Shown here one piece after another: positions 1 to 64,000 of a DNA stretch of 64,000 bases. Both the position numbers and the translations under genes were made by a program. Origin of the DNA: Atopobium sp. oral taxon 416 (GTDB lineage: Bacteria; Actinomycetota; Coriobacteriia; Coriobacteriales; Atopobiaceae); the NCBI RefSeq assembly GCF_018128285.1, contig NZ_CP072380.1:744001-808000 (forward strand), written 5' to 3'. Every line of letters begins with the position of its first letter. Within the stretch, counting starts at the first letter, position 1. Below the pieces are notes generated by a model. The model was not told the DNA's origin, did no database searches, and saw nothing but the letters and a program-made list of their open reading frames with translations.

Positions 1-268
1 ATGCACACGTTGTAACGCTTCTCTGCCATTGCAATTCACCTCTCGGATCTGGTTGAGCAGGTACGTCATTGTCCTGCCAATCCTCATATCAGCGCAGGTA
101 CGATGGGCTTTTTCTCTTCTCTTCCCTGCGCGCAACATGAAGATACCGCCTGCGGAATCCCGCAAGTGACCCGGAGGCTGTTACAGAAACTCATGTCATA
201 ATCTGTTACATGTTTCAAAATCAGAAACATTTCCAAACTGTCTTGTATCCCAGAGGAGAGCACAAAGC
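1..268. other. Leader region without a recognised gene
   Basis: I find no coding frame with a recognisable product here. The last 20 bases hold a purine-rich GAGGAGAG ribosome-binding site that serves the RpiR regulator starting at 269. Any promoter for that regulator must lie in this stretch, but I cannot name -35/-10 boxes with confidence. Confidence 0.4.
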
Positions 269-1015
269 ATGCCGGAAACAGCATCCAGGTTCACTTCAGC
301 AGAGCTTTCTGTCCTTCGCTATATCCAAGACCATGGCAAGGACGCTGCCGACCTCAGCGCACGAGAGCTGGCAAATGCAGCAGGCTGTTCTGCTGCAACT
401 GTGATCAGGCTCTCCCGCAAGCTCGGCTATTCTGGCTACGCTGAATACCGTTTCGCTCTCAAACGGCAGAGGCATCCGGCAGTCTCTGCATTCGATATGC
501 CCAAGCGTGACACCCCCGCAGAGATTGCCGCAGTATCCCATCTTAACCAAGCCAAGGAGATAGAACGCACTGCTGATCTCTTCGCAGAACGCGATACCAT
601 CATCCTTGTCGGAGGCGGCCTTACGCATACTGCGCTTGAATACCTTCATCACTATCTCTTCTCGGCGTCCTGCCCGACTATTTGCATGCCAAACGATGAG
701 CTCTCGCTCGATGCTATCTCGAGCGCATCGCCAGACGCTATCGTGCTCTGCGCCAGCGTTTCGGGCACAGGGTCAACGCTCGACCTTGCTCGAGAGGCGC
801 ACAATCGTGGCCTCTTTGTTATTGGCATCACCAGCTCACTCACGAGCGATCTCATCACGTTCTGCGATATCCATCTTCTGGCAACGAGCGCACCAAGGGC
901 CAATCCCCGCATCGCCTCGCGTCTGGGCATCATTGCAGTCACAGACGAAATTGCTCGCACCTATACCCACCGCCATCTCCACGGGCAGGTAATAGCCAAG
1001 GAGGCACACGTATGA
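269..1015 (+). CDS. RpiR/MurR-family transcriptional regulator (HTH + SIS)
   Basis: A 248-residue regulator of the RpiR class. Residues ~10-65 form the N-terminal helix-turn-helix, including AANAAGCSAATVIRLSRKLG, with the typical RLSRKLGYSGYAE recognition-helix ending. Residues ~100-230 form an SIS phosphosugar-binding domain (ILVGGGLTH, then CASVSGTGSTLDL). Family members sense phosphosugars and regulate nearby sugar genes. The start is set by a GAGGAGA site 10 bases upstream. The 3' end overlaps the next regulator by 4 bases (ATGA), so the two are translationally coupled. The target is unknown because no intact sugar gene adjoins the pair. Confidence 0.85.
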   Translation: MPETASRFTSAELSVLRYIQDHGKDAADLSARELANAAGCSAATVIRLSRKLGYSGYAEYRFALKRQRHPAVSAFDMPKRDTPAEIAAVSHLNQAKEIERTADLFAERDTIILVGGGLTHTALEYLHHYLFSASCPTICMPNDELSLDAISSASPDAIVLCASVSGTGSTLDLAREAHNRGLFVIGITSSLTSDLITFCDIHLLATSAPRANPRIASRLGIIAVTDEIARTYTHRHLHGQVIAKEAHV

Positions 1016-1800
1016 TCGAGGCATTCCGCGATGACATCTTGTCAACGCTCACACAGGGAGAGCTTGACTTCCTCTATTTCACAGAGCTGCACCTGAACGA
1101 CATCGCCAGCTGGAGCATTGAGGAAGCTGCTGCTGCAAGCTATACCTCCGCCGCGGTCATCGAACGTGCCTGCAGGAAGCTCCGCCTCTCGGGCTATGCC
1201 GAGCTGCGCTTCCTTGTCAGAAATGAACTCAGGGAACGCAGTGTCTCAGTACAGGAAGATGTTTCCGATTACAGCGCCAGAACAGCACAAGATGCTCTCC
1301 TCCGCGAGACGAAGCTCACATTCCAAGAGTCGTTACTATCTCTTCTTCCGAAAGCTGTAGCAGCTATCTGGCAGGCACACAGCCTCGTGCTCTTCGGAAG
1401 AGGACTGTCAGAGTTCCCTGCAGAATATCTCTCCGATTACCTAACGCGCATCGGTAAATCCTGTCGTCGCTATTTGGATCCACCTTTCGTCTACCGCGAT
1501 GTCGCCGGCTTCACAGACAAGGATGCTATTGTCATCTTCTCCTCTGGAGGCAGGACCATTCCTGTAGTGAAAGCCGCAGCCATTGCAAAGAAGAACAAGG
1601 CCACCACCATTGTCGTCTGCTCGGATCAGGAAAGCCCTCTCTGGAAGATGGCAAGCATCGCTCTCTATGCAGCATCAGATCAGCTCAGCATCAGCCAGAT
1701 AGACCTCAATTCCCGCTTCACAGAGTTTGCCGTAGCCGATGCACTTGTCGACGAGCTGCTTCGAGAGAAAGTTAACACTGCCTCTTCTAAAGACAGCTGA
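1012..1800 (+). CDS. Second RpiR-family regulator, coupled to the first
   Basis: A 262-residue protein with the same architecture as its upstream neighbour. Residues ~5-70 are an HTH (AAAASYTSAAVIERACRKL, then LSGYAELRF). Residues ~110-245 are an SIS domain (SLVLFGRGLSEFPAEYL, then VIFSSGGRTIPVVKAA). The start codon overlaps the previous stop (ATGA). Two divergent RpiR paralogs in one transcript suggest a hetero-oligomeric sensor or a recent functional split; that is inference. The HTH is less canonical than that of the first protein (ERACRKL instead of RLSRKLG). Confidence 0.82.
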   Translation: MIEAFRDDILSTLTQGELDFLYFTELHLNDIASWSIEEAAAASYTSAAVIERACRKLRLSGYAELRFLVRNELRERSVSVQEDVSDYSARTAQDALLRETKLTFQESLLSLLPKAVAAIWQAHSLVLFGRGLSEFPAEYLSDYLTRIGKSCRRYLDPPFVYRDVAGFTDKDAIVIFSSGGRTIPVVKAAAIAKKNKATTIVVCSDQESPLWKMASIALYAASDQLSISQIDLNSRFTEFAVADALVDELLREKVNTASSKDS

Positions 1801-1814
1801 TTGTTCCGAGCCTC

Positions 1815-2275
1815 CTATGCCAGATTGCGTTCGATAGAGCTATCTAGGAATGTTATCTTGTCTGCTGTCATCTCGAGCGTAACAGTGGTACAGTTCCCCT
1901 TGACCCTCTTGGACGAAGAGCATTCTACAAGTGCTGTAGTCACAAGTTCCTTCTGCATGGTCCAAGCAAGCGTCGCCTGAGAGACTGGACGCTCATGCCT
2001 TTCCGTAATGGAATCCATATCCCAGAGCAGCTTTTGCACCTTCGAGAACAGGGGCTCCTTGAAGGCGGTATAGAACGTGTAGCAGATATCCTTCTCATCG
2101 AAGTGCGGAAGGGTCCTGAAGGCACCGGTGGAGATGCCGCCGCCAAGCGTTCCATAGGTCAAGGTTGTAAGGCCTCTCTCATGTGCCCACTTCATGATGG
2201 ACTCGGTGCCTCTGTCCGCCATGGAATACCTGAGTTCCACCACATCGATCTTTGCGTACCACATGCATCCCTTGT
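1815..2275 (-). pseudogene. Aldo/keto reductase, C-terminal remnant
   Basis: About 150 residues resemble the C-terminal half of an aldo/keto reductase: DVVELRYSMADRG, then HERGLTTLTYGTLGGG, then PVSQATLAWTMQKELVTTALV, which is the usual barrel end before the cofactor-binding loop. The N-terminal half with the catalytic Asp/Tyr/Lys/His region is absent. The frame continues upstream into unrelated sequence, so the reading frame starting at 2396 is a chance fusion. It cannot be an active enzyme. Confidence 0.7.
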
Positions 2276-2363
2276 AGCGCATGTGCTGCCCATTACTGTG
2301 AGAGACAGCCCTTGGGGGCCTCTGCGAGCTTTGGGGGTTTCGACAATGAAGTGCCTGCGGATT

Positions 2364-2381
2364 CGATTCCCTAGGGAAGCG
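2364..2381. repeat. TTCCCTAGGGAA palindrome, copy 1
   Basis: A 12-base perfect palindrome TTCCCTAGGGAA (2367-2378) extends to CG-A-TTCCC/GGGAA-G-CG with one mismatch. It is followed by GATGATTAATTC, which also follows copy 2 about 91 bases downstream. It could be a regulator operator or the end of a small mobile element. Confidence 0.55.
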
Positions 2382-2446
2382 ATGATTAATTCCCAATAAT
2401 GTGCCAAAGAGGATCAGCCACGTGGCCTTTCGCAGCCGGCATGGGC

Positions 2447-2482
2447 ATTAATTATCGTTTCCCTAGGGAAACGATGATTAAT
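2447..2482. repeat. Long palindrome around TTTCCCTAGGGAAA, copy 2
   Basis: A 36-base dyad with a single mismatched pair. The inner 22 bases (2454-2475) are perfectly palindromic around TTTCCCTAGGGAAA, and the outer arms are ATTAAT(T)/(G)ATTAAT. The right arm plus following bases recur after copy 1, and the left arm recurs at 9397-9418. No gene starts within 150 bases, so a simple operator role is not obvious. Confidence 0.6.
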
Positions 2483-2666
2483 TCGCCTCGATGAGGTAGC
2501 TGGGGCTGTACGCTGTATGACATCGGCTCAAAATGTCTCGAACCACGCAGTGCCCATACCCACATAGATGCCTATCTGTCTTCTGGATATAGTATAGCTA
2601 CATCCACACATTCCAGCATATCCAAAAGGAAGATATGGATAGCCTGATGAGTTTTTAAGACCGGTG

Positions 2667-3737
2667 GATTAGCATTCTAAGTGCAACAGGATAGCCCGCT
2701 GGATGCAAGCGTGGCACACTCCGGAAGGCTACGATGTTGGTTGTCCACATCAACGTCGAAAGCTAAAAGGAATGTGCCACTACAAGCATCTCAAGCCTAC
2801 AGGAGAGGGACTGCATAGCCACGCTGCATGCAGAGGGAAGATCAATTGCCTATATCGCGGCAGAGATCGGCAAGGACAGCTGCAGCGTCTGCCACAAGCT
2901 CAAGAGAAACGCACGCCACGGCCGCTTTAGGGCATGTGCTGCCCAAAAGGAGGGCGGATGAGCGCCGCAGGAGATGCAGGGCGAAAAGGCGGCTTTCAGA
3001 CCCTGCGCTTACGCAGAAGGTGCGCTTACTCATCATGGACAGACACTGGTCCCTGGAGGAGATAGACGACATCTCAGGCTCGAGGGTGGCGGCAGGTGCA
3101 CCGTTGAGCCTCTCGACGATCTACCGGGAGGTCCATGCAGGCGCCCTCGAGCTGCCGGGATCCGGCCCCGAAGGCAAGGTGCGGCGCCGCCTGCACAGGA
3201 AGGGGCCTAAGACGAGGGGCAAGATCAGGATCTTACGCACCGTGGATGAGAGGCCAAAGCAGGCCGATGCGAGGTCTCGCCTCATCGAGTGGGCAGACGA
3301 CACACTCGTGGCAGCAGGACCCATGTGCCTGCTCGTGCTTGCCGACAGGGCAGTGAGGCTGCTTGCCGCGGAAAGAGCCACCACGACAGCGGGAGCGTCT
3401 CTAAGGCCGAGGTCGGGCTGCTGCAGGGACGTCCCCTTAAGACGCTCACTTCCGGATAGGGGCAAGCAGTTCGCAGGGCATGCAGATGTCACAAAGGCCT
3501 TGGGAGGCGTGCAGTTCTACTTCTGCGACCCTCACCATCTATGGCAGAAGCTAACAGTTAAGAACACCAATGGGCTCCTGCGGGAGTTCTTCCCCTAAGG
3601 GCACAGACTTCAGCAAGGTCACAAACGAGGAGGTCCGGTATGCGGTAGAGCTGATCTGCGACAGGCCAAGGAAGGTCCTGAAATACAGGACAGCCAACGA
3701 GGTCTTTAGGGAGATGTTGCACTCAGCTTGACAATCT
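2667..3737 (+). mobile_element. IS30-family element, copy 1, degenerate
   Basis: The ends form an imperfect inverted repeat sharing CTRAGTGCAACA (left ~2677-2688; right ends in GTTGCACTCAG near 3715-3725). Between them lies an IS30 transposase in several frames: an N-terminal HTH region (ERDCIA/SIAYIAAEIGKDS-like), then ALTQKVRLLIMDRHWSLEEID, then the C-terminal catalytic segment LPDRGKQFAG, FCDPHHLWQK, NTNGLLREFFP. A stop after FFP and multiple frameshifts make it inactive. A shorter copy lies at 20408-21247 in the opposite orientation. Confidence 0.85.
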
Positions 3738-3759
3738 GCCGACCTTAAATCCTAAGGTC

Positions 3760-4240
3760 TGAGGAGAAAGACCCGGCGGGAGGCACTCCTGGAGCGGATG
3801 GATGCAATCGTTGTGTGGGATAGCTGGATTGCACGGGTAGATACCAGCTACCACTGACAGGCTCTTGTCAGGCATGTGCGCGCTGCAAAGACGATACTTT
3901 AGGATGTATCTGCTGCAGGTCATGTTTGCTCTCTTAAGACAAAAGAACCTAAGGATGCTATCCTGGATTGTCGGTCCTGGCAGTGCTTCTGTGCACGTAG
4001 ACCTCATGTCTGAGCAGGTGCTAGATGCGACGACACTTGCGAAGATGCGCCATAGCCTTAAAGCGAGAGGAGTTCGGCAAAGCTTGTGCTTCACGACCTG
4101 AACTTAGAGCTCGAAAAGGCAGGGACCACGGCGCGGGGCGGCTCTATTGTGGATGCGACCTTCACCTGGGCTCTAAAGCTTAACGAAGAACAAGGACCAT
4201 ACGCGTAACCCTTAAAGCGCACCAGTCCAAGAAAGACTAA
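3760..4240 (+). pseudogene. IS5-family transposase, 5' half
   Basis: Frame-shifted translation gives TRREALLERMDAIVVWDSW, then MYLLQVMFALL, DATTLAKMRH, then DLNLELEKAG and GGSIVDATFTWALK, which is the N-terminal half of an IS5-group DDE transposase including the first catalytic Asp region. In-frame stops and shifts show it is dead. The sequence breaks off near 4240 in an AHQSKK segment and resumes at ~8745 with the matching next segment, so a 4.5-kb insertion split it. Confidence 0.75.
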
Positions 4241-4493
4241 CTATTAAAAGTCAATCATGAAATTACGATTTTTCGGAGCCTTCGGTAGTTTCTATGGGAG
4301 GCAGTCCCATCTAGGCGGCCCTCCTTCTCGCGCTTTTCCCTGACCTCCCCGGAAGCTGCGGCTTGCTGTCCGAGCACCTCAGCATGAGCAGCCCGATCAG
4401 GTTGTCCGCGTTGCGAAAGCCATAGGCCATCTTGACCGTCACCTTGATCTTGTTGTTGATCGACTCGACGCGGCCGTTGCCGGTTCCGAGCTC

Positions 4494-5902
4494 TGAGCCC
4501 TGTCAATATAATGGACAGAGGAATCTCAGATTTTTTATGCGACCTGCATCGCCTCCGGATCGTATGCAAGGCCTCTCTCGAGGCGCTCGAAGAACTCCTG
4601 CATCACCTCTGCCGGCACGCGATCTCCTATGGACTTATGCGGGCGGAAGCGGTTGTAGTACGACTCGATTAAACTCGTGTGCCTTGTGCTTGGTCGTGGA
4701 TGCATCTAAGAGGCGCTTATGGTAGTACCATTCGTTCTTGAGCGTGGCGAAAAGCGATTCGGCGAGCGCATTGTCGTGGCAGCTTCCGGTTCTCCCCACG
4801 GAGAGCCTCACGTCGTGTGCGGCTGAGCAGGCGGCCAGCTTTGAGCTTATGTACTGGCTGCCTGGGCTGCTTAGAATATGGCCCCTCCGGCCACGTATCC
4901 GCGCGAATATGCCATCTTCAGGGCAAAGACGACAAGGCCTGCCCTCATGTTGTCCTGTATGCTTCAGCCCACCACCATGTGTGTGCACAGATCGTGTGCG
5001 ACGGTAAGATATATAAAGCCTGCCGTGGTCCTGCGATAGGTTGTGTCTCCCACGAGCTTGGCTGTCGGCACAAGACACGAGAAGTCGCGCCGGATGAGGT
5101 CGGGGCGCTCGGGGGTATCAGGTGCGGGCAGTATCGTCCTCTTGGAGGCATTGGATCAGATGCCGCAGATGCCCAAGCTTAGCCATGCACCTGCGCACGC
5201 GGTAGCGGGTCGTGCCTGTAAATTTTGCGTAACTTTGGGTCGCCTGTGAGCTTGGATCAGACCTTGCAAAAGCTAAAGCGCCTGTCGCTTTCCTCCCATA
5301 TCGCGCAGATGGCTTCCTTGAGGGGACCCCACGGATCCTCGCCGCCTTTGGCCTTGAGCCATCTGTAGAAGTGAGCCCTGCTCACCTCCAGTACGCGTGC
5401 CATCATCAATACGCTGTAGGTTGCCCTCTTCTCCAGCATGAGCTAAAACCTGTCCTTGGTCAGAGGCTTCCGGCGAAGAAGGCTGCCTCTTTTTTAGGAA
5501 CTTATTTTCGCTTCCGAGCTCGTGTATGCGCCTCTTCACTGCGTCGAGCTCCTTCTGCTCCTCGATCCTTTCCTGGGTGACCCTTTTGGTCTTTGAGTGC
5601 TTGATGATCCAGTCGTTTAAGGTCTTGTCGTTGGCCTCAAGCTTCGCGGCGCATTCTCTGATGCTCTTCTTAGGGTTGGCCTTACGTGCCTTCCTGTAGT
5701 AGTCGATAGCCTCGAGGCAATACTTCTTCAGTGTAGTGTTTGGGTGTTTCCGGCTTCGTGCGGGACTTTGCCTTCTCTATCTCGCTTGCGCTTAGCGACA
5801 TCTCATCTCTTCAATCTGTTGACTGTGCTGGGTGGGTATCTGGACAGAGCATATCTGTTGCCAGTCCCTGAATCCCACTGTCCACCAAAAGATTACAGCT
5901 CA
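4494..5902 (-). mobile_element. IS3-family element, copy 1, degenerate
   Basis: A 1409-base element with terminal repeats TGAGCCCTGTCAATATAATG and TGAGCTGTAATC (read inward), flanked by a 3-base CTC duplication, which is the usual IS3 size. On the minus strand OrfA is readable in pieces (AIDYYRKARKANPKK, KTLNDWIIKHSKTKRVTQ, IHELGSENKFLKK leucine-zipper region). OrfB is also readable (YSVLMMARVLEVSRAHFYRWL, then SSPGSQYISSKLA, TGSCHDNALAESLFATLK, which carries part of the DDE core). Frameshifts and stops disable both. A second copy lies at 52736-54140. Confidence 0.85.
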
Positions 5903-7118
5903 CTCAACCGCCGCGACCACGTCGGCCCTGCGCCTGCGCACCTTCTTCTCGACGGCGACGACGGGCTTGATCCTGCAGTACGCGGCGGCGCGCAGCCACG
6001 CGTCGAGCAACGCCGCGGCCTCGCTGGCTCACCCGGCCCTGAACACCGCCTGCAGGTCCTCCTTCAACTCCCATGCCCTGAACAGGCGCGACCCCGCCTT
6101 CTTCTTCAGCGCGTCGAGCTTGGCGCGCTGCGCGTCGGTGAGGTTCTCGGGGTTCTTCACGAGGGCGAAGCAGCTGCCCTTGATCGCGTCGGCGGCCTCC
6201 TTGAGCGCCCTGGCCTCCGCCGGGGTCTCCTCGCCCTTCCGCGGCCGCCCCGGCCGGTCTCGCGGGGGGCGTCGCCTCGCGGGCGGCCCTCTTCGCGACC
6301 CGCCACTCGTCGCGGCGCACCTCGTCGAGCGCGTCGTTCATCCACTGCACGACGTGGAAGGGGTCCATCACCCAGCGCGCGGTGTGGGCAGCGGCGCCGG
6401 AGTAGCGTCTTTATCCACTTCGCGCCGTCGGCGGTGACGACCTCGATAGCGCGCCTCTGCTCTCAGGTGAGCTCGTCCAGGAAAAGGCCCAGCACGTCCT
6501 TGCCGTACCCCTCGTGGGCCCATATCAGACATCCCCGGTCGTGGTCGACGACGACAATCAGGTACTTGTGGCCCTTCTTGTAGGAGGTCTTATCGATCCC
6601 GATGCGCCTTGCGCCCTCGAAGCGCCCCTTGCCGCGCGCGGCCTGCAGGTCGGCGTAGACCTCGCCGAGCGTGTGCCACTCCACGCGCGAGAGCTCCGCG
6701 ACGGCGCTGGCCGGATCCGCGCAGCACCAGGCACACCACCCACTCCTTAAAGTCGCGCGTGAAGCGCGACCTGGGCCTCGCCCAGGGCACCGCCTCGACC
6801 AGAACGCCGTGCTCCGGGCAGGCGACCCGCCTCGTCGCGTACTCCAGATAAGCACGTCGAGCGGGCCAGGTCCATCGCCCTCCACGATCGCGGGCTCGGC
6901 GACCTGTCGTAGCAGCCGCATCTCTTGCCGCAGACGGGGCAGCGCAGGCCATCCTTCCTCCACGGCCTCACCCCGACGACGACTCGGTCGTCGTCGATGC
7001 GTACGTATTCGATCACGGTGTGCGCCAGCGCGAGCGCGCAGCGTAGTATCCTGTTCATGCGTCAGGGCCTTTCCGCTAGGTTGTTGTAGCAGACGTAGCC
7101 CTACCCTGCCCGACGCGG

Positions 7119-7142
7119 GAACGGCCCCAGACGGGGCCGTTC
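7119..7142. terminator. Hairpin just inside the ISL3 end
   Basis: A perfect 10-base stem GAACGGCCCC/GGGGCCGTTC with an AGAC loop, followed by CTCCTTTATTTG on the plus strand. It sits between the ISL3 inverted repeat and the transposase start, where it would block transcription entering the element from outside. Confidence 0.6.
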
Positions 7143-7229
7143 TCCTTTATTTGCCTTGTCACCGCGCTCCCATCTGGGCGCTTGGGCGGATTCCGCCCAT
7201 AGAAACTACCGAAGAGCCATTTTTCGAAT

Positions 7230-7249
7230 AAAACACGGAGACGTGTTTT
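7230..7249. other. Perfect 8-bp hairpin beside the ISL3 insertion point
   Basis: AAAACACG-GAGA-CGTGTTTT forms a perfect 8-bp stem with a GAGA tetraloop. It lies in the 3' non-coding part of the IS110 element, 4 bases from the ISL3 target duplication. It may be an IS110 end structure or a terminator for the minus-strand transposase. Confidence 0.45.
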
Positions 7250-7331
7250 AGATAGATCAGTACCTTGAAAACTGCATGACGAACAGAGTCTCGGGAATAG
7301 GGCTCTAAGAAAAGGCTATGGGTTGTAAGAT

Positions 7332-8516
7332 TTACGCTGCCTGGTATTCGCTATGGGTCAGCTCCATCCGGTAGATGGTTCTGACCAGCTTCTTTGCCAC
7401 GTGCGACAGGGCGACATAGAAGTGCTTGTCTTCAGCACGCTTTCTAGCCAGATACAGGCCAAACCGCTCGTCCCACTTGGAGACGTATATAGCGGCGTTG
7501 AAGAGGGCGAAGCGGAGGTATTTGGAGCCTCGTTTCTCCATATGGGCATAGGTGGATGTCAACTGCCCGGACTGGTAGGTAGATGGCGACATGCCTGCAT
7601 AGGCAAGGATCTGGTCCGCATTGTCAAAGCGGTTGAAATCGCCAATCTCGGCCAGGATCATGGCTCCCATCCGGTAGTTGATGCCGGGAATTGTCATGAT
7701 CGGAGAGCTGCTCTTGTCCATAATCTTTCGAATGGAAACTTCTACTTTTTCGATGTCGGCAGTCAGGGCATCGATCTGGCGGATCGTCTGCTTGAGTTCT
7801 ATGGATCTTACAGACATCTCTGATCCGACAGAGGATCTGGCCGCATTCCGGATCTCGATCGCCTTCTCTCGGCCATACCGGCCACGGGAGGCATCACAGA
7901 GCAGGGACTTCAGATGTGTGAGGTTGGCATTGGCAACACATGACGCACCGGGCATTTCTTCAAGCAGGCGCTAGACGGTGTTTATGTGAAGCGTTGGGAC
8001 GAGGCCTTCCAGTTTGGGGAATACAATGTTCACCAGCCTGGTGATGGATGTCTTCAGCTTCGCTCTCCTCTGGATGAGATCAAAGCGGTATCTGGTCAAT
8101 GACTTCAGCTCTTCGCTGGGGTAAGATGTATCCGTGTAGGGCCTGAGGGTCTTATCAGTCACAAGCATTTTGGCAATGGAGCGGGCATCGACTTTATCCG
8201 TTTTCGTCTTTCTAAGGCGCTGACCTTTTCTGTAAAGATTTGTGTGAGGTGGGTTGATTACAAAGGTGCGGTAGCCTCGATCAAGAAGCGAGCCCAAGAT
8301 GTTGTAGGAATAGTAGCCGGTAGCCTTGAGCCCTACTTTTATCTGGGACAGGTCTTTTGAGGCCGTCTCGATTCTTCTGAACAGCTCATCATAGCCTTCG
8401 CGATTGTTCCGGATGGTAAAGACCGGGAACAGTTCTTCAGCGTCCGGACCAAGAATGCAGCAGTCGTGCTTGTCCTTGGCGACATCGATTCCAACGTAGA
8501 TCATCTTTAAGATCAA
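7332..8516 (-). pseudogene. IS110-family transposase with one in-frame amber codon
   Basis: Two frames on the minus strand join in phase through a single TAG at 7971-7973, giving about 395 codons, the normal IS110 length. The N-terminal part (8516-7974) is the DEDD RuvC-like domain: IYVGIDVAKDKHD, then VGLKATGYYSYNI, KTDKVDARSIAKML. The C-terminal part (7955-7332) is the transposase-20 domain with the conserved IMTIPGINYRMGAMILAEIG and YAGMSPSTYQSGQ. The amber follows LHINTV, where relatives usually have a Tyr. No frameshift is visible, so this is the freshest transposase in the cluster. Confidence 0.85.
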
Positions 8517-8744
8517 AGAAGCGGCTGATTGTTCTGATGCTGTCGTCAGACCACAGGGCTTTCTGCCAATCGTATCCTCGTTCTACATAAACCGTCATGC
8601 GGTATCTAACTGATCAACAATGCAGCAAAGAGGCTGTGGCTGAAGCCTCTCTAAAACCGTCGAGCGGTAGGGGAGCAAGACCACTCCACAGCATCTGATG
8701 ACAATGTAGCCGTTTACCAGGAACAGGTAAAGGAAAGCTACCAC

Positions 8745-9180
8745 TTAATAATACGAGGGGGAGCCTGGCGTATCGGATACAAGGCACATATCGGCGTGGA
8801 TGCCGCAGGTGGCCTTGTGCATGGTGTGGAGACGTTCGCTTAGAATGTATCTGACATATCCTGTGGCACATGCACTCGTAAGGGAAGATGACAGGTTCTG
8901 CTGCGCAGACTTTAGGCTATATAGGTATAGCGAAGCGCCCTTAAGGACGCATAAAGACCCACACCTCTCATCTATGCGCTAAAGTGTCGCAAGGAAGCCT
9001 TCGACCATAGAAGGCCTTGCCTGTGCACTCTTCTCCGAAAAAGGCATCGAGTCCAGGAAGGCATCCGGCCGCTTAAAGGTAGAAGCATCCCTTCCTTATC
9101 GTGAAGCGGCGCTTCTGCCCCTTAAGGAAGCGCTACAGAAGGATAGAGAAGATGCCTGCACACTCAAGTCTTTCTCGTCC
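8745..9180 (+). pseudogene. IS5-family transposase, 3' part
   Basis: GGAWRIGYKAHIGVDAAGGL then VHGVET matches the middle of IS5-type transposases (second catalytic Asp in HIGVDA) and continues the segment broken at 4240. Downstream the reading becomes unclear through several stops. From about 9050 I can no longer align it by eye, so the 3' limit is approximate. Confidence 0.65.
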
Positions 9181-9511
9181 TTGCAAACCTTACCCATGTG
9201 CATCTTTTGCCGGCAGGCTGCACCTCCCGGCTCTCAGCGTCGCTTGATCCGTCTTGGAGCCTTCTTGCGGTGCATGCGGCAGGATAAATGTCAGGATGGC
9301 GGCTCCTGCACGTGCTGGATGAGCATCTTTCCCTGCCTTTCCCGCATACCGGCCGCGAAAAATCGTGTGGTCGGTCCCCTTTAACACGTTATGGGGCATT
9401 GATCATCGTTTCCCTAGGCTACTGGCTCTATGCTCTATGGGCTTAAGAGAAACGATGTGAGGCTCTCCTGCAGCCGCTTAGGGTACCTGCTGCGATAGTG
9501 TCGTAGAGAGG
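9181..9511. other. Unassigned stretch with a half copy of the CCCTAGG repeat
   Basis: No gene is recognised. At 9397-9418 the sequence repeats the left arm and core of the palindrome at 2447-2482 (ATCGTTTCCCTAGG) but lacks the right arm. The bases after it loosely resemble those after the full copy (TACTGGCTCTATGCTCTATG versus TAGCTGGGGCTGTACGCTGT). Confidence 0.45.
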
Positions 9512-9720
9512 TCTTTCTTTGCCACTCTTAAAGGCGAGATGTACTAGCGAGAAAGCTTTGCAACAAGAAAGGACGCCATACATGCGCAAGTTGAATTCAT
9601 TGAGGGCTACTACAACAGAAAACGTCCCCACTCAACGATCAACAACAAAATTCCAGCGAAGGTAATAGATGCTTTCTTTGAAAGAACGAAACCTATATCA
9701 GAAGAGGACCAGATATCACC
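9512..9720 (+). pseudogene. IS3-family OrfB, C-terminal fragment
   Basis: The frame gives SFFATLKGEMY, a stop, RESFATRKDAIHAQVEF, then IEGYYNRKRPHSTINNKIPA, the hallmark C-terminal end of an IS3 OrfB integrase including the region after the catalytic Glu. The rest of the element is missing. It differs from the two IS3 copies at 4494 and 52736. Confidence 0.8.
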
Positions 9721-9831
9721 ATCCAATGCAGCAGCGAATCCTCAGAGCAAGTGCAACGACTGGCGATGATAGACCTCCCAGGGACACTTCCACTCCAGAC
9801 GCTTGCGGGGTCTTTGGTTGAGTCCTTTCCT

Positions 9832-10935
9832 CTATTGCTGTGAGTCATACCCAGCTGCTGCCATGCGAGAAAGTACGTTGTCTGCACTCAGGGCGGGGTT
9901 TACGGTGGAGTAGGACTCCGTGCAAATGGCAGCTGCTGCCACTCCTGCTGCACAGGTGTTGGCAAGGGATTCACCGCGGGTTTGCGCCCAGGTGATGGCT
10001 GCCATCATAGTGTCACCGGCTCCAGTCGTGCTTACAATGTTTGAGGCAAAGCTGGGGATGCGGACCACATTGTTGCGATCAGCTGCATAGGCTCCTCGTG
10101 CTCCAAGGGAGATGACAACCCGTTTCACCCCTTGATCGAGGAGCTTTTTTGCCGCGAGCTTCATGCTTCTGTCATCGGTAATATGGACACCGGTGAGGGT
10201 TTCTACCTCGAGCTGATTCGGTTTAATAGTGTCAAGTTTGCCAATTAAGCCCTTCACCTTCAGTGCCTTGGAGGTAGAGACCGTATCACAATACAGGGGT
10301 ACTCTGACGTGGTCTGCGAGATAGGCTAAGCACTCAATAGAGATATTGGTATCGACTACACATACCTGTGCGTGGTTGATCACACCTAGACGTGACTCGA
10401 GGGCTTCTGGAGTGAGCTGATCGAGGATCTTCATATCTGAGATTGCGAGGGTCATATCACCTTGTTCGTCCATGATAAACAAATGCATAGAGGTGATTCC
10501 ACCGGGGATGGTGATCGAGTTGTCGATATCGATATTCAACTTACGACAGTCATTGACAAGCTCGGTTGCTCTAATGTCATCCCCAAAGACAGTGATAAGC
10601 TTCACATTACAGCCAAGCAGTGCCAGGTTGTGAGCGATGTTTCTGGCAGTCCCACCAGCGGAGACGGTAACAGTACCTGGCATTGTGTCGTGGGCTCTTG
10701 GGGCGTAGGCAGGGTGTCCTGCGAGGTCCATATTGGTTCCTCCCACCACGGCAATATAAGGCTTATCAGCCAATACGTAGCGACGCCCCAAGATTGCACC
10801 TTTCTTCGTGAGGTTGGAGATGTGGACAGCTACCGAGGAGCGTGAGATATGAGCACGCTCAGCAATCTCTTTTTGTGTAATGGAGGGGTTGATACGGATC
10901 CAATTTAAGATCTGTTGTTCTCTGTCGGTGAGCAT
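9832..10935 (-). CDS. PfkB-family sugar/nucleoside kinase with N-terminal winged HTH
   Basis: A 367-residue protein. Residues 1-55 are a winged helix (TDREQQILNWIRINPSITQK then IAERAHISRSSVAVHISNL). Residues ~60-360 are a ribokinase-fold PfkB domain with AGGTARNIAHNLALLG near the substrate lid and TTGAGDTMMAA, whose Asp is the catalytic base. This fusion is known in pseudouridine and nucleoside kinases of the YeiC/PsuK type. The start at 10935 is preferred over the upstream ATG at 10995 because AAGGAG lies 8-11 bases before it. It is divergent from deoB, so it probably phosphorylates a nucleoside or ribose and may regulate the operon. Substrate not provable from sequence. Confidence 0.82.
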   Translation of the reverse strand: MLTDREQQILNWIRINPSITQKEIAERAHISRSSVAVHISNLTKKGAILGRRYVLADKPYIAVVGGTNMDLAGHPAYAPRAHDTMPGTVTVSAGGTARNIAHNLALLGCNVKLITVFGDDIRATELVNDCRKLNIDIDNSITIPGGITSMHLFIMDEQGDMTLAISDMKILDQLTPEALESRLGVINHAQVCVVDTNISIECLAYLADHVRVPLYCDTVSTSKALKVKGLIGKLDTIKPNQLEVETLTGVHITDDRSMKLAAKKLLDQGVKRVVISLGARGAYAADRNNVVRIPSFASNIVSTTGAGDTMMAAITWAQTRGESLANTCAAGVAAAAICTESYSTVNPALSADNVLSRMAAAGYDSQQ

Positions 10936-11199
10936 CGTGGAGCGCTCCTTCGGTGTCGAGCATGCTCTATGCGTCTTTGATAGAGCTATTTGCATGCCCT
11001 TTCAATACCTGTGACCATTGAAAGATACAGTGATTAGCTCCAGTATAAGCATATGTTTATTTACGATAAGCAAAAGCCGCTCGGCGATAAAACAGCACCG
11101 ATGGGCATAGTCATTCTACTGTTACAGTTATATTTCCATGATACTAAGTTTAAGCCGTTTTCCGTTTCAATACAGCACCCGTAGAGATGGGTACCCCTC
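10936..11199. promoter_or_regulatory. Divergent control region between the PfkB kinase and deoB
   Basis: This 264-base AT-rich gap must hold both promoters. A 16-base near-palindrome, ATAAGCATATGTTTAT (11045-11060, one mismatched pair), lies roughly midway and is the best operator candidate for the HTH of the PfkB protein. I could not identify convincing -35/-10 pairs. Confidence 0.4.
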
Positions 11200-12390
11200 A
11201 TGAGTAGACGTATATTTCTCATTGTTCTCGACAGTTTTGGTATTGGCGCTGAACCAGATGCCGCTGAGTGGGGCGACGAAGGAAGTAACACCCTGTGTGC
11301 CTGCGCATCAACTGGTGAACTCGACGTGCCGAATATGACTAAGTTGGGATTGTTGAATATTGAGGGCGCACTGAAGTCTCCCTACACTACAACGCTTGCC
11401 CCGATCAACAAACCTGAAGGTGTTTTTGCGCGGTTACGGGAAGCTTCTGCCGGCAAAGATACGACCGTGGGTCACTGGGAGATGGCAGGTGTCATCTCAC
11501 CGCATCGTTTCCCAACGTATCCCAATGGATTTCCCAAAGAGATCATTGAGGAGTTTGAGAAGCAGACCGGACGTGGAGTCCTGTGCAATAAGCCCTATTC
11601 TGGTACGCAAGTGATTCACGACTATGGTCAAGAGCAACTCAAGACCGGTGAGCTGATTGTCTACACTTCAGCAGACAGTGTCTTCCAGATCGCTGCACAT
11701 GAAGATCTGATTCCGCCTAAGCAGCTGTACGAATACTGTCGGATCGCTCGTAAGATCCTAACTGGCAAAAACGGTGTAGCCCGCGTCATTGCCCGTCCGT
11801 ACATCGGTCAGTATCCGAACTTCGAGCGTACGAGCAATCGTCACGATTTCTCACTGGAACCTACGGGCACAACGATGCTCGATGTGCTCAAGAAGCAGGG
11901 TAAAGATGTTCTCTCAATCGGAAAGATTTACGATATCTTTGCGCATCGTGGAATCACTGACTTTGTATACACCAAGAACAATGCAGACGGTATTGATCGC
12001 ACGATAGAGGCAACGGAGAAGGACTTCGACGGCCTGTGCTACACAAACCTCGTTGATTTCGATATGGTCTATGGTCACCGTAACAACGCCGTTGGATATG
12101 CACATGCACTGAACTATTTCGATCAGAAACTCCCTGAGATTATGGCAGGATTGCATCCTGACGATCTCTTGATGATCACCGCAGACCATGGCTGTGACCC
12201 CGTCACACCGTCTACTGACCATTCCCGTGAGTATGTGCCATGGTTAGTCTGTGGTCCGAAGGCTCGTAAGGGTATCGATCTCGGTACTCGTCCGACCTTT
12301 GCTGATGTTTCAGCAACGGTTCTTGATTACTTGGGAGCTCCCTCACTTGAAGCAGGGGTTTCCCACGTCAAAGAGATTTTGGAAGGATAG
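11200..12390 (+). CDS. deoB: Phosphopentomutase
   Basis: A 396-residue enzyme converting (deoxy)ribose-1-phosphate to the 5-phosphate. It belongs to the alkaline-phosphatase superfamily: DSFGIGAEPDA at residues ~10-20 gives metal ligands, KDTTVGHWEMAG carries the phosphorylated Thr, and DHGCDPVT plus STDHSREYVPWLV supply the C-terminal Mn ligands. Length matches the family. It is the first gene of the plus-strand nucleoside operon and ends 5 bases before deoD. Confidence 0.96.
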   Translation: MSRRIFLIVLDSFGIGAEPDAAEWGDEGSNTLCACASTGELDVPNMTKLGLLNIEGALKSPYTTTLAPINKPEGVFARLREASAGKDTTVGHWEMAGVISPHRFPTYPNGFPKEIIEEFEKQTGRGVLCNKPYSGTQVIHDYGQEQLKTGELIVYTSADSVFQIAAHEDLIPPKQLYEYCRIARKILTGKNGVARVIARPYIGQYPNFERTSNRHDFSLEPTGTTMLDVLKKQGKDVLSIGKIYDIFAHRGITDFVYTKNNADGIDRTIEATEKDFDGLCYTNLVDFDMVYGHRNNAVGYAHALNYFDQKLPEIMAGLHPDDLLMITADHGCDPVTPSTDHSREYVPWLVCGPKARKGIDLGTRPTFADVSATVLDYLGAPSLEAGVSHVKEILEG

Positions 12391-12395
12391 CGACT

Positions 12396-13115
12396 ATGCC
12401 AAATGTTCCAACACCCCACAACGAAGCACGTGAAGGTGAAATCGCGCCGTTCGTCTTGATGCCAGGGGATCCGCTGCGTGCAGAGAAGCTTGCCGATAAC
12501 TATCTCTCTGATGTGAAGCGCTTCAACACGGTACGCAACATGTTTGGCTATACCGGCACCTATAAGGGAGAGCGTATCTCCGTTATGGGATCCGGCATGG
12601 GTATCCCATCCATCGGTATCTACTCCTATGAGCTGTATCACTTTTACAACGTTGAGACGATCGTACGTATCGGCACTGCCGGCGCTCTATCTCCTGATGT
12701 AGATGTCCGCGATATTGTGCTTGGGGAAGGTGCGTGCACGGACTCTAACTATGCGCAGCAGTTCCGCGCTCCAGGGACCTTAGCGCCGATTGCAGATTTT
12801 GGTCTGCTCCGCAAGGCAGCAGATGCAGCAGATTGTTTAGGCTACCCGGTTCGTGTTGGCAACGTGGTCTCCTCTGATGTCTTCTACAACGACGATGAGA
12901 CGGTTAACGATCGCTGGGCTCGCATGGGAGTTCTTGCAGTGGAGATGGAGTCAGCTGCACTCTACCTCAATGCGATGCGTGCTCGTAAGAAGGCACTGAC
13001 GATTCTTACGATCTCAGACAAGCCTGCATCCGGAGAGTCTCTCTCTGCACAGGAGCGTCAGGAGAGTCTGACGCGTATGATGAAAATAGCACTGACACTC
13101 GCTACTGATGGATAG
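12396..13115 (+). CDS. deoD: Purine-nucleoside phosphorylase, DeoD type
   Basis: A 239-residue hexameric-type PNP that splits purine (deoxy)nucleosides with phosphate into base and (deoxy)ribose-1-phosphate, the substrate of DeoB. PGDPLRAEKLA near residue 25 is the phosphate loop, RIGTAGAL the central strand, VEMESAALY the ribose-binding Glu motif, and ISDKPASGE carries the base-contacting Asp. Only 5 bases separate it from deoB. Confidence 0.96.
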   Translation: MPNVPTPHNEAREGEIAPFVLMPGDPLRAEKLADNYLSDVKRFNTVRNMFGYTGTYKGERISVMGSGMGIPSIGIYSYELYHFYNVETIVRIGTAGALSPDVDVRDIVLGEGACTDSNYAQQFRAPGTLAPIADFGLLRKAADAADCLGYPVRVGNVVSSDVFYNDDETVNDRWARMGVLAVEMESAALYLNAMRARKKALTILTISDKPASGESLSAQERQESLTRMMKIALTLATDG

Positions 13116-13211
13116 GTTGTGAACTGGTGGGTGTGATCTTATTGGTTAAATAATGGATTGTTTGTATCGTTTCACGTACAAGGTGTGCAAACAGACGAAA
13201 GGGGATCTCAA

Positions 13212-14303
13212 ATGGGTGCGTCTGATAATGTTTCACGGCGTGGGTTCTTACGGGGAGCCGCAGGTATAGGCGCTTTTGGCGCCGCTGCTTTCCTGGCAGG
13301 TTGTGGCGAATCTTCCAGCTCCAACAATTCTTCAAATTCTAATAGTTCCTCAGACGCTGGCAAGAAATATAAGGTTGAGATGGTCACCGATACCGGAGGT
13401 GTCAACGACCAGTCATTCAACTCCAGCTCCTGGCAGGGACTGCAGAAGCTCCAGGACGAGGAAGGCTGGGATGTCAGCTATCTCGAGTCCAAGCAGGAAT
13501 CTGATTACGCAACCAACCTCGATAAGGCAGTCGACGATGAGGCGAACCTGATCTGGGGTATCGGTTTTGCGATGGCAGATGCAGTTGGCAATGCCGCTAA
13601 AGCAAATCCTGATGTTCAGTTTGCAATAATCGATAATGTAAACCCAACTGGTGGTAGCAACATCACCGGTGTGACCTTCCGCGCACAAGAGTCCTGTTTT
13701 ATGTGCGGCTATATTGCGGCCCGCTTCAGCAAGAGCGCAATGGTCGGCTTTATCGGCGGTATCACCTCCGATGTTATTGATCAGTTTGAGTACGGCTACA
13801 GAGCCGGCATCGACTATGCAAACAAAGAGCAGGGACTCAACGTACAGTGCGAAGTTCAGTATGCTGATTCCTTCTCTGACTCTGCAAAAGGTAAGTCAAT
13901 CGCAAACAAGATGTTCTCCGATGGTTGCGACGTTGTAATCCATGCAGCTGGTGGTGTCGGTGTCGGCGTTATCGATGCTGCAAAAGATGCTGGTAAATAT
14001 GCTATCGGTGCTGACCTCGACCAGGGGCACTTAGCTCCTGAAAACGTTTTGACTTCTGCTCTGAAGAAGTGCAACGTCGCAGTCGACGACGTCTCAAAAC
14101 GTCTGCTCACCGGCGATCTCGAGGGTGGCAGCAGCATCGACCTCGGTCTCTCTGATGATGCAGTCGGCATTCCTGAGAACCACGACATTATGGGCGACGA
14201 GATTTACAACGCCGCTATTGAGGTCGGCGACAAGATCAAGAGTGGCGACATTGTACCTCCTGCAAATAAGGAGCAGTACGACCAGTACACCGCCAGTCTG
14301 TAG
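13212..14303 (+). CDS. BMP-family nucleoside-binding lipoprotein
   Basis: A 363-residue substrate-binding lipoprotein of the BMP/PnrA family (purine nucleoside uptake). The N-terminus carries a twin-arginine motif SRRGFLRG (residues 8-15) and a lipobox LAGC with Cys31, so export by Tat and lipid anchoring are likely. The mature part shows the BMP signatures VTDTGGVNDQSFNSSSW and IWGIGFAMADAV, then DVVIHAAGGVGVGVIDAA. AAAGGGG seven bases before 13212 fixes the start rather than 13158. A hairpin terminator follows, as is common when a binding protein is needed in excess of its transporter. Confidence 0.93.
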   Translation: MGASDNVSRRGFLRGAAGIGAFGAAAFLAGCGESSSSNNSSNSNSSSDAGKKYKVEMVTDTGGVNDQSFNSSSWQGLQKLQDEEGWDVSYLESKQESDYATNLDKAVDDEANLIWGIGFAMADAVGNAAKANPDVQFAIIDNVNPTGGSNITGVTFRAQESCFMCGYIAARFSKSAMVGFIGGITSDVIDQFEYGYRAGIDYANKEQGLNVQCEVQYADSFSDSAKGKSIANKMFSDGCDVVIHAAGGVGVGVIDAAKDAGKYAIGADLDQGHLAPENVLTSALKKCNVAVDDVSKRLLTGDLEGGSSIDLGLSDDAVGIPENHDIMGDEIYNAAIEVGDKIKSGDIVPPANKEQYDQYTASL

Positions 14304-14359
14304 TGGCATATATGAGAGCGTCACAGCTGAGCGTATGAGGCGCCCTCAGGTTTTCCAAG

Positions 14360-14388
14360 GGGAGGGTGAGAGAAAACCCTCCCTTTTT
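14360..14388 (+). terminator. Partial terminator between binding protein and ABC ATPase
   Basis: A perfect 8-bp stem GGGAGGGT (14360-14367) / ACCCTCCC (14376-14383) followed by TTTTTATT. It lies inside the operon, so it most likely attenuates rather than ends transcription, giving more lipoprotein than transporter. A strong GGAGGAGG site for the ATPase follows at once. Confidence 0.75.
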
Positions 14389-14408
14389 ATTCATGGAGGA
14401 GGTGGGCA

Positions 14409-15941
14409 GTGGAGGTCAGTTCTGACTATGCCGTACAGATGCACGGCATAGTGAAAACATTTGGTACGTTTAGAGCACTAGATGGTGTTGATCTCGATGT
14501 TCATAAACAGTCTATCCATGCGATCCTCGGTGAAAATGGTGCCGGCAAATCGACGCTTATGAATGTGTTGTATGGCCTTTTAAATGCCGATGAAGGTGAA
14601 GTGTATTTAAACGGTGAGCGCGTCGATATTCAAAATCCGCAGGATGCTATCAAGCACGGTATCGGTATGGTGCACCAGCACTTTATGCTCGTAGAGAACT
14701 TTACAGTCACCGAAAACATTGTATTGGGAGAAGAGATCTGCAGCACTGCCGGTGTGTTGGATATGGCCGGCGCTCGCAAAGAAGTCGAACGGATTATCGA
14801 CGAGTACGGGCTTGAAGTTGATCCTGACGCAAAGATTGAAGACATCAGCGTCGGTATGCAACAGCGTGTTGAAATCTTGAAGGCGCTCTATCGTGGCTGC
14901 GATACGTTGATTCTGGATGAGCCAACCTCAGTCTTGACGCCTCAGGAAATCACGCAGCTCATCAAAATTATGAGAGAGCTTGTTGAAAAGGGCAAGACGA
15001 TCATTATCATCACGCACAAGCTGAAAGAGATCATGGAATCCGCAGATAAGTGCACTATTATTCGCCGTGGTAAGTACATGGGCACTGTCGATGTTTCCAA
15101 GAGCTCAGAAGAAGAGCTCGCTTCAAAGATGGTCGGTCGTCACGTCGACTTGTCAGTCGATAAGACTCCTGCAAAGCCGGGGAAAGTTGTCCTCTCTGTT
15201 AAAGACTTACACGTCAAGGATGCCCGTGGTATCGAGCAAGTCTGTGGGCTCAACCTCGATGTGCATGCAGGTGAGATTGTGGGCCTTGCCGGTATCGACG
15301 GCAATGGTCAGAATGAGTTTATAGAGGCACTCTGTGGTCTTACAAAGAGTGAGTCAGGAACTGTCACCGTCAACGATGAGGAGATCCAGAATAAGACTCC
15401 GCGTGAGATCATCGATCACAAGGTCTCTACGATCCCTGCTGACCGCCAGCGTTTTGGCTTAGTCTTGCCCTTTACGGTGGCAGAAAATACGGTCCTCGAG
15501 CGCCACAACGAGAATAAGTTTGGTGCAGGTATTACCCTTGATTACACGAAAGTGCGTGAGTTTGCAAACTCCTTGATCAAAGAGTTCGACATACGTCCTG
15601 AGGACTGTACGGATCACCCAGTGGGGGGTCTTTCTGGTGGCAACCAGCAGAAGGTCATCATTGCTCGTCAGGTGTCCAGCGACCCCGATCTGCTGATCGC
15701 TGTACAGCCGACGCGTGGTCTGGATGTCGGTGCTATCGAGTTTGTACACAATACCTTGATCCGTGAGCGCGATAAGGGGATGGCCATTCTTTTGATCTCT
15801 CTGGAACTGGATGAGGTCATGGATGTCGCAGATACCATCGACGTTATTCACCGCGGTCAAATCGTCGGTTCCTTCAAGCAACATACGGTGAGCGGAGAGA
15901 AAGTTGGTCTTTTGATGGCAGGAGGTGGCAAGCATGAATAG
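14409..15941 (+). CDS. nupA: Nucleoside ABC transporter, double ATPase
   Basis: A 510-residue protein with two fused nucleotide-binding domains of the RbsA/NupA type. Domain 1 has Walker A GENGAGKST, signature SVGMQQRVEILK and Walker B LILDEPTSVLTPQE. Domain 2 has the expected degenerate Walker A (GIDGNGQNEF), signature LSGGNQQKVIIAR and IAVQPTRGLD. The start is GTG with GGAGGAGG 7-14 bases upstream. It energises uptake through the two permeases that follow, and its end overlaps the first permease start. Confidence 0.93.
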   Translation: MEVSSDYAVQMHGIVKTFGTFRALDGVDLDVHKQSIHAILGENGAGKSTLMNVLYGLLNADEGEVYLNGERVDIQNPQDAIKHGIGMVHQHFMLVENFTVTENIVLGEEICSTAGVLDMAGARKEVERIIDEYGLEVDPDAKIEDISVGMQQRVEILKALYRGCDTLILDEPTSVLTPQEITQLIKIMRELVEKGKTIIIITHKLKEIMESADKCTIIRRGKYMGTVDVSKSSEEELASKMVGRHVDLSVDKTPAKPGKVVLSVKDLHVKDARGIEQVCGLNLDVHAGEIVGLAGIDGNGQNEFIEALCGLTKSESGTVTVNDEEIQNKTPREIIDHKVSTIPADRQRFGLVLPFTVAENTVLERHNENKFGAGITLDYTKVREFANSLIKEFDIRPEDCTDHPVGGLSGGNQQKVIIARQVSSDPDLLIAVQPTRGLDVGAIEFVHNTLIRERDKGMAILLISLELDEVMDVADTIDVIHRGQIVGSFKQHTVSGEKVGLLMAGGGKHE

Positions 15942-17103
15942 TACAGTCGCTAAGATTCTCAAGAAGCCGATTACCTCCGCAATCCTCGCTATTGTTATCG
16001 GTTTTGCTGTCGCGGCTATCATCCTGTTGTTAGCAGGCTACGATCCCGGTGGATCCTTTGCAGCCCTGTTTGCAGGTGCGCTATCCAAGCCAAAGTATAT
16101 TTCGAACGTTATCATCAAAGCGACCCCGCTGCTTTTGTGTGGTATCTCTGTCGCCTTTGCATTTAGAGTTGGTCTGTTCAATATCGGTGCTGAGGGCCAA
16201 TACATTGTCGGTACAATCGCAGCAACTATCGTCGGTATTCTGGTTGATTTGCCGGCTCCTTTAGAGATCCCGCTCGTGATCTGTGTAGGCACCCTTGCTG
16301 GTGCAGGTCTCGGCGCCCTGATCGGGTGGCTGAAGGCAAAGTTCGGGATCCACGAGGTTATCACCTCAATCATGTTCAACTGGATTGCACTGTACCTGTG
16401 CAACTATGTGGTATCTCTCGATATCTTTCACCAGCCGAATTCCACGGGATCCTATCCAATCCACGAAAGTGGCTTTACGATGATCCTGCCGAATTGGAAG
16501 ACCTCCGATGAGGGTATGGCGGCACTGTCCAACATCCCTTGGTTGCGCGAGGTGATGGTGAAAACCGACGTTAATATCGGTATCATTGTTGCAATCGCTG
16601 CTGCTATCTTTATCAATTGGCTCCTCAAGCGTACCAAGAGGGGCTATGAGATGCGGGCGGTCGGTCTGAATGCTGACGCTTCCCGCTTCTCCGGCATCAA
16701 TGTTCAGAAGAACTTAGTTCTGTGCATGCTGATCTCCGGTGCCCTGAGTGGTCTTGCCGGTGTACTCAATATCACCGGTATTTCTCCTCACGGAATCGCG
16801 ACGATCGCAGCCTTTGAAAACTATGGCTTCAACGGTTTGTCGGTTGCCTTCATCGCCGGATGCTCTCCGCTTGGCTGCATCCCTGCATCCCTTCTGTTCG
16901 CTGGTCTCATCTACGGTGGTCAGACCTTACAGCAGGTCATGGGTACCCCCTCTGAGATCATCAACATTATGATCGGCACCATCGTGTTCTGCATGGCATT
17001 GGGTAACGTTATCCCTATGCTGATCAATCGTTCTGAACATAAGCGTGCCACAAAAATGCTTGCTCAAGAAAGTGTGAGAGGGGGAGACACCCATGTTAGC
17101 TAA
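15934..17103 (+). CDS. nupB: Nucleoside ABC transporter permease 1
   Basis: A 389-residue integral membrane protein of the BPD-2 permease family (YufP/NupB), with about ten hydrophobic segments. Characteristic parts are FRVGLFNIGAEGQYIVGTIA, KRTKRGYEMRAVGLNADASR (the loop that docks on the ATPase) and SGALSGLAGVLNITGI. I chose ATG 15934 because GGAGG lies 9 bases upstream. The first codons overlap the end of the ATPase gene, and the last 11 bases overlap permease 2. Confidence 0.92.
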   Translation: MNSTVAKILKKPITSAILAIVIGFAVAAIILLLAGYDPGGSFAALFAGALSKPKYISNVIIKATPLLLCGISVAFAFRVGLFNIGAEGQYIVGTIAATIVGILVDLPAPLEIPLVICVGTLAGAGLGALIGWLKAKFGIHEVITSIMFNWIALYLCNYVVSLDIFHQPNSTGSYPIHESGFTMILPNWKTSDEGMAALSNIPWLREVMVKTDVNIGIIVAIAAAIFINWLLKRTKRGYEMRAVGLNADASRFSGINVQKNLVLCMLISGALSGLAGVLNITGISPHGIATIAAFENYGFNGLSVAFIAGCSPLGCIPASLLFAGLIYGGQTLQQVMGTPSEIINIMIGTIVFCMALGNVIPMLINRSEHKRATKMLAQESVRGGDTHVS

Positions 17104-18010
17104 TCTGCTTTTGTGCCTCTCAATTACCCTCATGTACTCGACACCGCTTCTCTTTGGTGCTCTGGGTGGCGTGTTATCTGAACGCTCCGGTGTTACCAAC
17201 ATCGGTATCGAGGGGATGATGAACATTGGCGCTATGGCCGGTGTGGCAGGCAGCTTTATCACGGGAAACCCCTGGATGGGTTTTCTGTGGGCTGGTATCG
17301 CCGGTGGACTTGTAGCCGTGTTGCACGCAATCGCTTCAGTGCGCTTTGCAGGCGATCAGACGATCTCCGGTGTAGCGATCAACCTGATTGCTCCGGGCCT
17401 GGCACTCTTCTGGTGCCGTCGACTCTTTGACGGAGCTGCAATGTCCAAACCGATTACGACCTTACCGAAAGTCTTCGATACCACGCAGTTTGGTGATTCA
17501 GCGCTCGCGAGTCTCGATATCGATATCACCGTTATCTTAGGGTTGATCGCCACCCTCGTCCTGTGGTTCGTGCTGTATCGCACCAAGCTCGGTCTGCACA
17601 TCCGTGCAGTCGGTGAGCACCCAGAAGCGGCTGAGACGCTCGGTATCAACGTATTTCACATCCGCTACAGCTGCGTTATTGCCTCCGGTGTTTTAGCTGG
17701 ATTGGGAGGTGCTTCTGTCACCCTCGCAATCATCTCTCAGTACACACAGACCGCAATCAGTGGCCAGGGCTTCATAGCTCTTGCTGCCGTGATCTTTGGC
17801 AAATGGACCCCGCAGGGTGCCTACGGCGCGTGCTTGCTCTTTGGCTTCACCCAGGCGCTCGCAATTATGCTCGGGGGTGGCAATTCCATCGTACCGAGCC
17901 AGATCCTGGCAATGCTTCCGTACATTATGACCATCATTGTCCTGGTGCTCTTTGTGGGACGCTCCGTTGCCCCTAAGGCAGACGGTGTGCCGTATGTAGA
18001 AAGCAAATAA
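17093..18010 (+). CDS. nupC: Nucleoside ABC transporter permease 2
   Basis: A 305-residue membrane protein of the same family (YufQ/NupC), with about eight or nine hydrophobic helices. The start region LFGALGGVLSERSGVTNIGI is typical, as is RTKLGLHIRAVGEHPEAAET in the ATPase-contacting loop and the FGKWTPQGAYGACLLFG segment. It forms the heteromeric pore with permease 1. An 11-base overlap with the upstream gene indicates coupled translation. Confidence 0.92.
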   Translation: MLANLLLCLSITLMYSTPLLFGALGGVLSERSGVTNIGIEGMMNIGAMAGVAGSFITGNPWMGFLWAGIAGGLVAVLHAIASVRFAGDQTISGVAINLIAPGLALFWCRRLFDGAAMSKPITTLPKVFDTTQFGDSALASLDIDITVILGLIATLVLWFVLYRTKLGLHIRAVGEHPEAAETLGINVFHIRYSCVIASGVLAGLGGASVTLAIISQYTQTAISGQGFIALAAVIFGKWTPQGAYGACLLFGFTQALAIMLGGGNSIVPSQILAMLPYIMTIIVLVLFVGRSVAPKADGVPYVESK

Positions 18011-18032
18011 GTAGAGTTAGGAGGCATGGGGT

Positions 18033-18491
18033 ATGAGCGTTTCAGATGAAGAGCTTGTGCATCTGGCAATTGAAGCTCGTGACCATGCATATGTTCCGTA
18101 TTCTCACTTCTCGGTCGGGGCTGCACTTCTTACGAGTGGTGGCACTGTGTATCAGGGGTGCAACATAGAGAATGCAGCCTACACTCCTTCGAACTGTGCA
18201 GAGCGCACCGCCTTTTTCAAAGCGGTGTATGAGGGAGAGCGGAGCTTTTCCGCGATCGCCGTTGTCGGAGGGGCTGAAGGACAAGCTATCTCTGATTGGT
18301 GTGCTCCCTGTGGTGTGTGCCGGCAGGTGATGCGTGAGTTTTGTGATCCGGATCACTTCTGTATTATTCTTGCTCGCTCAGAGCATGAGTATCGCTCCAC
18401 GTTATTGCGTGAGATTTTACCGGAGAGTTTTGGGCCAGATACTTTGGAGCGTGCGGAGACTACTACCACGCATTCAGGTGAAGAAGGTTAG
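18033..18491 (+). CDS. cdd: Cytidine deaminase
   Basis: A 152-residue enzyme that deaminates cytidine and deoxycytidine to (deoxy)uridine, feeding the next gene product. The zinc site is seen as CNIENAAYTPSNCAERTA (Cys and catalytic Glu) and CAPCGVCRQVMREF (CxxC-type pair). PYSHFSVGAALLT near residue 25 is the substrate-binding strand. The family usually ends near residue 135, so about 15 C-terminal residues are extra. Start set by an AGGAGG site. Confidence 0.95.
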   Translation: MSVSDEELVHLAIEARDHAYVPYSHFSVGAALLTSGGTVYQGCNIENAAYTPSNCAERTAFFKAVYEGERSFSAIAVVGGAEGQAISDWCAPCGVCRQVMREFCDPDHFCIILARSEHEYRSTLLREILPESFGPDTLERAETTTTHSGEEG

Positions 18492-18496
18492 TGCTA

Positions 18497-19822
18497 ATGA
18501 GGATGTATGACATTATCGAGTCCAAACGTGATGGGCATGAGCTGAGCGATGCTCAGATAGACTTTTTTGTCCAGGGCTACACTGAGGGCTCTATTCCGGA
18601 CTACCAAGCCTCGGCACTGTGCATGGCAATTTTCTATGAGGGGATGAGCGAGCATGAGACTGCTCGTCTCACCCTTGATATGGCGCACTCAGGGGATATA
18701 GTTGATCTTTCCGTGATTCCGGGGGTCAAGGTCGATAAACATTCCACCGGAGGCGTAGGAGACAAGACCACCTTGATCGTCGCTCCGACTGTCGCCTCAC
18801 TTGGAGTACACGTTGCAAAGATAAGCGGAAGAGGACTGGGTCACACAGGTGGCACCCTCGATAAGCTGGAATCTATTCCAGGACTTACCACTTCGATGTC
18901 GCGTGAACAGTTCTTCGATATCGTACGCACGGTGGGATGTGCCGTCGTCGGACAGACCGATAACTTAGTGCCTGCTGACAAAAAGCTGTATGCCTTGCGT
19001 GATGTGACTGCCACTGTCGATTCACTGCCCCTGATCGCTTCGAGCATCATGAGCAAGAAAATCGCAGCGGGCTCCGATAAGATTTTGCTGGATGTTAAGT
19101 GTGGCAGCGGTGCGTTCATGAAGACAACTGACGACGCAATTGCTCTGGCACGTGAGATGGTCGCAATCGGTGAGCACGTGGGTCGTACCACTACAGCTCT
19201 GATTACCAATATGGATCGACCCTTGGGCCAGTGTGTGGGTAATGCCCTTGAGGTACAAGAAGCTGCATGCACGCTCCAGGGGAACGGTCCCGATGATCTC
19301 GTTGCTGTATGTATTGAACTTGCAGCAAATATGCTCGAGCTTGCTGGAAAAGGTAGTGTCGAGGAGTGTCGAGCGATGGTGCAAGAACAGCTGAGCAATG
19401 GAGAAGCACTTCAGAAGTTTGCACAGATGGTTAAAGCCCAAGGAGGTGATGAGCACTACGTGCTCGCGCCAGAGTGCTTTGGACATGACACCTGTAGCGT
19501 TGAGCTCAAAGCTTCATGTGATGGCTGGATTCACCATATGAATACCGAACAGGTGGGACTAGCCTCTACCGCACTTGGAGGCGGACGTGCTACCAAAGAC
19601 GACCTTATCGATCCTCTAGCAGGTATCGTACTTGCAAAGAAGACGGGCGAGAAAGTACAGAAAGGCGAGGTCTTGGCAACCTTGTACGCTCAGAATGGGG
19701 CCAAACTTACTGAAGGTAAAAACGAGCTCAGTGGCGCCTATACGATTGGCAGTGAAAAACCGGTCCATGAGCCTTTGATCTACGCTCGCGTCACACGCAG
19801 TGGTGTTGAAAAGCTCGTTTAA
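18497..19822 (+). CDS. pdp: Pyrimidine-nucleoside phosphorylase
   Basis: A 441-residue enzyme splitting uridine, deoxyuridine or thymidine with phosphate to the base and (deoxy)ribose-1-phosphate. Glycosyltransferase-family-3 motifs are seen: KHSTGGVGDKTTLIVAP (phosphate binding), SGRGLGHTGGTLDKLESIPG and SSIMSKKIAAGSDKILLDVK (base binding). The C-terminal PYNP domain contains ALGGGRATKDDLIDPLAGI. I prefer ATG 18497, 9 bases after GAAGAAGG, over the GTG at 18491. deoA-type thymidine phosphorylase is the alternative name. Confidence 0.94.
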   Translation: MRMYDIIESKRDGHELSDAQIDFFVQGYTEGSIPDYQASALCMAIFYEGMSEHETARLTLDMAHSGDIVDLSVIPGVKVDKHSTGGVGDKTTLIVAPTVASLGVHVAKISGRGLGHTGGTLDKLESIPGLTTSMSREQFFDIVRTVGCAVVGQTDNLVPADKKLYALRDVTATVDSLPLIASSIMSKKIAAGSDKILLDVKCGSGAFMKTTDDAIALAREMVAIGEHVGRTTTALITNMDRPLGQCVGNALEVQEAACTLQGNGPDDLVAVCIELAANMLELAGKGSVEECRAMVQEQLSNGEALQKFAQMVKAQGGDEHYVLAPECFGHDTCSVELKASCDGWIHHMNTEQVGLASTALGGGRATKDDLIDPLAGIVLAKKTGEKVQKGEVLATLYAQNGAKLTEGKNELSGAYTIGSEKPVHEPLIYARVTRSGVEKLV

Positions 19823-19902
19823 ACTGTAGCCAATACGCGTTGAGCCATCGCATTGGTGTGAGCCTTCCATCCTTTGTATGCAAGAGGAGGATGTATTTTT
19901 TG

Positions 19903-20081
19903 GGCTCTTCGCTACTTATGATGGGTAGCACTCCTGCATCCCCTTAAGTACGTGGTGCCTGGACAGCAGGGTTTTGGTGACGGAAGGCTTTGGTCCTAAG
20001 GTGCGATATGGATGCTTAAGGCAGGTATGCTGGCAAGACGCTTCAAGAGGCCCCATAGGGCTTAGGGACGAATGGAAGGTC
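19903..20081 (+). mobile_element. ISL3-family left-end fragment
   Basis: GGGCTCTTCGCTACTTATG then GGGTAGCA is the ISL3-type terminal repeat, and the following ~180 bases match the left end of the element at 41287. The fragment stops where an IS3 fragment begins, so it was truncated by that insertion. It lies 80 bases behind the pyrimidine-nucleoside phosphorylase gene. Confidence 0.7.
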
Positions 20082-20407
20082 TAAGCCCCATCAATATAAG
20101 GGACAGCAAGATCCCAGATCTCTATGCGGCCTGCGTGGCCGCCAGATCGGATGGAAGGGCCCTCTCGAAGCGCTCGAAGACCTCCTGTCTGACCGGTACC
20201 ACTTGCCCTTGAGTGTCTCGAGAAGCGATTCTGCTTGCGCACTGTCGTGGCAGCTTCCGGTGTACCTTACAGGAGTGCCTCACGCCGTGCACGGCCGCCT
20301 GGGAGACAAGCTTAAGCGCTTATGTATTGGCTGTCCTGCTCGCTGTGGGATATGGCCCCACAGGCGATATATCCCCACACACGCGAATAGGCCATCTTTA
20401 AGGGCGG
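20082..20407 (-). mobile_element. IS3-family OrfB end fragment
   Basis: Begins with the end repeat TAAGCCCCATCAATATAAGG and on the minus strand encodes broken pieces of an IS3 OrfB C-terminus (the VWGYIACG/SQYIS region, ELPRQCASRI, and an FERFERALPSDLAATQAA-like tail). A related fragment lies at 37390-37800. IS30 copy 2 abuts it directly. Confidence 0.65.
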
Positions 20408-21247
20408 CAGATTGTCAAGCTGAGTGCAACATCTCCCTAAAGACCTCGTTGGCTGTCCTGTATTTCAGTACCTTCCTCGGCCTTAGAGACGCTTCCGCTA
20501 TCGTGGTGGCTCTTTCCGCGGCAAGCAGCCTCACTGCCCTGTCGGCAAGCACAAGCAGGCACACGGGCCCCGCTGCCACGAGCGTGTCATCTGCCCCCTC
20601 TCCGAGGCGAGACCTCGCATCGGCCTGCTTGGGCCTTTCCTTTACGGTGTGTAAGATCTCGATCTTGCCCCTCGTCTTAGGCCTCTTCCTGCGGATTCTC
20701 TTCCCCTTCCTGCGCAGGTGGCGCCGCACCTGGCCTTCGCGGCCGGATTCCGGCAGCTCGAGGGCGACGGCTACGGACCTGCCGGTAAGAATAGTCGGCA
20801 GGCTCAACGGTGCACCTGCCGCCACCCTCGAGCCTGAGATATAGTCTATCTGCTCCAGGGACCAGTGTCTGTCCATGATGAGTAAGCGCACCTTCTGCGT
20901 AAGCGCAGGGTCTGAAAGCCGCCTTTTCGCCCTGCATCTCCTGTGGCGCTCATCCGCCCTCCTTTTGGGCAGCACATGCCCTAAAGCGCCCGTGCCGGCC
21001 GTTCCTCTTGAGCTTGTGGCAGACGCTGGAGCTGTCCCTGCCGATCTCTGCCGCGATATAGCCGATGGAGCTTCCCTTGTGCCATGCAGCTTGGCTATGC
21101 AGTCCCTCTCCTGAGGGCTTACGATGCTTGTAGTGGCACATTCCTTCCAGCTTTCGACGTTGACTTGGACAACCAACATCGTAGCCTTCCGGAGTGTGCC
21201 ATGCTTGCATTCAGCGGGTCATCCTGTTGCACTCAGAATGCTAATCC
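20408..21247 (-). mobile_element. IS30-family element, copy 2, internally deleted
   Basis: Same terminal repeats as copy 1 (CTGAGTGCAACA at each end) in the opposite orientation. The transposase frame runs ALTQKVRLLIMDRHWSLEQI but jumps from the ERATTIAEASL segment straight to RPRKVLKYRTANEVFREMLH, so roughly 200 bases holding the catalytic FCDP region are deleted. It is dead. Its insertion, with the adjacent fragments, separates deoC from the operon. Confidence 0.85.
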
Positions 21248-21308
21248 GCCATCTGAAAGCATTCGATACTCAGCTCTCAAATGCAACAACTAAAAGATAG
21301 GAGTTTAC

Positions 21309-21959
21309 ATGACAAACGAAGAGCTTGCTTCCTATATTGACCATACCGACCTCAAGCAGAATGCTACTCAGGCAGATCTCGCAAAGCTTTGTGACGAAGC
21401 GGCACAGTATCACTTTGCTACCGTATCGATCAATTCCTGCTGGACTAAATTTGCGGCAGAGTATCTTGCTGGTACTGGTGTAGGAGTAACCACTTGTATT
21501 GGTTTTCCCCTCGGTGCCTGCAGTACACAGGCAAAGGTTGCTGAGGCAACACAAGCAATCGCCGATGGTACCCGTGAAGTTGACATGGTTATCAACGTGG
21601 GTAAGCTCCTCGACGACGATGATGAATACGTGAAGCACGATATCGCTTCCGTCGTTAATGCAGTACAAGGACACACGCTTAAGGTGATACTAGAGTGCTG
21701 CTTACTTACTGACGAGCAGAAAGTACATGCCTGCAAACTTTGCGTAGAAGCTGGCGCATCCTTTGTAAAGACAAGTACTGGTTTTAGCACCGGTGGCGCT
21801 ACAGTTCACGATGTTGAGCTTATGCGTAAGACAGTAGGGGATGCTTGCAAGATTAAGGCAGCAGGTGGAATCCATACCCGTGAAGAAGCTTTAACCATGA
21901 TTAAAGCTGGTGCTGATCGACTGGGTTGCTCTGCTAGTGTAGCGGTTGTAAATGGCTAG
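21309..21959 (+). CDS. deoC: Deoxyribose-phosphate aldolase
   Basis: A 216-residue class I aldolase cleaving deoxyribose-5-phosphate to glyceraldehyde-3-phosphate and acetaldehyde, the last step of the pathway encoded upstream. Catalytic Lys154 is in [14 protein letters not shown], Asp92 in [11 protein letters not shown] and Lys183 in [21 protein letters not shown] lies just before the start. About 1.5 kb of IS debris separates it from the pdp gene, so it now needs its own promoter or read-through. Confidence 0.95.
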
Positions 21960-22047
21960 AACGAGCCTCAAAGATAATCTGAGTGTAAGAAAGCGGGTTG
22001 ACATTCCCGTAAACTGAAGTTTACGGGATTCCAGTGTGACCCATGTC

Positions 22048-23290
22048 TTAATCGGTATGGATCCGCTGTGGTGTTGTCAAAACACCTGTACATAGTTGCC
22101 GATCTGCCGGTTTCTGCTTACGTGTGATGTTCGCGGTAGCGTTGATGTCTGCGCTCACCAAGACGCCTTCCTTGGTTCGGTACAGTCCGCGTTTGATGCT
22201 CTTACCGGAGAAACCATGCGTCGTCTTGTCATCAGGCTTGTATTCGGGGGGCTGTGTCCCCATCCAAGTAGGATGCTTTGGAAGTGTAGGCCTCCTCCTG
22301 CTCCATGTATCGGATAGTATGCTTCCAGCACAGGTAGCTGAGTTGGCGTTTGAGCATCCCGTAGGGGATCTGCACAAACGTCTGATTGTTCCTTCTGCCG
22401 TGATTGACTCCTTGGTTTCATCCCATGTTGGAGCCGACGATCAACGTGGCCGTGTTTTCCCGTATGCACAGGTTGATGATGGTGCGCGCAGCTTTGAGCA
22501 TGTAGTCATGTATGCGCCAGCTCCGTTTGTCGCTCAACGTTTGGATTCGACGGCTGGTTTTCAAAGCGTCCCCATCCTTGTCCAGTCGGCTTTTCAGGTA
22601 CGCCAACCGCTTGTTGTAGTACTGGTTGATTGATTTGAGTCGTCGCCTACCAACCAAGTATCCATGGTCGGGGGTGGCGCATGTGGCGAGATTATCGACT
22701 CCCAAGTCCATTCCCGCGACACGGTTTACATCCAAATCGAGGGGGCTGTTGCTGTGTTTCGAACACGTATTGGATTTTGAAGCAGCTTCCATCCCGTTCG
22801 GGAAGGATGCAGATGCCCTTGATATGGTGCCCGTTCAAACGATCGAGCACAAGGATACGTATGTTTGACATGTCCGGATGGGCTTGCATGAATCGTCTGC
22901 TCACGGGCAGTTTGAACAGTCCGTTCGTGGAGAGTATCAGTGGGACCATGCCCCCTTTGTCCGGTAATGTGGGATTACCACTTGAGAATACCTGTAGTCT
23001 CAGTTCTTGCATTTTTTAATAATGCAAGGGAAGGCTCTCAAGCTAGGGGCGACAACTTTCATCGTTTGCTTGGCTACTTAGGCTTGCAGCATCTTGTAGA
23101 TGTCGTTGGTTTTGCACAGATGATAGTTGGTTTCGTATGAGAGGAGCCCGCCTTCGTTGAAGGCAGGCTGTCTTGTCTGATACAGGGCCTTGCTGTAGAG
23201 GTTGTTTGAGTACTGGCAGAGGAGCTTCGGAGCGCGGTAGTGGTTGGCGCTGAGATGGCGGATGTAGTTGGTTTGCGTCGCGTACTGCAT
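22048..23290 (-). pseudogene. tnpB: TnpB (RNA-guided nuclease family), degenerate
   Basis: The N-terminal segment starts at 23290 with YIRHLSANHYRAPKLLCQYS, and the RuvC part contains VAGMDLGVDNLATCATPDH with the first catalytic Asp. LIVGSNMGWDETK and DINATANITRK correspond to the second and third RuvC blocks. Multiple frameshifts and stops lie between them, and the zinc-finger Cys pairs are not intact. TnpB proteins cut DNA guided by an RNA made from the element's right end; this one cannot. Confidence 0.8.
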
Positions 23291-23369
23291 TTTTTTGTTT
23301 CACCTCCCTCCTACTCATGTCTTGTTATATGTAATACATAAGCAATATCCGATAGGTGGTGAGATCAAC

Positions 23370-23795
23370 ATGAACAATCGCTATGAACATGGGAACCATT
23401 CGAAATACCTGTTACGCTACCACCTCATCCTTGCCACCAAATACCGAAGGAAAACACTCACCGACCCAACGATGATCACGGATGTCAAACAGCTTTCAAC
23501 CGAGATCGTCACACGGGGCCACGTCTCAATCCCATACATGAAGACCGACAAAGGCCACATTCATTACATGATCTAAACTCCACCAACCATCCGTCTAAGC
23601 GACTTCGTGCGCACTTTGAAAGCGTTCACCACATTCCACATATGGGAAACCCACGCATCATATCTACGTCACATCTACTGGCATGAGCACACATTCTGGT
23701 CGGATGGATATTCCATCGCCACCACAGGCGAAGTCAGCGCCGAAACCCTCAAACACTAATATTGAAAAACAAGGCAAACGCGATTGGACGGCGTT
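23370..23795 (+). pseudogene. tnpA: TnpA Y1 transposase, broken at the active site
   Basis: An IS200-type HUH transposase: NHSKYLLRYHLILATKYRRK at the N-terminus, then GHIHYMI with the HxH metal motif. An in-frame TAA (23574-23576) follows immediately, after which the frame continues TPPTIRLSDFVRTLKAF and FWSDGYSIATTGEVSAETLK. A one-base insertion then scrambles the codon of the catalytic Tyr (KHY-IE-QGKR expected). Both lesions destroy activity. Confidence 0.85.
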
Positions 23796-23892
23796 TCATC
23801 CCGCGAACTAAAGTTCACGGGTTTTCACACCACCGATTCCTATAAAGCACTTCTATGAAAACTTCAGTGCCTCTTCCAATGAATGATAAGAA

Positions 23893-23926
23893 TGCCACCA
23901 TGATCTGTTCACAGGTCATGGTGGCA
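23893..23926. other. Strong 15-bp hairpin in a gene-free stretch
   Basis: TGCCACCATGATCTG (23893-23907), TTCA loop, CAGGTCATGGTGGCA (23912-23926): a 15-bp stem with one T-G wobble. No T-run follows on the plus strand; on the minus strand ATTCTTATCATT follows, so it could terminate transcripts of the degenerate IS30 to its right. The surrounding 23822-24189 has no recognised gene. Confidence 0.55.
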
Positions 23927-24189
23927 GAATTGAGGGAATACATATTTTGGATTGATTCTTAAAGTTAGCGCAATATCTAGCAGCTAGAAAGTGTATTCGC
24001 ACTCAGCGCAAGACTTCTCGACAACAGATCTTTGATAGAAACAGTCGGTTCTCAGTATTTGCGCAGGAACCTATCGTCTTTTTCGGTGTTGCGATAAGTC
24101 TTGGAACCAACTCATCTAACCCGTTGTAGCGAGGATCCACATTCAGCGCAATGGGGCGAATCTGTACAACTCTGTGGTCTTGACTTAGG

Positions 24190-25380
24190 CTCTAGCCTAA
24201 GGCATCACCCCTTTTCTGACGACAGAGTGTGATGGCTTCTGGTTTGTGGAGAAGGTCACTGCAGGCGATCTTCTGTGTGTGCGTCGCCTGAAGCATTTTG
24301 TCTGCCACATCCCCCAAGCCAGAATCTCTCAGCTGGTCTCTTATAGCAACGCGATGGGTGGAGCCCTGAGCTGACCTCAAAGCACATTGGCTGTATGTCT
24401 TCAGGTGCTAATGTGTCGAAGCTAACAGAGCCTTTGGGCAAGATCTTTCCTATCTTCTCGTGGTTCTTCTCACAGGCCCCTTTTTCTTGGCCTTATCTAA
24501 GGCCGCAGCAGTAGAGCCTGATTGCTTGAGCCTCTCCTTCGAAAAGGTGTCCTGGCACCTTTTCATCTGAGAACTCGGCTCTCTGACAAATTCAAAGAGC
24601 GCCTCAAGTGTTCGCTTTGTATTGTCGCAGTCTTTGTGTCCCATCAAAGACATGAGCTGAAACTTCGATAGTCTGTACAAAGGTGTAAGGATACATTCAC
24701 TGTCAGATTGAAGACCTTCTGCTGTATTTATCTCCCAGGCACCAACACAGGCTCTCCTAAGGGCAGAAACGACTATAAGCGCTCGGACGGGTGGTTATAC
24801 GGGGCACAAAGGCGTGTTGTTAGGACCTATAGCCCACAGATCGCCTTAAAGTCCACGGCAGACATAATAGCTATACCGTCTGTGAACCCAGCGATAGATA
24901 GTGAAGGCAGATACTGGAGCAGGAGAGGCAGTTGCTATCTGCTGAGGGGAAAGCTCACAAGCGAGCTTATCTTGTATGTGGGCAACTGTGTGTGTTGTAT
25001 CCTCTTTGCTCATATCGATGCCATATTTCATCTGCAAGCGTTTGTGCGTATTTCACCATATAGGCTACATGGATGCGGTAGTGGCATACCTCTGTTTGTG
25101 TATCTCATACACCCGAAGCAACACTGCGGTGGCTGCCACAAGCGTTTCCTTGACAGTCTTTGTCTTTTGGCTCTCTGGGCTCTCCCTTAGGCGCTATGTA
25201 GACCACGTGGTGCCTAACCTCTCTACCCGCTGTAGAGGGTACTCTCTCAAAGTCTTTTGCGATGGAACAGATAGAGTGTTTTTGAATCTAGCCCATGCTC
25301 AATGGATCTTCTTTTCGCAAGGCTCAATCTGTCGTATCGCTTGTGCTTTTCGTGCTTGTCAGCCATAAGGTCTCAACCGT
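24190..25380 (-). pseudogene. IS30-family transposase (long type), degenerate
   Basis: Reading the minus strand across frames gives KHKRYDRLSLAKRRSIEHGL and PSTAGREVRHHVVY (the HTH of IS30), SPQQIA then TIYRWVHRR, SKFQLMSLMGHKDCDNTKR, CEKNHEKIGKILPKGS, FDTLAPEDI and YKRPAERF, in the normal order of a long IS30 transposase of about 400 residues. Many stops and shifts show advanced decay. It differs from the two shorter IS30 copies. Confidence 0.65.
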
Positions 25381-25680
25381 GTCTTTACAGCTACAGCTGT
25401 GAAGATACCTTAGTTGACGCAAGACTCAGCACAATATAGTGCGATGAGTCAGAATAGCCGGGCTCTATGGTAGTGTACGAGGGATAGAAATCTACCGCTT
25501 TCTCTTCCCTACACGGGCAGGAGGAACTACCGCACACAGAATAATGCCTACCGTTCAGTTGATACATTTCTTATAGTCTGGTTAGCAAACAGAAAGTTAG
25601 TAAGAAACACTTATAGTTTGTTTGTTATACGGTCAGAGGTTGTACGCAGACGGCCTCATACATAAGGAGAGAGGATCCGC
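25381..25680 (+). promoter_or_regulatory. Upstream region of the nucleobase permease
   Basis: No gene is seen. TTATAGTCTG (25571-25580) and TTATAGTTTG (25611-25620) form a direct repeat spaced 40 bases, followed by a -10-like TTATAC at 25625-25630. AAGGAGAGAGG before 25681 is a strong ribosome-binding site. I looked for a purine riboswitch core and did not see one. Confidence 0.4.
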
Positions 25681-27081
25681 ATGAGCAATAAGAATGCGCA
25701 GATGGAAGCGATGGACAAAGATACTCGCCAATTGTTCTTGTACGAAGGAAAGCCATCTGCCAGGCTCTATGTTCCTATGGCAATACAGCACGTTATTGCC
25801 GCAATTGTCGGTATTATTACTCCGGCTATGATCGTCGGCTCTGCATGCAATCTGCCGCCCGATGAGCGTGCGTTGATGATTCAATCTGCAATGCTGTTCT
25901 CTGGCATCGTAACCCTTCTGCAGGCACGCCCGCTGTTCAGCGTGATCGGCTCAGGTCTCCCTGTTATCACGGGCGCCTCATTTGCGTTCGTCCCTGTTCT
26001 GAACAGCATCGGTGGCACCTCTGGCATCGCCGCGATCATCGGAGCCCAATTCATCGGTGGCTTCATTGCGATGCTCTTTGCGATGTTCCTGAAGCAGATC
26101 AAGAAACTCTTCCCACCCGTCGTAACTGGCACGGTCGTCTTCTGCATCGGCCTTTCTCTGTATTCTGTTGCAGTTGGATATATGGCCGGTGGCACTGGCG
26201 CTCCTGACTTCGGCAGCGCCCAGAACTGGATTATCGCTCTGATCACTATGGCTGCCTGCATCTTCTTTGCCAACTTCACCACGGGTGTCACCAAGCTTGG
26301 TTCCATCCTGTTTGGCATGATCGTTGGCTACATCATTGCTCTCTTCTCGGGCAAGGTTGATTTCTCCGGCGTTGGCCCCGCTAATTGGTTCTCACTCCCG
26401 CAGTTCCTGCCCTTTGGTATCGAGTTCCAACCGGATGCAATCGTCTCTTTGGGCGCGATGTTCATCATCGCTGCTGTCGAGATGATCGGTGACTTCTCCG
26501 CTGTGACGAACGGCGCTATGGACCGTGAGCCGAAGCTGAAAGAGATCCGTGGCGGCATTCTCTGCGAGGGCATCGCTTCTACGGTTGGCGCTCTTTTCGG
26601 TGGCCTTCCGACCGCAACCTTCGCACAGAATGTCGGCATTGCAACCACCACCAAGGTTGTTAACCGTCGTGTCTTTACCACCGCTGCACTTATCCTTGTC
26701 ATCGCAGGCCTCGTTCCTAAGTTCGCCGCTGTCCTCGATACGATTCCGATGTGCGTTATCGGCGGCGCAACGATCTCCGTCTTCGGCTCCATCACGATGA
26801 CCGGTATTCGCATCTTGACCAAGGGTGGCCTTACCAACCGTCGTGCTACCATCGCCGGCCTTGCAGTTGCTTTGGGTATGGGCATCTCCACTGTCTCTGG
26901 TTCCCTTGCAGGCCCTGGCATCCCGAACTGGATCACCAGCATCTTCGGTGGCTCCGCAGTTGTTGTGACCGCGCTCGTCGCTATCATCCTGAACCTGGTT
27001 CTCCCCGATCCGAATGGTGAGAAGAAGCAGGATGAGAAGGAAGAGGAAGAAGAGCTAGGCGCGGTTCCTGCGAGCAAGTAA
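25681..27081 (+). CDS. NCS2-family nucleobase permease (xanthine/uric acid or uracil type)
   Basis: A 466-residue proton-coupled nucleobase importer with about 14 hydrophobic segments. The family signature is FAQNVGIATTTKV (QNxGxxxxT pattern), preceded by AAVEMIGDFSAVT with the conserved membrane Glu. GGATISVFGSITMTGIRIL in a late helix is typical of xanthine/urate members (PbuX/XanQ). The C-terminus is a charged tail (EKKQDEKEEEEE). Substrate assignment among purines is inference. It is a single-gene unit closed by a strong terminator. Confidence 0.88.
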   Translation: MSNKNAQMEAMDKDTRQLFLYEGKPSARLYVPMAIQHVIAAIVGIITPAMIVGSACNLPPDERALMIQSAMLFSGIVTLLQARPLFSVIGSGLPVITGASFAFVPVLNSIGGTSGIAAIIGAQFIGGFIAMLFAMFLKQIKKLFPPVVTGTVVFCIGLSLYSVAVGYMAGGTGAPDFGSAQNWIIALITMAACIFFANFTTGVTKLGSILFGMIVGYIIALFSGKVDFSGVGPANWFSLPQFLPFGIEFQPDAIVSLGAMFIIAAVEMIGDFSAVTNGAMDREPKLKEIRGGILCEGIASTVGALFGGLPTATFAQNVGIATTTKVVNRRVFTTAALILVIAGLVPKFAAVLDTIPMCVIGGATISVFGSITMTGIRILTKGGLTNRRATIAGLAVALGMGISTVSGSLAGPGIPNWITSIFGGSAVVVTALVAIILNLVLPDPNGEKKQDEKEEEEELGAVPASK

Positions 27082-27110
27082 TTCTTCTGAAATTTGGGAG
27101 TATAGATATG

Positions 27111-27143
27111 AGATGCAGTTCACATGTGAACTGCATCTTTTTT
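27111..27143 (+). terminator. Rho-independent terminator of the permease gene
   Basis: Perfect inverted repeat with arms GATGCAGTTCACA (27112-27124) and TGTGAACTGCATC (27125-27137), followed by six T. This is a textbook intrinsic terminator 30 bases after the permease stop. Confidence 0.9.
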
Positions 27144-27508
27144 AGTTGTTGTTTAAACATGGGAACACTAGTTTGTCGAGATGATGACCATTTCTGCGCT
27201 ATACTAAGGCCTTGAAAAAAAGGATAAAGGCTTTATCTAGTGTTGGATGGAGTCGTACTATGTATCAGCGTGCATCTCTGTTTGGGCGGAGACGTTAAAG
27301 TATTCTTATTCCCAAAACTTTAATTATAAATCAAAATTTACCAAATAAATGAGGAAACTTACCGTTCAACGAAAAAAATCACCTGTTTTGATTCTGTAAC
27401 CTATGATGAAAATTAGCCGGCTTGTTTTATTCAAACTCTTCCTACAGGGAATGGTGATTTAGTTTAAGCGCCTGGGTCTCTGTACGGTTTTGAGAAGGAT
27501 GATTATAG
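27144..27508 (+). promoter_or_regulatory. AT-rich upstream region of the aldehyde dehydrogenase
   Basis: A 365-base stretch without a gene, much richer in AT than its surroundings (for example CTTTAATTATAAATCAAAAT near 27320). It should contain the aldehyde dehydrogenase promoter; TTGATT followed 16 bases later by AAAATT (27389 onward) is a weak candidate. GAAGGATG precedes the start codon. Confidence 0.35.
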
Positions 27509-28993
27509 ATGGGGTACAAGCTAAAGGATAGCTACGGTCTGTATATCGACGGTAAGTTCGTTCCCGCTTCAGACGGTTCTATGTTCGTAACGACCAACCC
27601 AGCAAATGGTGAGAAGCTCGCTACTTGCGCTGAGGCTACGAAAGACGATGTTCAGAAGGCCGTTGACGCTGCTTGGAGAGCCTATCCGAAATGGAAGGCA
27701 ATGGATCCAACTGCGCGTGTCAACATCTTGAACCAGATCGCTGACATTATCGAGGAAAACAAAGAAGACTTGGCCAAGATCGAGACCATGGACAACGGCA
27801 AGCCTATCCGTGAGACCATGAACATCGATATCCCTGTTGGCGAATCGCACTTCCGTTACTATGCAAGCCTGATCGAGACGGAGACAGGCCAGGCGAAAAT
27901 CTTGGATAACGGCATCATTAGCCTTGTCCTCCGTGAGCCGATCGGTGTCGTGGGCCAGATCGTTCCTTGGAATTTCCCGTTCCTGATGGCAATGTGGAAG
28001 ATCGCCCCGGCACTGGCAGCAGGCGACTGCATCGTTATGAAGCCTTCTTCGAGCACCCCGCTCTCCGTCCTTGTCCTGGCGGATCTGCTCACCGACGTGC
28101 TCCCGAAGGGCGTCTTCAACGTTATTACCGGCAGAGGCTCCAAGTCCGGTCAGTACATGCTGGACAACCCGGGCTTTACGAAACTCGCGTTCACCGGCTC
28201 CACCGCAATCGGCCACAACGTGGCAGACGCTGCCGCATCCCACCTCATTCCGGCAACCCTGGAGCTCGGCGGCAAGTCCGCAAACATCTTCTTCGATGAT
28301 TGCGACTTTGACATGGCAATCGATGGTGTCCAGGTGGGCATCCTCTTCAACCAGGGCCAGGTTTGCTGCGCAGGCTCCCGTGTCTTCATCCAGGAAGGCA
28401 TCTACGACAAGATGGTTGGTGCCCTTGTTGACCAGTTCAACAAGGTAACCATCGGCGATCCTATGGATCCGAACACCCAGCTCGGCGCACAGATCAACCA
28501 GAAGCAGCAGGATAAGGTCATGGGCTGGATTGAGAACGCTAAGAAGCAGGGCGCAACGATTGCCTGCGGCGGTGAGCCTTACAGTGAGGGCGACTGCGCA
28601 AAGGGTATCTTCTTCAAACCGACGCTGATCACTGACGCAACCAACGATATGGACTGCGCTCAGAACGAGATCTTTGGGCCTGTCGCTGTCGTGATCAAGT
28701 TTAAGGACGAGGACGACGTTATCCGTATGGCTAACGACTCCAAGTACGGCTTGGGTGGCGCTGTCTGGACGAGGGATATCAACCGTGCACTGAGAGTTGC
28801 ACGTGCTGTTGAGACCGGCCGTATGTGGGTCAACACCTACAACGCGATTCCTGTCGGGGCACCGTTCGGTGGCTACAAGGAGTCCGGCTATGGCCGTGAG
28901 AACGATATGCGTATCCTGGATGCTTACTCTGAGACCAAGAACATCATGATCAACACGAATGAGAATGTGAGCGGGTTCTATCCTCACAAATAG
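27509..28993 (+). CDS. NAD(P)-dependent aldehyde dehydrogenase
   Basis: A 494-residue ALDH-superfamily enzyme oxidising an aldehyde to the acid. Seen are PWNFPFLMAMWKIAPALAAG (Asn for the oxyanion hole), FTGSTAIGHNV (cofactor loop), LELGGKSANIF with the general-base Glu, and GQVCCAGSRVFIQEG with the catalytic Cys. FGPVAVVIKF completes the set. Length is normal. Acetaldehyde made by DeoC is a plausible substrate, but this is inference. Codon use is strongly biased, as in a highly expressed gene. Confidence 0.92.
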   Translation: MGYKLKDSYGLYIDGKFVPASDGSMFVTTNPANGEKLATCAEATKDDVQKAVDAAWRAYPKWKAMDPTARVNILNQIADIIEENKEDLAKIETMDNGKPIRETMNIDIPVGESHFRYYASLIETETGQAKILDNGIISLVLREPIGVVGQIVPWNFPFLMAMWKIAPALAAGDCIVMKPSSSTPLSVLVLADLLTDVLPKGVFNVITGRGSKSGQYMLDNPGFTKLAFTGSTAIGHNVADAAASHLIPATLELGGKSANIFFDDCDFDMAIDGVQVGILFNQGQVCCAGSRVFIQEGIYDKMVGALVDQFNKVTIGDPMDPNTQLGAQINQKQQDKVMGWIENAKKQGATIACGGEPYSEGDCAKGIFFKPTLITDATNDMDCAQNEIFGPVAVVIKFKDEDDVIRMANDSKYGLGGAVWTRDINRALRVARAVETGRMWVNTYNAIPVGAPFGGYKESGYGRENDMRILDAYSETKNIMINTNENVSGFYPHK

Positions 28994-29022
28994 TCGATAG
29001 GTGACATAGGGGCTTACGGTAA

Positions 29023-29056
29023 GCAGGAGTAGGGGAGTTTTCCTCTGCTCCTGTTT
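29023..29056 (+). terminator. Terminator after the aldehyde dehydrogenase
   Basis: Stem CAGGAGTAGGGGA (29024-29036) with TCCTCTGCTCCTG (29041-29053), two G-T wobbles, GTTT loop, then TTT. It lies 30 bases behind the stop codon. Confidence 0.75.
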
Positions 29057-29164
29057 CGCCATAAAAATCATCCTTTGCAGAATGTGCAGTTTGGCGCCCT
29101 ATAATCGGACTAACCACATATCGACCCGCGAGAATGGCGGGGCGGGTGGCGGCGCTCTTGCGAT

Positions 29165-29212
29165 GTGGTAGTCCTAGGCGCCGCCTCCCACCCGGCCAGC
29201 TAGGACTACCAC
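29165..29212. repeat. 13-bp perfect inverted repeat upstream of a transposase
   Basis: GTGGTAGTCCTAG (29165-29177) and CTAGGACTACCAC (29200-29212) are exact complements around a 22-base GC-rich loop. It sits 24 bases before the zinc-ribbon transposase and may be an element end or a hairpin shielding the gene from outside transcription. Confidence 0.6.
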
Positions 29213-29235
29213 CACAAACGGAGAGAAGCGGCGCT

Positions 29236-30158
29236 ATGCCGAGACGGCAGTCATGCAGAGCCACAGGAGCATGTACAGGTACCGGCACTCGCCGCTCTCT
29301 GCCAAGCAGGAGGGCGCCTTCTTCAGCGTCTATACGCAGGGACCGCTGCCCCTTCTGCGGCTCGGCGCGCATCGGAGGATGCGGCACGGACGGCAACAGA
29401 GTCCACAGATGGCGCTGCCATGGCTGCGGCAGGACGTTCACGCCCATGGACGGCACCATATTCCAGGGACACAGGCTGCCGGTGTCCGAGCGGTGCGAAT
29501 TCCTGCTCCAGACCTTCTCGTTCGAGAGCATGAACGGCCTGATGAGGGAGGAGTGCAGACCAAAGACCACGCTGCCCTACTGGATCGCCAAGCTGTTCTA
29601 AGTCCTGGACGGGATCCAGGATGGCGCCGTGCTGTCCGTCGACGTGCAGATCGACGAGAAGTACTACCCGTGAGCCCGCACCGACGAGGAGCAGGAAGCG
29701 CGGCCTCTCCAGGAACAAGCTTTGCGTGGCTGCGACAGGGAGGGCAGGTCAGTCTTCATATCGTGCGGCAGGGGCAAGCCGAGCAGGGCCAGGGCCTGGG
29801 AGGCATACGGGGCTCCACACTCTCCCATGACAAGGAGAGGTCGTACTCGGTGTTGGTTGAGAGGCTGTCTTGGGAGAGCGTCGAGTACGACGCAGGGGAG
29901 ATATCGCGCATGCCCGACAGGGACAATCCGCTGAGGAGCGTCAACCGCCCGTGCTTCCTGCTGGAGACCTTCCTCAACTCGCATTCCGGATTCGACAGGC
30001 ACGACCTCCCTGGCTGGCTCGAGCTGTTCCATGCCATGATGGATGGCCCTGCGGACAAGATAGAGAAGGCCGCGATGGTGTTGGGATGCGCATTGCGCGT
30101 CCCAAAGACGCTGTCAGACAGGGAGTTCTTCGGCATAAAGCCCAGCTCGAAGGGCTAG
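29236..30158 (+). pseudogene. Zinc-ribbon transposase (IS1595-like), broken
   Basis: The first part holds a zinc ribbon, CPFCGSARIGGCG then RWRCHGCGRTFTPMDGTIFQ, and an insert FLLQTFSFESMNGLMREECR. An in-frame TAA (29599-29601) and a TGA after QIDEKYYP follow, then a frame change. The C-terminal part RDNPLRSVNRPCFLLETFLN, HSGFDRHDLPGWLELFHAMM then KIEKAAMVLGCALR is in another frame and ends at 30158. The exact IS family is uncertain, as zinc-ribbon DDE transposases are diverse. Confidence 0.65.
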
Positions 30159-30511
30159 CGATTCAGAAGCATCTGTACATTGCGCAAAGGATGATTTTTT
30201 CCGAATATCCCTTATCCATCAGTTCAGGAAGCCTTGTGGGTGCCAGCTTCGCGATAGCATTGCCACTTGATAGGGGTTCGAGTCATATGAGGAATCGGGT
30301 CTAAATTATCCACCGCAGTCCCCTGTTAAACATCTCGTTTTTCTGCTCATATTGCTAGGTATCATGAGAGTGCGACTCGTATCTTACTGCGTGCAGTATG
30401 CTGAATATGCTCCAGTTTCGTCTGCCATCAGGCAGCTTGGGAGCATAGTCTATGCTCAACAGGAAGAATAGGCCACATTAGAAGCTCTCTATAATCCGGA
30501 GGACAATATAT
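30159..30511 (+). other. Gap before the first glycosyltransferase
   Basis: About 350 bases without a recognisable gene. GGGGTTCGAGTC near 30275 resembles a T-loop, but I can fold no acceptor stem or anticodon arm around it. The end holds the GGAGGAC ribosome-binding site for the glycosyltransferase at 30512. Confidence 0.4.
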
Positions 30512-31489
30512 ATGGGCGACAGGGTGAAGAAACTATCCATTATCATTCCCATCTACAACGCGGAGAAGTGGCTGCCATCGTGCGTCGACAGTATCATTGC
30601 CGCAACGGATGACACCGCAGAGATCCTCCTGGTCAATGATGGCAGCAAGGATGGCTCGAAGAAGCTCATTGAGAGCTATCAGGATCGCTATCCCAATCGT
30701 GTCATTGCCATCTCCAAGCCGAACAGCGGATCTGGAGAGACGCGTAATCTGGGCCTTGCAAAAGCTACAGGCAAGTATGTCACGTTCATCGATAGCGACG
30801 ACTATGTAGACCGTGACTACTTCGAGAAGTTTGTCGATGCTATCGAGCGTACAGGTGCCGACGTGGTTGTTGGCGGCTACAAGCGTATCGTGGACGGCAA
30901 GGAGCAGTTCGAAGTCGTTCCGAAGGACGTGCCGTGGGCACGATACCAGATTCTTGCTCCCTGGGCCAAGATCTTCAATCTTGATTTCATCCGCAGGAAC
31001 AACCTCAAGTTTGTTCCACTCGTGCTCGGTGACGACGACCACTTTGTGACAGTTGCCTATTCCTATGCAAACAAGGTTGCGGTTCTTTCGTATGCTGGCT
31101 ACAACTTCATTTGCAATAGGGAGAGCATCACGAATACGAAGCACAAGGGACTGCGCAGGGACATCGAGCTTACCGAGCTGCTTGACAGGATCGACGCTGA
31201 TGTTAATAAGCGCGATGAGCTGCTGAACCTGCACTATCTGAAGTTGGGCGTCTACTACATGCTCCGCTCGGGTCGTCTGGCAACGAAAGAGCGTTTTATG
31301 GAAGAGCATGTGAAGCTTATGGATTGGTATCGAGAGCACAATGTGCCCCTGAACTTCCCTGTAACCAGTATCACCACATCCGACCCTTTGCAGGTTCGCC
31401 TTGCTGTCAAGATCTATCTCATGCTGGCAAAGGCCCATCTCATCAGTGCTTTTGCAAGCGTCTACTGCAAGGGTGTTGTGAAAGAGTAG
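30512..31489 (+). CDS. GT2-family glycosyltransferase
   Basis: A 325-residue GT-A fold transferase. LSIIIPIYNAEKWLPSCVDS at the N-terminus binds the nucleotide, ILLVNDGSKDGS follows, and FIDSDDYVDRDYF carries the metal-binding DxD-like motif. The second half binds an unknown acceptor. Relatives build capsular or teichoic-acid-like glycans. It is convergent with the flippase gene and ends before a shared terminator. Confidence 0.88.
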   Translation: MGDRVKKLSIIIPIYNAEKWLPSCVDSIIAATDDTAEILLVNDGSKDGSKKLIESYQDRYPNRVIAISKPNSGSGETRNLGLAKATGKYVTFIDSDDYVDRDYFEKFVDAIERTGADVVVGGYKRIVDGKEQFEVVPKDVPWARYQILAPWAKIFNLDFIRRNNLKFVPLVLGDDDHFVTVAYSYANKVAVLSYAGYNFICNRESITNTKHKGLRRDIELTELLDRIDADVNKRDELLNLHYLKLGVYYMLRSGRLATKERFMEEHVKLMDWYREHNVPLNFPVTSITTSDPLQVRLAVKIYLMLAKAHLISAFASVYCKGVVKE

Positions 31490-31515
31490 GTCCTATCGGC
31501 TCGGATTTGTATGTG

Positions 31516-31554
31516 ATGCCGCTCTCCAGACCTAAGCAATCTGGAGGGCGGCAT
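31516..31554. terminator. Bidirectional terminator between convergent genes
   Basis: Arms ATGCCGCTCTCCAGA (31516-31530) and TCTGGAGGGCGGCAT (31540-31554) pair over 15 bp with one G-T wobble and a 9-base loop. It sits between two convergent stop codons and would serve both strands. Confidence 0.8.
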
Positions 31555-31568
31555 ACTTTGTGCAGTTT

Positions 31569-32807
31569 TTAAGCTGCAAGCTTCTTATTGTGGGAAAGGC
31601 GGAAGAGCGACAAGACAGCGCCTGCGAGTGACGCGATGATCACGACATAGTTGATGCCCTGCATGTCAAAGGTAGCTTCCAGTGGAATCATGGTCGCAAG
31701 TGTGATGGCGAGAGCCGCTGCGGCGCTGATGAGCGCACCCTTGATGTCGCGGCAGATGACAAGGACATCAGTGAGGTAGTAAAGGACAGCAAGCGCGCTC
31801 GTGCTGATGAGGACATTCGTGAAGAGGTAGGTATAGCCTTCGACTTTCTGTCCGTACACGAGATTCAGAAGTATTGGTCCAGCCCATGCAAGGACTGCGA
31901 TGCCCACGACGATGAAAGTGAGCATGATGAGGAGCGTCTTCTTGAAGAAGGGGAGGAAGGACTCCTTGGGAGAGTCATTCCATTTCTCCGAAAGAGGCAC
32001 GAGTGCCGGTGCATAGAGGTAGCGGGCAGCGGCCTGTATGAGGACGGCAGGAGTGGCCACGGCGGCATAGATGCCAAGACGCTCGCTGCCATAGGCATTG
32101 GCGTAGTACTGTCGGGCAACAGAGACGATCATGCCAAGGAAGAGAATCTCCAAGACGATGGGGAGGCATTCGACAAGTAGATTTTTTGCCTGTTCAGCCT
32201 TGATGCTGGGACGGATGTCGTCGATGCGGTGTGCGTGCGGAATGTCGTAGGAGATTGTCACGATGAGTCCTGCGGGGAACATGGCAAGGATCGCAAGGAC
32301 GATGTTCTGCGAGAGGTAGAGACTGAGCGAGAAAGCAAGGACGGCAAGGACGCCACGGATGAACTGGGAGATGCCGATATAGTCCATGCGCTCGCCACGC
32401 TGGTCAACGCCGTAGAGCACATCGCAGAACGATTCGTCGATCTTGAAGAGCAGATAGGCAAAGACAGCGATGAGGGTGAGGCTGTCTGGAGAGACGGCCA
32501 CAGAATAGATGCCGATAACGATGAGACCGATGAGCAGAGTGATGAGCCTGAAGGCAACGTAGTTCCTCTGGGAGTAATTGCCCTTGATATCCGACACCTG
32601 GTACGTCCTCATGCTGTAGGTGCCTACTGCCGTGAACATGTTGCCTATGGTCATCGCAAATGATAGGATGCCGGAATCGCTGTAGCCATCCGACAGGATG
32701 ACCACGAGGACGGTAGTGATCCATAGGCAGCCTTGATAGGTCAGGCTACCTATGGTGTTGTAGAGCATATTCTTTTTGATATCGAGAGGCTCTGGCTGGT
32801 TTTCCAC
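31569..32807 (-). CDS. Wzx-type polysaccharide flippase
   Basis: A 412-residue polytopic membrane protein of the oligosaccharide flippase/MATE-like superfamily, with about 12 hydrophobic helices: NTIGSLTYQGCLWITTVLVV at the N-terminus, FKIDESFCDVLYGVDQRGER between helices 3 and 4, and ATPAVLIQAAARYLYAPALV in the middle. It likely moves lipid-linked glycans outward. It follows a GT2 gene by 23 bases in the same direction, forming a two-gene operon. Confidence 0.83.
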   Translation of the reverse strand: MENQPEPLDIKKNMLYNTIGSLTYQGCLWITTVLVVILSDGYSDSGILSFAMTIGNMFTAVGTYSMRTYQVSDIKGNYSQRNYVAFRLITLLIGLIVIGIYSVAVSPDSLTLIAVFAYLLFKIDESFCDVLYGVDQRGERMDYIGISQFIRGVLAVLAFSLSLYLSQNIVLAILAMFPAGLIVTISYDIPHAHRIDDIRPSIKAEQAKNLLVECLPIVLEILFLGMIVSVARQYYANAYGSERLGIYAAVATPAVLIQAAARYLYAPALVPLSEKWNDSPKESFLPFFKKTLLIMLTFIVVGIAVLAWAGPILLNLVYGQKVEGYTYLFTNVLISTSALAVLYYLTDVLVICRDIKGALISAAAALAITLATMIPLEATFDMQGINYVVIIASLAGAVLSLFRLSHNKKLAA

Positions 32808-32830
32808 TAAGGGCTCCTAACGGTAGCGTG

Positions 32831-33880
32831 CTACCACTTGATATCGATGCCGAAATGGTTGATGACGGCGCTGTAAACCGAGAGGAAGGCTGGTAGGAGT
32901 CCCAGCTTGTAGAACCTGGAGACCGTCAGTAGCCTCTTGAAGGTCTTGCCGTGTGTCCTTGCATACTGTCCATTGATGTAGGGAGAATCATGCCAGGTGG
33001 GGAAGTTCTTGTTCAGGAACTCTGTGCACATCTGGATAGTTGCCTTGAGGTCGCAGTCGGGAGAGGCAGCGAGGCGGTAGTTGAATGAGATGCCGAGGTG
33101 CAGGAAGGCGGCAGCGTCGAGTGCCTCCTGCTTGCCCTCCGAAGCATCGTGCGCGGCGTAGCGCTCCTTGACCTCCTTGAAAGCCTCGTAGGTCGGCTCG
33201 ATCTGCTGGGGTTTCACGGTCTGGATGATGGAGTCGGAGCGGACCATGTAGTTGACGAGAGATTCCGGTACAAAGACGACTTCGCCATTCATCTCGAGGT
33301 AGGCAAGCCAGTGGAAGAGGAGGTCATCGAGTACAGGTGGCTCCGTTGGCAGATCTACGAGGGACTTAATCACGCTTGCACGGAAGATCTTGTTCCAGGG
33401 AGCGCCATTGAGCTCGAGGAGACGTCCCGGATCCTTGCTGATTGTGAAGGGGCTGCGCTGGTCGCACATCTCGCGGGAGAGGACCTTGCCAGTTGCAAGA
33501 TCGGTCCTCGAGAAGCCGCAGACAGCGATATCTGCATCTGCAGCCTTTGCCGTATCATAGAGGTCCTGCAGGAAATTCGGCTCTGCATAGTCATCGCTAT
33601 CGAGAAAGCCGATGTACTCGCCCCTGGCCTTTGCGATGCCGTCCCAGCGGCCGCGCCAGACACCTTCATTCTTCTTGTCGATAATGACGATACGGTCAGG
33701 ATAGCGGGACTGCCACTCTTGCAGAATATCGATGCAGTGGTCGGGAGAGCCATCGTTGATGAAGATGAGTTCATAGCTGTCGAGCGTCTGTCCCACGAGC
33801 GAAGCGATACATTTCGGCAGATACTTCTCCACCTTGTAGCAGGGGATGATGACGCTGACTTTTGGGCTTCGATTAGGCAT
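32831..33880 (-). CDS. GT2-family glycosyltransferase
   Basis: A 349-residue glycosyltransferase: VSVIIPCYKVEKYLPKCIAS at the N-terminus, ELIFINDGSPDHCIDIL, then GFLDSDDYAEPNFLQDLY with the DxD site. The ~150 C-terminal residues are a less conserved helical part. It is first in an operon with the flippase. With the gene at 30512 it belongs to a small surface-glycan locus; sugar specificity cannot be read. Confidence 0.88.
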   Translation of the reverse strand: MPNRSPKVSVIIPCYKVEKYLPKCIASLVGQTLDSYELIFINDGSPDHCIDILQEWQSRYPDRIVIIDKKNEGVWRGRWDGIAKARGEYIGFLDSDDYAEPNFLQDLYDTAKAADADIAVCGFSRTDLATGKVLSREMCDQRSPFTISKDPGRLLELNGAPWNKIFRASVIKSLVDLPTEPPVLDDLLFHWLAYLEMNGEVVFVPESLVNYMVRSDSIIQTVKPQQIEPTYEAFKEVKERYAAHDASEGKQEALDAAAFLHLGISFNYRLAASPDCDLKATIQMCTEFLNKNFPTWHDSPYINGQYARTHGKTFKRLLTVSRFYKLGLLPAFLSVYSAVINHFGIDIKW

Positions 33881-34165
33881 GACAATTACTCCTTAACAGC
33901 GAAGATGGGAATTGAAAGATAGCAACAATATAGTATCGGGACGCTCTGGGAAAAGAAACGCAGGAGTGAAACAACTATAGAAGACATGCTGTTGGCAGAG
34001 ATGCAGCCTGCTTGGCGCGGAGCTCTCCGATGGCCCTACGGATGCTTGGCTGCTGCTTGAGTGCCACATTCAGAGCATATGCTTCGCCGTTCGATATAAT
34101 ATCCGTAATTATCAGTCCTGCATTTCAGACAATAAGAAGCCGGCTGCTTCGATTGGAACAAGAAG
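33881..34165. promoter_or_regulatory. Divergent region between GT2 and the DUF6541 gene
   Basis: No gene is recognised in these 285 bases, which must hold promoters for the minus-strand glycosyltransferase operon and the plus-strand membrane protein. A short stretch (34012-34080) is coding-like in composition, but I could not identify a product. Confidence 0.35.
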
Positions 34166-36211
34166 ATGTATATAGGTTTTCTGCTTGCGATAGTATTTCT
34201 GTTCTTGCCTGGCTTTGCTCTCGTAAGGGCATTTAGTATCCGAGTGCCTCTGCCTCTCTCCGTTTCTATGGCTCCTGTGGTAAGTGCAGCATATTACGGT
34301 GTGCTTGGCATTCTATATTCATACATCGGTATAACATCTTCTCCGCTTACCATGCTGATTCCTGCTGCTGCATTGCTGATTATCGAACTCATTTTGCATA
34401 TCAGAAAGGGCAGGTGCCATATCCTGTCGGATTGGGGTACTGTTGGAGCGATAGCGCTGTATGCAGCGGTCGGCACATGCATAGGCTGGTATGTATTCGT
34501 TCGCTCCTTGCCGAGCTATAGTGGGATGGTCGAACAGTATGATGCTATCTTCCATGCCAATCTTGTCCAAAGATTTATTGCAACTGGTGATTTCTCCTGT
34601 ATGGGAATAGATACAGGAACATTAGATTCCTCTTTCTATGGAAGCAGTACTACTGGTTTCTATCCTGTCGCGTGGCATGAAGTCGTGGCTCTGGTAACAA
34701 TGTCTGGCAACATATCGTCTACTATGGCCATGAATGCAGTCAACTGGGCTTACTGCAGTGTTGTGTTTCCTGTTGGCATACTTGGTCTGTTCATGGTGCT
34801 TTTCAAAGACGACAGACAGACAATCCTCATCGGCTCGATAGTGCCGGTGGCATTCACTGCCTTTCCTTGGAGAGACTTACTTTGGGGACCGATATTCCCA
34901 AACCTGGCGTCTTTCTGCAGCGCCCCAGCTGTGGCCCTTGCTTTCTTAGTACTCTTCTCACCCATGGCCGAGGCAAAAGACAGAGGGAAACTTCTTGCTG
35001 CGGGGATTATGGGAATTATAGGGCTTGGAATGCTGCAGCCGAACGCTGTATTTGCAGTGGCTGTCTTCGTAGTCTTCTACATTATGCATGTCATGAACAG
35101 CCCAGAGGGCTATCGCTGTGTGGCACAGCATTCTAAGGATAGACAATATTCTGCTTCCGGCCGCCGTCTGCAGTCTCTGCTGCTTCTTGTCGCATGCATT
35201 GCTGTATGGACGTTGCTGTATAGAAGCTCCTTTATGCAGGGGGTTGTATCCTACTCCGCTTGGGTTTCCTATACAACAGCAGCTCAGTCCTTCATCAATA
35301 TCCTTGCCCAAGCATACATGAAAGGAATGAACTATTACACGTTTCCTCAGCTATGTCTGGCGGCAATTGTGCTGCTCGGCATTGCTGCTGCGCTCCTTCG
35401 CAGAGAGACCCGATGGCTTATCGTGCCATATGGTTTCTTCTGTATCGCGTTCATAATCAATGTATCAACGGATGGTTTCCTCAAACGGTACCTCACGGGC
35501 TTCTGGTATTCCGATCCGAATCGGATTGCAGCCATCTGTGCAATCATGGCAATGCCGCTTGCGGCAATTGGGCTTTCTGTTATTTGCACGTGGGTGCATG
35601 CGGTTATCGCCAGGTATTCTGACCTGCCAGAGAAGCTTCGTGGTCCCTTGCCCGCTCTTCTGACAGCTGCGGTCTTTCTGCTTATGAATTTCTATCCAAA
35701 CTATATTGATCCGGGGAACAGCGCTGCGGTGACCACAGCTTTCGGCGAAATCCGCAGTCAGTATGCAACCGCGTATGCAAAGACAGCTCCATATTCCGAG
35801 GCTGAGGAAGCCTTCGTCCAGGAATGTCTGAGCATCCTTCCTTCGGATGCCCCCGTCATAAATGATCCGAGCGATGGAAGCGTTGCTGCTTATGGGTTTG
35901 ATGGGCTGAACGTTGTTTACAATCAGATTGAGACAGGACTGAGAGCATCCGACTCAGAAGATTCCCCTGAGAGCCAACTTATTCGTACGTCTCTGGTCAA
36001 TATAGGTAGTGATGCTGCAGTGCAGAAGGCAGTTGCTGATACCGGCGCCAGATATGTCATTCTGCTTTCTAAAGATGATGGTAACACATCGGTGACAGAG
36101 CATTTTGTCTCTGAGCAGTGGAGCGGCATCTCTGGAATAGGCGATGAAATCCCAGGGTTCAAGCTGCTGCTGGCGGATGGGGATATGCGCCTGTATGAGA
36201 TAGAGGAATAA
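34166..36211 (+). CDS. DUF6541-type polytopic membrane protein
   Basis: A 681-residue protein with roughly 13 hydrophobic helices in the first 520 residues, then a ~150-residue soluble C-terminal domain. It resembles actinobacterial DUF6541 proteins (PGFALVRAF at the N-terminus; EQYDAIFHANLVQRFIATGD and FYPVAWHEVVALV after helix 5; QPNAVFAVAVFVVFYIM). The HxxLV/D-rich first loop is reminiscent of GT-C glycosyltransferases, suggesting a lipid-linked sugar transferase. That role is inference from fold-like layout and the neighbouring glycan genes. Confidence 0.7.
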   Translation: MYIGFLLAIVFLFLPGFALVRAFSIRVPLPLSVSMAPVVSAAYYGVLGILYSYIGITSSPLTMLIPAAALLIIELILHIRKGRCHILSDWGTVGAIALYAAVGTCIGWYVFVRSLPSYSGMVEQYDAIFHANLVQRFIATGDFSCMGIDTGTLDSSFYGSSTTGFYPVAWHEVVALVTMSGNISSTMAMNAVNWAYCSVVFPVGILGLFMVLFKDDRQTILIGSIVPVAFTAFPWRDLLWGPIFPNLASFCSAPAVALAFLVLFSPMAEAKDRGKLLAAGIMGIIGLGMLQPNAVFAVAVFVVFYIMHVMNSPEGYRCVAQHSKDRQYSASGRRLQSLLLLVACIAVWTLLYRSSFMQGVVSYSAWVSYTTAAQSFINILAQAYMKGMNYYTFPQLCLAAIVLLGIAAALLRRETRWLIVPYGFFCIAFIINVSTDGFLKRYLTGFWYSDPNRIAAICAIMAMPLAAIGLSVICTWVHAVIARYSDLPEKLRGPLPALLTAAVFLLMNFYPNYIDPGNSAAVTTAFGEIRSQYATAYAKTAPYSEAEEAFVQECLSILPSDAPVINDPSDGSVAAYGFDGLNVVYNQIETGLRASDSEDSPESQLIRTSLVNIGSDAAVQKAVADTGARYVILLSKDDGNTSVTEHFVSEQWSGISGIGDEIPGFKLLLADGDMRLYEIEE

Positions 36212-36339
36212 GGCCATATCTGGAAAAGACTCATCTGGCAGTCCGTTCAGCATTGATTTTCGGCAACTAGTTGTATGCATCAATCCTGGAGATATTGAAC
36301 TAGTGGCCGCTTGTGACATAGAATACGCTGAGAGTGGGT

Positions 36340-36665
36340 TTTCGCGGTCTCTAGTGGGTAGCGCATGCAAGCTGACTCTGGGCCGTAAAGTTGAGTTTCC
36401 CAGTCTGAGGAAGATCATCGTCCTGAAGTAGACCGTGTTCCTGAAGCCCCTGGCAGCGCTTTCCGCTGACTGGATGAGGGAGTTGAGCCCTTCGAGAAAC
36501 GAGTTGGTGGAGCCCTTCCTCTGCCAGTTGAGGATTCCCTCCTGTTCCTTCCTGAGGGTCTTGGCTACCCTCTTCATCTCGACTGAGCTGTAAGCCTTTG
36601 GTGGACAGGAGGACGCCAGCAACTGGTGGCAAGTATCCTTTGCCCAGATGCTCACCCAACACCAC
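36340..36665 (-). mobile_element. ISL3-family transposase, C-terminal fragment
   Basis: Minus-strand frames give KRVAKTLRKEQEGILNWQRK, GSTNSFLEGLNSLIQSAESA and ARGFRNTVYFRTMIFLRLG, the C-terminal part of an ISL3 transposase close to that at 41287-42708, ending at a GTGGGTAGCG terminal-repeat remnant. Only about 320 bases survive. Confidence 0.75.
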
Positions 36666-37389
36666 CTATAGATTTAAGCCATGAGATGTCAGTGAGTGCA
36701 AGTAAGGCAGAAGAAGGCAAAGTCGAAGTCGAAGCTTCCCAGGCAGTATATAGATGAGTAGCACTTAAAGGCTACCAGTGCTGCGACAAGGCCAGGCAGG
36801 CAGACCTAAAGAGAAGCATCAGGGCGTGCGCCAAGAAGCTTGAGGTCTATGACAAGACCTTAGATGAGTGGATCACCAAATACGAAAAGATCAGGGAAGT
36901 CCACCTAGGCCAGGGCCAAAGAGCAAAAGAAGCCAGATGAGGCGTTAAGACGCATCAGGGAGTTTGCAGGCGGCAAGGATCTGTGTGGGGCCTCTCATAA
37001 AGGCCCTCTTAGGCGATATAGGACAAGGACGAAGAGGCACTTTAGCTTTTTTTCAAGCTCTTAGGGGATCTAAAGCAGAGCGACTCTAGTGCCACAACCC
37101 TCTATAGCGTCTACAGATACATATTTGAGCTTTTAAGGACAGGTGGCATCTGCTACAGAGCTTTCAAGAGGTGCTGGCTTTGGACAGGGGTACCCCTGTA
37201 CACCCTAACCTTGTCAGGTCACAAGCCTTTGTTGCGACCATAAAGCTTATAGGCAACATAGCTATCTTTAAGGACCACAAAAAGCTTTATCTAGCTTAGC
37301 GTCGCAATAAAGCTGTGAGTACCTTATAGCCCTCAGCTAAAGTATACAAAGACGCCTTAAGGCAAGCCTTGTTGGCTTTGTCCTTAAAA
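36666..37389 (+). other. Degenerate sequence, probably transposon debris
   Basis: Fragments of coding-like sequence are visible on the plus strand (YQCCDKARQADLKRSIRACA then KKLEVYDKTLDEWITKYEKI near 36770; FVATIKLIGNIAIFKDHKKL near 37225), broken by many stops. I do not recognise the family. Its position between ISL3 and IS3 fragments suggests mobile-element debris. Confidence 0.4.
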
Positions 37390-37800
37390 GATGGCTTATT
37401 CGCGTGTGTGGGGATATATCGCCTGTGGGGTCATATCCCACAGCGAGCAGGACAGCCAATACATAAGCATCTAAGCTTGCCTCCCAGGCGGCCTTGCACG
37501 ACGTGAGGCGCACCGGGGACTGCCACGACAGTGCGCAAGCAGAATCGCTTCTCAAAACACTCAAGGATAAGTGGTACCACCACAAGCGCCTGCATCTCAC
37601 CACAAAGCACAAGGGCCATCGGGCTCAATCGAGTCGTAACTACAACCGTATTTGTCCGCACGACTCCATAGGTAGGTGCGTGTCTGCAAAAAGGCCATAC
37701 AGGAGCTCTTCGAGCGCTTCGAGAGGGCCCTTCCATCTGATCTGGCGGCCACGCAGACTGCATAGAGATCTGGGACCCCTCTGTCCCTTATATTGATGGG
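37390..37800 (+). mobile_element. IS3-family OrfB end fragment
   Basis: Frames give KMAYSRVWGYIACGVISHSE, then SSRNYNRICPHDS-like and FERFERALPSDLAATQTA, followed by the end sequence CCCTTATATTGATGGGGCC, which matches the IS3 fragment at 20082-20407 in the opposite orientation. Several frameshifts are present. Confidence 0.65.
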
Positions 37801-37974
37801 GCCCACCTTTCGGGGAGGCGGGCACAGGATCTTCTGGATCGACGGTGCGGCTGGATGTTATCTGAGGAACCCGGCTGCTGTATCAAAGCCAAGCCGAGTC
37901 CGCGCATGAGAATCCATGCCGGAGCAGCGCAGAGCGACCCGCTCCGACAACAAAGCGGACTCTCTGAAGGTACC

Positions 37975-38784
37975 TCAGGATCTCCGGTGGAGCTTTCTGG
38001 CTATCCCGTGCAGGGCGATGAGCAGAAGCAGAAGCGCTACACCCAGAAGGACGATGGTGCCGCCTGGCTTGAGGCCGAAGGCATAGGAGACAGTGAGGCC
38101 CAAAGCTGTGATGAGGAGCCCGACGGCGCATGAAGCAATGACCGTCTGGCGCCAGCCTCGGGCGAACTGGAGGGCGCAGGCTACAGGGACGACCATCATG
38201 GACGAGACGATGAGGGCGCCGACCGTCCGTGCGCCGACAGAGACCGCAAACGCCGTCATGAGGACGAATATCGCATTGACAAGCCTCACATTGACGCCCG
38301 AGACGCGTGCTGCCCGCTCGTCGAGGGTGACAAGGAAGAGCTCTTTCCTCAGCAGGATGCAGAGTACTAAGACGCCAGTACCTACGGCAGCGACAGCGGC
38401 AAGTTCATCGTCGCTGACAGCGACGATCGATCCGAACAGGAAGCTCGAGAAGCTTGCAGCGTTGGGCACGAAGCCCGAGAGGACGCCTGCAAGTCCGATG
38501 CCGCAGGACATGACAACGGCAATCGCAAGCTCTGCGTGGCCTTCAAAACGGCGCCGCGCCGCTTCCACTGCTCCAGCAGCGCCCAGGCAGGCAATTGTCG
38601 CTCCAAGGACCGGGTCGATTCCGCCGATGAGTCCAGCTGCGACGCCAGCCAACGAAGCATGCGAGAGGGCATCTCCCATCATGGAGAGGCGCTTGAAGAC
38701 CACCACGACGCCGACGCAGGGAATTGCAACGCCTATGATGATGCCGGCAAGGAAGGCACGCTGCATGAAAGCATATTCGAACAT
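37975..38784 (-). CDS. znuB: Zinc/manganese ABC transporter permease
   Basis: A 269-residue ABC-3 family permease with about eight helices. Typical segments are FMQRAFLAGIIIGVAIPCVG at the N-terminus, LSMMGDALSHASLAGVAAG (the conserved DALSH metal-path motif) and ARTVGALIVSSMMVVPVACA. It is last in a fur-znuA-znuC-znuB operon, with 6 bases between it and znuC. Confidence 0.93.
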   Translation of the reverse strand: MFEYAFMQRAFLAGIIIGVAIPCVGVVVVFKRLSMMGDALSHASLAGVAAGLIGGIDPVLGATIACLGAAGAVEAARRRFEGHAELAIAVVMSCGIGLAGVLSGFVPNAASFSSFLFGSIVAVSDDELAAVAAVGTGVLVLCILLRKELFLVTLDERAARVSGVNVRLVNAIFVLMTAFAVSVGARTVGALIVSSMMVVPVACALQFARGWRQTVIASCAVGLLITALGLTVSYAFGLKPGGTIVLLGVALLLLLIALHGIARKLHRRS

Positions 38785-38790
38785 CTGAAG

Positions 38791-39477
38791 CTAGCCTTTC
38801 CTGAGGTCGAAAAGCTTGTCGTCGCGCAGCTCGACGATACGGCTATAGAGATGGGGCAGACGCGCAAGGTCATGTGTCACCATCAGCGCTGCGGTGCCCG
38901 TCTCCTGGGAGGCCTGGGCAACGGAACCAACAAGCGTGTGGGTGCTCTGCTCGTCGAGGCTGCTGGTAGGCTCATCGAGTATGAGCAGCTCCGGTCTGCA
39001 GACAAGTGCGCGTGCAAGCAGTGCGCGCTGGAACTGTCCGCCCGAAAGCTCGCCTGCCAGATGCTTCTCGAAGCCCCTCAGCCCTGCAGACTCTATTGCT
39101 TGAGCTGCACGCTTCCTGTGCCCGGACCTGTAGGGGAGCAGAGGATGCGAAGAGGCATAGAGCCCTGACAGGACAAGTTCCCAGACTGTCACAGGAAACC
39201 GGCGTAGGTCTTCAGGAGCCTGCTGCGGAACGTAGCCGATGCTTCCATCGAAGTGCCCGTGCGAGGGAGTGCGGCCTAGTACTTTCACAGATCCCTCCTG
39301 AGGCTCGAGCTCACCCAGCATGAGTCTCAGCAAAGTTGACTTCCCGGCCCCATTTGCCCCTTCGAGCACGCAGAAGCAGCCAGGCTCCAGGAGGAAGTCT
39401 GCACAGTCGAGAACTTTGGTTGTCCCATAGGAGAAGCTCAGGCCCTCAAGCTCCACCGCAGCCGGAGCAGACGTCAC
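38791..39477 (-). CDS. znuC: Zinc/manganese ABC transporter ATPase
   Basis: A 228-residue ATPase: Walker A GANGAGKST, signature LSGGQFQRALLARAL, Walker B LLILDEPTSSLDEQ, and the H-loop MVTHDLARL. Length and the short C-terminus fit ZnuC/MntB-type proteins. It overlaps the end of znuA by 4 bases (ATGA), so translation is coupled. Confidence 0.94.
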   Translation of the reverse strand: MTSAPAAVELEGLSFSYGTTKVLDCADFLLEPGCFCVLEGANGAGKSTLLRLMLGELEPQEGSVKVLGRTPSHGHFDGSIGYVPQQAPEDLRRFPVTVWELVLSGLYASSHPLLPYRSGHRKRAAQAIESAGLRGFEKHLAGELSGGQFQRALLARALVCRPELLILDEPTSSLDEQSTHTLVGSVAQASQETGTAALMVTHDLARLPHLYSRIVELRDDKLFDLRKG

Positions 39478-40433
39478 GAAAGGGCTTTCACGAGCTTGTC
39501 GAGGTTTTCCCTCATAACAGAGAAATAATCCTTGCCTGCTGCGAGATCGTCATCGCTCAGGCCTTCGAGAGGATTGAGCTCTTCGCATGCAGCTCCGGTC
39601 TCGTCTGCGATGGTCTGCGCAACCTTCGGGCTTACTAGCTCTTCCGAGAAGATCGTCTTCACATTGTTCTGCTTGACAAAATCGGCAATCGCAGCCATGG
39701 TCTTCGCATCGGGTTCAGAGTCGGCATCGATTCCCTCGATTGCCAGTTGGTTCAGGCCATAGGCATCGCAGAGGTAGCCGAATGCCTGATGGGAGACGAC
39801 AATGTTCTTTGAAGTGGTCTTGGCAAGCTGGTCTTTGTACTCCTGGTCGAGCGCATCGAGCTCTGAGGCATACTTCTCGTAGTTCTCTCGGTAGACGGAT
39901 TCTCCATCGGGATCTGCCTTGATGAGGCCGTCGCGGATATTGGCCATCTCTGTCTTGGCATTCATGGGAGACAGCCATACATGGGGGTCGTACTGGCTGC
40001 TTTCGTGCTCCTCCTCGCCCTCTTCCTCCTCATGTTCGTCTTTGGCTGCAGCGCGCAGCGTGATTCCTTTGGATGCTTCGACCTGGACGAGGCTGTCATT
40101 GCCAATGCTGGACAGGGTGTTATCGACCCATTTCTCCATGCCAGCCCCATTGTATATGAAGAGTTTGGCGGAGCTCAGGGTCTTCATGTCATTGGTTGAG
40201 GGCTCCCAGTCATGGGGCTCGGTGCCGGCTGGCACGAGATTCATCACCTGGACACGGTCGCCGCCAATCTTCTTTGCGAAGTCTGCCATGGGGTAGAAAG
40301 AGGCGACTACCTGTATCTTGCTGTTCGCATTCTCGGCATTCGCCGTACTTTGCGTGCTCTGGCTGGAGCATCCGGCAAGGCAGACGAGTCCTACTGCAGC
40401 TGCCAATACAGCTGTGAGTATCTTCTTCACGAT
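39474..40433 (-). CDS. znuA: Zinc-binding lipoprotein of the ZnuA family
   Basis: A 319-residue cluster A-I metal-binding lipoprotein. GTG at 40433 is chosen because GGAGGATG lies just upstream and it gives a proper signal peptide (KKILTAVLAAAVGLVCLAGC, lipobox LAGC). Metal ligands are suggested by GTEPHDWEPS, DPHVWLSPMNAK, VVSHQAFGYLCDAYGL and the C-terminal Asp. The acidic, His-containing loop DEHEEEEGEEEHESS before DPHVW is typical of zinc rather than manganese proteins. Confidence 0.93.
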   Translation of the reverse strand: MVKKILTAVLAAAVGLVCLAGCSSQSTQSTANAENANSKIQVVASFYPMADFAKKIGGDRVQVMNLVPAGTEPHDWEPSTNDMKTLSSAKLFIYNGAGMEKWVDNTLSSIGNDSLVQVEASKGITLRAAAKDEHEEEEGEEEHESSQYDPHVWLSPMNAKTEMANIRDGLIKADPDGESVYRENYEKYASELDALDQEYKDQLAKTTSKNIVVSHQAFGYLCDAYGLNQLAIEGIDADSEPDAKTMAAIADFVKQNNVKTIFSEELVSPKVAQTIADETGAACEELNPLEGLSDDDLAAGKDYFSVMRENLDKLVKALS

Positions 40434-40571
40434 TTCATCCTCCGGAATCGTACTGTTTGGATATGACATGCTGATAGTGCATACGGGCATGGCTGCTTGT
40501 CAGCCGGCAGCGAAAGGGCCTGGCATTCTTGCTTCGAATCTTTCCATTGTCCACAGATGCACTTTGGGACG

Positions 40572-40994
40572 CTATACGCTGTTTGCCTTCCGGTAGCAGT
40601 CGGAACACAGGCCATAGAACACGGTGCGCCCTGCATCCACCGCAAAGCCATGCTCGCTGAGCATATGCTCCTCGAGTCTGGTCACCTCATGGCAGTTGAT
40701 GTGGATGAGTTTTCCGCATTGCTCGCATTTGAGGTGATAGCAGTGGCCCTTGCAGCATTCGCTGGTATCGAGCAGCTGAAAGCAGGCACTCTTCTCGCCT
40801 TCGGGGGTGAACCGTACGACCAGACCCTCACTGACAAGCTTGTCAAGCTGCCGATATACGGTTGCGAGCGAGACAGCAGCCCCCAGATCTTTAAGCCGGC
40901 TATGTAGCTCAGAGGCAGTAAAATGTGTCTGTGGGCTTGCGCCGAGGCATTCCAGTATCTCCGTTCTTCCGTGTGTGTCATATGTGCTGCGCAT
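40572..40994 (-). CDS. zur: Fur-family regulator, probably Zur
   Basis: A 140-residue winged-helix metalloregulator. HFTASELHSRLKDLGAAVSL then ATVYRQLDKLVSEGLVVRF is the DNA-binding part. HCYHLKCEQCGKLIHINCHE and LCSDCYR supply two CxxC pairs for structural zinc. First gene of the znu operon with a GGAGGATGG ribosome-binding site; the location argues for zinc sensing (Zur) over Fur or PerR. A 7-1-7 dyad lies 72 bases upstream. Confidence 0.88.
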   Translation of the reverse strand: MRSTYDTHGRTEILECLGASPQTHFTASELHSRLKDLGAAVSLATVYRQLDKLVSEGLVVRFTPEGEKSACFQLLDTSECCKGHCYHLKCEQCGKLIHINCHEVTRLEEHMLSEHGFAVDAGRTVFYGLCSDCYRKANSV

Positions 40995-41065
40995 TGGCTG
41001 CCATCCTCCAATCTGCGAATGCTTCGCAATATACTAGTGGACAGAGAAGCTGTGTCAAGCAAAAT

Positions 41066-41080
41066 TGCAAATTATTCTCA
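41066..41080 (-). promoter_or_regulatory. Candidate Zur box upstream of zur-znuACB
   Basis: TGCAAATTATTCTCA is a 7-1-7 imperfect dyad (half-sites TGCAAAT and TGAGAAT) matching the general Fur/Zur operator form. It is 72 bases before the regulator start. Autoregulation with zinc as corepressor would be expected; this is inference. Confidence 0.5.
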
Positions 41081-41286
41081 GATTGGCTGGATCGCTGTAG
41101 CTGACGGTAAAGCTTCTGCAGGGTGCGGTAGAGGACGTCCGGAGTGGTTCCGAGTCTCTTGAGCAATCGTCAGGTGTAAATCGGCAGCGGGATCAGGTAT
41201 TCCGGCAGTATCGCCAGGAGCCATCTGCAGGATTGGGAATGCGCAGGATGGGCATCGCTGCAGTCTCGAAGCTGGAAGGTGCTCAC

Positions 41287-42708
41287 GTATCATTCGGGAC
41301 TCTTCGCTACTTATGGTGGGTAGCACACCTGCATCCTCTTGAGGGCGTGGCCTTTAAACGGTAGGATTTTCCCCGACAGGAAGCTGCATTCCTAAGGTGC
41401 GATATGGATGCTTAAGGCAGGCATGCTAGCAAGGCTCTTTAAGAGGTCCCATGGGGCTTAAGGACGAATGGGAGGTCACGGGCGTCTGGTTTAAGAAGCG
41501 CGAGGGGGCGCAAGACGAGCTCCATGTGAGGGTGGCCCACAGGAAAGGGCCAGGCAGTCGAGTGTCCCGTATGCCACAGGAGGTGCGGCACCTGTGACAC
41601 GCGCGAGAGGACCTTGTGGCATCTTAGCATCTGGCAGTGCGATACGATCGTGCACTGCGCGCTGCTAAGGGCGGACTGCCCCAAAGACGGTGTGCATGCC
41701 ACAAGGATGCCCTGAAAGGTGCGGCCGAAGACGCACTTCACAGCACTCTTTAAGGCGCAGGTGATAAGTGATGGCGCTCTTTGGCATGAGCGTGACGCCG
41801 GTCGCGCAGCAGCTGCACGAGACAGCCCACGCGCATATGGAGGCTGCTGGGCAAGGCCGTAGCCGAGGCAAGGGATACCGCCGACTACTCGGATGTCGTG
41901 CGCGTGCGCATAGACGACACCGCCAAAAGGTGCAACCAAAGCTACATCAGCATCATGGCCAACCTCGACCACCAGCGCGCCGTGGCCGTCACGCAAGGCA
42001 GAGACAAGGGGGCCTTAGGCAGGCTCTGCGCCGAGCTTAAGGAGCACGGGAGGGGACCGCACGAAGGTCTTAGAGGTCACGCGCGACATGGCTTAAGGCA
42101 TACTCGCTTGGCGTGGCTGCAGAGATGCCCCAGGCCACACAGAGCGTGGGACAGCTTCCATGTGGTGCAGCTCCTGATGAGGGCGACAGACCCTGTGAGG
42201 TGCCAAGAGCGGCGCGAGTCCGCCGAGAAGCACAAGGCAGCTTGCCCAGACGAAGTACCTGTGGCTGAAGAAGAAGGAGTCGCTCACAAAGCTCCAGCTC
42301 GCCAAGAGGGAGGAGCTCGACCCTGCGAAGACCCATCTCAGGGAGGCACGCGCCTGCCAGATAGCAGAGGCGCTGCAGGACGTCTATTCATGCGCAGACA
42401 GAAAATCGGCGGCAGCAGCCCCAGAGCGCCTCTGCTCGTGGATGATGCACTCTGCCGTGGCCGAGATGAAGAGCGTGGCGAGGACTCTCAGGAAGGAGTG
42501 GGAAGGGATCCTCAACTGGTGGAGGAGGGGATCTACCAACTCGTTCCTCGAAGGGCTCAATTCCGTCGTCCAGTCCGCCCGCAGCGCTGCCAGGGGCTTC
42601 AGGAGCATCGCCTACTTCAGGACGATGATCTTCCTCAGGCTGGGCCGTTTGGACTTCACAGCCCAGAAGAAGCTGGCATACGCTACCCACTAGAAACAGC
42701 AAAGAGCC
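41287..42708 (+). mobile_element. ISL3-family element, degenerate
   Basis: Left end GGACTCTTCGCTACTTATGG then GGGTAGC, right end (inverted) GGCTCTTTGCTGTTTCTAGT then GGGTAGC. The transposase can be followed through several frames: KGQAVECPVCHRRCGTCDT (zinc ribbon), YLWLKKKESLTKLQLAKREE, EMKSVARTLRKEWEGILNWW, GSTNSFLEGLNSVVQSARSA and RGFRSIAYFRTMIFLRLG. Frameshifts make it inactive. Its right end abuts a partial bglG duplicate. Confidence 0.85.
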
Positions 42709-43104
42709 GGAATCTCGACGACCATATGCCCACATGTACGCTTGATAGCGAAAGCGATGTGGTTGGCAAGCGTGACAGGAAGGTTCGGCGAGATCGTGCG
42801 GGCAAGGTCTGCGAGCTGTGCCGCAAACTTAAGCACGTCTTCTGAAAGCTCGCTCACTAGTCCCAAAGACTTAGGATCGATACCATAGAACGTGTGCTCG
42901 ATGTCGGAGAACGGAATCTCGCGCGGTATCGTGCCGAAGCCGAAGCTAGTGCCAAGCGCGATGAGCTCGTACCCTTTGCCATCGGCGCAGATGGCAGCAT
43001 TGTTGTTGATGCTCTTGATGACGCACATGGAGTTTCTCGGTCCGACAACGATGGCTCCTGCATTGTAGCGAAGGCCCTTGCGTGCGGAGGGAGAGCATTC
43101 TGCT
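42709..43104 (-). pseudogene. Duplicated 5' part of the bglG-type antiterminator gene
   Basis: These 396 bases match 47355-47750 with only about ten substitutions and no gaps, covering the leader and roughly the first 105 codons of the antiterminator (start codon at 43028). ISL3 cuts it off at the 3' side of the gene. It could still produce the RNA-binding domain plus part of PRD1, with a short ISL3-derived tail, but has no intact regulatory domains. Confidence 0.85.
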
Positions 43105-43182
43105 GATGGTAGGCACAGAACGGACGCCCTCCCTCAGAGTTGTCTGCAGAGAGGGCGCTGACGTGGACGTATATACAGGCTG

Positions 43183-45489
43183 TCAGGAGAGCTCGGCGCG
43201 GACCTTGTGCGCAGCAGCCACGAGGTTCCTGAGGCTTGCCACCGTCTCCTTTGTGCCTCTCGTCTTGAGGCCGCAGTCGGGGTTCACCCAGAGCTTCTCT
43301 TTCGGGATGTGCTTGAGCATGCGGTGGAGAGCATCGACGATCTCTTCCTTGGAGGGCACACGCGACGAGTGGATGTCGTAGACGCCGGGGCCGACTTCGG
43401 TCCTGAAGCCTGCTTCTGTGAGGCTCTTGAGGATCGAGAGGTTCGACCGCGATGCCTCGAACGTGATCACGTCGGCATCCATCTCGTCGATCTCATGGAT
43501 GATGTCAGAGAACTCGCTGTAGCACATGTGGGTGTGGATCTGTGTCTCAGGCTTCACGCCGCTATGGACGAGGCGGAAGGCGGGAATGGCCCAGTCGAGG
43601 TATTCCCTGTGCCAATCGCTCCTACGTAGCGGCAGCTTCTCGCGCAGGGCTGCCTCGTCGATCTGGATGATGCGGATGCCTGCACGCTCGAGATCGAGGA
43701 CCTCGTCGCGGATAGCAAGGGCGATCTGGAACGCACTCTCGCGGCGCGGGATGTCCTCGCGTGGGAAGGACCAGTTCAGGATCGTGACGGGTCCGGTCAG
43801 CATGCCTTTCACGGGCTTGTCCGTGAGGCTCTGCGCATAGGTGCTCCAGCCGACCGTAATGGGATGGCTGCGCCAGATGTCTCCCCAGATGATGGGAGGC
43901 TTCACGCAGCGCGTGCCGTAGGACTGGACCCAGCCGTTGTTCGTGAAGAGAAAGCCTTCGAGATTGTCGCCGAAGTACTCGACCATATCGTTGCGCTCGT
44001 ACTCGCCGTGCACGAGGACATCGAGACTGAGCTCTTCCTGCAGCTTGATACAGTCGGCAATCTTGCCCTTGATGAACTCGTCGTACTGTTCCTCGGAGAT
44101 CTCGCCTTTTCTTTTGGCCCTGCGGCTTGCGCGCACATCGCTCGTCTGGGGGAAGGAACCGATCGTCGTGGTCGGGAGAAGCGGCAGTCCCAGCTCTCGG
44201 TGCTGGATTTTCTCGCGCTTGGCGAAGGCGGGTGTGCGGTGGAAGCTCTCCTCGGTGAGGGTGGCAAGGCGCTCGCGCACAGCCTTGTTCGGTGCTGCGT
44301 GCCCTTCATGGAAGAGTGCATCGTTGGCAGCGAGGGCAGGGTCGGATGCCGGACTGCTGAGCAGCCCTTTTACGCTCGTGCCGTTGCCTACCGCACGGTC
44401 CAGGATGACGTGGAGCTCATTCAGCTCTGCAAGCTTTTCCTCGGCGAAAGCGAGATGCTTCAAGCAGTCAGGTTCGAGCTGGGTTTCGGCAGATGTGGTG
44501 TAGGGCACATGCAGAAGCGAGCAGCTTGTGGAGAGCACAACCTTGCTGTCAGGTGCAAGGCTCTTCAGATGCGAGAGGGCTTGACGGTAGTTCGTGCGCC
44601 AGATGTTCTTGCCGTTCACGATGCCGGCGAAGAGGACGGTATCTTTTGGGAAGCCGGACGAGACGAGCTCGTCGGTCTTCGTGCCTTCGACGAAGTCGAG
44701 ACCGATGCCGTCGAAGCCGAGCTTCGTGACAGTCCCATAGACATCGCGGATGTCGCCGAAATAGGTCTGAAGCAGGATCTTGCAGCTGTGCTTTTGGTTC
44801 AAGAGGGTGCGGGCGATCTTCACGAAGAGCATCTCATCCTCTTTGCTGATGTCATGTACGAGCCAGGGCTCGTCGAGCTCGAGCCAGGCACCTTCTGGTA
44901 CGAGCGCCAGAAGCTTCGCATAGACAGAAGCAATCTTTTTTGCCCATACGTTCTCGTCGGCACCCTCGGGTAGCTGGGCGAGTTTCAGGAACGTGAAAGG
45001 GCCCGTGACAGAGATCTTGAGCTGTTCTGCTGCAAGCCCCGCAGCACGTGCTTCTCCGATCTGGCCACGCAGGGCATCCGGCACGAGGTGAAGCTCCATG
45101 CTTTCTTCGAGTTCGGGTACGAGATAGTGATAGTTCGTGTTGAACCACTTCTTCATTGCGAGGGCATGCACATCGCCGCGCGTGCCCTGGTAGCCATGAG
45201 CCATAGCGAAATAGGTATCGAGGGCATCGAGGCCGAGCTTTTGGTAGCGCTCCGGTACGGCGCCGAGCATCATGGCCGCATCGAGGACGTTGTCGTAGAG
45301 CGAGAAGTCGCCTACCGGTACAAGGTTGAGCCCGCACTCGAGCTGCACGGTGCGGTTCTCGGCTCTGAGCCTGGCTGCCTCTGCGGCAAGCTTGTCCTTG
45401 CTGAGCTGCCCCTTGAAGTAGGCTTCTTCCGCCCGCTTGAGTTCGCGGTTTTGTCCGATGCGGGGATATCCGACTATAGTCGTCTTCAT
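43183..45489 (-). CDS. metE: Cobalamin-independent methionine synthase
   Basis: A 768-residue zinc enzyme transferring a methyl group from 5-methyltetrahydrofolate (polyglutamate) to homocysteine. The N-terminal domain begins TTIVGYPRIGQNRELKRAEE. The catalytic C-terminal barrel shows IHTHMCYSEFSDII (His and Cys zinc ligands), TFEASRSNLSILKSL and NPDCGLKTRGTKE (last Cys ligand). Length is normal. It is monocistronic. Its substrate homocysteine could come from the thiocarboxylate-type sulfur genes at 56-59 kb. Confidence 0.96.
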   Translation of the reverse strand: MKTTIVGYPRIGQNRELKRAEEAYFKGQLSKDKLAAEAARLRAENRTVQLECGLNLVPVGDFSLYDNVLDAAMMLGAVPERYQKLGLDALDTYFAMAHGYQGTRGDVHALAMKKWFNTNYHYLVPELEESMELHLVPDALRGQIGEARAAGLAAEQLKISVTGPFTFLKLAQLPEGADENVWAKKIASVYAKLLALVPEGAWLELDEPWLVHDISKEDEMLFVKIARTLLNQKHSCKILLQTYFGDIRDVYGTVTKLGFDGIGLDFVEGTKTDELVSSGFPKDTVLFAGIVNGKNIWRTNYRQALSHLKSLAPDSKVVLSTSCSLLHVPYTTSAETQLEPDCLKHLAFAEEKLAELNELHVILDRAVGNGTSVKGLLSSPASDPALAANDALFHEGHAAPNKAVRERLATLTEESFHRTPAFAKREKIQHRELGLPLLPTTTIGSFPQTSDVRASRRAKRKGEISEEQYDEFIKGKIADCIKLQEELSLDVLVHGEYERNDMVEYFGDNLEGFLFTNNGWVQSYGTRCVKPPIIWGDIWRSHPITVGWSTYAQSLTDKPVKGMLTGPVTILNWSFPREDIPRRESAFQIALAIRDEVLDLERAGIRIIQIDEAALREKLPLRRSDWHREYLDWAIPAFRLVHSGVKPETQIHTHMCYSEFSDIIHEIDEMDADVITFEASRSNLSILKSLTEAGFRTEVGPGVYDIHSSRVPSKEEIVDALHRMLKHIPKEKLWVNPDCGLKTRGTKETVASLRNLVAAAHKVRAELS

Positions 45490-45617
45490 GAGCTGCCTTT
45501 CACCCGATATCTTTTCTTCGCATCAGAGTATAAGCATGCAGGTATCGTCTGAATAATATCTATTATCTATTCGCTGCCTCAAGATATAGCGTGAGACTAT
45601 GGATGGAGGCTGTATTG
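45490..45617 (-). promoter_or_regulatory. metE promoter region
   Basis: On the minus strand TATTCA (45555-45550) and TATACT (45532-45527) are separated by 17 bases, giving a plausible sigma-70-type promoter with a short leader to the ATG at 45489. No cobalamin or S-box riboswitch fits in so short a leader. Confidence 0.5.
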
Positions 45618-46557
45618 TCAGGATGACAAGAGGCACGTTCCGCTGTCTGCAACGCCTGTATCCTCGCCGTTGCCGAACGAGAACATGAAGTCGCCGATCG
45701 CATTGCCGAGGACAGAGCCAATCGGAACAAGAGCGCAGAGGCCCACAGGGACCATCACGAACATCGTGAGGAAGGGCACAAAGGCCGTGGAAAGCATGTC
45801 GGGGATGACACGCTTGAAGAACTTTTTGACCTGCCGGAGCACCGGCATGCAGAGAAGAATCGGAAGCACGGTAGAGGAGTAGGTGTTGAGCATCGCGGGG
45901 ATGTCATAGACCGACGTGAAGGTCTGGCCGGTCTCGGCTGCTGCCGTGACGATGTTCACGAAGTCAGGAGCGATCAGGACGCTGCCCATCATCATGCCGA
46001 GCATCTTCGGGCAGCCGAGCTGCTGTGCTGCCGAGTATTTCAGATATATTGGCATGAAGTAGTAGCCTGCGTCGTAGATCCAGTTGTAGAAGAGGTTGTA
46101 GATATCAGAATCTGCTGCTCAGAGATTGAGCATGCCGGGACCAGCGATGACAGCAATTGTGCGGAACATGGCAGCGCCCATCATGACAGGGATAGCAGCG
46201 ACCATGGTCTTGGAAAGATAGTTAAGGATTGCCTGACCGACGCGCTTGGCGCTCCAAGGCTTCTTCGGCAGATTGGTGTCGAGGTTCTCGTCTATTGCGC
46301 CGCCGGCAGAGACGCCGAGCTTCACGATCGCATCGTAGACCTTCGGGACGTTCTAGCCGATGATGACCTGGTACTGGCCGCCGGACCACTGGCAGCCGAG
46401 GGCGCCCTTGATTGCCTTGATCTTGTCGTCGTCGGGGACCGATTCATCCTTGAGGTTGATTCTCAGCCTTGTCATGCAGTGCGCCGATGCTTGTGACGTT
46501 GTCCTTGCCGCCGATTGCGGCGAGGACCCCTTTCGCGATTCTCTCGTTGCCTGCCAT
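45618..46557 (-). pseudogene. Beta-glucoside-type PTS EIIBC, decayed and truncated
   Basis: Starts at 46557 with GNERIAKGVLAAIGGKDNV, a PTS EIIB domain, but a one-base shift falls exactly at the phosphorylated Cys (HCMTRLR expected, HDKAE read). EIIC follows with an in-frame TAG (46353-46355, before NVPKVYDAIVKLG) and TGA (46119-46121, where LNLW is usual), then FMPIYLKYSAAQQLGCPKML and FVNIVTAAAETGQ. The coding frame ends at 45618 after about half of EIIC; the rest and any EIIA are missing. Its antiterminator gene lies just upstream. Confidence 0.85.
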
Positions 46558-46846
46558 CTTTGCCTCCCATATCAGAGCGTTGCTTCCCCTGCTGCTCTGA
46601 TCGTTCCGAGGAGGTGCCATCCTTGGAAGCCGTGGCTCCAAGAGGTCGATGCCTAACAAAAATGCCTCCCGAGCCATACCAGAGTAGCAGGGCACACAGA
46701 ATCTGTGTGTCCCAGCCTTGGTAATGCCTCGTGGAGCGAAGTCCAGTGCGTAGCACCCAATGCAGGAAAGAGATTAGGGCGGGAAGACGGCTGGACCGAA
46801 GCAGGTAGGGGCGAACGGTCGGATATCCTCTGCGAACGGCAGATGG
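46558..46846 (-). promoter_or_regulatory. Leader between antiterminator and EIIBC genes with a hairpin
   Basis: On either strand 46690-46713 folds into CACACAGA-A-TCTGTGTG extended by GGG/CCC with one bulge. On the minus strand a TTTTTG run follows about 35 bases later. Such a leader is where a BglG/LicT protein would act, but I could not match the canonical RAT sequence, so the site is only suggested. Confidence 0.4.
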
Positions 46847-47674
46847 CTAAGCCTGGCCTGAGGTTTCCCGCTCGAAGGCACGGTTCACATGGAGGGTCAG
46901 ATAGGCCCGCTCCTCCTCGTCGAGCTTCGCATCCAGGCTCTTCTCCAGGAAGTCTGCCACAGCATTCCCGCAGGCAGAGACATATGGATAGCCCTCTTCG
47001 AGCACGGGCAGGAGCGCTGCGGCACCTGACGAGACATACTCACCCACGATAAGCCTGCCGATGAGGTAGCGCATGTGGGTTGCAAAGCGGGCGTAGTCGA
47101 AAGAATTGCGCCCGACCGTGATATGGAGCTTTCCCTCTACGATCTTCGTGTTGTCCTCGATGAGACGCTCTGTCGTCTTCTGGCGCTCTGCGTCGTGTGC
47201 GCTTGCGGAGATGGCGCAGCTCACGATCGAGAGGGCGATGCCGACTGCCTCAGTCTTGGGAAGGCGTACATTGAACGTGCGGGAGATACCGTGCACGGCC
47301 ATCTCTTTGATGCGATATTTGGCAAGGTAGCTCTGCTGCACATCGTAGGTAAGGGGAATCTCGACGACCATATGTCCACGTGTACGCTTGATAGCGAAAG
47401 CGATGTGGTTGGCAAGAGTGACAGGAAGGTTCGGCGAGATCGTGCGGGCAAGGTCTGCGAGCTGTGCCGCAAACTTAAGCACGTCTTCTGAAAGCTCGCT
47501 CACCAGTCCCAAAGACTTAGGATCGATACCATAGAACGTGTGCTCGATGTCGGAGAACGGAATCTCGCGCGGTATCGTGCCGAAGCCGAAGCTAGTGCCA
47601 AGCGCGATGAGCTCGTACCCTTTGCCGTCGGTGTAGATGGCAGCATTGTTGTGGATGCTCTTGATGACGCGCAT
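46847..47674 (-). CDS. licT: BglG/LicT-type transcriptional antiterminator
   Basis: A 275-residue antiterminator. Residues 1-55 are the CAT RNA-binding domain (RVIKSIHNNAAIYTDGKGYE, then LGTSFGFG). PRD1 spans ~70-170 with the phosphorylatable His in LANHIAFAIKR, and PRD2 ~175-270 with RFATHMRYLIGRL. It would allow transcription of beta-glucoside PTS genes when the EII is idle. Its cognate EIIBC is dead, so it may be orphaned. The first 396 bases, including the leader, are duplicated at 42709-43104. Confidence 0.9.
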   Translation of the reverse strand: MRVIKSIHNNAAIYTDGKGYELIALGTSFGFGTIPREIPFSDIEHTFYGIDPKSLGLVSELSEDVLKFAAQLADLARTISPNLPVTLANHIAFAIKRTRGHMVVEIPLTYDVQQSYLAKYRIKEMAVHGISRTFNVRLPKTEAVGIALSIVSCAISASAHDAERQKTTERLIEDNTKIVEGKLHITVGRNSFDYARFATHMRYLIGRLIVGEYVSSGAAALLPVLEEGYPYVSACGNAVADFLEKSLDAKLDEEERAYLTLHVNRAFERETSGQA

Positions 47675-47842
47675 GGAGCTTCTCGGTCCGACAACGATGG
47701 CTCCTGCATTGTAGCGAAGGCCCTTGCGTGCGGAGGGAGAGCATTCTGCTTATGGCATCAGGACTCTGCTGGAGCCTTGATGCCGGACTGTGTCCGATGC
47801 AAACGGGCGGGGATTTTACCGAAAGCTTCCCGCTCTCTCTGC

Positions 47843-49381
47843 CTACCTACCACATGTGGGCCGGCTCGTGCAGAAGATATCCTTCAGGCTTTCTGCATCC
47901 TTGAAGGGCACCCAGCCATTGCCCTGGGCCCATTTCCCGAGATTGACTCCATCGCTCGTGATTATGTTGCCCGAAGCCAAAGCATCGAGGAATTTCTCGT
48001 AGCCACCGAGGCCACCGATATCTTCGGGAGGTGTCTCGCCTTGGGCGTTCACGATGCAGGGGAGCTTCGAGGCATCTTCGAGCCTCAAGTTTGAAGCGGT
48101 AAGAGCAAGGGCCCAGCCATCGCCGTAGTCGTAGTGGTAGACGAGGCCGGGACCTGAAAGCTCGATAGCGGAGAGGTCTTCTGGAGAGCAGCTCTTTGCT
48201 TTGGCGAGCTTCCTCATGGTCTCATCGCCCATAAAATAGCAGCCAAGCATTGTTTGTTCCGGCAGGGTGGCATTCGGGCGATCGATAAGGTTGGGATCAG
48301 AATCGTCGAATAGCCCCAGGAAGTCGTGATAGAGCCAGCGGGGGCTCAGGTGGCAGGTCTTCTCGAAGGCAGCCGCTCCTCCCTCGTAGAATCGCTCCGG
48401 ATTGCCGCCCCATTCCTTTATGCGGTCTATGCCAAGAGGGAGCTCGGGGAAGAAGGCCCAGAAGGCATCTTCAAGCGCGCTCTGAGCTGTCCTGTCGAGG
48501 AGCTGGAAATCATGGAGGTGGTAGTCGTACCAGCGCATGGTGCGCTGCAGGGCATGATGGAGCCAGAAGAGGCTTGCTGTGGCAGGAACGGCAATATCGC
48601 GGAAGAAGGCACCATCGCGCCAAGGCTTTCCTGTGTACTCGTCGAGAAGCGTCGCGTGCAGCGTAAGCGTCGGCACCATGAGACCGGCAACCTCGCTCTG
48701 TGCCTTCGCATGTGTCACCTCGAGTGGTATGACATAGCCACCCTTGGCAGTCTTGTCGCTCACCAGATAGGAGGCAATCACCCAGGAGTCATGGTAATCG
48801 ACGAGCTCGTTCGTGCGGTCAAGGATCCTGTCCGCCTGAAGGCACGCAAGATGTTCACGCGCCATATTGAGGGCGGACGTCGCCTTTCTGTTGCCGTTGG
48901 GGACAAGAATGACAGATGAGTCAGCAGAGCCGTCAAGGGCTTCATAGCTGAGCTTCAGGTCCTTGCGCATCTGGTACATGGTCTCGAAGCAGCGCTTGAG
49001 ATGGAGGTCGATAGCCTCGGGCACGATGCTGAGCTCGCCCCACATTCCGCGGATGAAGGAGCCGAAGGTCTTGTTCAGATCGAGGAAGTCCTGCGGCGCC
49101 AGCCCTTGTGCTATCACTATCGATCTCATCGCTGCGTTGTAGAGATAGGCCGTGCGGTAGGTATTCGTCAGTGCGGGCTTGCCGGCATGGAGCGGCAAGG
49201 AATCCATATCGAGGTTCCAGAGATAGGGCACACGCTCGGGGTGCTCGTCGCACCAGGCCCGAACGCGCTTGATATCTTCCTTGCTATCGACGATGGCAGG
49301 GAAGAAGCGATCCTTGCCGATCTCCTAAGCAAGGGCTTCCTTGATAAGTGTCAGGGATCTGGCAGAGCAGAAAACGATCAT
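47843..49381 (-). pseudogene. pRiA4b ORF-3-like protein, one amber codon at codon 19
   Basis: AAGGAGC before ATG 49381 marks the real start, but codon 19 is TAG (49325-49327). The frame then continues uninterrupted for ~490 codons. The C-terminal ~130 residues (LVYHYDYGDGWALALTASNL, then PPEDIGGLGGYEKFLDALA) match the plasmid pRiA4b ORF-3 family, whose role is unknown. The N-terminal ~300 residues are not recognised. A product could start at an internal codon such as 49231, but no ribosome-binding site is evident there. Confidence 0.7.
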
Positions 49382-49464
49382 GGGTGCTCCTTCGGCTGTA
49401 GTTATCTGTCCCTTCAGTATATCTTCTCATGGTGAATGGCGCAGCATGAAGGGAGGAGCCTTCG

Positions 49465-50070
49465 ATGGGAAAGAGCGAAAGAGTTGTCCATATCCAGTAT
49501 GGACGCACTGCGACCTATCTTCTGGAAGGCGCAGAAGGCTCCGCGCTTGTAGATACAGACTGGGCTGGAGCGCTTGGCTCCTTCTTCAAGGCTCTGAAGA
49601 CTCAGGTGCTTGCGGTTGAAGACATCGGGTACGTGCTCTGCACACACTGGCATCCGGACCACAGGGGCATCGTCGGCGACCTTGAACGCCTCGGCGTTGT
49701 CTCTGTCACCTTCGATGTGCAGCTGCCCTATCTCCACACGTCTGACGCGGTCTTTGCAACGGATGCAAAGCATCGCTTCACTTCTGTGGATGATACGGGC
49801 ATCAAGGTCATGCCGCTCTCTCAGAGCCGTGCGTTCTTTGCCTCTTTGGGCATTGCCGGCGAGGCCGTCTCTACGCCGAGCTATTCTTTGGACAGCATCT
49901 CTGTTCTGCTTGATTCCGGGACCTTCTTCGTCGGTGACCTCGCAACGCCCGATATGGTGGCAGCCTATGGAGAAAGCACACCAGAGCAGCTTCTTGCTGA
50001 CTGGGAGCCTCTGCGTTCCCGCCATCCCCATCGCACCTGCTTTGCGCATGCAGGAGAGCTTGCTTGCTGA
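49465..50070 (+). CDS. Metallo-beta-lactamase-fold hydrolase
   Basis: A 201-residue MBL-fold protein. THWHPDHRG (residues ~59-67) is the HxHxDH di-metal motif, DSGTFFVGDLATPDM holds the bridging Asp, and CFAHAGE provides the final His. It is shorter than glyoxalase II and lacks extra domains, so the substrate is open. AAGGGAGGAG lies just upstream. It is divergent from the pRiA4b-like gene and convergent with the arylsulfotransferase gene. Confidence 0.85.
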   Translation: MGKSERVVHIQYGRTATYLLEGAEGSALVDTDWAGALGSFFKALKTQVLAVEDIGYVLCTHWHPDHRGIVGDLERLGVVSVTFDVQLPYLHTSDAVFATDAKHRFTSVDDTGIKVMPLSQSRAFFASLGIAGEAVSTPSYSLDSISVLLDSGTFFVGDLATPDMVAAYGESTPEQLLADWEPLRSRHPHRTCFAHAGELAC

Positions 50071-50152
50071 GGTTAGATTCTCTTGCTGAAGAGCCGGACA
50101 AGGAAAGGGAGCGGAACCATATGGCTCCACTCCCGTGCATCCAGGTGTCTGC

Positions 50153-51670
50153 CTAAAGCCTGAACTGGGCGCTCTTCCAGCGCGCTGCTTCGCGCTCGTC
50201 GATGTCTACTCTTGCCATGCAGAAGTCGGCATATCTCGCTTCGGCGCTGCTGCCTTCGGGTATGCTGTTGCCGTCTGGATCGATGCCTTCCACTGCCGTG
50301 GGGCTACAGGTCTCGCTCGAGGCGCCGGGCACGCGGAAGGTGTTCATGTTCAGAGGCTCAATGCTTGTCTCTTCTGGCTTCTCGAGCTGCGGCACCCAGG
50401 AGTAGGGGATGCGGTAGGTGCGGTAGACCATGTTCGTCGAGAAGCCAGGCGCGAATTCCCTCGTATAGGGATTGATGAATTCCCAGACGATCTCATGGTT
50501 CGGCGTGACCTCGATGATGCGGCCATCGGAGCCTTCGGTGATGAGGGTATTGCCGCTCTCGAGGCGCTGGGCGCTTGAGATATAGGAGGAATAGAATTTC
50601 GATCCGTCGGAGAAGGGCATGAACCCTGCTTTGACCGGCGTGTATTCCCATACGACGTCGAAGGTCACGGGGTCGAATTCGAGGACACGCGAATAGTCTC
50701 GCCTCACCGCGCTCACGCCGTCGGGAGACATCGCGTTGGGTGCATCGTAGCCGGCCGTGCCGCCATTGTCGAAGACGAGGAGATTGCCGGCACCGGGAAG
50801 TCTCTCAGGAATCATGTGCAGGTGGTGCTGGCCGATGATGCAGCCGAGCTTCTTTGCGCCTTCGCTGGCATTCGGTCTAGCGTAGTCGGGGCCGACCTGC
50901 CAGACAATCTTTCCAGTCTTCTTCGAGATGATCGCAAGGATATTGGCATTGCGGGAATCGAAGATGATGTTCTTTGGGTCGAAGCGCTCGTCCCCTGCAT
51001 CGAAGAAGCGGTTCGGTCCGAGGTAAGAGATGCTGTTCACGTGCAGCCAGTCGCCGCCTGCCGTGCCCCTCATGGCAGGATTGGCACGCAGTGCCTTCTT
51101 GGCAGCCTCGGAGAATCCAAATTCCTCGAAGTGGTCTGCGCAGCGCCACTCCCAGAGGATCTTGCCGTCCCAGCTGACCTCGACGATCTTGTCGTCGATC
51201 AGGAGCTTGTCCGAGATCTCGGGCTTCAGCGTGTTCTCGTGGGTCAGGATGAGAGTCCTGTCGTTGAAAGCGCTTGGCTCCTGGCCAGGTGCATAGTAGC
51301 CGACAGGCGACCCTTCGAGCTGGAAGTCATGGTGCTGCCGTACCATCCATCTCGGCTCTGTGCCCTCATCCTCCACGAGCTCGGTATGGTCCCACTTCCA
51401 GACGATCTTCCCATGCCAGTCGACTTCGATAAGGTCGAGCTAGTCCTGGTAGGCAGCCTCTCCTGTGTGCCTGCCCGAGCTGCCGAAGACATAGCCGCCT
51501 GGTGTCATCTTTGCTGGGAAGCCCTGGAGGCCTGCCCAGCAGCGGACCTCGCGCCCGTTCATATCGATGAGGAGGACACCCTTGGAGATGGGGAAGAGCG
51601 TATAGCCGCTCCAGGCATGGTCCTTATCGAAGATGGTGACGCCGGTCGGATAGATGGATGGGTATCCCAT
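50153..51670 (-). pseudogene. Arylsulfotransferase (ASST-like), one amber codon
   Basis: The start is ATG 51670 (GGAG upstream). The frame gives YPSIYPTGVTIFDKDHAWSG and GKVLLIDMNG-like text, then a TAG at 51440-51442 (codon 77, between AAYQD and LDLIEVDWHGKIVWKWD). It then runs on unbroken to 50153: PRWMVRQHHDFQLEGSPVGY, GDWLHVNSISYLG and IGQHHLHMIPERLPGAGNLL, typical of the beta-propeller arylsulfotransferase family with its conserved His. No signal peptide is visible. It would transfer sulfate between phenolic compounds and fits the adjoining sulfur genes. Confidence 0.8.
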
Positions 51671-51758
51671 GGCTGCTCCTGTTCTCTGCATGTATTGGGG
51701 GGATGCTCAGCCTGGCTGCCCTGAAAGCAGAAACCTGCTGAATGTCATTGTCGGCATT

Positions 51759-51822
51759 CTATATCCAGAACAATCAATTCAGTTGTCCAAGATATAGGTA
51801 ACTAACCATCGGAAAGAGGTAG
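51759..51822 (+). promoter_or_regulatory. Upstream element of the sulfonate operon
   Basis: Contains a dyad CTATATC (51759-51765) ... GATATAG (51791-51797), plus AATTCAG (51776-51782) and GGAAAGAGGTAG (51811-51822). The last two recur with identical 35-base spacing upstream of the sulfite-reductase operon (56163 and 56198). A shared sulfur-responsive regulator is the natural reading, but no regulator gene is seen nearby. Confidence 0.5.
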
Positions 51823-51916
51823 AAAGGGAAGCTTCCTGCTGAGCCTAGGCTGAATCCTATGCCCGGACAGAGAGCTGGATAGCAGCATTTCAGCCTTGCC
51901 GACGGAAGGAGAGAAG

Positions 51917-54430
51917 ATGCTGGGACGCAATGTGCATACAGCACAGCGGACATTCACGCGCAGAGAGGCCCTCGAGGGCATGGGAGCCTGTGCCATGATG
52001 CTGGCTCTCCGGATGCGGCGCCGGTGCACTTGCCGAAGCGGCATCCTCTGGCAGCAGCGCCTCCGCCTCCTCCTCTGCAGGCGGGACCGTCAGGATTGGC
52101 TTCCCTTCGAGCGGACAGAGCTTCGATGCGGCAACGCCGCTTGGCATAGCGGAAAGCAAAGGACACTTTGCGACCTACCTCGAACCTCTGGGCTATACGG
52201 TCGAGACGTCGAGCTTCGTGGGGCAGCTCCTGCGCTTCATGAGGCACTGATTTCGGGGGACCTCGACCTGGTGGACTATGCCGGCTTTGCCGGCATCCTC
52301 GGCAAGTCGAAGGGCATCGATACGACAGCTATCGCCGTCACGCAGTGGGGCTCGGGCTAGTCGCTTGCCGCGGCTCCGGATATCGCCTCCATCGCAGACC
52401 TCAAAGGAAAGAAGGTTGCCTATCAGCGCGGAGCGACACCACAGATGTTCCTCATCAAGGTCCTCGCAGAAGGCGGCCTCACGTCTGACGATGTGGAGGC
52501 CGTGAATGCGACCGGGCCTGATGGACTCTCGTCGCTTTCGGCCGGTGCTGTCGCGTCCACCGTCTGCTCGTCGGGACAGGAGCAGAGCCTTGTCTCCCAG
52601 GGCCTTGCCGAGGCGCTTTTCCATGGCAGGGATGGAAATCCTTCCATCTACTTTGAGCCGTTCACGCTCGTGGCCAGGACCCTGTGGCTGAAGGAGAACG
52701 CAGACGCTGCCGTTGCGGTGCTCAAGGCCTATCTCTGAGCCCTGTCAATATAATGGACAGAGAAATCTCAGATTCTATGCGGTCTGCATCGCCTTTGGAT
52801 CGTATGCAAGGCCTCTCTCGAAACGCTCGAAGAACTCCTGCATCACCTCTTCCGGCACGCGATCTCCTATGGACTTATGCGGGCGGAAGCGGTTGTAGTA
52901 CGACTCGATTAAACTCGTGTGCCTTGTGCTTGGTCGTGGATGCATCGAAGAGGCGCTTATGGTAGTACCACTCGTTCTTGAGCGTGGCGAAAAGCGATTC
53001 GGCGAGCGCATTGTCGTGGCAGCTTCCGGTTCTCCCCACGGAGAGCCTCACGTCGTGCGCGGCTGAGCAGGCGGCTAGCTTTGAGCTTATGTACTGGCTG
53101 CCTGGGCTGCTTAGAATATGGCCCCTCCGGCCACGTATCCGCGCGAATATGCCATCTTCAGGGCAAAGACGACAAGCCCTGCCCTCATGTTGTCCTGTAT
53201 GCTTCAGCCCACCACCATGTGTGTGCACAGATCGTGTGCGACGGTAAGATATATAAAGCCTGCCGTGGTCCTGCGATAGGTTGTGTCTCCCACGAGCTTG
53301 GCTGTCGGCACAAGACACGAGAAGCCGCGCCGGGTGAGGTCGGGGCGCTCGGGGGTATCAGGTGCGGGCAGTATCGTTCTCTTGGAGGCATTGGATCAGA
53401 TGCCGCCTATCCCAGTTCAGCCATGCACCTGCGCACGCGGTAGCGGGTCGTGCCTGTAAATTTTGCGTAACTTTGGATCTCCTGTGAGCTTGGATCAGAC
53501 CTAGCAAAAGCTAAAGCGCCTGTCGCTTTCCTCCCATATCGCGCAGATGGCTTCCTTGATAGGACCCCATAGGTCCTCACCGCCTTTGGCCTTGAGCCAT
53601 CTGTAGAAGTGAGCCCTGCTCACCTCCAGTACGCGCGCCATCATCGAGACGCTGTAGGTTGCCCTCTTTGCCAGCATGAGCTAAAACCTGTCCTTCAACA
53701 GAGGCTTCCGGCGAAGAAGGCTGCCTCTTTTTTAGGAACTTATTTTCGCTTTCGAGCTCGTGTATGCGCCTGTTGGCCCTGTCGAGCTGCTTGTGCACCT
53801 CGGTCCTTGCCTGGGTCACCCTTTTGGTCTTTGAGTGCTTGATGATCCAGTCGTTTAAGGTCTTGTCGTTGGCCTCAAGCTTCGCGGCGCATCCTTTGAT
53901 GCTCTTCTTCGGGTTGGCCTTACGTGCCTTCCTGTAGTAGTCGATAGCCTCGAGGCAATACTTCCTCAGTGTAGTGTTTGGGTGTTTCCGGCTTCGTGCG
54001 GGACTTTGCCTTCTCTATCTCGCTTGCGCTCACCGACATCTCATCTCTTCAATCTGCTGGTGTTGGTAGGTGGGTATCTGGACAGAGCATATCTGTTGCC
54101 AGTCCCTGAATCCCACTGTCCACCAAAAGATTACAGCTCAAGGCCTATCTCGCCGCCAAGGCAGAGATGGTGGCAGACCCTGATGCCTTCATCTCCTACG
54201 CTGCCGCACAGTCGGGACAGAGCGAGGATATGGTCAGGTCCTGGCAGGACTTCGACGACTTCGGCGCGAACTATCCGCTGAGCTTCGATGGCACCTATCT
54301 CGATGCGCTCTCGAGCATCCAGGACTTCGAAGTGGAAAACGACATCATCGCCGAGGAGATCGACATCGCTTCCTGGACAGATTCCTCCTACCTCGAGCGT
54401 GCCCAGCAGGAATTTGGAAATGGGGACTAG
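51917..54430 (+). pseudogene. ssuA: Sulfonate/nitrate-type ABC binding protein, multiply disrupted
   Basis: GGAAGGAGA precedes ATG 51917. TFTRREALEGMGACAMMLAL leads, after a frameshift, into SGCGAG (a lipobox-like Cys) and VRIGFPSSGQSFDAATPLGI. A second shift returns to PALHEALISGDLDLVDYAGF, then a TAG (52358-52360), SLAAAPDIASIADLKGKKVA, and at LKAYL the IS3 copy 52736-54140. The end, AAKAEMVADPDAFISYAAA to QQEFGNGD, lies after it. At least four lesions, so no function, although the permease and ATPase genes behind it are intact. Confidence 0.88.
52736..54140 (-). mobile_element. IS3-family element, copy 2, inside ssuA
   Basis: A 1405-base copy nearly identical to 4494-5902, with the same ends (TGAGCCCTGTCAATATAATG; TGAGCTGTAATC inverted). 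OrfA (IHELESENKFLKK) and OrfB (YSVSMMARVLEVSRAHFYRWL, then TGSCHDNALAESLFATLK) are shifted and stopped. It is flanked by an 11-base direct repeat AGGCCTATCTC (52725-52735 and 54141-54151), longer than the 3-4 bases usual for IS3. Confidence 0.88.
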
Positions 54431-54432
54431 CT

Positions 54433-55206
54433 GTGAAAAAGAAGGTCCTTCATTTCCTCGAGATGCTGATTCTGCCTGCCCTGATCCTCGTGCTGTGGCA
54501 GTGGGCAACTGTCTTGGGGGCCGTGCCTGCAATCGTGTTGCCGACTCCTGCTGCCGTCGTATCCTCCATCGTCTCGCAGCTTGCCTTGGGCAGGCTCGAG
54601 AACGATGTTGCAATCAGCGTCTCGCGCATCCTCAAAGGCTATGCGCTTGCGGTCGTCTTCGGTCTTGCCTTCGGTGTCACGATGGGCATGAGCGAGCACG
54701 TAAACCGCTTCTTTGGAGGCCTCTTCAAGGCAATCCGCCAGATCCCGATGATTGCCTGGGTGCCTCTTCTTGTCATGTGGTTCGGTATCGGCGAGGAGTC
54801 GAAGGTGGCTGTGATCTTTATCGCTGCCTTCTTCCAGATTCTGCTCAATACGATCAGCGGTATCCAGCGCACGGACAAGAAGCTCGTCGAAGTCGGAAAG
54901 ATGTACCAGCTCTCGAAATGGCATCTGTTTCGCGAGATCTATCTGCCAAGTGCGCTTCCTTCGATTTTCGTCGGCCTTAAGTTTGGCCTTTCTGTCTCGT
55001 GGATGGCTGTCGTCGGCGCAGAGATGATTGCAGCGAGCTCCGGCATCGGCTTCCGCATCAACGACGCGAGAGCGCTGCTTAACTATCCGGTCGTCTTCTC
55101 CGGCATGATCGCGATTGCCGTCGCCGGTGTCCTCATGGACCTGATTCTTTCTGCCATCGCAAAGGGCTGCATGCCCTGGGAAAGGGGCGAGAAGCATGCC
55201 TCATAA
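54433..55206 (+). CDS. ssuC: Sulfonate-type ABC transporter permease
   Basis: A 257-residue permease of the SsuC/TauC/NrtB family, with about six helices. The EAA-loop is seen in KLVEVGKMYQLSKWHLFREI, YLPSALPSIFVGLKFGLSVS. AIRQIPMIAWVPLLVMWFGI and GEESKVAVIFIAAFFQILLN are typical. Starts with GTG two bases after the ssuA stop and overlaps ssuB by 11 bases. Taurine or other aliphatic sulfonates are likely substrates, but thiamine-precursor transporters look similar. Confidence 0.88.
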   Translation: MKKKVLHFLEMLILPALILVLWQWATVLGAVPAIVLPTPAAVVSSIVSQLALGRLENDVAISVSRILKGYALAVVFGLAFGVTMGMSEHVNRFFGGLFKAIRQIPMIAWVPLLVMWFGIGEESKVAVIFIAAFFQILLNTISGIQRTDKKLVEVGKMYQLSKWHLFREIYLPSALPSIFVGLKFGLSVSWMAVVGAEMIAASSGIGFRINDARALLNYPVVFSGMIAIAVAGVLMDLILSAIAKGCMPWERGEKHAS

Positions 55207-55966
55207 GCTGAGCATCCGAGGTGTGAGCAAGTCGTTTGCTGCCTCGTCGGGCACGCTTTCCGTGCTCGAGGATATCGACCTTTCCGTGGCAGACGGCGAG
55301 CTCCTCGTGATCGTCGGCCACAGCGGCTGCGGCAAGTCGACGCTTCTGAAGAACATCGCTGGCTTCGAGGAACCGACGAAAGGCGAGATCCTGCTCGACG
55401 GGAAGAAGATCACAGGCCCCGGCCCTGACAGGACCATGATCTTCCAGGAGCACAGGCTCTTCCCGTGGATGACGATAGAGGAGAACGTCGCGTTTGGGCT
55501 CCATGACCGTCCGAAGGCAGAGCGCGGGGACCTTGTTCGGAGCTACCTTTCGCTCGTACAGCTCGAAGGCTTCGAGGAATCCTATCCCCATGAGCTCTCG
55601 GGCGGCATGAGCCAGCACGCTGCGATCGCACGGGCGCTTGCAACGAAGCCTGAGGTGCTGCTGCTCGACGAGCCGTTCGGCGCCCTCGATGCGCTCACGA
55701 AGATGGGCCTCCAGGACGAGCTCCTTTCCATCCGCGACCGCGAGAAGACGACCATGGTCATGGTCACGCACGATATCGAGGAGGCGGTCTATCTCGCTGA
55801 TCGCATCGTCGTAATGACCGAACGTCCCGGAAAGATCGCGGAGATCGTGCCGATTGAGCTCGGGCGTCCGCGCGACCGTGGCAGCGCCGACTTCGCCTGG
55901 TACCAGAAGCGGATTCTTTCCCACTTCGTGAAGCCGAAGGAGAAGCAGCTCGACTACGTGATCTAG
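55196..55966 (+). CDS. ssuB: Sulfonate-type ABC transporter ATPase
   Basis: A 256-residue ATPase: Walker A GHSGCGKST, Q-loop IFQEHRLFPWMTI, signature LSGGMSQHAAIARAL, Walker B VLLLDEPFGALDALTK, H-loop VTHDIEEAVYLADR. The signature MSQHAAIARA differs from the usual MRQRVAIARA (His replacing the Arg/Val pair), an unusual change. RIVVMTERPGKIAEIVPIEL is the standard C-terminal strand of this subfamily. Coupled to ssuC by overlap. Confidence 0.92.
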   Translation: MPHKLSIRGVSKSFAASSGTLSVLEDIDLSVADGELLVIVGHSGCGKSTLLKNIAGFEEPTKGEILLDGKKITGPGPDRTMIFQEHRLFPWMTIEENVAFGLHDRPKAERGDLVRSYLSLVQLEGFEESYPHELSGGMSQHAAIARALATKPEVLLLDEPFGALDALTKMGLQDELLSIRDREKTTMVMVTHDIEEAVYLADRIVVMTERPGKIAEIVPIELGRPRDRGSADFAWYQKRILSHFVKPKEKQLDYVI

Positions 55967-56278
55967 GAGCACATCATGAAGTGGGATGCATCTTCGGGCC
56001 GGAGGCTCTAGTCTTCCTCTCTGTCGGCCCATCTCTTGCCGCTGACCTCATGGCGCCCGCCATAGCGGCGGCATATGGAGCATGCATGCCATTGCATCCG
56101 ATCTGCATCTGTTCCTTCCGATGGGGGTTGCTGACCATCAGCCTTCTATATAGGAAACGATGAATTCAGCAATCTGTCGAAGCGATAGCCAAGCATAGGA
56201 AAGAGGTAGTAGAGGCAGTCCCTTCAGGCGCATATACTGAACTTTATGACCAGCTCTGGGTTGGAGAGGAGCAAGGAC
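55967..56278 (+). promoter_or_regulatory. Gap before the sulfite-reductase operon, with shared element
   Basis: No gene is seen in these 312 bases. AATTCAG (56163-56169) and GGAAAGAGGTAG (56198-56209) repeat, with identical spacing, the element in front of ssuA. GAGAGGAGCAAGGAC ahead of 56279 is the ribosome-binding site for the reductase. Confidence 0.5.
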
Positions 56279-57211
56279 ATGGCAAAGATCGACAATGCCG
56301 CGCTCAAGAAGGGCGGCTTCATGGCACAGAAGCAGAAGGGGCTCTACTCGCTGCGCCTCCATATCACGGCAGGGCATCTGACGTCGCGTCAGCTTATCGG
56401 CATCTCCAAGGTGGCAGACACCTTTGGCCACGGCTACGTCCATCTGACAAGCCGTCAGGCCATCGAGATTCCCTTCATCAAGGTCGAGGACGCAGACGCC
56501 GTGAAGGCGATGCTGGCTGAGTACGGCGTCGAGCCAGGCTGCTGCGGTGCCCGTGTGCGTACGGTCACAGGCTGTCAGGGATCGGCTGTCTGCCCCTCGG
56601 GCAACATCGACTCCTATCGGGTAGCCACGATGCTCGACGAGCGCTACTTCGGACGCGACCTTCCCGGCAAGTTCAAGTTCGGTGTCACGGGCTGCCAGAA
56701 CAACTGCCTGAAGGCCGAAGAGAACGACTTCGGCATCAAGGGCGGGCGCAAGGTCCAATGGAAGCCTGATGCCTGCATACACTGCGGCATCTGCTCGAAG
56801 GTTTGTAAGTCCCAGGCCATTACGGATGATGGGGAGAAGATCGTCGTCGACTATGCGAAGTGTGTCTCCTGCGGCAAGTGCTCGCAGAAGTGCCCGGTCG
56901 ACTCGTGGGACTACCAGACGGTCTACAACCTCACATTCGGCGGCCTCTTCGGCAACCACATAACGAAGGGCAGGAAGATCCTACCGCCGGTCGAGTCCGA
57001 TGAGCAGCTGCTCGCTGTCGCCGATGCGACGGTCCAATGGTACGACGACCACGCGATTGCAAGCGACCGCTTCAAGTTCTGTCTTGACCGCGAGGGATGG
57101 GAGAGCTTCGTCCCTGTGGTCAGGAAGGCCTACGACGAGGCAGCACCTGAGGGCTGTCCCAAGGCGGATTCCGTAGAGGTCGAGCCGCCGACACCGACGG
57201 CACAGCAGTAA
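56279..57211 (+). CDS. Siroheme sulfite reductase with ferredoxin domain (AsrC/DsrA-like)
   Basis: A 310-residue protein. VHLTSRQAIEIPFIKVED is the siroheme-reductase repeat. TGCQGSAVCPSG (CxxxxxC) and GVTGCQNNCLKAEENDFGIK (CxxxC) bind the siroheme-coupled 4Fe-4S cluster. CIHCGICSKVC and CVSCGKCSQKC are two ferredoxin clusters near residues 165-210. It resembles anaerobic sulfite reductase subunit C and small nitrite/sulfite reductases, reducing sulfite to sulfide. No AsrA/AsrB partners are in the window. I chose ATG 56279 over 56246 because of its ribosome-binding site. Confidence 0.88.
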   Translation: MAKIDNAALKKGGFMAQKQKGLYSLRLHITAGHLTSRQLIGISKVADTFGHGYVHLTSRQAIEIPFIKVEDADAVKAMLAEYGVEPGCCGARVRTVTGCQGSAVCPSGNIDSYRVATMLDERYFGRDLPGKFKFGVTGCQNNCLKAEENDFGIKGGRKVQWKPDACIHCGICSKVCKSQAITDDGEKIVVDYAKCVSCGKCSQKCPVDSWDYQTVYNLTFGGLFGNHITKGRKILPPVESDEQLLAVADATVQWYDDHAIASDRFKFCLDREGWESFVPVVRKAYDEAAPEGCPKADSVEVEPPTPTAQQ

Positions 57212-57221
57212 GGAGAGAGCA

Positions 57222-57476
57222 ATGGCACAGGAGCCATATGAAGTCGCAGATACCGTCGATATCACGAATCTGGTGTGCCCGATGACCTTCGTGACGGCGA
57301 AGGCAGCGCTCGCCGAACTCGAGATAGGCGAAGTGCTGCGGGTGCATCTCGCGGCAGGCGAGCCGATGGAAAACGTGCCGAGGAGCTTTGCTGACGACGG
57401 GCAGAAGGTGCTTGCCCTGAAGGAAGCAGACGATGGCGCCTACGATCTCGATGTGAAGAAGCTCGAAGACGAATAG
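57222..57476 (+). CDS. TusA/SirA-family sulfurtransferase-like protein
   Basis: An 84-residue protein with the TusA-type motif NLVCPMTFVTAKAALAEL, where the Cys followed by Pro carries persulfide in the family, and the VHLAAGEPMENVPRSF strand region. It lies 10 bases after the sulfite reductase and 37 before the ThiS-like gene, so it may relay sulfur or supply reducing sulfur to the carrier. That role is inferred from order. Confidence 0.85.
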   Translation: MAQEPYEVADTVDITNLVCPMTFVTAKAALAELEIGEVLRVHLAAGEPMENVPRSFADDGQKVLALKEADDGAYDLDVKKLEDE

Positions 57477-57513
57477 CGCATATCGGTACCTTGGATAGGC
57501 AGGAAGGATAGCC

Positions 57514-57720
57514 ATGAACATCACAGTGGGCGGAGAGAAGAGGAGCGTGCCCGAAGGGGAGACCATAGGTGCGCTCATCAAGGACGAGAAGGTGGAGAAC
57601 GCGGACTATGTGACCGTAGCCGTGAATGAGGTCTTCATCGACCACAAGGACTTCGCAGCGACCAAGCTCTCCGAAGGCGATACGGTCGAGTTCCTCTATT
57701 TCATGGGTGGAGGCCGCTGA
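57514..57720 (+). CDS. ThiS/MoaD-like sulfur carrier with Gly-Gly-Gly-Arg tail
   Basis: A 68-residue ubiquitin-fold protein: VPEGETIGALIKDEKVENAD, VTVAVNEVFIDH, LSEGDTVEFLYFMGGGR. True ThiS and MoaD end in Gly-Gly; here one Arg follows the glycines, so the tail must be trimmed before adenylation. A JAMM protease two genes downstream could do that. This fits thiocarboxylate carriers of the HcyS or CysO kind rather than thiamine ThiS. The next gene starts one base after the stop. Confidence 0.88.
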   Translation: MNITVGGEKRSVPEGETIGALIKDEKVENADYVTVAVNEVFIDHKDFAATKLSEGDTVEFLYFMGGGR

Positions 57721-57721
57721 G

Positions 57722-58549
57722 ATGGCATTCTCACCTGACGAGCTCGAGCGCTATTCCCGCCATATTATCTTGAAGGAGGTTGGCGTCAAGGGCCAGAAGA
57801 AGCTCTGTGCTGCCAAGGTCCTCATCATCGGTGCTGGCGGCCTCGGCGCTCCGGCTGCACTCTATCTGGCTGCAGCAGGCGTCGGCACCCTGGGCATCGT
57901 CGATGCAGACGAGGTCGAGCTCTCGAACCTCCAGCGCCAGATCATCCACGGCACCTCGGATATCGGCAAGCCGAAGGTGGAAAGCGCCGCAGAGACCCTG
58001 CACGATATCAACCCCGGCGTGAATGTCGTGACGTACCGCGAGTTCGTCGACTCCTCGAACATCGCTGACCTCATCGCCGACTATGACTTCGTTATCGACG
58101 GCGTCGACAACTTCCCGACGAAGTTTCTGATCAATGATACCTGCGTGATGGGGAAGAAGCCGTTCGTGCATGCGGGCATCATACGCTTCAAGGGCCAGCT
58201 CATGACCTACGTGCCGGGAGAGGGACCGTGCTATCGCTGCGTGTTCCGCGATATGCCTCCTGCGGATGCCGTGCCGACCTGCAAGCAGGCCGGCGTCATC
58301 GGCGCTCTTGCTGGCGTCATAGGCTGCCTCGAGGCGCTTGAGGCCATAAAATATATCTGCGGCATAGGCGAGCTTCTGACGGGAGGGCTCCTTACGTTCG
58401 ATGCGCTCAAGGGAGACTTCCACACGATCAAGCTGCCACCACGAGATTCGAACTGCCCGGTCTGCGGCGACCATCCGACCGTGACTGAGCTCATCGACTA
58501 CGAGCAGCCGTCCTGCGTGCTTGCGCAGCATGGCACGGCGCTCACCTGA
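57722..58549 (+). CDS. E1-like adenylyltransferase (ThiF/MoeB/HesA family)
   Basis: A 275-residue enzyme. VLIIGAGGLGAPAALYLAAA is the ATP-binding Rossmann motif, GIVDADEVELSNLQRQIIHG follows with the Asp that binds magnesium, and YRCVFRD and SNCPVCG are the two CxxC-type zinc sites (CYRC and CPVC). VPTCKQAGVIGALAGVIGCL contains a Cys positioned like the catalytic Cys. It adenylates the Gly-Gly end of the neighbouring carrier so that sulfide can replace AMP. Start ATG 57722, one base after the carrier stop. Confidence 0.92.
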   Translation: MAFSPDELERYSRHIILKEVGVKGQKKLCAAKVLIIGAGGLGAPAALYLAAAGVGTLGIVDADEVELSNLQRQIIHGTSDIGKPKVESAAETLHDINPGVNVVTYREFVDSSNIADLIADYDFVIDGVDNFPTKFLINDTCVMGKKPFVHAGIIRFKGQLMTYVPGEGPCYRCVFRDMPPADAVPTCKQAGVIGALAGVIGCLEALEAIKYICGIGELLTGGLLTFDALKGDFHTIKLPPRDSNCPVCGDHPTVTELIDYEQPSCVLAQHGTALT

Positions 58550-58559
58550 GAGGAGAGGC

Positions 58560-58979
58560 ATGCTCCATCTGAGCGGAGACGATTTCCACAAGATGGCAGA
58601 GTGGGCACGAGAGCATATGCCCGAGGAAGCCTGCGGCCTTCTGGCCGGCTATCGCGACGAGGAAGGAGATGCCTTCGTCGAGCGTGTCTTCATCTGCGAG
58701 AATGCCGACCACACCTCAGAGCACTTCACGATTTCGCCCCAGGAGCAGTTGAAGGCTCTGAAGGAAGCTCGCAGCTCCGGCATGGAGATCTTGGGCAACT
58801 GGCATTCGCATCCGGAGACTCCGGCACGTCCTTCTGCGGAAGACCTGAGGCTTGCCCAGGACCCTTCTGCCCTCTACTGCATCCTCTCGCTCGAAGATCC
58901 TGCCTGGCCGGCACTCGTCGCCTATCGCAAGGATGCGGACGGAAATGTTGCAAGGGTGCTGGTGAGCCATGACGCGTGA
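58560..58979 (+). CDS. JAMM/MPN+ metalloprotease (Mec/HcyD type)
   Basis: A 139-residue zinc protease. HMPEEACGLLAG holds the catalytic Glu, and NWHSHPETPARPSAEDL holds HxHP-x(7)-S-x(2)-D, the complete JAMM motif. In other bacteria such enzymes trim ubiquitin-like sulfur carriers or release the amino acid after sulfur transfer. AGGAGAGG before 58560 defines the start. It overlaps the chelatase gene by 11 bases. Confidence 0.92.
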   Translation: MLHLSGDDFHKMAEWAREHMPEEACGLLAGYRDEEGDAFVERVFICENADHTSEHFTISPQEQLKALKEARSSGMEILGNWHSHPETPARPSAEDLRLAQDPSALYCILSLEDPAWPALVAYRKDADGNVARVLVSHDA

Positions 58980-59751
58980 GGGACTCGTCTTTGCAAGCTA
59001 CGGGACGCTCGTAGATGAGGCGAGGCAGAGCGACATTGCCCCGGTCGCCGAAGCGCTGAAGGGCGCCTTTCCGGAGGATGCCTTTGCTGAGGTCTATACA
59101 AGCGCCTGGGTAAGGGAGCATCTCGCGAAGCGTGGCATTGCCTCCACAAGCCTCGGTGAGGCGCTTGTCTCTCTTGCTGATGAAGGCGTCATGCATGCCA
59201 CGGTCCAGCCAGGGCTCATCGTCTGCGGCGATGCGTGGGACAAGCTTGCAGCGGAGGCAGCAGCGCTCGCTGGACGCTTTCCGGAAGGGCTTTCTCTCGG
59301 ACGTCCGCTTCTGGCAGATGATAGAGACCAGAAAGAGGTCGCTTTCGTCATCGCCGAGGCATTCCCTGCACGTCCTTCCCATGCATTCGTGCTTGTAGGA
59401 CATGGGACAAGAGAGGCGGCAGATGCCGCCTACACAGGCGTCGTCTGGGCGCTCCACGAGGCAGGACGCATCGACTTTGCCCTTGGCCCCATGGAGGGCG
59501 CGCCCGATCCGGACGAGGCAGCGAATAAGCTCGTACGCAATGACACGCATTCGGTTACAATTGTCCCGCTCATGCTCACGGCAGGAAGCCATGTGCGCCG
59601 CCAGCTTGCGGGAGAGGGCGCGGCAAGCTGGACATCGCGCCTGAGCGCGGCCGGCATTGCCACGGATTGCACGCTGGCGGGCCTTGGCTCCCTGCCGGGT
59701 GTGAGTGCCATCTTTGTCCGCCATGCACGGGAAGCCGAAGCTATCCGCTGA
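58969..59751 (+). CDS. cbiK: CbiK-type sirohydrochlorin chelatase
   Basis: A 260-residue chelatase. ASYGTLVDEARQSDIAPVAE matches the CbiK N-terminus, and FVLVGHGTREAADAAYTGVV has the metal-binding His followed by Gly-Thr; THSVTIVPLMLTAGSHVRRQ carries the second His. CbiK inserts cobalt or iron into sirohydrochlorin. Next to a siroheme enzyme, iron insertion to make siroheme is the likelier job here. The last ~45 bases are followed by a metal ABC transporter. Confidence 0.85.
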   Translation: MTREGLVFASYGTLVDEARQSDIAPVAEALKGAFPEDAFAEVYTSAWVREHLAKRGIASTSLGEALVSLADEGVMHATVQPGLIVCGDAWDKLAAEAAALAGRFPEGLSLGRPLLADDRDQKEVAFVIAEAFPARPSHAFVLVGHGTREAADAAYTGVVWALHEAGRIDFALGPMEGAPDPDEAANKLVRNDTHSVTIVPLMLTAGSHVRRQLAGEGAASWTSRLSAAGIATDCTLAGLGSLPGVSAIFVRHAREAEAIR

Positions 59752-59806
59752 GACAGACAGCCTGCATTTCATAGACATCGATATCGACAGAAAAGAGAGC
59801 ATTCCT

Positions 59807-60817
59807 ATGCTGAATGACAGCCGTCTTGTGCGTCCTGCTGCGGTGGCAGCCACGCTTCTGCTCGCCTCGAGCCTTGTGGCGCTTCCTGCCTGCAGCCAGA
59901 CCACGTCTTCCACATCCTCGACGGACACTGCCTCGTCGAGTGCATCCACGGCAGAGGCCGACAGCGTCACGTTCACGGACGACCTGGGACGCGAAGTCAC
60001 GGTCTCGAATCCGCAGCGCGTCGTTGCCTGCATGGGTTCCTTTGCCGGAGCCTGGCAGCTTGCAGGCGGCACGCTCGTCGGCGCTTCCGATGATGCCTTT
60101 GCGCACTACGGCGTCGATTCCTCGGCCGTTTCTGGTGTCGGCAGGTCGACCGCGCTCAATCTTGAGTCCATCCTCGACCTCGATCCCGATTTTGTCATCA
60201 TGACCGGCATCTCTGACGGCAAGCACTCGACGGGCGTCTCGCAGGAGGACATGGAGTCCTCGCTCGACGAGGCAGGTGTGCCGCTTGCCTTCTTCAAGGT
60301 CACGACGTTTGCCGACTACGAGCGCATGATGGGGATCTTCTGCCAGATCACGGGCAGGGACGACCTCTACCAGAAGAACGTGACCGATGTGAAGAGCCAG
60401 ATCGACGAGGACATCAAGACCTACTCTGTTGCCGACAAGGCACCGACCGTGCTCGTCGTGAGCGCCTACTCGAAGGGCCTTGTTGTGCAGAATTCTACGG
60501 GCATGACAGGAGCGATCGTGAAGGATCTTGGCGGCGTGAATATCGCAGACGAGAATCCGAGCCTTCTTTCCGACTTCAGCCTCGAGGCAGCGGTCGAGGC
60601 GGACCCTGACTACATCCTTGTGCTCGCCGCATCCGACGACGAAGCGACAGCGCAGAAGTACTATGAGGATGCGGTCGGCTCCGATTCTGCCTGGGCAGAC
60701 ATGACCGCCGTGAAGGAAGGGCGTGTCACGATGCTCGATGCAGCGCACTTCCTCTACAAGCCGCTCGACAAATGGGCCGAGTCCTATGAGATCGTGGGCC
60801 AGGCGCTCAGCAAGTAG
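59807..60817 (+). CDS. Iron-type ABC transporter substrate-binding lipoprotein
   Basis: A 336-residue periplasmic-binding-like lipoprotein: AATLLLASSLVALPAC lipobox, a Ser/Thr-rich linker, then VTFTDDLGREVTVSNPQRVV (classical FecB/BtuF start), NLESILDLDPDFVIMTGISD and WADMTAVKEGRVTMLDAAHF. Family members bind siderophores, heme or cobalamin. ATG 59807 is preferred as it starts a signal peptide. The GKHSTG and FLYKPLDKW segments suit a siderophore or metal complex; ligand unknown. Confidence 0.9.
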   Translation: MLNDSRLVRPAAVAATLLLASSLVALPACSQTTSSTSSTDTASSSASTAEADSVTFTDDLGREVTVSNPQRVVACMGSFAGAWQLAGGTLVGASDDAFAHYGVDSSAVSGVGRSTALNLESILDLDPDFVIMTGISDGKHSTGVSQEDMESSLDEAGVPLAFFKVTTFADYERMMGIFCQITGRDDLYQKNVTDVKSQIDEDIKTYSVADKAPTVLVVSAYSKGLVVQNSTGMTGAIVKDLGGVNIADENPSLLSDFSLEAAVEADPDYILVLAASDDEATAQKYYEDAVGSDSAWADMTAVKEGRVTMLDAAHFLYKPLDKWAESYEIVGQALSK

Positions 60818-60819
60818 GG

Positions 60820-61869
60820 ATGGCTGTGGGCATAACGCATCAGCATGAGAAGAAGGCAGCAGGGGCAAGAAGCATGCGCTTCGGTGCCCTTGCTGCCATC
60901 TCTTTTGCCGTTCTCCTTCTTGCCATGCTTCTGGGCCTTGTCTTCGGTGCTTCCGGCGTCGGTGTGGGTGACGTCTGGACGCTTGTAGCAGGAGGAGACC
61001 CACCTGCGAAGGCGAGAAACATCCTCGTCTCGATCCGCATTCCCCGCGTACTGGCAGGTGTCCTGGCAGGCGCTGCCTTCGCGGTATCCGGTGCCCTCAT
61101 CCAGGAGGTGCTCGACAACCCGCTTGCAAGTCCGAACATCATTGGTGCGAACTCGGGCGCAGGACTCGCCATGCTCACCGTGAGCGCGCTGGCAACGGTC
61201 GGTATCACGGTGCCGCTGCCGCTTCCGGCGGCAGCCTTTCTGGGTGCCCTTCTTGCGTCGGCGCTGATCCTTCTTGTTTCGGCCCGTACCGGAGTCTCGC
61301 GGTTCACGGTCGTCCTTGCCGGCGTCGCCGTGAATGCGGTCTTCGGGGCCGGCATGAATGCGGTCTTGATCATCGCACCGAATTCCTATGTCGGCTCCTC
61401 ATCCTATCTCGTGGGCGGACTTTCCGGCATCGTGCTTTTCGATCTCGGGCTTCCTGCCCTCTTCATCGCGCTCGGCCTTGCTTTGGCCCTCATCCTGGCG
61501 CCCCGGCTCAACGTGCTTGCCCTTGGCAGCCAGACGGCGCATGCGCTCGGCGTGCCCGTGCGGCTCCTGCGGGTAGCAGGCCTGACCGTTGCCTCGCTTC
61601 TGGCGGGTGCTGCCGTGAGCTTCTCGGGCCTCATCGGCTTCATCGGCCTCATGGTACCCCATGTGGCAAGACGCTTTGTCGGGCGTGACCTGAAGCGCGT
61701 CATTCCGATCTCTGCTGTCTGGGGTGCGGCATTCACGGTGCTCTCCGACCTTCTGGCACGCACGCTCTTTGCGCCTTATGAGCTGCCGGTGGGGATACTC
61801 ATGGCGCTTGTCGGCGGGCCCTTCTTCGTCTTTCTGCTCATGAAGGGAAAGGGATACCGCGATGAGTGA
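60820..61869 (+). CDS. FecCD-family ABC permease
   Basis: A 349-residue permease with about ten helices. RIPRVLAGVLAGAAFAVSGA, NPLASPNIIGANSGAGLAML and SGLIGFIGLMVPHVARRFVG are the signature loops of the FecCD/BtuC family. It begins 2 bases after the lipoprotein stop and overlaps the ATPase gene by 8 bases, forming a three-gene importer. Confidence 0.94.
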   Translation: MAVGITHQHEKKAAGARSMRFGALAAISFAVLLLAMLLGLVFGASGVGVGDVWTLVAGGDPPAKARNILVSIRIPRVLAGVLAGAAFAVSGALIQEVLDNPLASPNIIGANSGAGLAMLTVSALATVGITVPLPLPAAAFLGALLASALILLVSARTGVSRFTVVLAGVAVNAVFGAGMNAVLIIAPNSYVGSSSYLVGGLSGIVLFDLGLPALFIALGLALALILAPRLNVLALGSQTAHALGVPVRLLRVAGLTVASLLAGAAVSFSGLIGFIGLMVPHVARRFVGRDLKRVIPISAVWGAAFTVLSDLLARTLFAPYELPVGILMALVGGPFFVFLLMKGKGYRDE

Positions 61870-62656
61870 AAACGTGCTCGCGTTCAGGGACATCTCGTTC
61901 GGCTATGGGGAGCGGAAGCTCTTCGAGGGCTTCTCTCTTGCCATTCCCGAAGGCGGTATCACGGCCGTGCTCGGCCCGAATGGCTGCGGCAAGTCGACGC
62001 TCTTTTCCCTGGCAGAGGGGATGCTGAAGCCCTCTTGCGGCACAGTCCTGCTCTCGGGTACCGATACGCATGCGCTCTCTCCGAAGGAGCGGGCGGGACT
62101 CATCGCGATGCTGCCGCAGGTGCACAGAACCCCGTCCATGAAGGTAAGAGACCTGGTAGCCTGCGGCCGCTATGTGCACATGGGACCTTTCGGCCAGCTC
62201 GATAAGGCTGACTGGGACAAGGTCGACGAGGCCATCTACTTGATGGGCCTGGACTCTCTGGCAGAGAGGAATGCGAGAAAGCTCTCGGGCGGCGAGCGCC
62301 AGCGGGCGTTTCTTGCAATGACGGTCGCTCAGGGAGCGCGCACGCTTCTGCTCGACGAACCGACGACCTATCTCGATGTGAGGGCAGCGCACGACCTCAT
62401 GGCGCTCGTGAGAAAGCTGGCTGGGGATAAGGGCATCACCGTCATCTGCGTGATCCACGATGTGGATCTGGCTCTGCGCTTCTCGGATAGTATCGTCGTT
62501 CTGGGAAGCGAGCGGCCGACCTGCCTTCTTTCCACAGGGACACCGGATGCAATTGCAGAAAGCACGGTACTCGCTTCTTCTCTCGGTGTGCGGGCGAAGC
62601 GCTTCAGCGATGGCGGGGAGACAGCCTATGGTATATTTCCTGCCAACAGGGCATAA
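61862..62656 (+). CDS. Iron-type ABC transporter ATPase
   Basis: A 264-residue FecE/FepC-like ATPase: Walker A GPNGCGKST, LPQVHRTPSMKVRDLVACGR (Q-loop), LSGGERQRAFLAMTVAQGAR, Walker B LLLDEPTTYLDVRAAHD, H-loop CVIHDVDLALRFSD. It energises uptake with the permease. Gene order directly behind cbiK suggests supply of iron (or cobalt) for siroheme-type cofactors. Confidence 0.94.
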   Translation: MSENVLAFRDISFGYGERKLFEGFSLAIPEGGITAVLGPNGCGKSTLFSLAEGMLKPSCGTVLLSGTDTHALSPKERAGLIAMLPQVHRTPSMKVRDLVACGRYVHMGPFGQLDKADWDKVDEAIYLMGLDSLAERNARKLSGGERQRAFLAMTVAQGARTLLLDEPTTYLDVRAAHDLMALVRKLAGDKGITVICVIHDVDLALRFSDSIVVLGSERPTCLLSTGTPDAIAESTVLASSLGVRAKRFSDGGETAYGIFPANRA

Positions 62657-62811
62657 AGGCATTTTGACCTGCTGATTCTTCAATCTGTAAGGACTTCATC
62701 AGGCTGAGATCCCAGGCATTGACCTAAGATCAATGTGATATCACAATGCAACCAGATTCAGAGGGCGGGCTGCCAGGTAGGCAGACCCTCTGAGAGAAAG
62801 GATGCTCAGCC
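62657..62811 (+). promoter_or_regulatory. Leader of the SPFH gene with palindrome and hairpin
   Basis: TGTGATATCACA (62734-62745) is a perfect 12-base palindrome of the GntR/Crp type. Further on TCAGAGGG (62758-62765) pairs with CCCTCTGA (62786-62793), with inner CTGCC/GGCAG, just before AAAGGA. The hairpin could hide the start or end the upstream transcript; no T-run follows. Confidence 0.5.
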
Positions 62812-63798
62812 ATGAGTGTCGAGAAGAAGGCCCATGCCGCAAGCGGCTAGCTCATGTTTTTTGTTGTTCTTGCGATGTTCGTGCTCTCTGTCGCACTCTT
62901 CATCTTCGATATCACGGCTCTTGTAGGAGCAGATGAAGCAATGCGTCCCGAGCCTGCCTTCGGTATGCCCCTCATGATCATTCTTTTCGTAGCCGCTTGT
63001 TTCCTCTCGAACAGCTTCTTCTCGCTCCAGTCGGGACAGGCCCGTGTCTGTGTGCTCTTTGGCAAGTACGTCGACACCGTGAACGATGAAGGACTGAGGT
63101 GGGCCAATCCGCTCTACGCAAAGAATCTGGGCCTCGTTGAGGCAGGACTCGACAGCGAGAAGCCGGAGCATGCCGCCATTGCCTCCAAGAGCGTGCGTGG
63201 CTCTGTCATCTCGATGCGTCTTCGGACCTTGAACGGTGAGCGCCTCAAGGTCAATGACAAGATGGGCAACCCGATCGAGATTGCTACCGTCGTCTCCTGG
63301 CGTGTCGCCGATACGGCCAAGGCTATTTTCGATGTGGACGACTATGAGTCCTATGTCTCCATGCAGACCGAGACCGTCCTTCGCCATGTCGCCTCCGTCT
63401 ATGCCTATGACCACATGGAGGATGAGTCTACCTCTTCGATCACGCTGCGCTCCAACATCGAAGAGGTGAGCGATGCCCTGAAGGCAGAGCTCGACAGAAG
63501 ATTTGCGCCGGCAGGTGTCGCTGTCGAGGATGCCCGCCTCACACACCTTGCCTATGCTCCTGAGATTGCCCAGGCAATGCTTCGTCTCCAGCAGGCCGAC
63601 GCTATCCTTGCAGCACGCAAGAAGATCGTCGAAGGCGCTGTCTCCATGGTGGAGATGGCGGCCGATCGTCTTGCCGAAGGCGGTGCCATCGAGCTCGACG
63701 ACGAGCGCAAGGCAGCTATGGCACAGAACCTCATGGTCGTGCTCTGCGGCGAGTCCGATGCACAGCTAGTGCTCAATGTAGGAAGCCTCTATGCATAG
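62812..63798 (+). pseudogene. SPFH-domain membrane protein with amber at codon 13
   Basis: ATG 62812 is preceded by AAAGGA and reads SVEKKAHAASG, then TAG (62848-62850), then LMFFVVLAMFVLSVALFIFD. Two N-terminal membrane segments precede an SPFH domain (SGQARVCVLFGKYVDTVNDE, IEIATVVSWRVADTAKAIFD, RFAPAGVAVEDARLTHLAYA). Relatives commonly have Trp at the TAG site (a G to A change). An internal start at 62854 gives a 314-residue protein but lacks a ribosome-binding site. The domain scaffolds membrane microdomains. Confidence 0.75.
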
Positions 63799-63816
63799 GG
63801 GAAAGAGGGCTCAGGT

Positions 63817-63999
63817 GTAAGCCACAAGCAGTATCCGCTCCGCACCGATCCGGACATCTGGGATGCCATACAAAGGTGGGCAGCCGATGACATGAGGAGT
63901 GTAAACGGATAGGTCGAGTATCTTCTGCGTGATGCCCTGAAGCGGGCAGGACGGCTGCCGAAGAAGAGCAGCCCGAAGGACAGGAGAGGAGAGCAGTAG
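63817..63999 (+). pseudogene. Arc-like ribbon-helix-helix protein, damaged
   Basis: In phase with the SPFH frame after its TAG, the sequence reads SHKQYPLRTDPDIWDAIQRW, AADDMRSVNG, TAG (63910-63912), VEYLLRDALKRAGRLPKK. This matches small Arc-family proteins that follow SPFH genes, where the pattern is SVNAQIEYLL, so CAG became TAG. The expected start position is GTA (63817), 6 bases after AAAGAGG, suggesting GTG became GTA. Two lesions make it non-functional. Confidence 0.65.
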
Positions 64000-64000
64000 C

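Follow-up and report, generated by a model that had tools for sequence, protein, structure and literature searches.

Within the window (the whole 64,000-nucleotide stretch of Atopobium sp. oral taxon 416 DNA that we analyzed), six genes on the + strand at 56279-59751 encode a sulfite reductase (SIR), a TusA-family protein, a ThiS/HcyS-like sulfur carrier, an E1-like adenylyltransferase, a JAMM protease, and a CbiK-family chelatase, in that order, and we consider it probable (roughly three chances in four) that this operon is an assimilatory sulfur module of the HcyS/CysO type. The first-pass annotation had described six packed or overlapping genes here, and both their coordinates and their Pfam families were confirmed (Table 1): the intergenic gaps are, in order, 10, 37, 1, and 10 bp, and the JAMM and CbiK genes overlap by 11 bp. 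When the gene order was searched for elsewhere, as that annotation had proposed, it was found to be identical in three other Olsenella-group genomes at protein identities of 44 to 96%, so the operon is not a product of chance. Promoter and terminator scans gave counts near the shuffled level (4 versus 2.1 and 6 versus 4.4, respectively), with one terminator-like site at 56130-56142, between SsuB and SIR. The SsuC/SsuB pair just 5' of the operon had gone unmentioned in the earlier annotation, as had a FecB/C/E transporter (59807-62656) that prolongs the six-gene run.

Table 1. Positions of the operon genes and of neighboring features in the window.
Feature	Coordinates	Strand	Evidence or remark
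SIR, siroheme-type sulfite reductase, two ferredoxin-type cysteine motifs	56279..57211	+	Pfam NIR_SIR 4.5e-27 + Fer4
TusA/SirA-family protein, conserved CPxT	57222..57476	+	Pfam TusA 4.2e-16
ThiS/HcyS-like ubiquitin-fold sulfur carrier	57514..57720	+	Pfam ThiS 7.4e-12
E1-like adenylyltransferase, MoeB/ThiF family	57722..58549	+	Pfam ThiF 1.6e-87
JAMM/JAB metalloprotease, motif residues present	58560..58979	+	Pfam Prok-JAB 5.4e-26
CbiK-family chelatase, retaining His145 and His208, with Ala at residue 89	58969..59751	+	Pfam CbiK 2.3e-41
FecB-type binding protein	59807..60817	+	nearest NCBIfam model IsdE, 67.4 bits vs cut-off 298.65
FecC/FhuB/BtuC-type permease	60820..61869	+	
FecE-type ATPase	61862..62656	+	
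SsuC/TauC-type permease	54433..55206	+	upstream in 3/4 Olsenella-group loci
SsuB/TauB/nitrate-type ATPase	55196..55966	+	
MetE, cobalamin-independent methionine synthase	43183..45489	-	10.8 kb from operon

The core of the operon recurs, rearranged, in other gut phyla. Because automatic gene calling gave antisense ORFs in GC-rich loci, we used all-frame profile searches; among 40 other loci, TusA came up no farther than 6 kb from SIR in 32, E1 in 29, ThiS in 26, and JAMM in 24. Counting against the module, no TusA was seen within that distance in 8 of the 40 and no ThiS in 14, some of these cases arising from contig ends. Key residues are strongly conserved, including the JAMM motif (E23, H82, H84, S92, and D95, each in 28/28 sequences), C14, P15, and T17 of TusA (each in 36/36), twelve cysteines of SIR (each in 44/44), and C170, C173, C245, and C248 of the E1 (each in 32/33). 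The best solved match of SIR is the C-terminal half of F420-dependent sulfite reductase. In the SIR tree, the Olsenella group comes out as a single clade; its branch is long (1.26) and joins the tree at an open fork, so that a donor cannot be named.

We infer the following chemistry for the module. CysDN and AprAB, encoded elsewhere in the genome, would convert sulfate to sulfite, which the operon SIR would reduce to sulfide. JAMM would cut off the carrier tail past the glycines, the E1 would adenylate the exposed C terminus, and sulfide, either free or as a TusA persulfide, would turn the adenylated C terminus into a thiocarboxylate; we give about even odds that TusA acts as a relay in this loading. 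A MetY-type enzyme would then pass the carrier sulfur to O-acylhomoserine, and JAMM would release homocysteine for methylation by MetE. The first-pass annotation had already put forward a route from sulfite through sulfide to a trimmed carrier, and the carrier encoded beside the JAMM gene does end in FLYFMGGG plus one Arg (i.e., a short extension past the glycines). Among the related carriers, tails after MGGG are short and unlike one another, and two ThiS-E1 gene fusions, one of them in L074, were found among the operon loci. The short, dissimilar tails and the fusions fit JAMM processing, and the fusions make the trimming step testable; the L060 carrier, which has no glycines and ends in MGAAADGFLQ, speaks against the reading.

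The earlier annotation had named MetY as a possible acceptor and had noted MetE about 11 kb away; MetE is indeed 10.8 kb off, and MetY lies directly 5' of SIR in two relatives (L039 and L040) and within 6 kb of it in 15 of the 40 other loci, where AprA was found in 11, CysD in 8, and CysN in 8 (for the AprA profile, as for AprB, HemL, and TrxB, Pfam gave general families only). The MetY of L039 scored 334 bits against 7kb0 and 294 bits against 3ri6, which we take to be Wolinella MetY, so 3ri6 is not its closest solved relative. In the genome of the window, the operon-type MetY adjoins AprAB-CysDN and is broken by a frame change and a TAG; a search upstream of SIR found no MetY remnant between SsuB and SIR. 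Because this copy is broken, we can only infer the acceptor in this strain. The genome does encode an intact conventional MetY (451 aa), CysK, and MetA in addition to MetE, a check for metY or cysK homologs elsewhere having been proposed by that annotation, and CysD, CysN, AprA, and a ferredoxin-like AprB are all located away from the operon. The broken copy counts against the carrier route, as does the option that MetY or CysK, both intact, take up free sulfide with no carrier involved. The broken operon-type MetY and the intact conventional enzymes would also suit an operon that chiefly reduces or detoxifies sulfite, handing free sulfide to MetY and CysK, with the carrier genes surviving as relics. 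We consider this improbable: the carrier, E1, and JAMM genes are intact, the E1 is 87 to 96% identical across the four Olsenella-group genomes, and an AsrC-type reductase is already present at 1.69 Mb.

We also considered a role of the carrier in making thiamine or molybdenum cofactor, which its score above the NCBIfam thiS cut-off (60.9 versus 37.45 bits) would allow. The carrier is the sole ThiS-family match in its own genome, in which a MoaE search returned 0 matches (the control search was positive in 11/14) and no ThiG was found. Two weak ThiG matches, one at 28.7 bits, where Pfam sets its cut-off at 23, and one at 20.7 bits, were rejected as PdxS-family and nitronate-monooxygenase-family proteins. 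With a single ThiS-family match and neither ThiG nor MoaE, we rejected both cofactor roles for this genome as very unlikely, and the thiamine pathway dependent on a sole ThiS/ThiF pair, which the first-pass annotation had seen as fatal to its proposal, was not found. The thiamine reading draws on a Mitsuokella locus (L061), where ThiS-E1-JAMM-SIR-TusA lies downstream of a TPP riboswitch, ThiS, ThiG, a radical-SAM protein, and ThiE, and the module may thus serve thiamine elsewhere. Rfam matched nothing in the window or in loci L038-L040. Another 16 loci, comprising 15 operon loci plus stretch L025 from the genome of the window, yielded the TPP riboswitch of L061, one cobalamin riboswitch that lies well past the operon in L071, and six tRNAs.

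The E1, carrier, and JAMM protein might instead carry out protein tagging by SAMP/ubiquitin-like conjugation, with JAMM as the deconjugase, possibly alongside sulfur transfer. Against the SAMP-activating E1 model, the E1 reached 324.9 bits where the cut-off is 450, and JAMM likewise stayed below the desampylase cut-off (74.7 versus 130 bits). An E2-like gene did not turn up in the families covered by the locus search, and the conserved neighbors (SIR, TusA, MetY, and AprAB-CysDN) argue against tagging, which we therefore regard as unlikely. The E1 itself is 275 aa long, with ThiF as the sole Pfam family above cut-off and no rhodanese domain found.

An assimilatory sulfur module of this kind has clear counterparts. 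Krishnamoorthy and Begley are said to have described, in 2011, a Wolinella succinogenes system with a JAMM-trimmed short tail, an E1, a sulfite reductase, and a MetY acceptor; the window type resembles it in the E1 and sulfite reductase and, probably, in the trimmed tail and MetY acceptor, and differs in having CbiK. In Mycobacterium, CysO, Mec, and CysM represent a carrier, a JAMM protease, and a PLP-dependent acceptor. The Olsenella-group operon shares the carrier and JAMM but lacks a CysM-like acceptor; in two other Coriobacteriia (L028 and L029), a cysteine-synthase-family gene lies between ThiS and E1. The HcyS/HcyD/HcyF/MetY pathway of W. succinogenes is cited in PMC6225789 and PMC5764234. 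An operon class of ThiS, JAB, E1, SirA, sulfite reductase, and OAH sulfhydrylase appears in row 4e of Table 1 in Iyer, Burroughs, and Aravind 2006 (PMC1779556), with Wolinella (Wsuc) among the entries and SirA (TusA) always present. Row 4e and the window operon share a ThiS/MoaD-like protein, JAB, a rhodanese-less E1, SirA, and sulfite reductase; the row and the genome of the window share OAH sulfhydrylase, sulfate activation, and the same predicted logic. The row differs in having neither CbiK nor the FecB/C/E transporter and in linking MetY and AprAB-CysDN, which are split from the operon in the genome of the window, and we recognized no Coriobacteriia among its abbreviations. The first-pass annotation was thus partly supported: its mechanism is supported, but the addition of TusA does not make a new machine, given the SirA-containing class in PMC1779556, and "self-contained" does not suit an operon when the genes for activating sulfate, for reducing APS, and for MetY are at other places in the genome and no SUMT was found there.

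What is new here is the confinement of CbiK to Olsenella-group loci (4/4, versus 0/40 other loci), in genomes without detected SUMT, the siroheme-committing methyltransferase; of the siroheme pathway, the search of these four genomes covered SUMT. Siroheme genes lie near SIR in about one-quarter of the other loci, and some other lineages have a HemA-SirC-HemC-SUMT-HemB-HemL block beside a related SIR (neighbor profiles were first named by sequence inspection, and Pfam agreed for SUMT-HemD, HemB, HemC, HemA, and SirC). CbiK scored 142.3 bits against a Pfam cut-off of 26.2 and 126.5 bits against the NCBIfam cobaltochelatase cut-off of 400. It belongs to the same family as 1qgo and 2xvx (presumably Salmonella and Desulfovibrio CbiK, respectively) and FetB (9b86), and shares both conserved histidines, whereas Glu89 and QSLH are replaced. 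Of the CbiK metal ligands, which we take to be Glu89, His145, and His207, the Salmonella Glu89 column holds Ala, Ala, Ser, and Thr in the window, L038, L039, and L040 (Glu in 0/4), and QPGL stands in place of QSLH. That CbiK may act as a siroheme chelatase, as the first-pass annotation had it, is plausible. Its confinement to loci of genomes in which SUMT was not found points to, but does not prove, import of a siroheme precursor by the Olsenella group. It is possible, although we hold it doubtful, that these bacteria salvage siroheme instead of making it, the FecB/C/E-type transporter importing sirohydrochlorin or a related tetrapyrrole from gut neighbors and the altered-site CbiK inserting or exchanging the SIR iron; in that case, genes for salvage would stand in for the HemA-SirC-HemC-SUMT-HemB-HemL block of some other lineages. 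A limited literature search found no published account of such salvage, which is not proof of absence.

These data extend a carrier-based sulfur pathway to Olsenella-group bacteria and also to many gut and rumen MAGs, and the ThiS-E1 fusions would allow JAMM processing to be tested cleanly on natural proteins. The data also define a concrete gap: the genome encodes two reductases of the siroheme type plus a chelatase, yet no siroheme-committing enzyme was detected in it. If gut microbes share siroheme precursors, sulfite reduction in these bacteria would hinge on their neighbors.

The six genes of the operon are separated by gaps of 1–37 bp, JAMM and CbiK overlap by 11 bp, and genes for a FecB/C/E-type transporter start 55 bp downstream of CbiK. 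Against solved structures, the reductase best matched the F420-dependent sulfite reductase 7np8 (4.4e-33, residues 344–612 of 620), the carrier matched the ThiS 2k5p (1.9e-12), the E1 matched MoeB 1jw9 (8e-58), and the JAMM protein matched 2kks (3.2e-34). The biochemistry of the related Wolinella pathway was reportedly described by Krishnamoorthy and Begley in 2011. Their Wolinella work is mentioned in PMC6225789 and PMC5764234, and Wolinella belongs to an operon row of Iyer, Burroughs and Aravind 2006 (PMC1779556). Because PMC1779556 covers the class of operon found here, TusA included, the core idea of the first-pass annotation, that sulfite reduction is coupled to a sulfur carrier, is right and already in print.

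Locations of features in the window, the Atopobium genome and comparison loci
Feature	Sequence	Position	Strand
Sulfite reductase, TusA, ThiS-like carrier, E1-like adenylyltransferase, JAMM protease, CbiK-family protein	window	56279–59751	+
SsuC/SsuB pair, upstream of operon	window	54433–55966	
Fragmented sulfonate-type binding-protein gene, transposase-type integrase fragment (rve_3) between pieces, upstream of SsuC	window	52300–54430	
Arylsulfotransferase gene (ASST), split over two frames	window	50153–51691	−
Conventional MetY, intact	genome	0.115 Mb	
CysK, intact	genome	1.33 Mb	
AsrC-type reductase, intact	genome	1.69 Mb	
Two ThiF-family pieces in different frames	genome	2.16 Mb	
AprA, ferredoxin-like AprB, CysD, CysN, operon-type MetY	genome	2.43 Mb	−
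MetA, intact	genome	2.91 Mb	
Chromate-transporter-family gene, immediately downstream of broken MetY	L027	5225–6763	
SIR, TusA, JAMM, ThiS, cysteine-synthase-family gene, E1, then single ORF matching both SirC and SUMT profiles	L028 (another coriobacterial lineage)	6375–11256	
Thioredoxin-like gene between TusA and ThiS	L039	11239–11556	
Carrier without glycines	L060	11444	
TPP riboswitch, ThiS, ThiG, radical-SAM BATS protein, ThiE, then second ThiS, E1, JAMM, SIR, TusA	L061 (Mitsuokella)	4783–11118	

In the Olsenella-group locus L040, the sulfonate-type binding-protein gene is intact and ASST is a single 535-aa frame, divergent from the transporter; a sulfate-ester link is possible.

When the E1 was used to query 197 Coriobacteriia genomes, 10 matched at 1e-40 or better. 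Four of these, our own and G194, G157 and G096, have the six-gene order including CbiK. G075 and G129 (loci L028 and L029) have SIR-TusA-JAMM-ThiS, then a cysteine-synthase-family gene, then E1, and the remaining four yielded E1 alone in the stretches examined (3.3–16 kb; the G121 contig is just 3.3 kb). With the reductase as query, 43 loci came up in named genomes, namely L038, L039 and L040 of the Olsenella group and 40 others from Firmicutes, Treponema and other spirochaetes, Succinivibrionaceae, MAGs labelled Deltaproteobacteria and one labelled planctomycete. These loci served to build neighbor profiles, which were searched against every frame of all 43 plus the window, and the counts are lower bounds since contig ends cut many loci: within 6 kb of the reductase, the 40 other loci gave TusA 32, E1 29, ThiS 26, JAMM 24, MetY 15, AprA 11, SirC 11, SUMT 10, Trx 9, CysD 8, CysN 8, HemC 6, TrxB 5, HemB 4, FeBP 4, SBP 4 and FecC 3. 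A thioredoxin-like gene also lies between TusA and ThiS in L041, L044 and L049, and is absent from that position in the window and L038; some Firmicutes loci carry a TrxB-like gene downstream of JAMM.

The Atopobium genome is a single 3.0 Mb contig (completeness 98.24%). Its one ThiS-family match is the operon carrier, the ThiF family comprises the operon E1 and the two pieces, and MoaE had no match. A ThiG search gave two weak partial matches, one above the Pfam cut-off, which are PdxS-family and nitronate-monooxygenase-family proteins. The operon-type MetY changes frame and contains a TAG, which break it, and is 48% identical to the L039 MetY and 34% to the intact MetY of its own genome. The chromate-transporter-family gene beside it may encode a sulfate carrier. 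MetA scores below both NCBIfam cut-offs, acetyl and succinyl, and an intact MetE lies within the window. The sulfate-to-methionine parts are thus present but scattered over the chromosome; because the operon-type MetY is broken, any acceptor named for this strain is tentative.

Among 33 carrier matches, 28 contain EFLYFMGGG and L074 has EFLYYMGGG; the thiamine-side ThiS copies of L061 and L064 have EIVCFMGGG, and one L079 match is spoiled by Ns. Beyond GGG come 1–4 dissimilar residues (R, C, Q, A, SR, AR, AA, QV, SAA, QAL, AWH, AAWL), or 11 in L054; the L028 and L029 carriers end in LAGG plus two residues. Judged from sequence, this pattern fits a protease that would expose the glycine end, with L060 as the counter-case: its carrier ends MGAAADGFLQ, though E1 and JAMM come next. 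In L058 and L074, ThiS and E1 form one continuous frame, the glycines leading directly into E1, so releasing the glycine end would require cleavage from E1; JAMM is present in L074, and L058 stops at the contig edge. We found no description of such fusions in a literature search or in the accessible text of PMC1779556, where the ThiS fusion mentioned is instead to sulfite reductase.

None of the 40 other loci had CbiK within 6 kb of the reductase (profile search, all frames). In the Olsenella group (window and L038–L040), TusA, ThiS, E1, JAMM, CbiK, FeBP and FecC each occur in 4/4 loci, MetY and Trx in 2/4, and the same search found Hem, SUMT, SirC, Apr and Cys genes near the reductase in 0/4. 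PF00590, the family including SUMT, has one match each in our genome, G096, G157 and G194 (search controls positive in 14/14). All four proteins exceed the NCBIfam cut-off for the 16S rRNA methyltransferase RsmI (TIGR00096; 184–228 bits versus 167.9), and therefore this family search found no SUMT in any of the four genomes with the CbiK-containing operon, although each of them encodes a siroheme-type reductase in the operon. The AsrC-type reductase (482.9 bits, cut-off 324.1) is a second siroheme-type enzyme of our genome. The Olsenella-group CbiKs retain both histidines and lack Glu89 (Salmonella numbering). Neither a literature search nor the accessible text of PMC1779556 yielded a description of CbiK combined with a missing SUMT. 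SUMT and SirC adjoin a FecB/FecC-type pair in L045 and L046 (by profiles, and by Pfam for L045), so iron alone could also be the transporter's cargo. The Olsenella group has CbiK and a transporter where some other lineages have HemA-SirC-HemC-SUMT-HemB-HemL, which adjoins the reductase in L056, L057, L059 and L077 and is partly reordered in L066.
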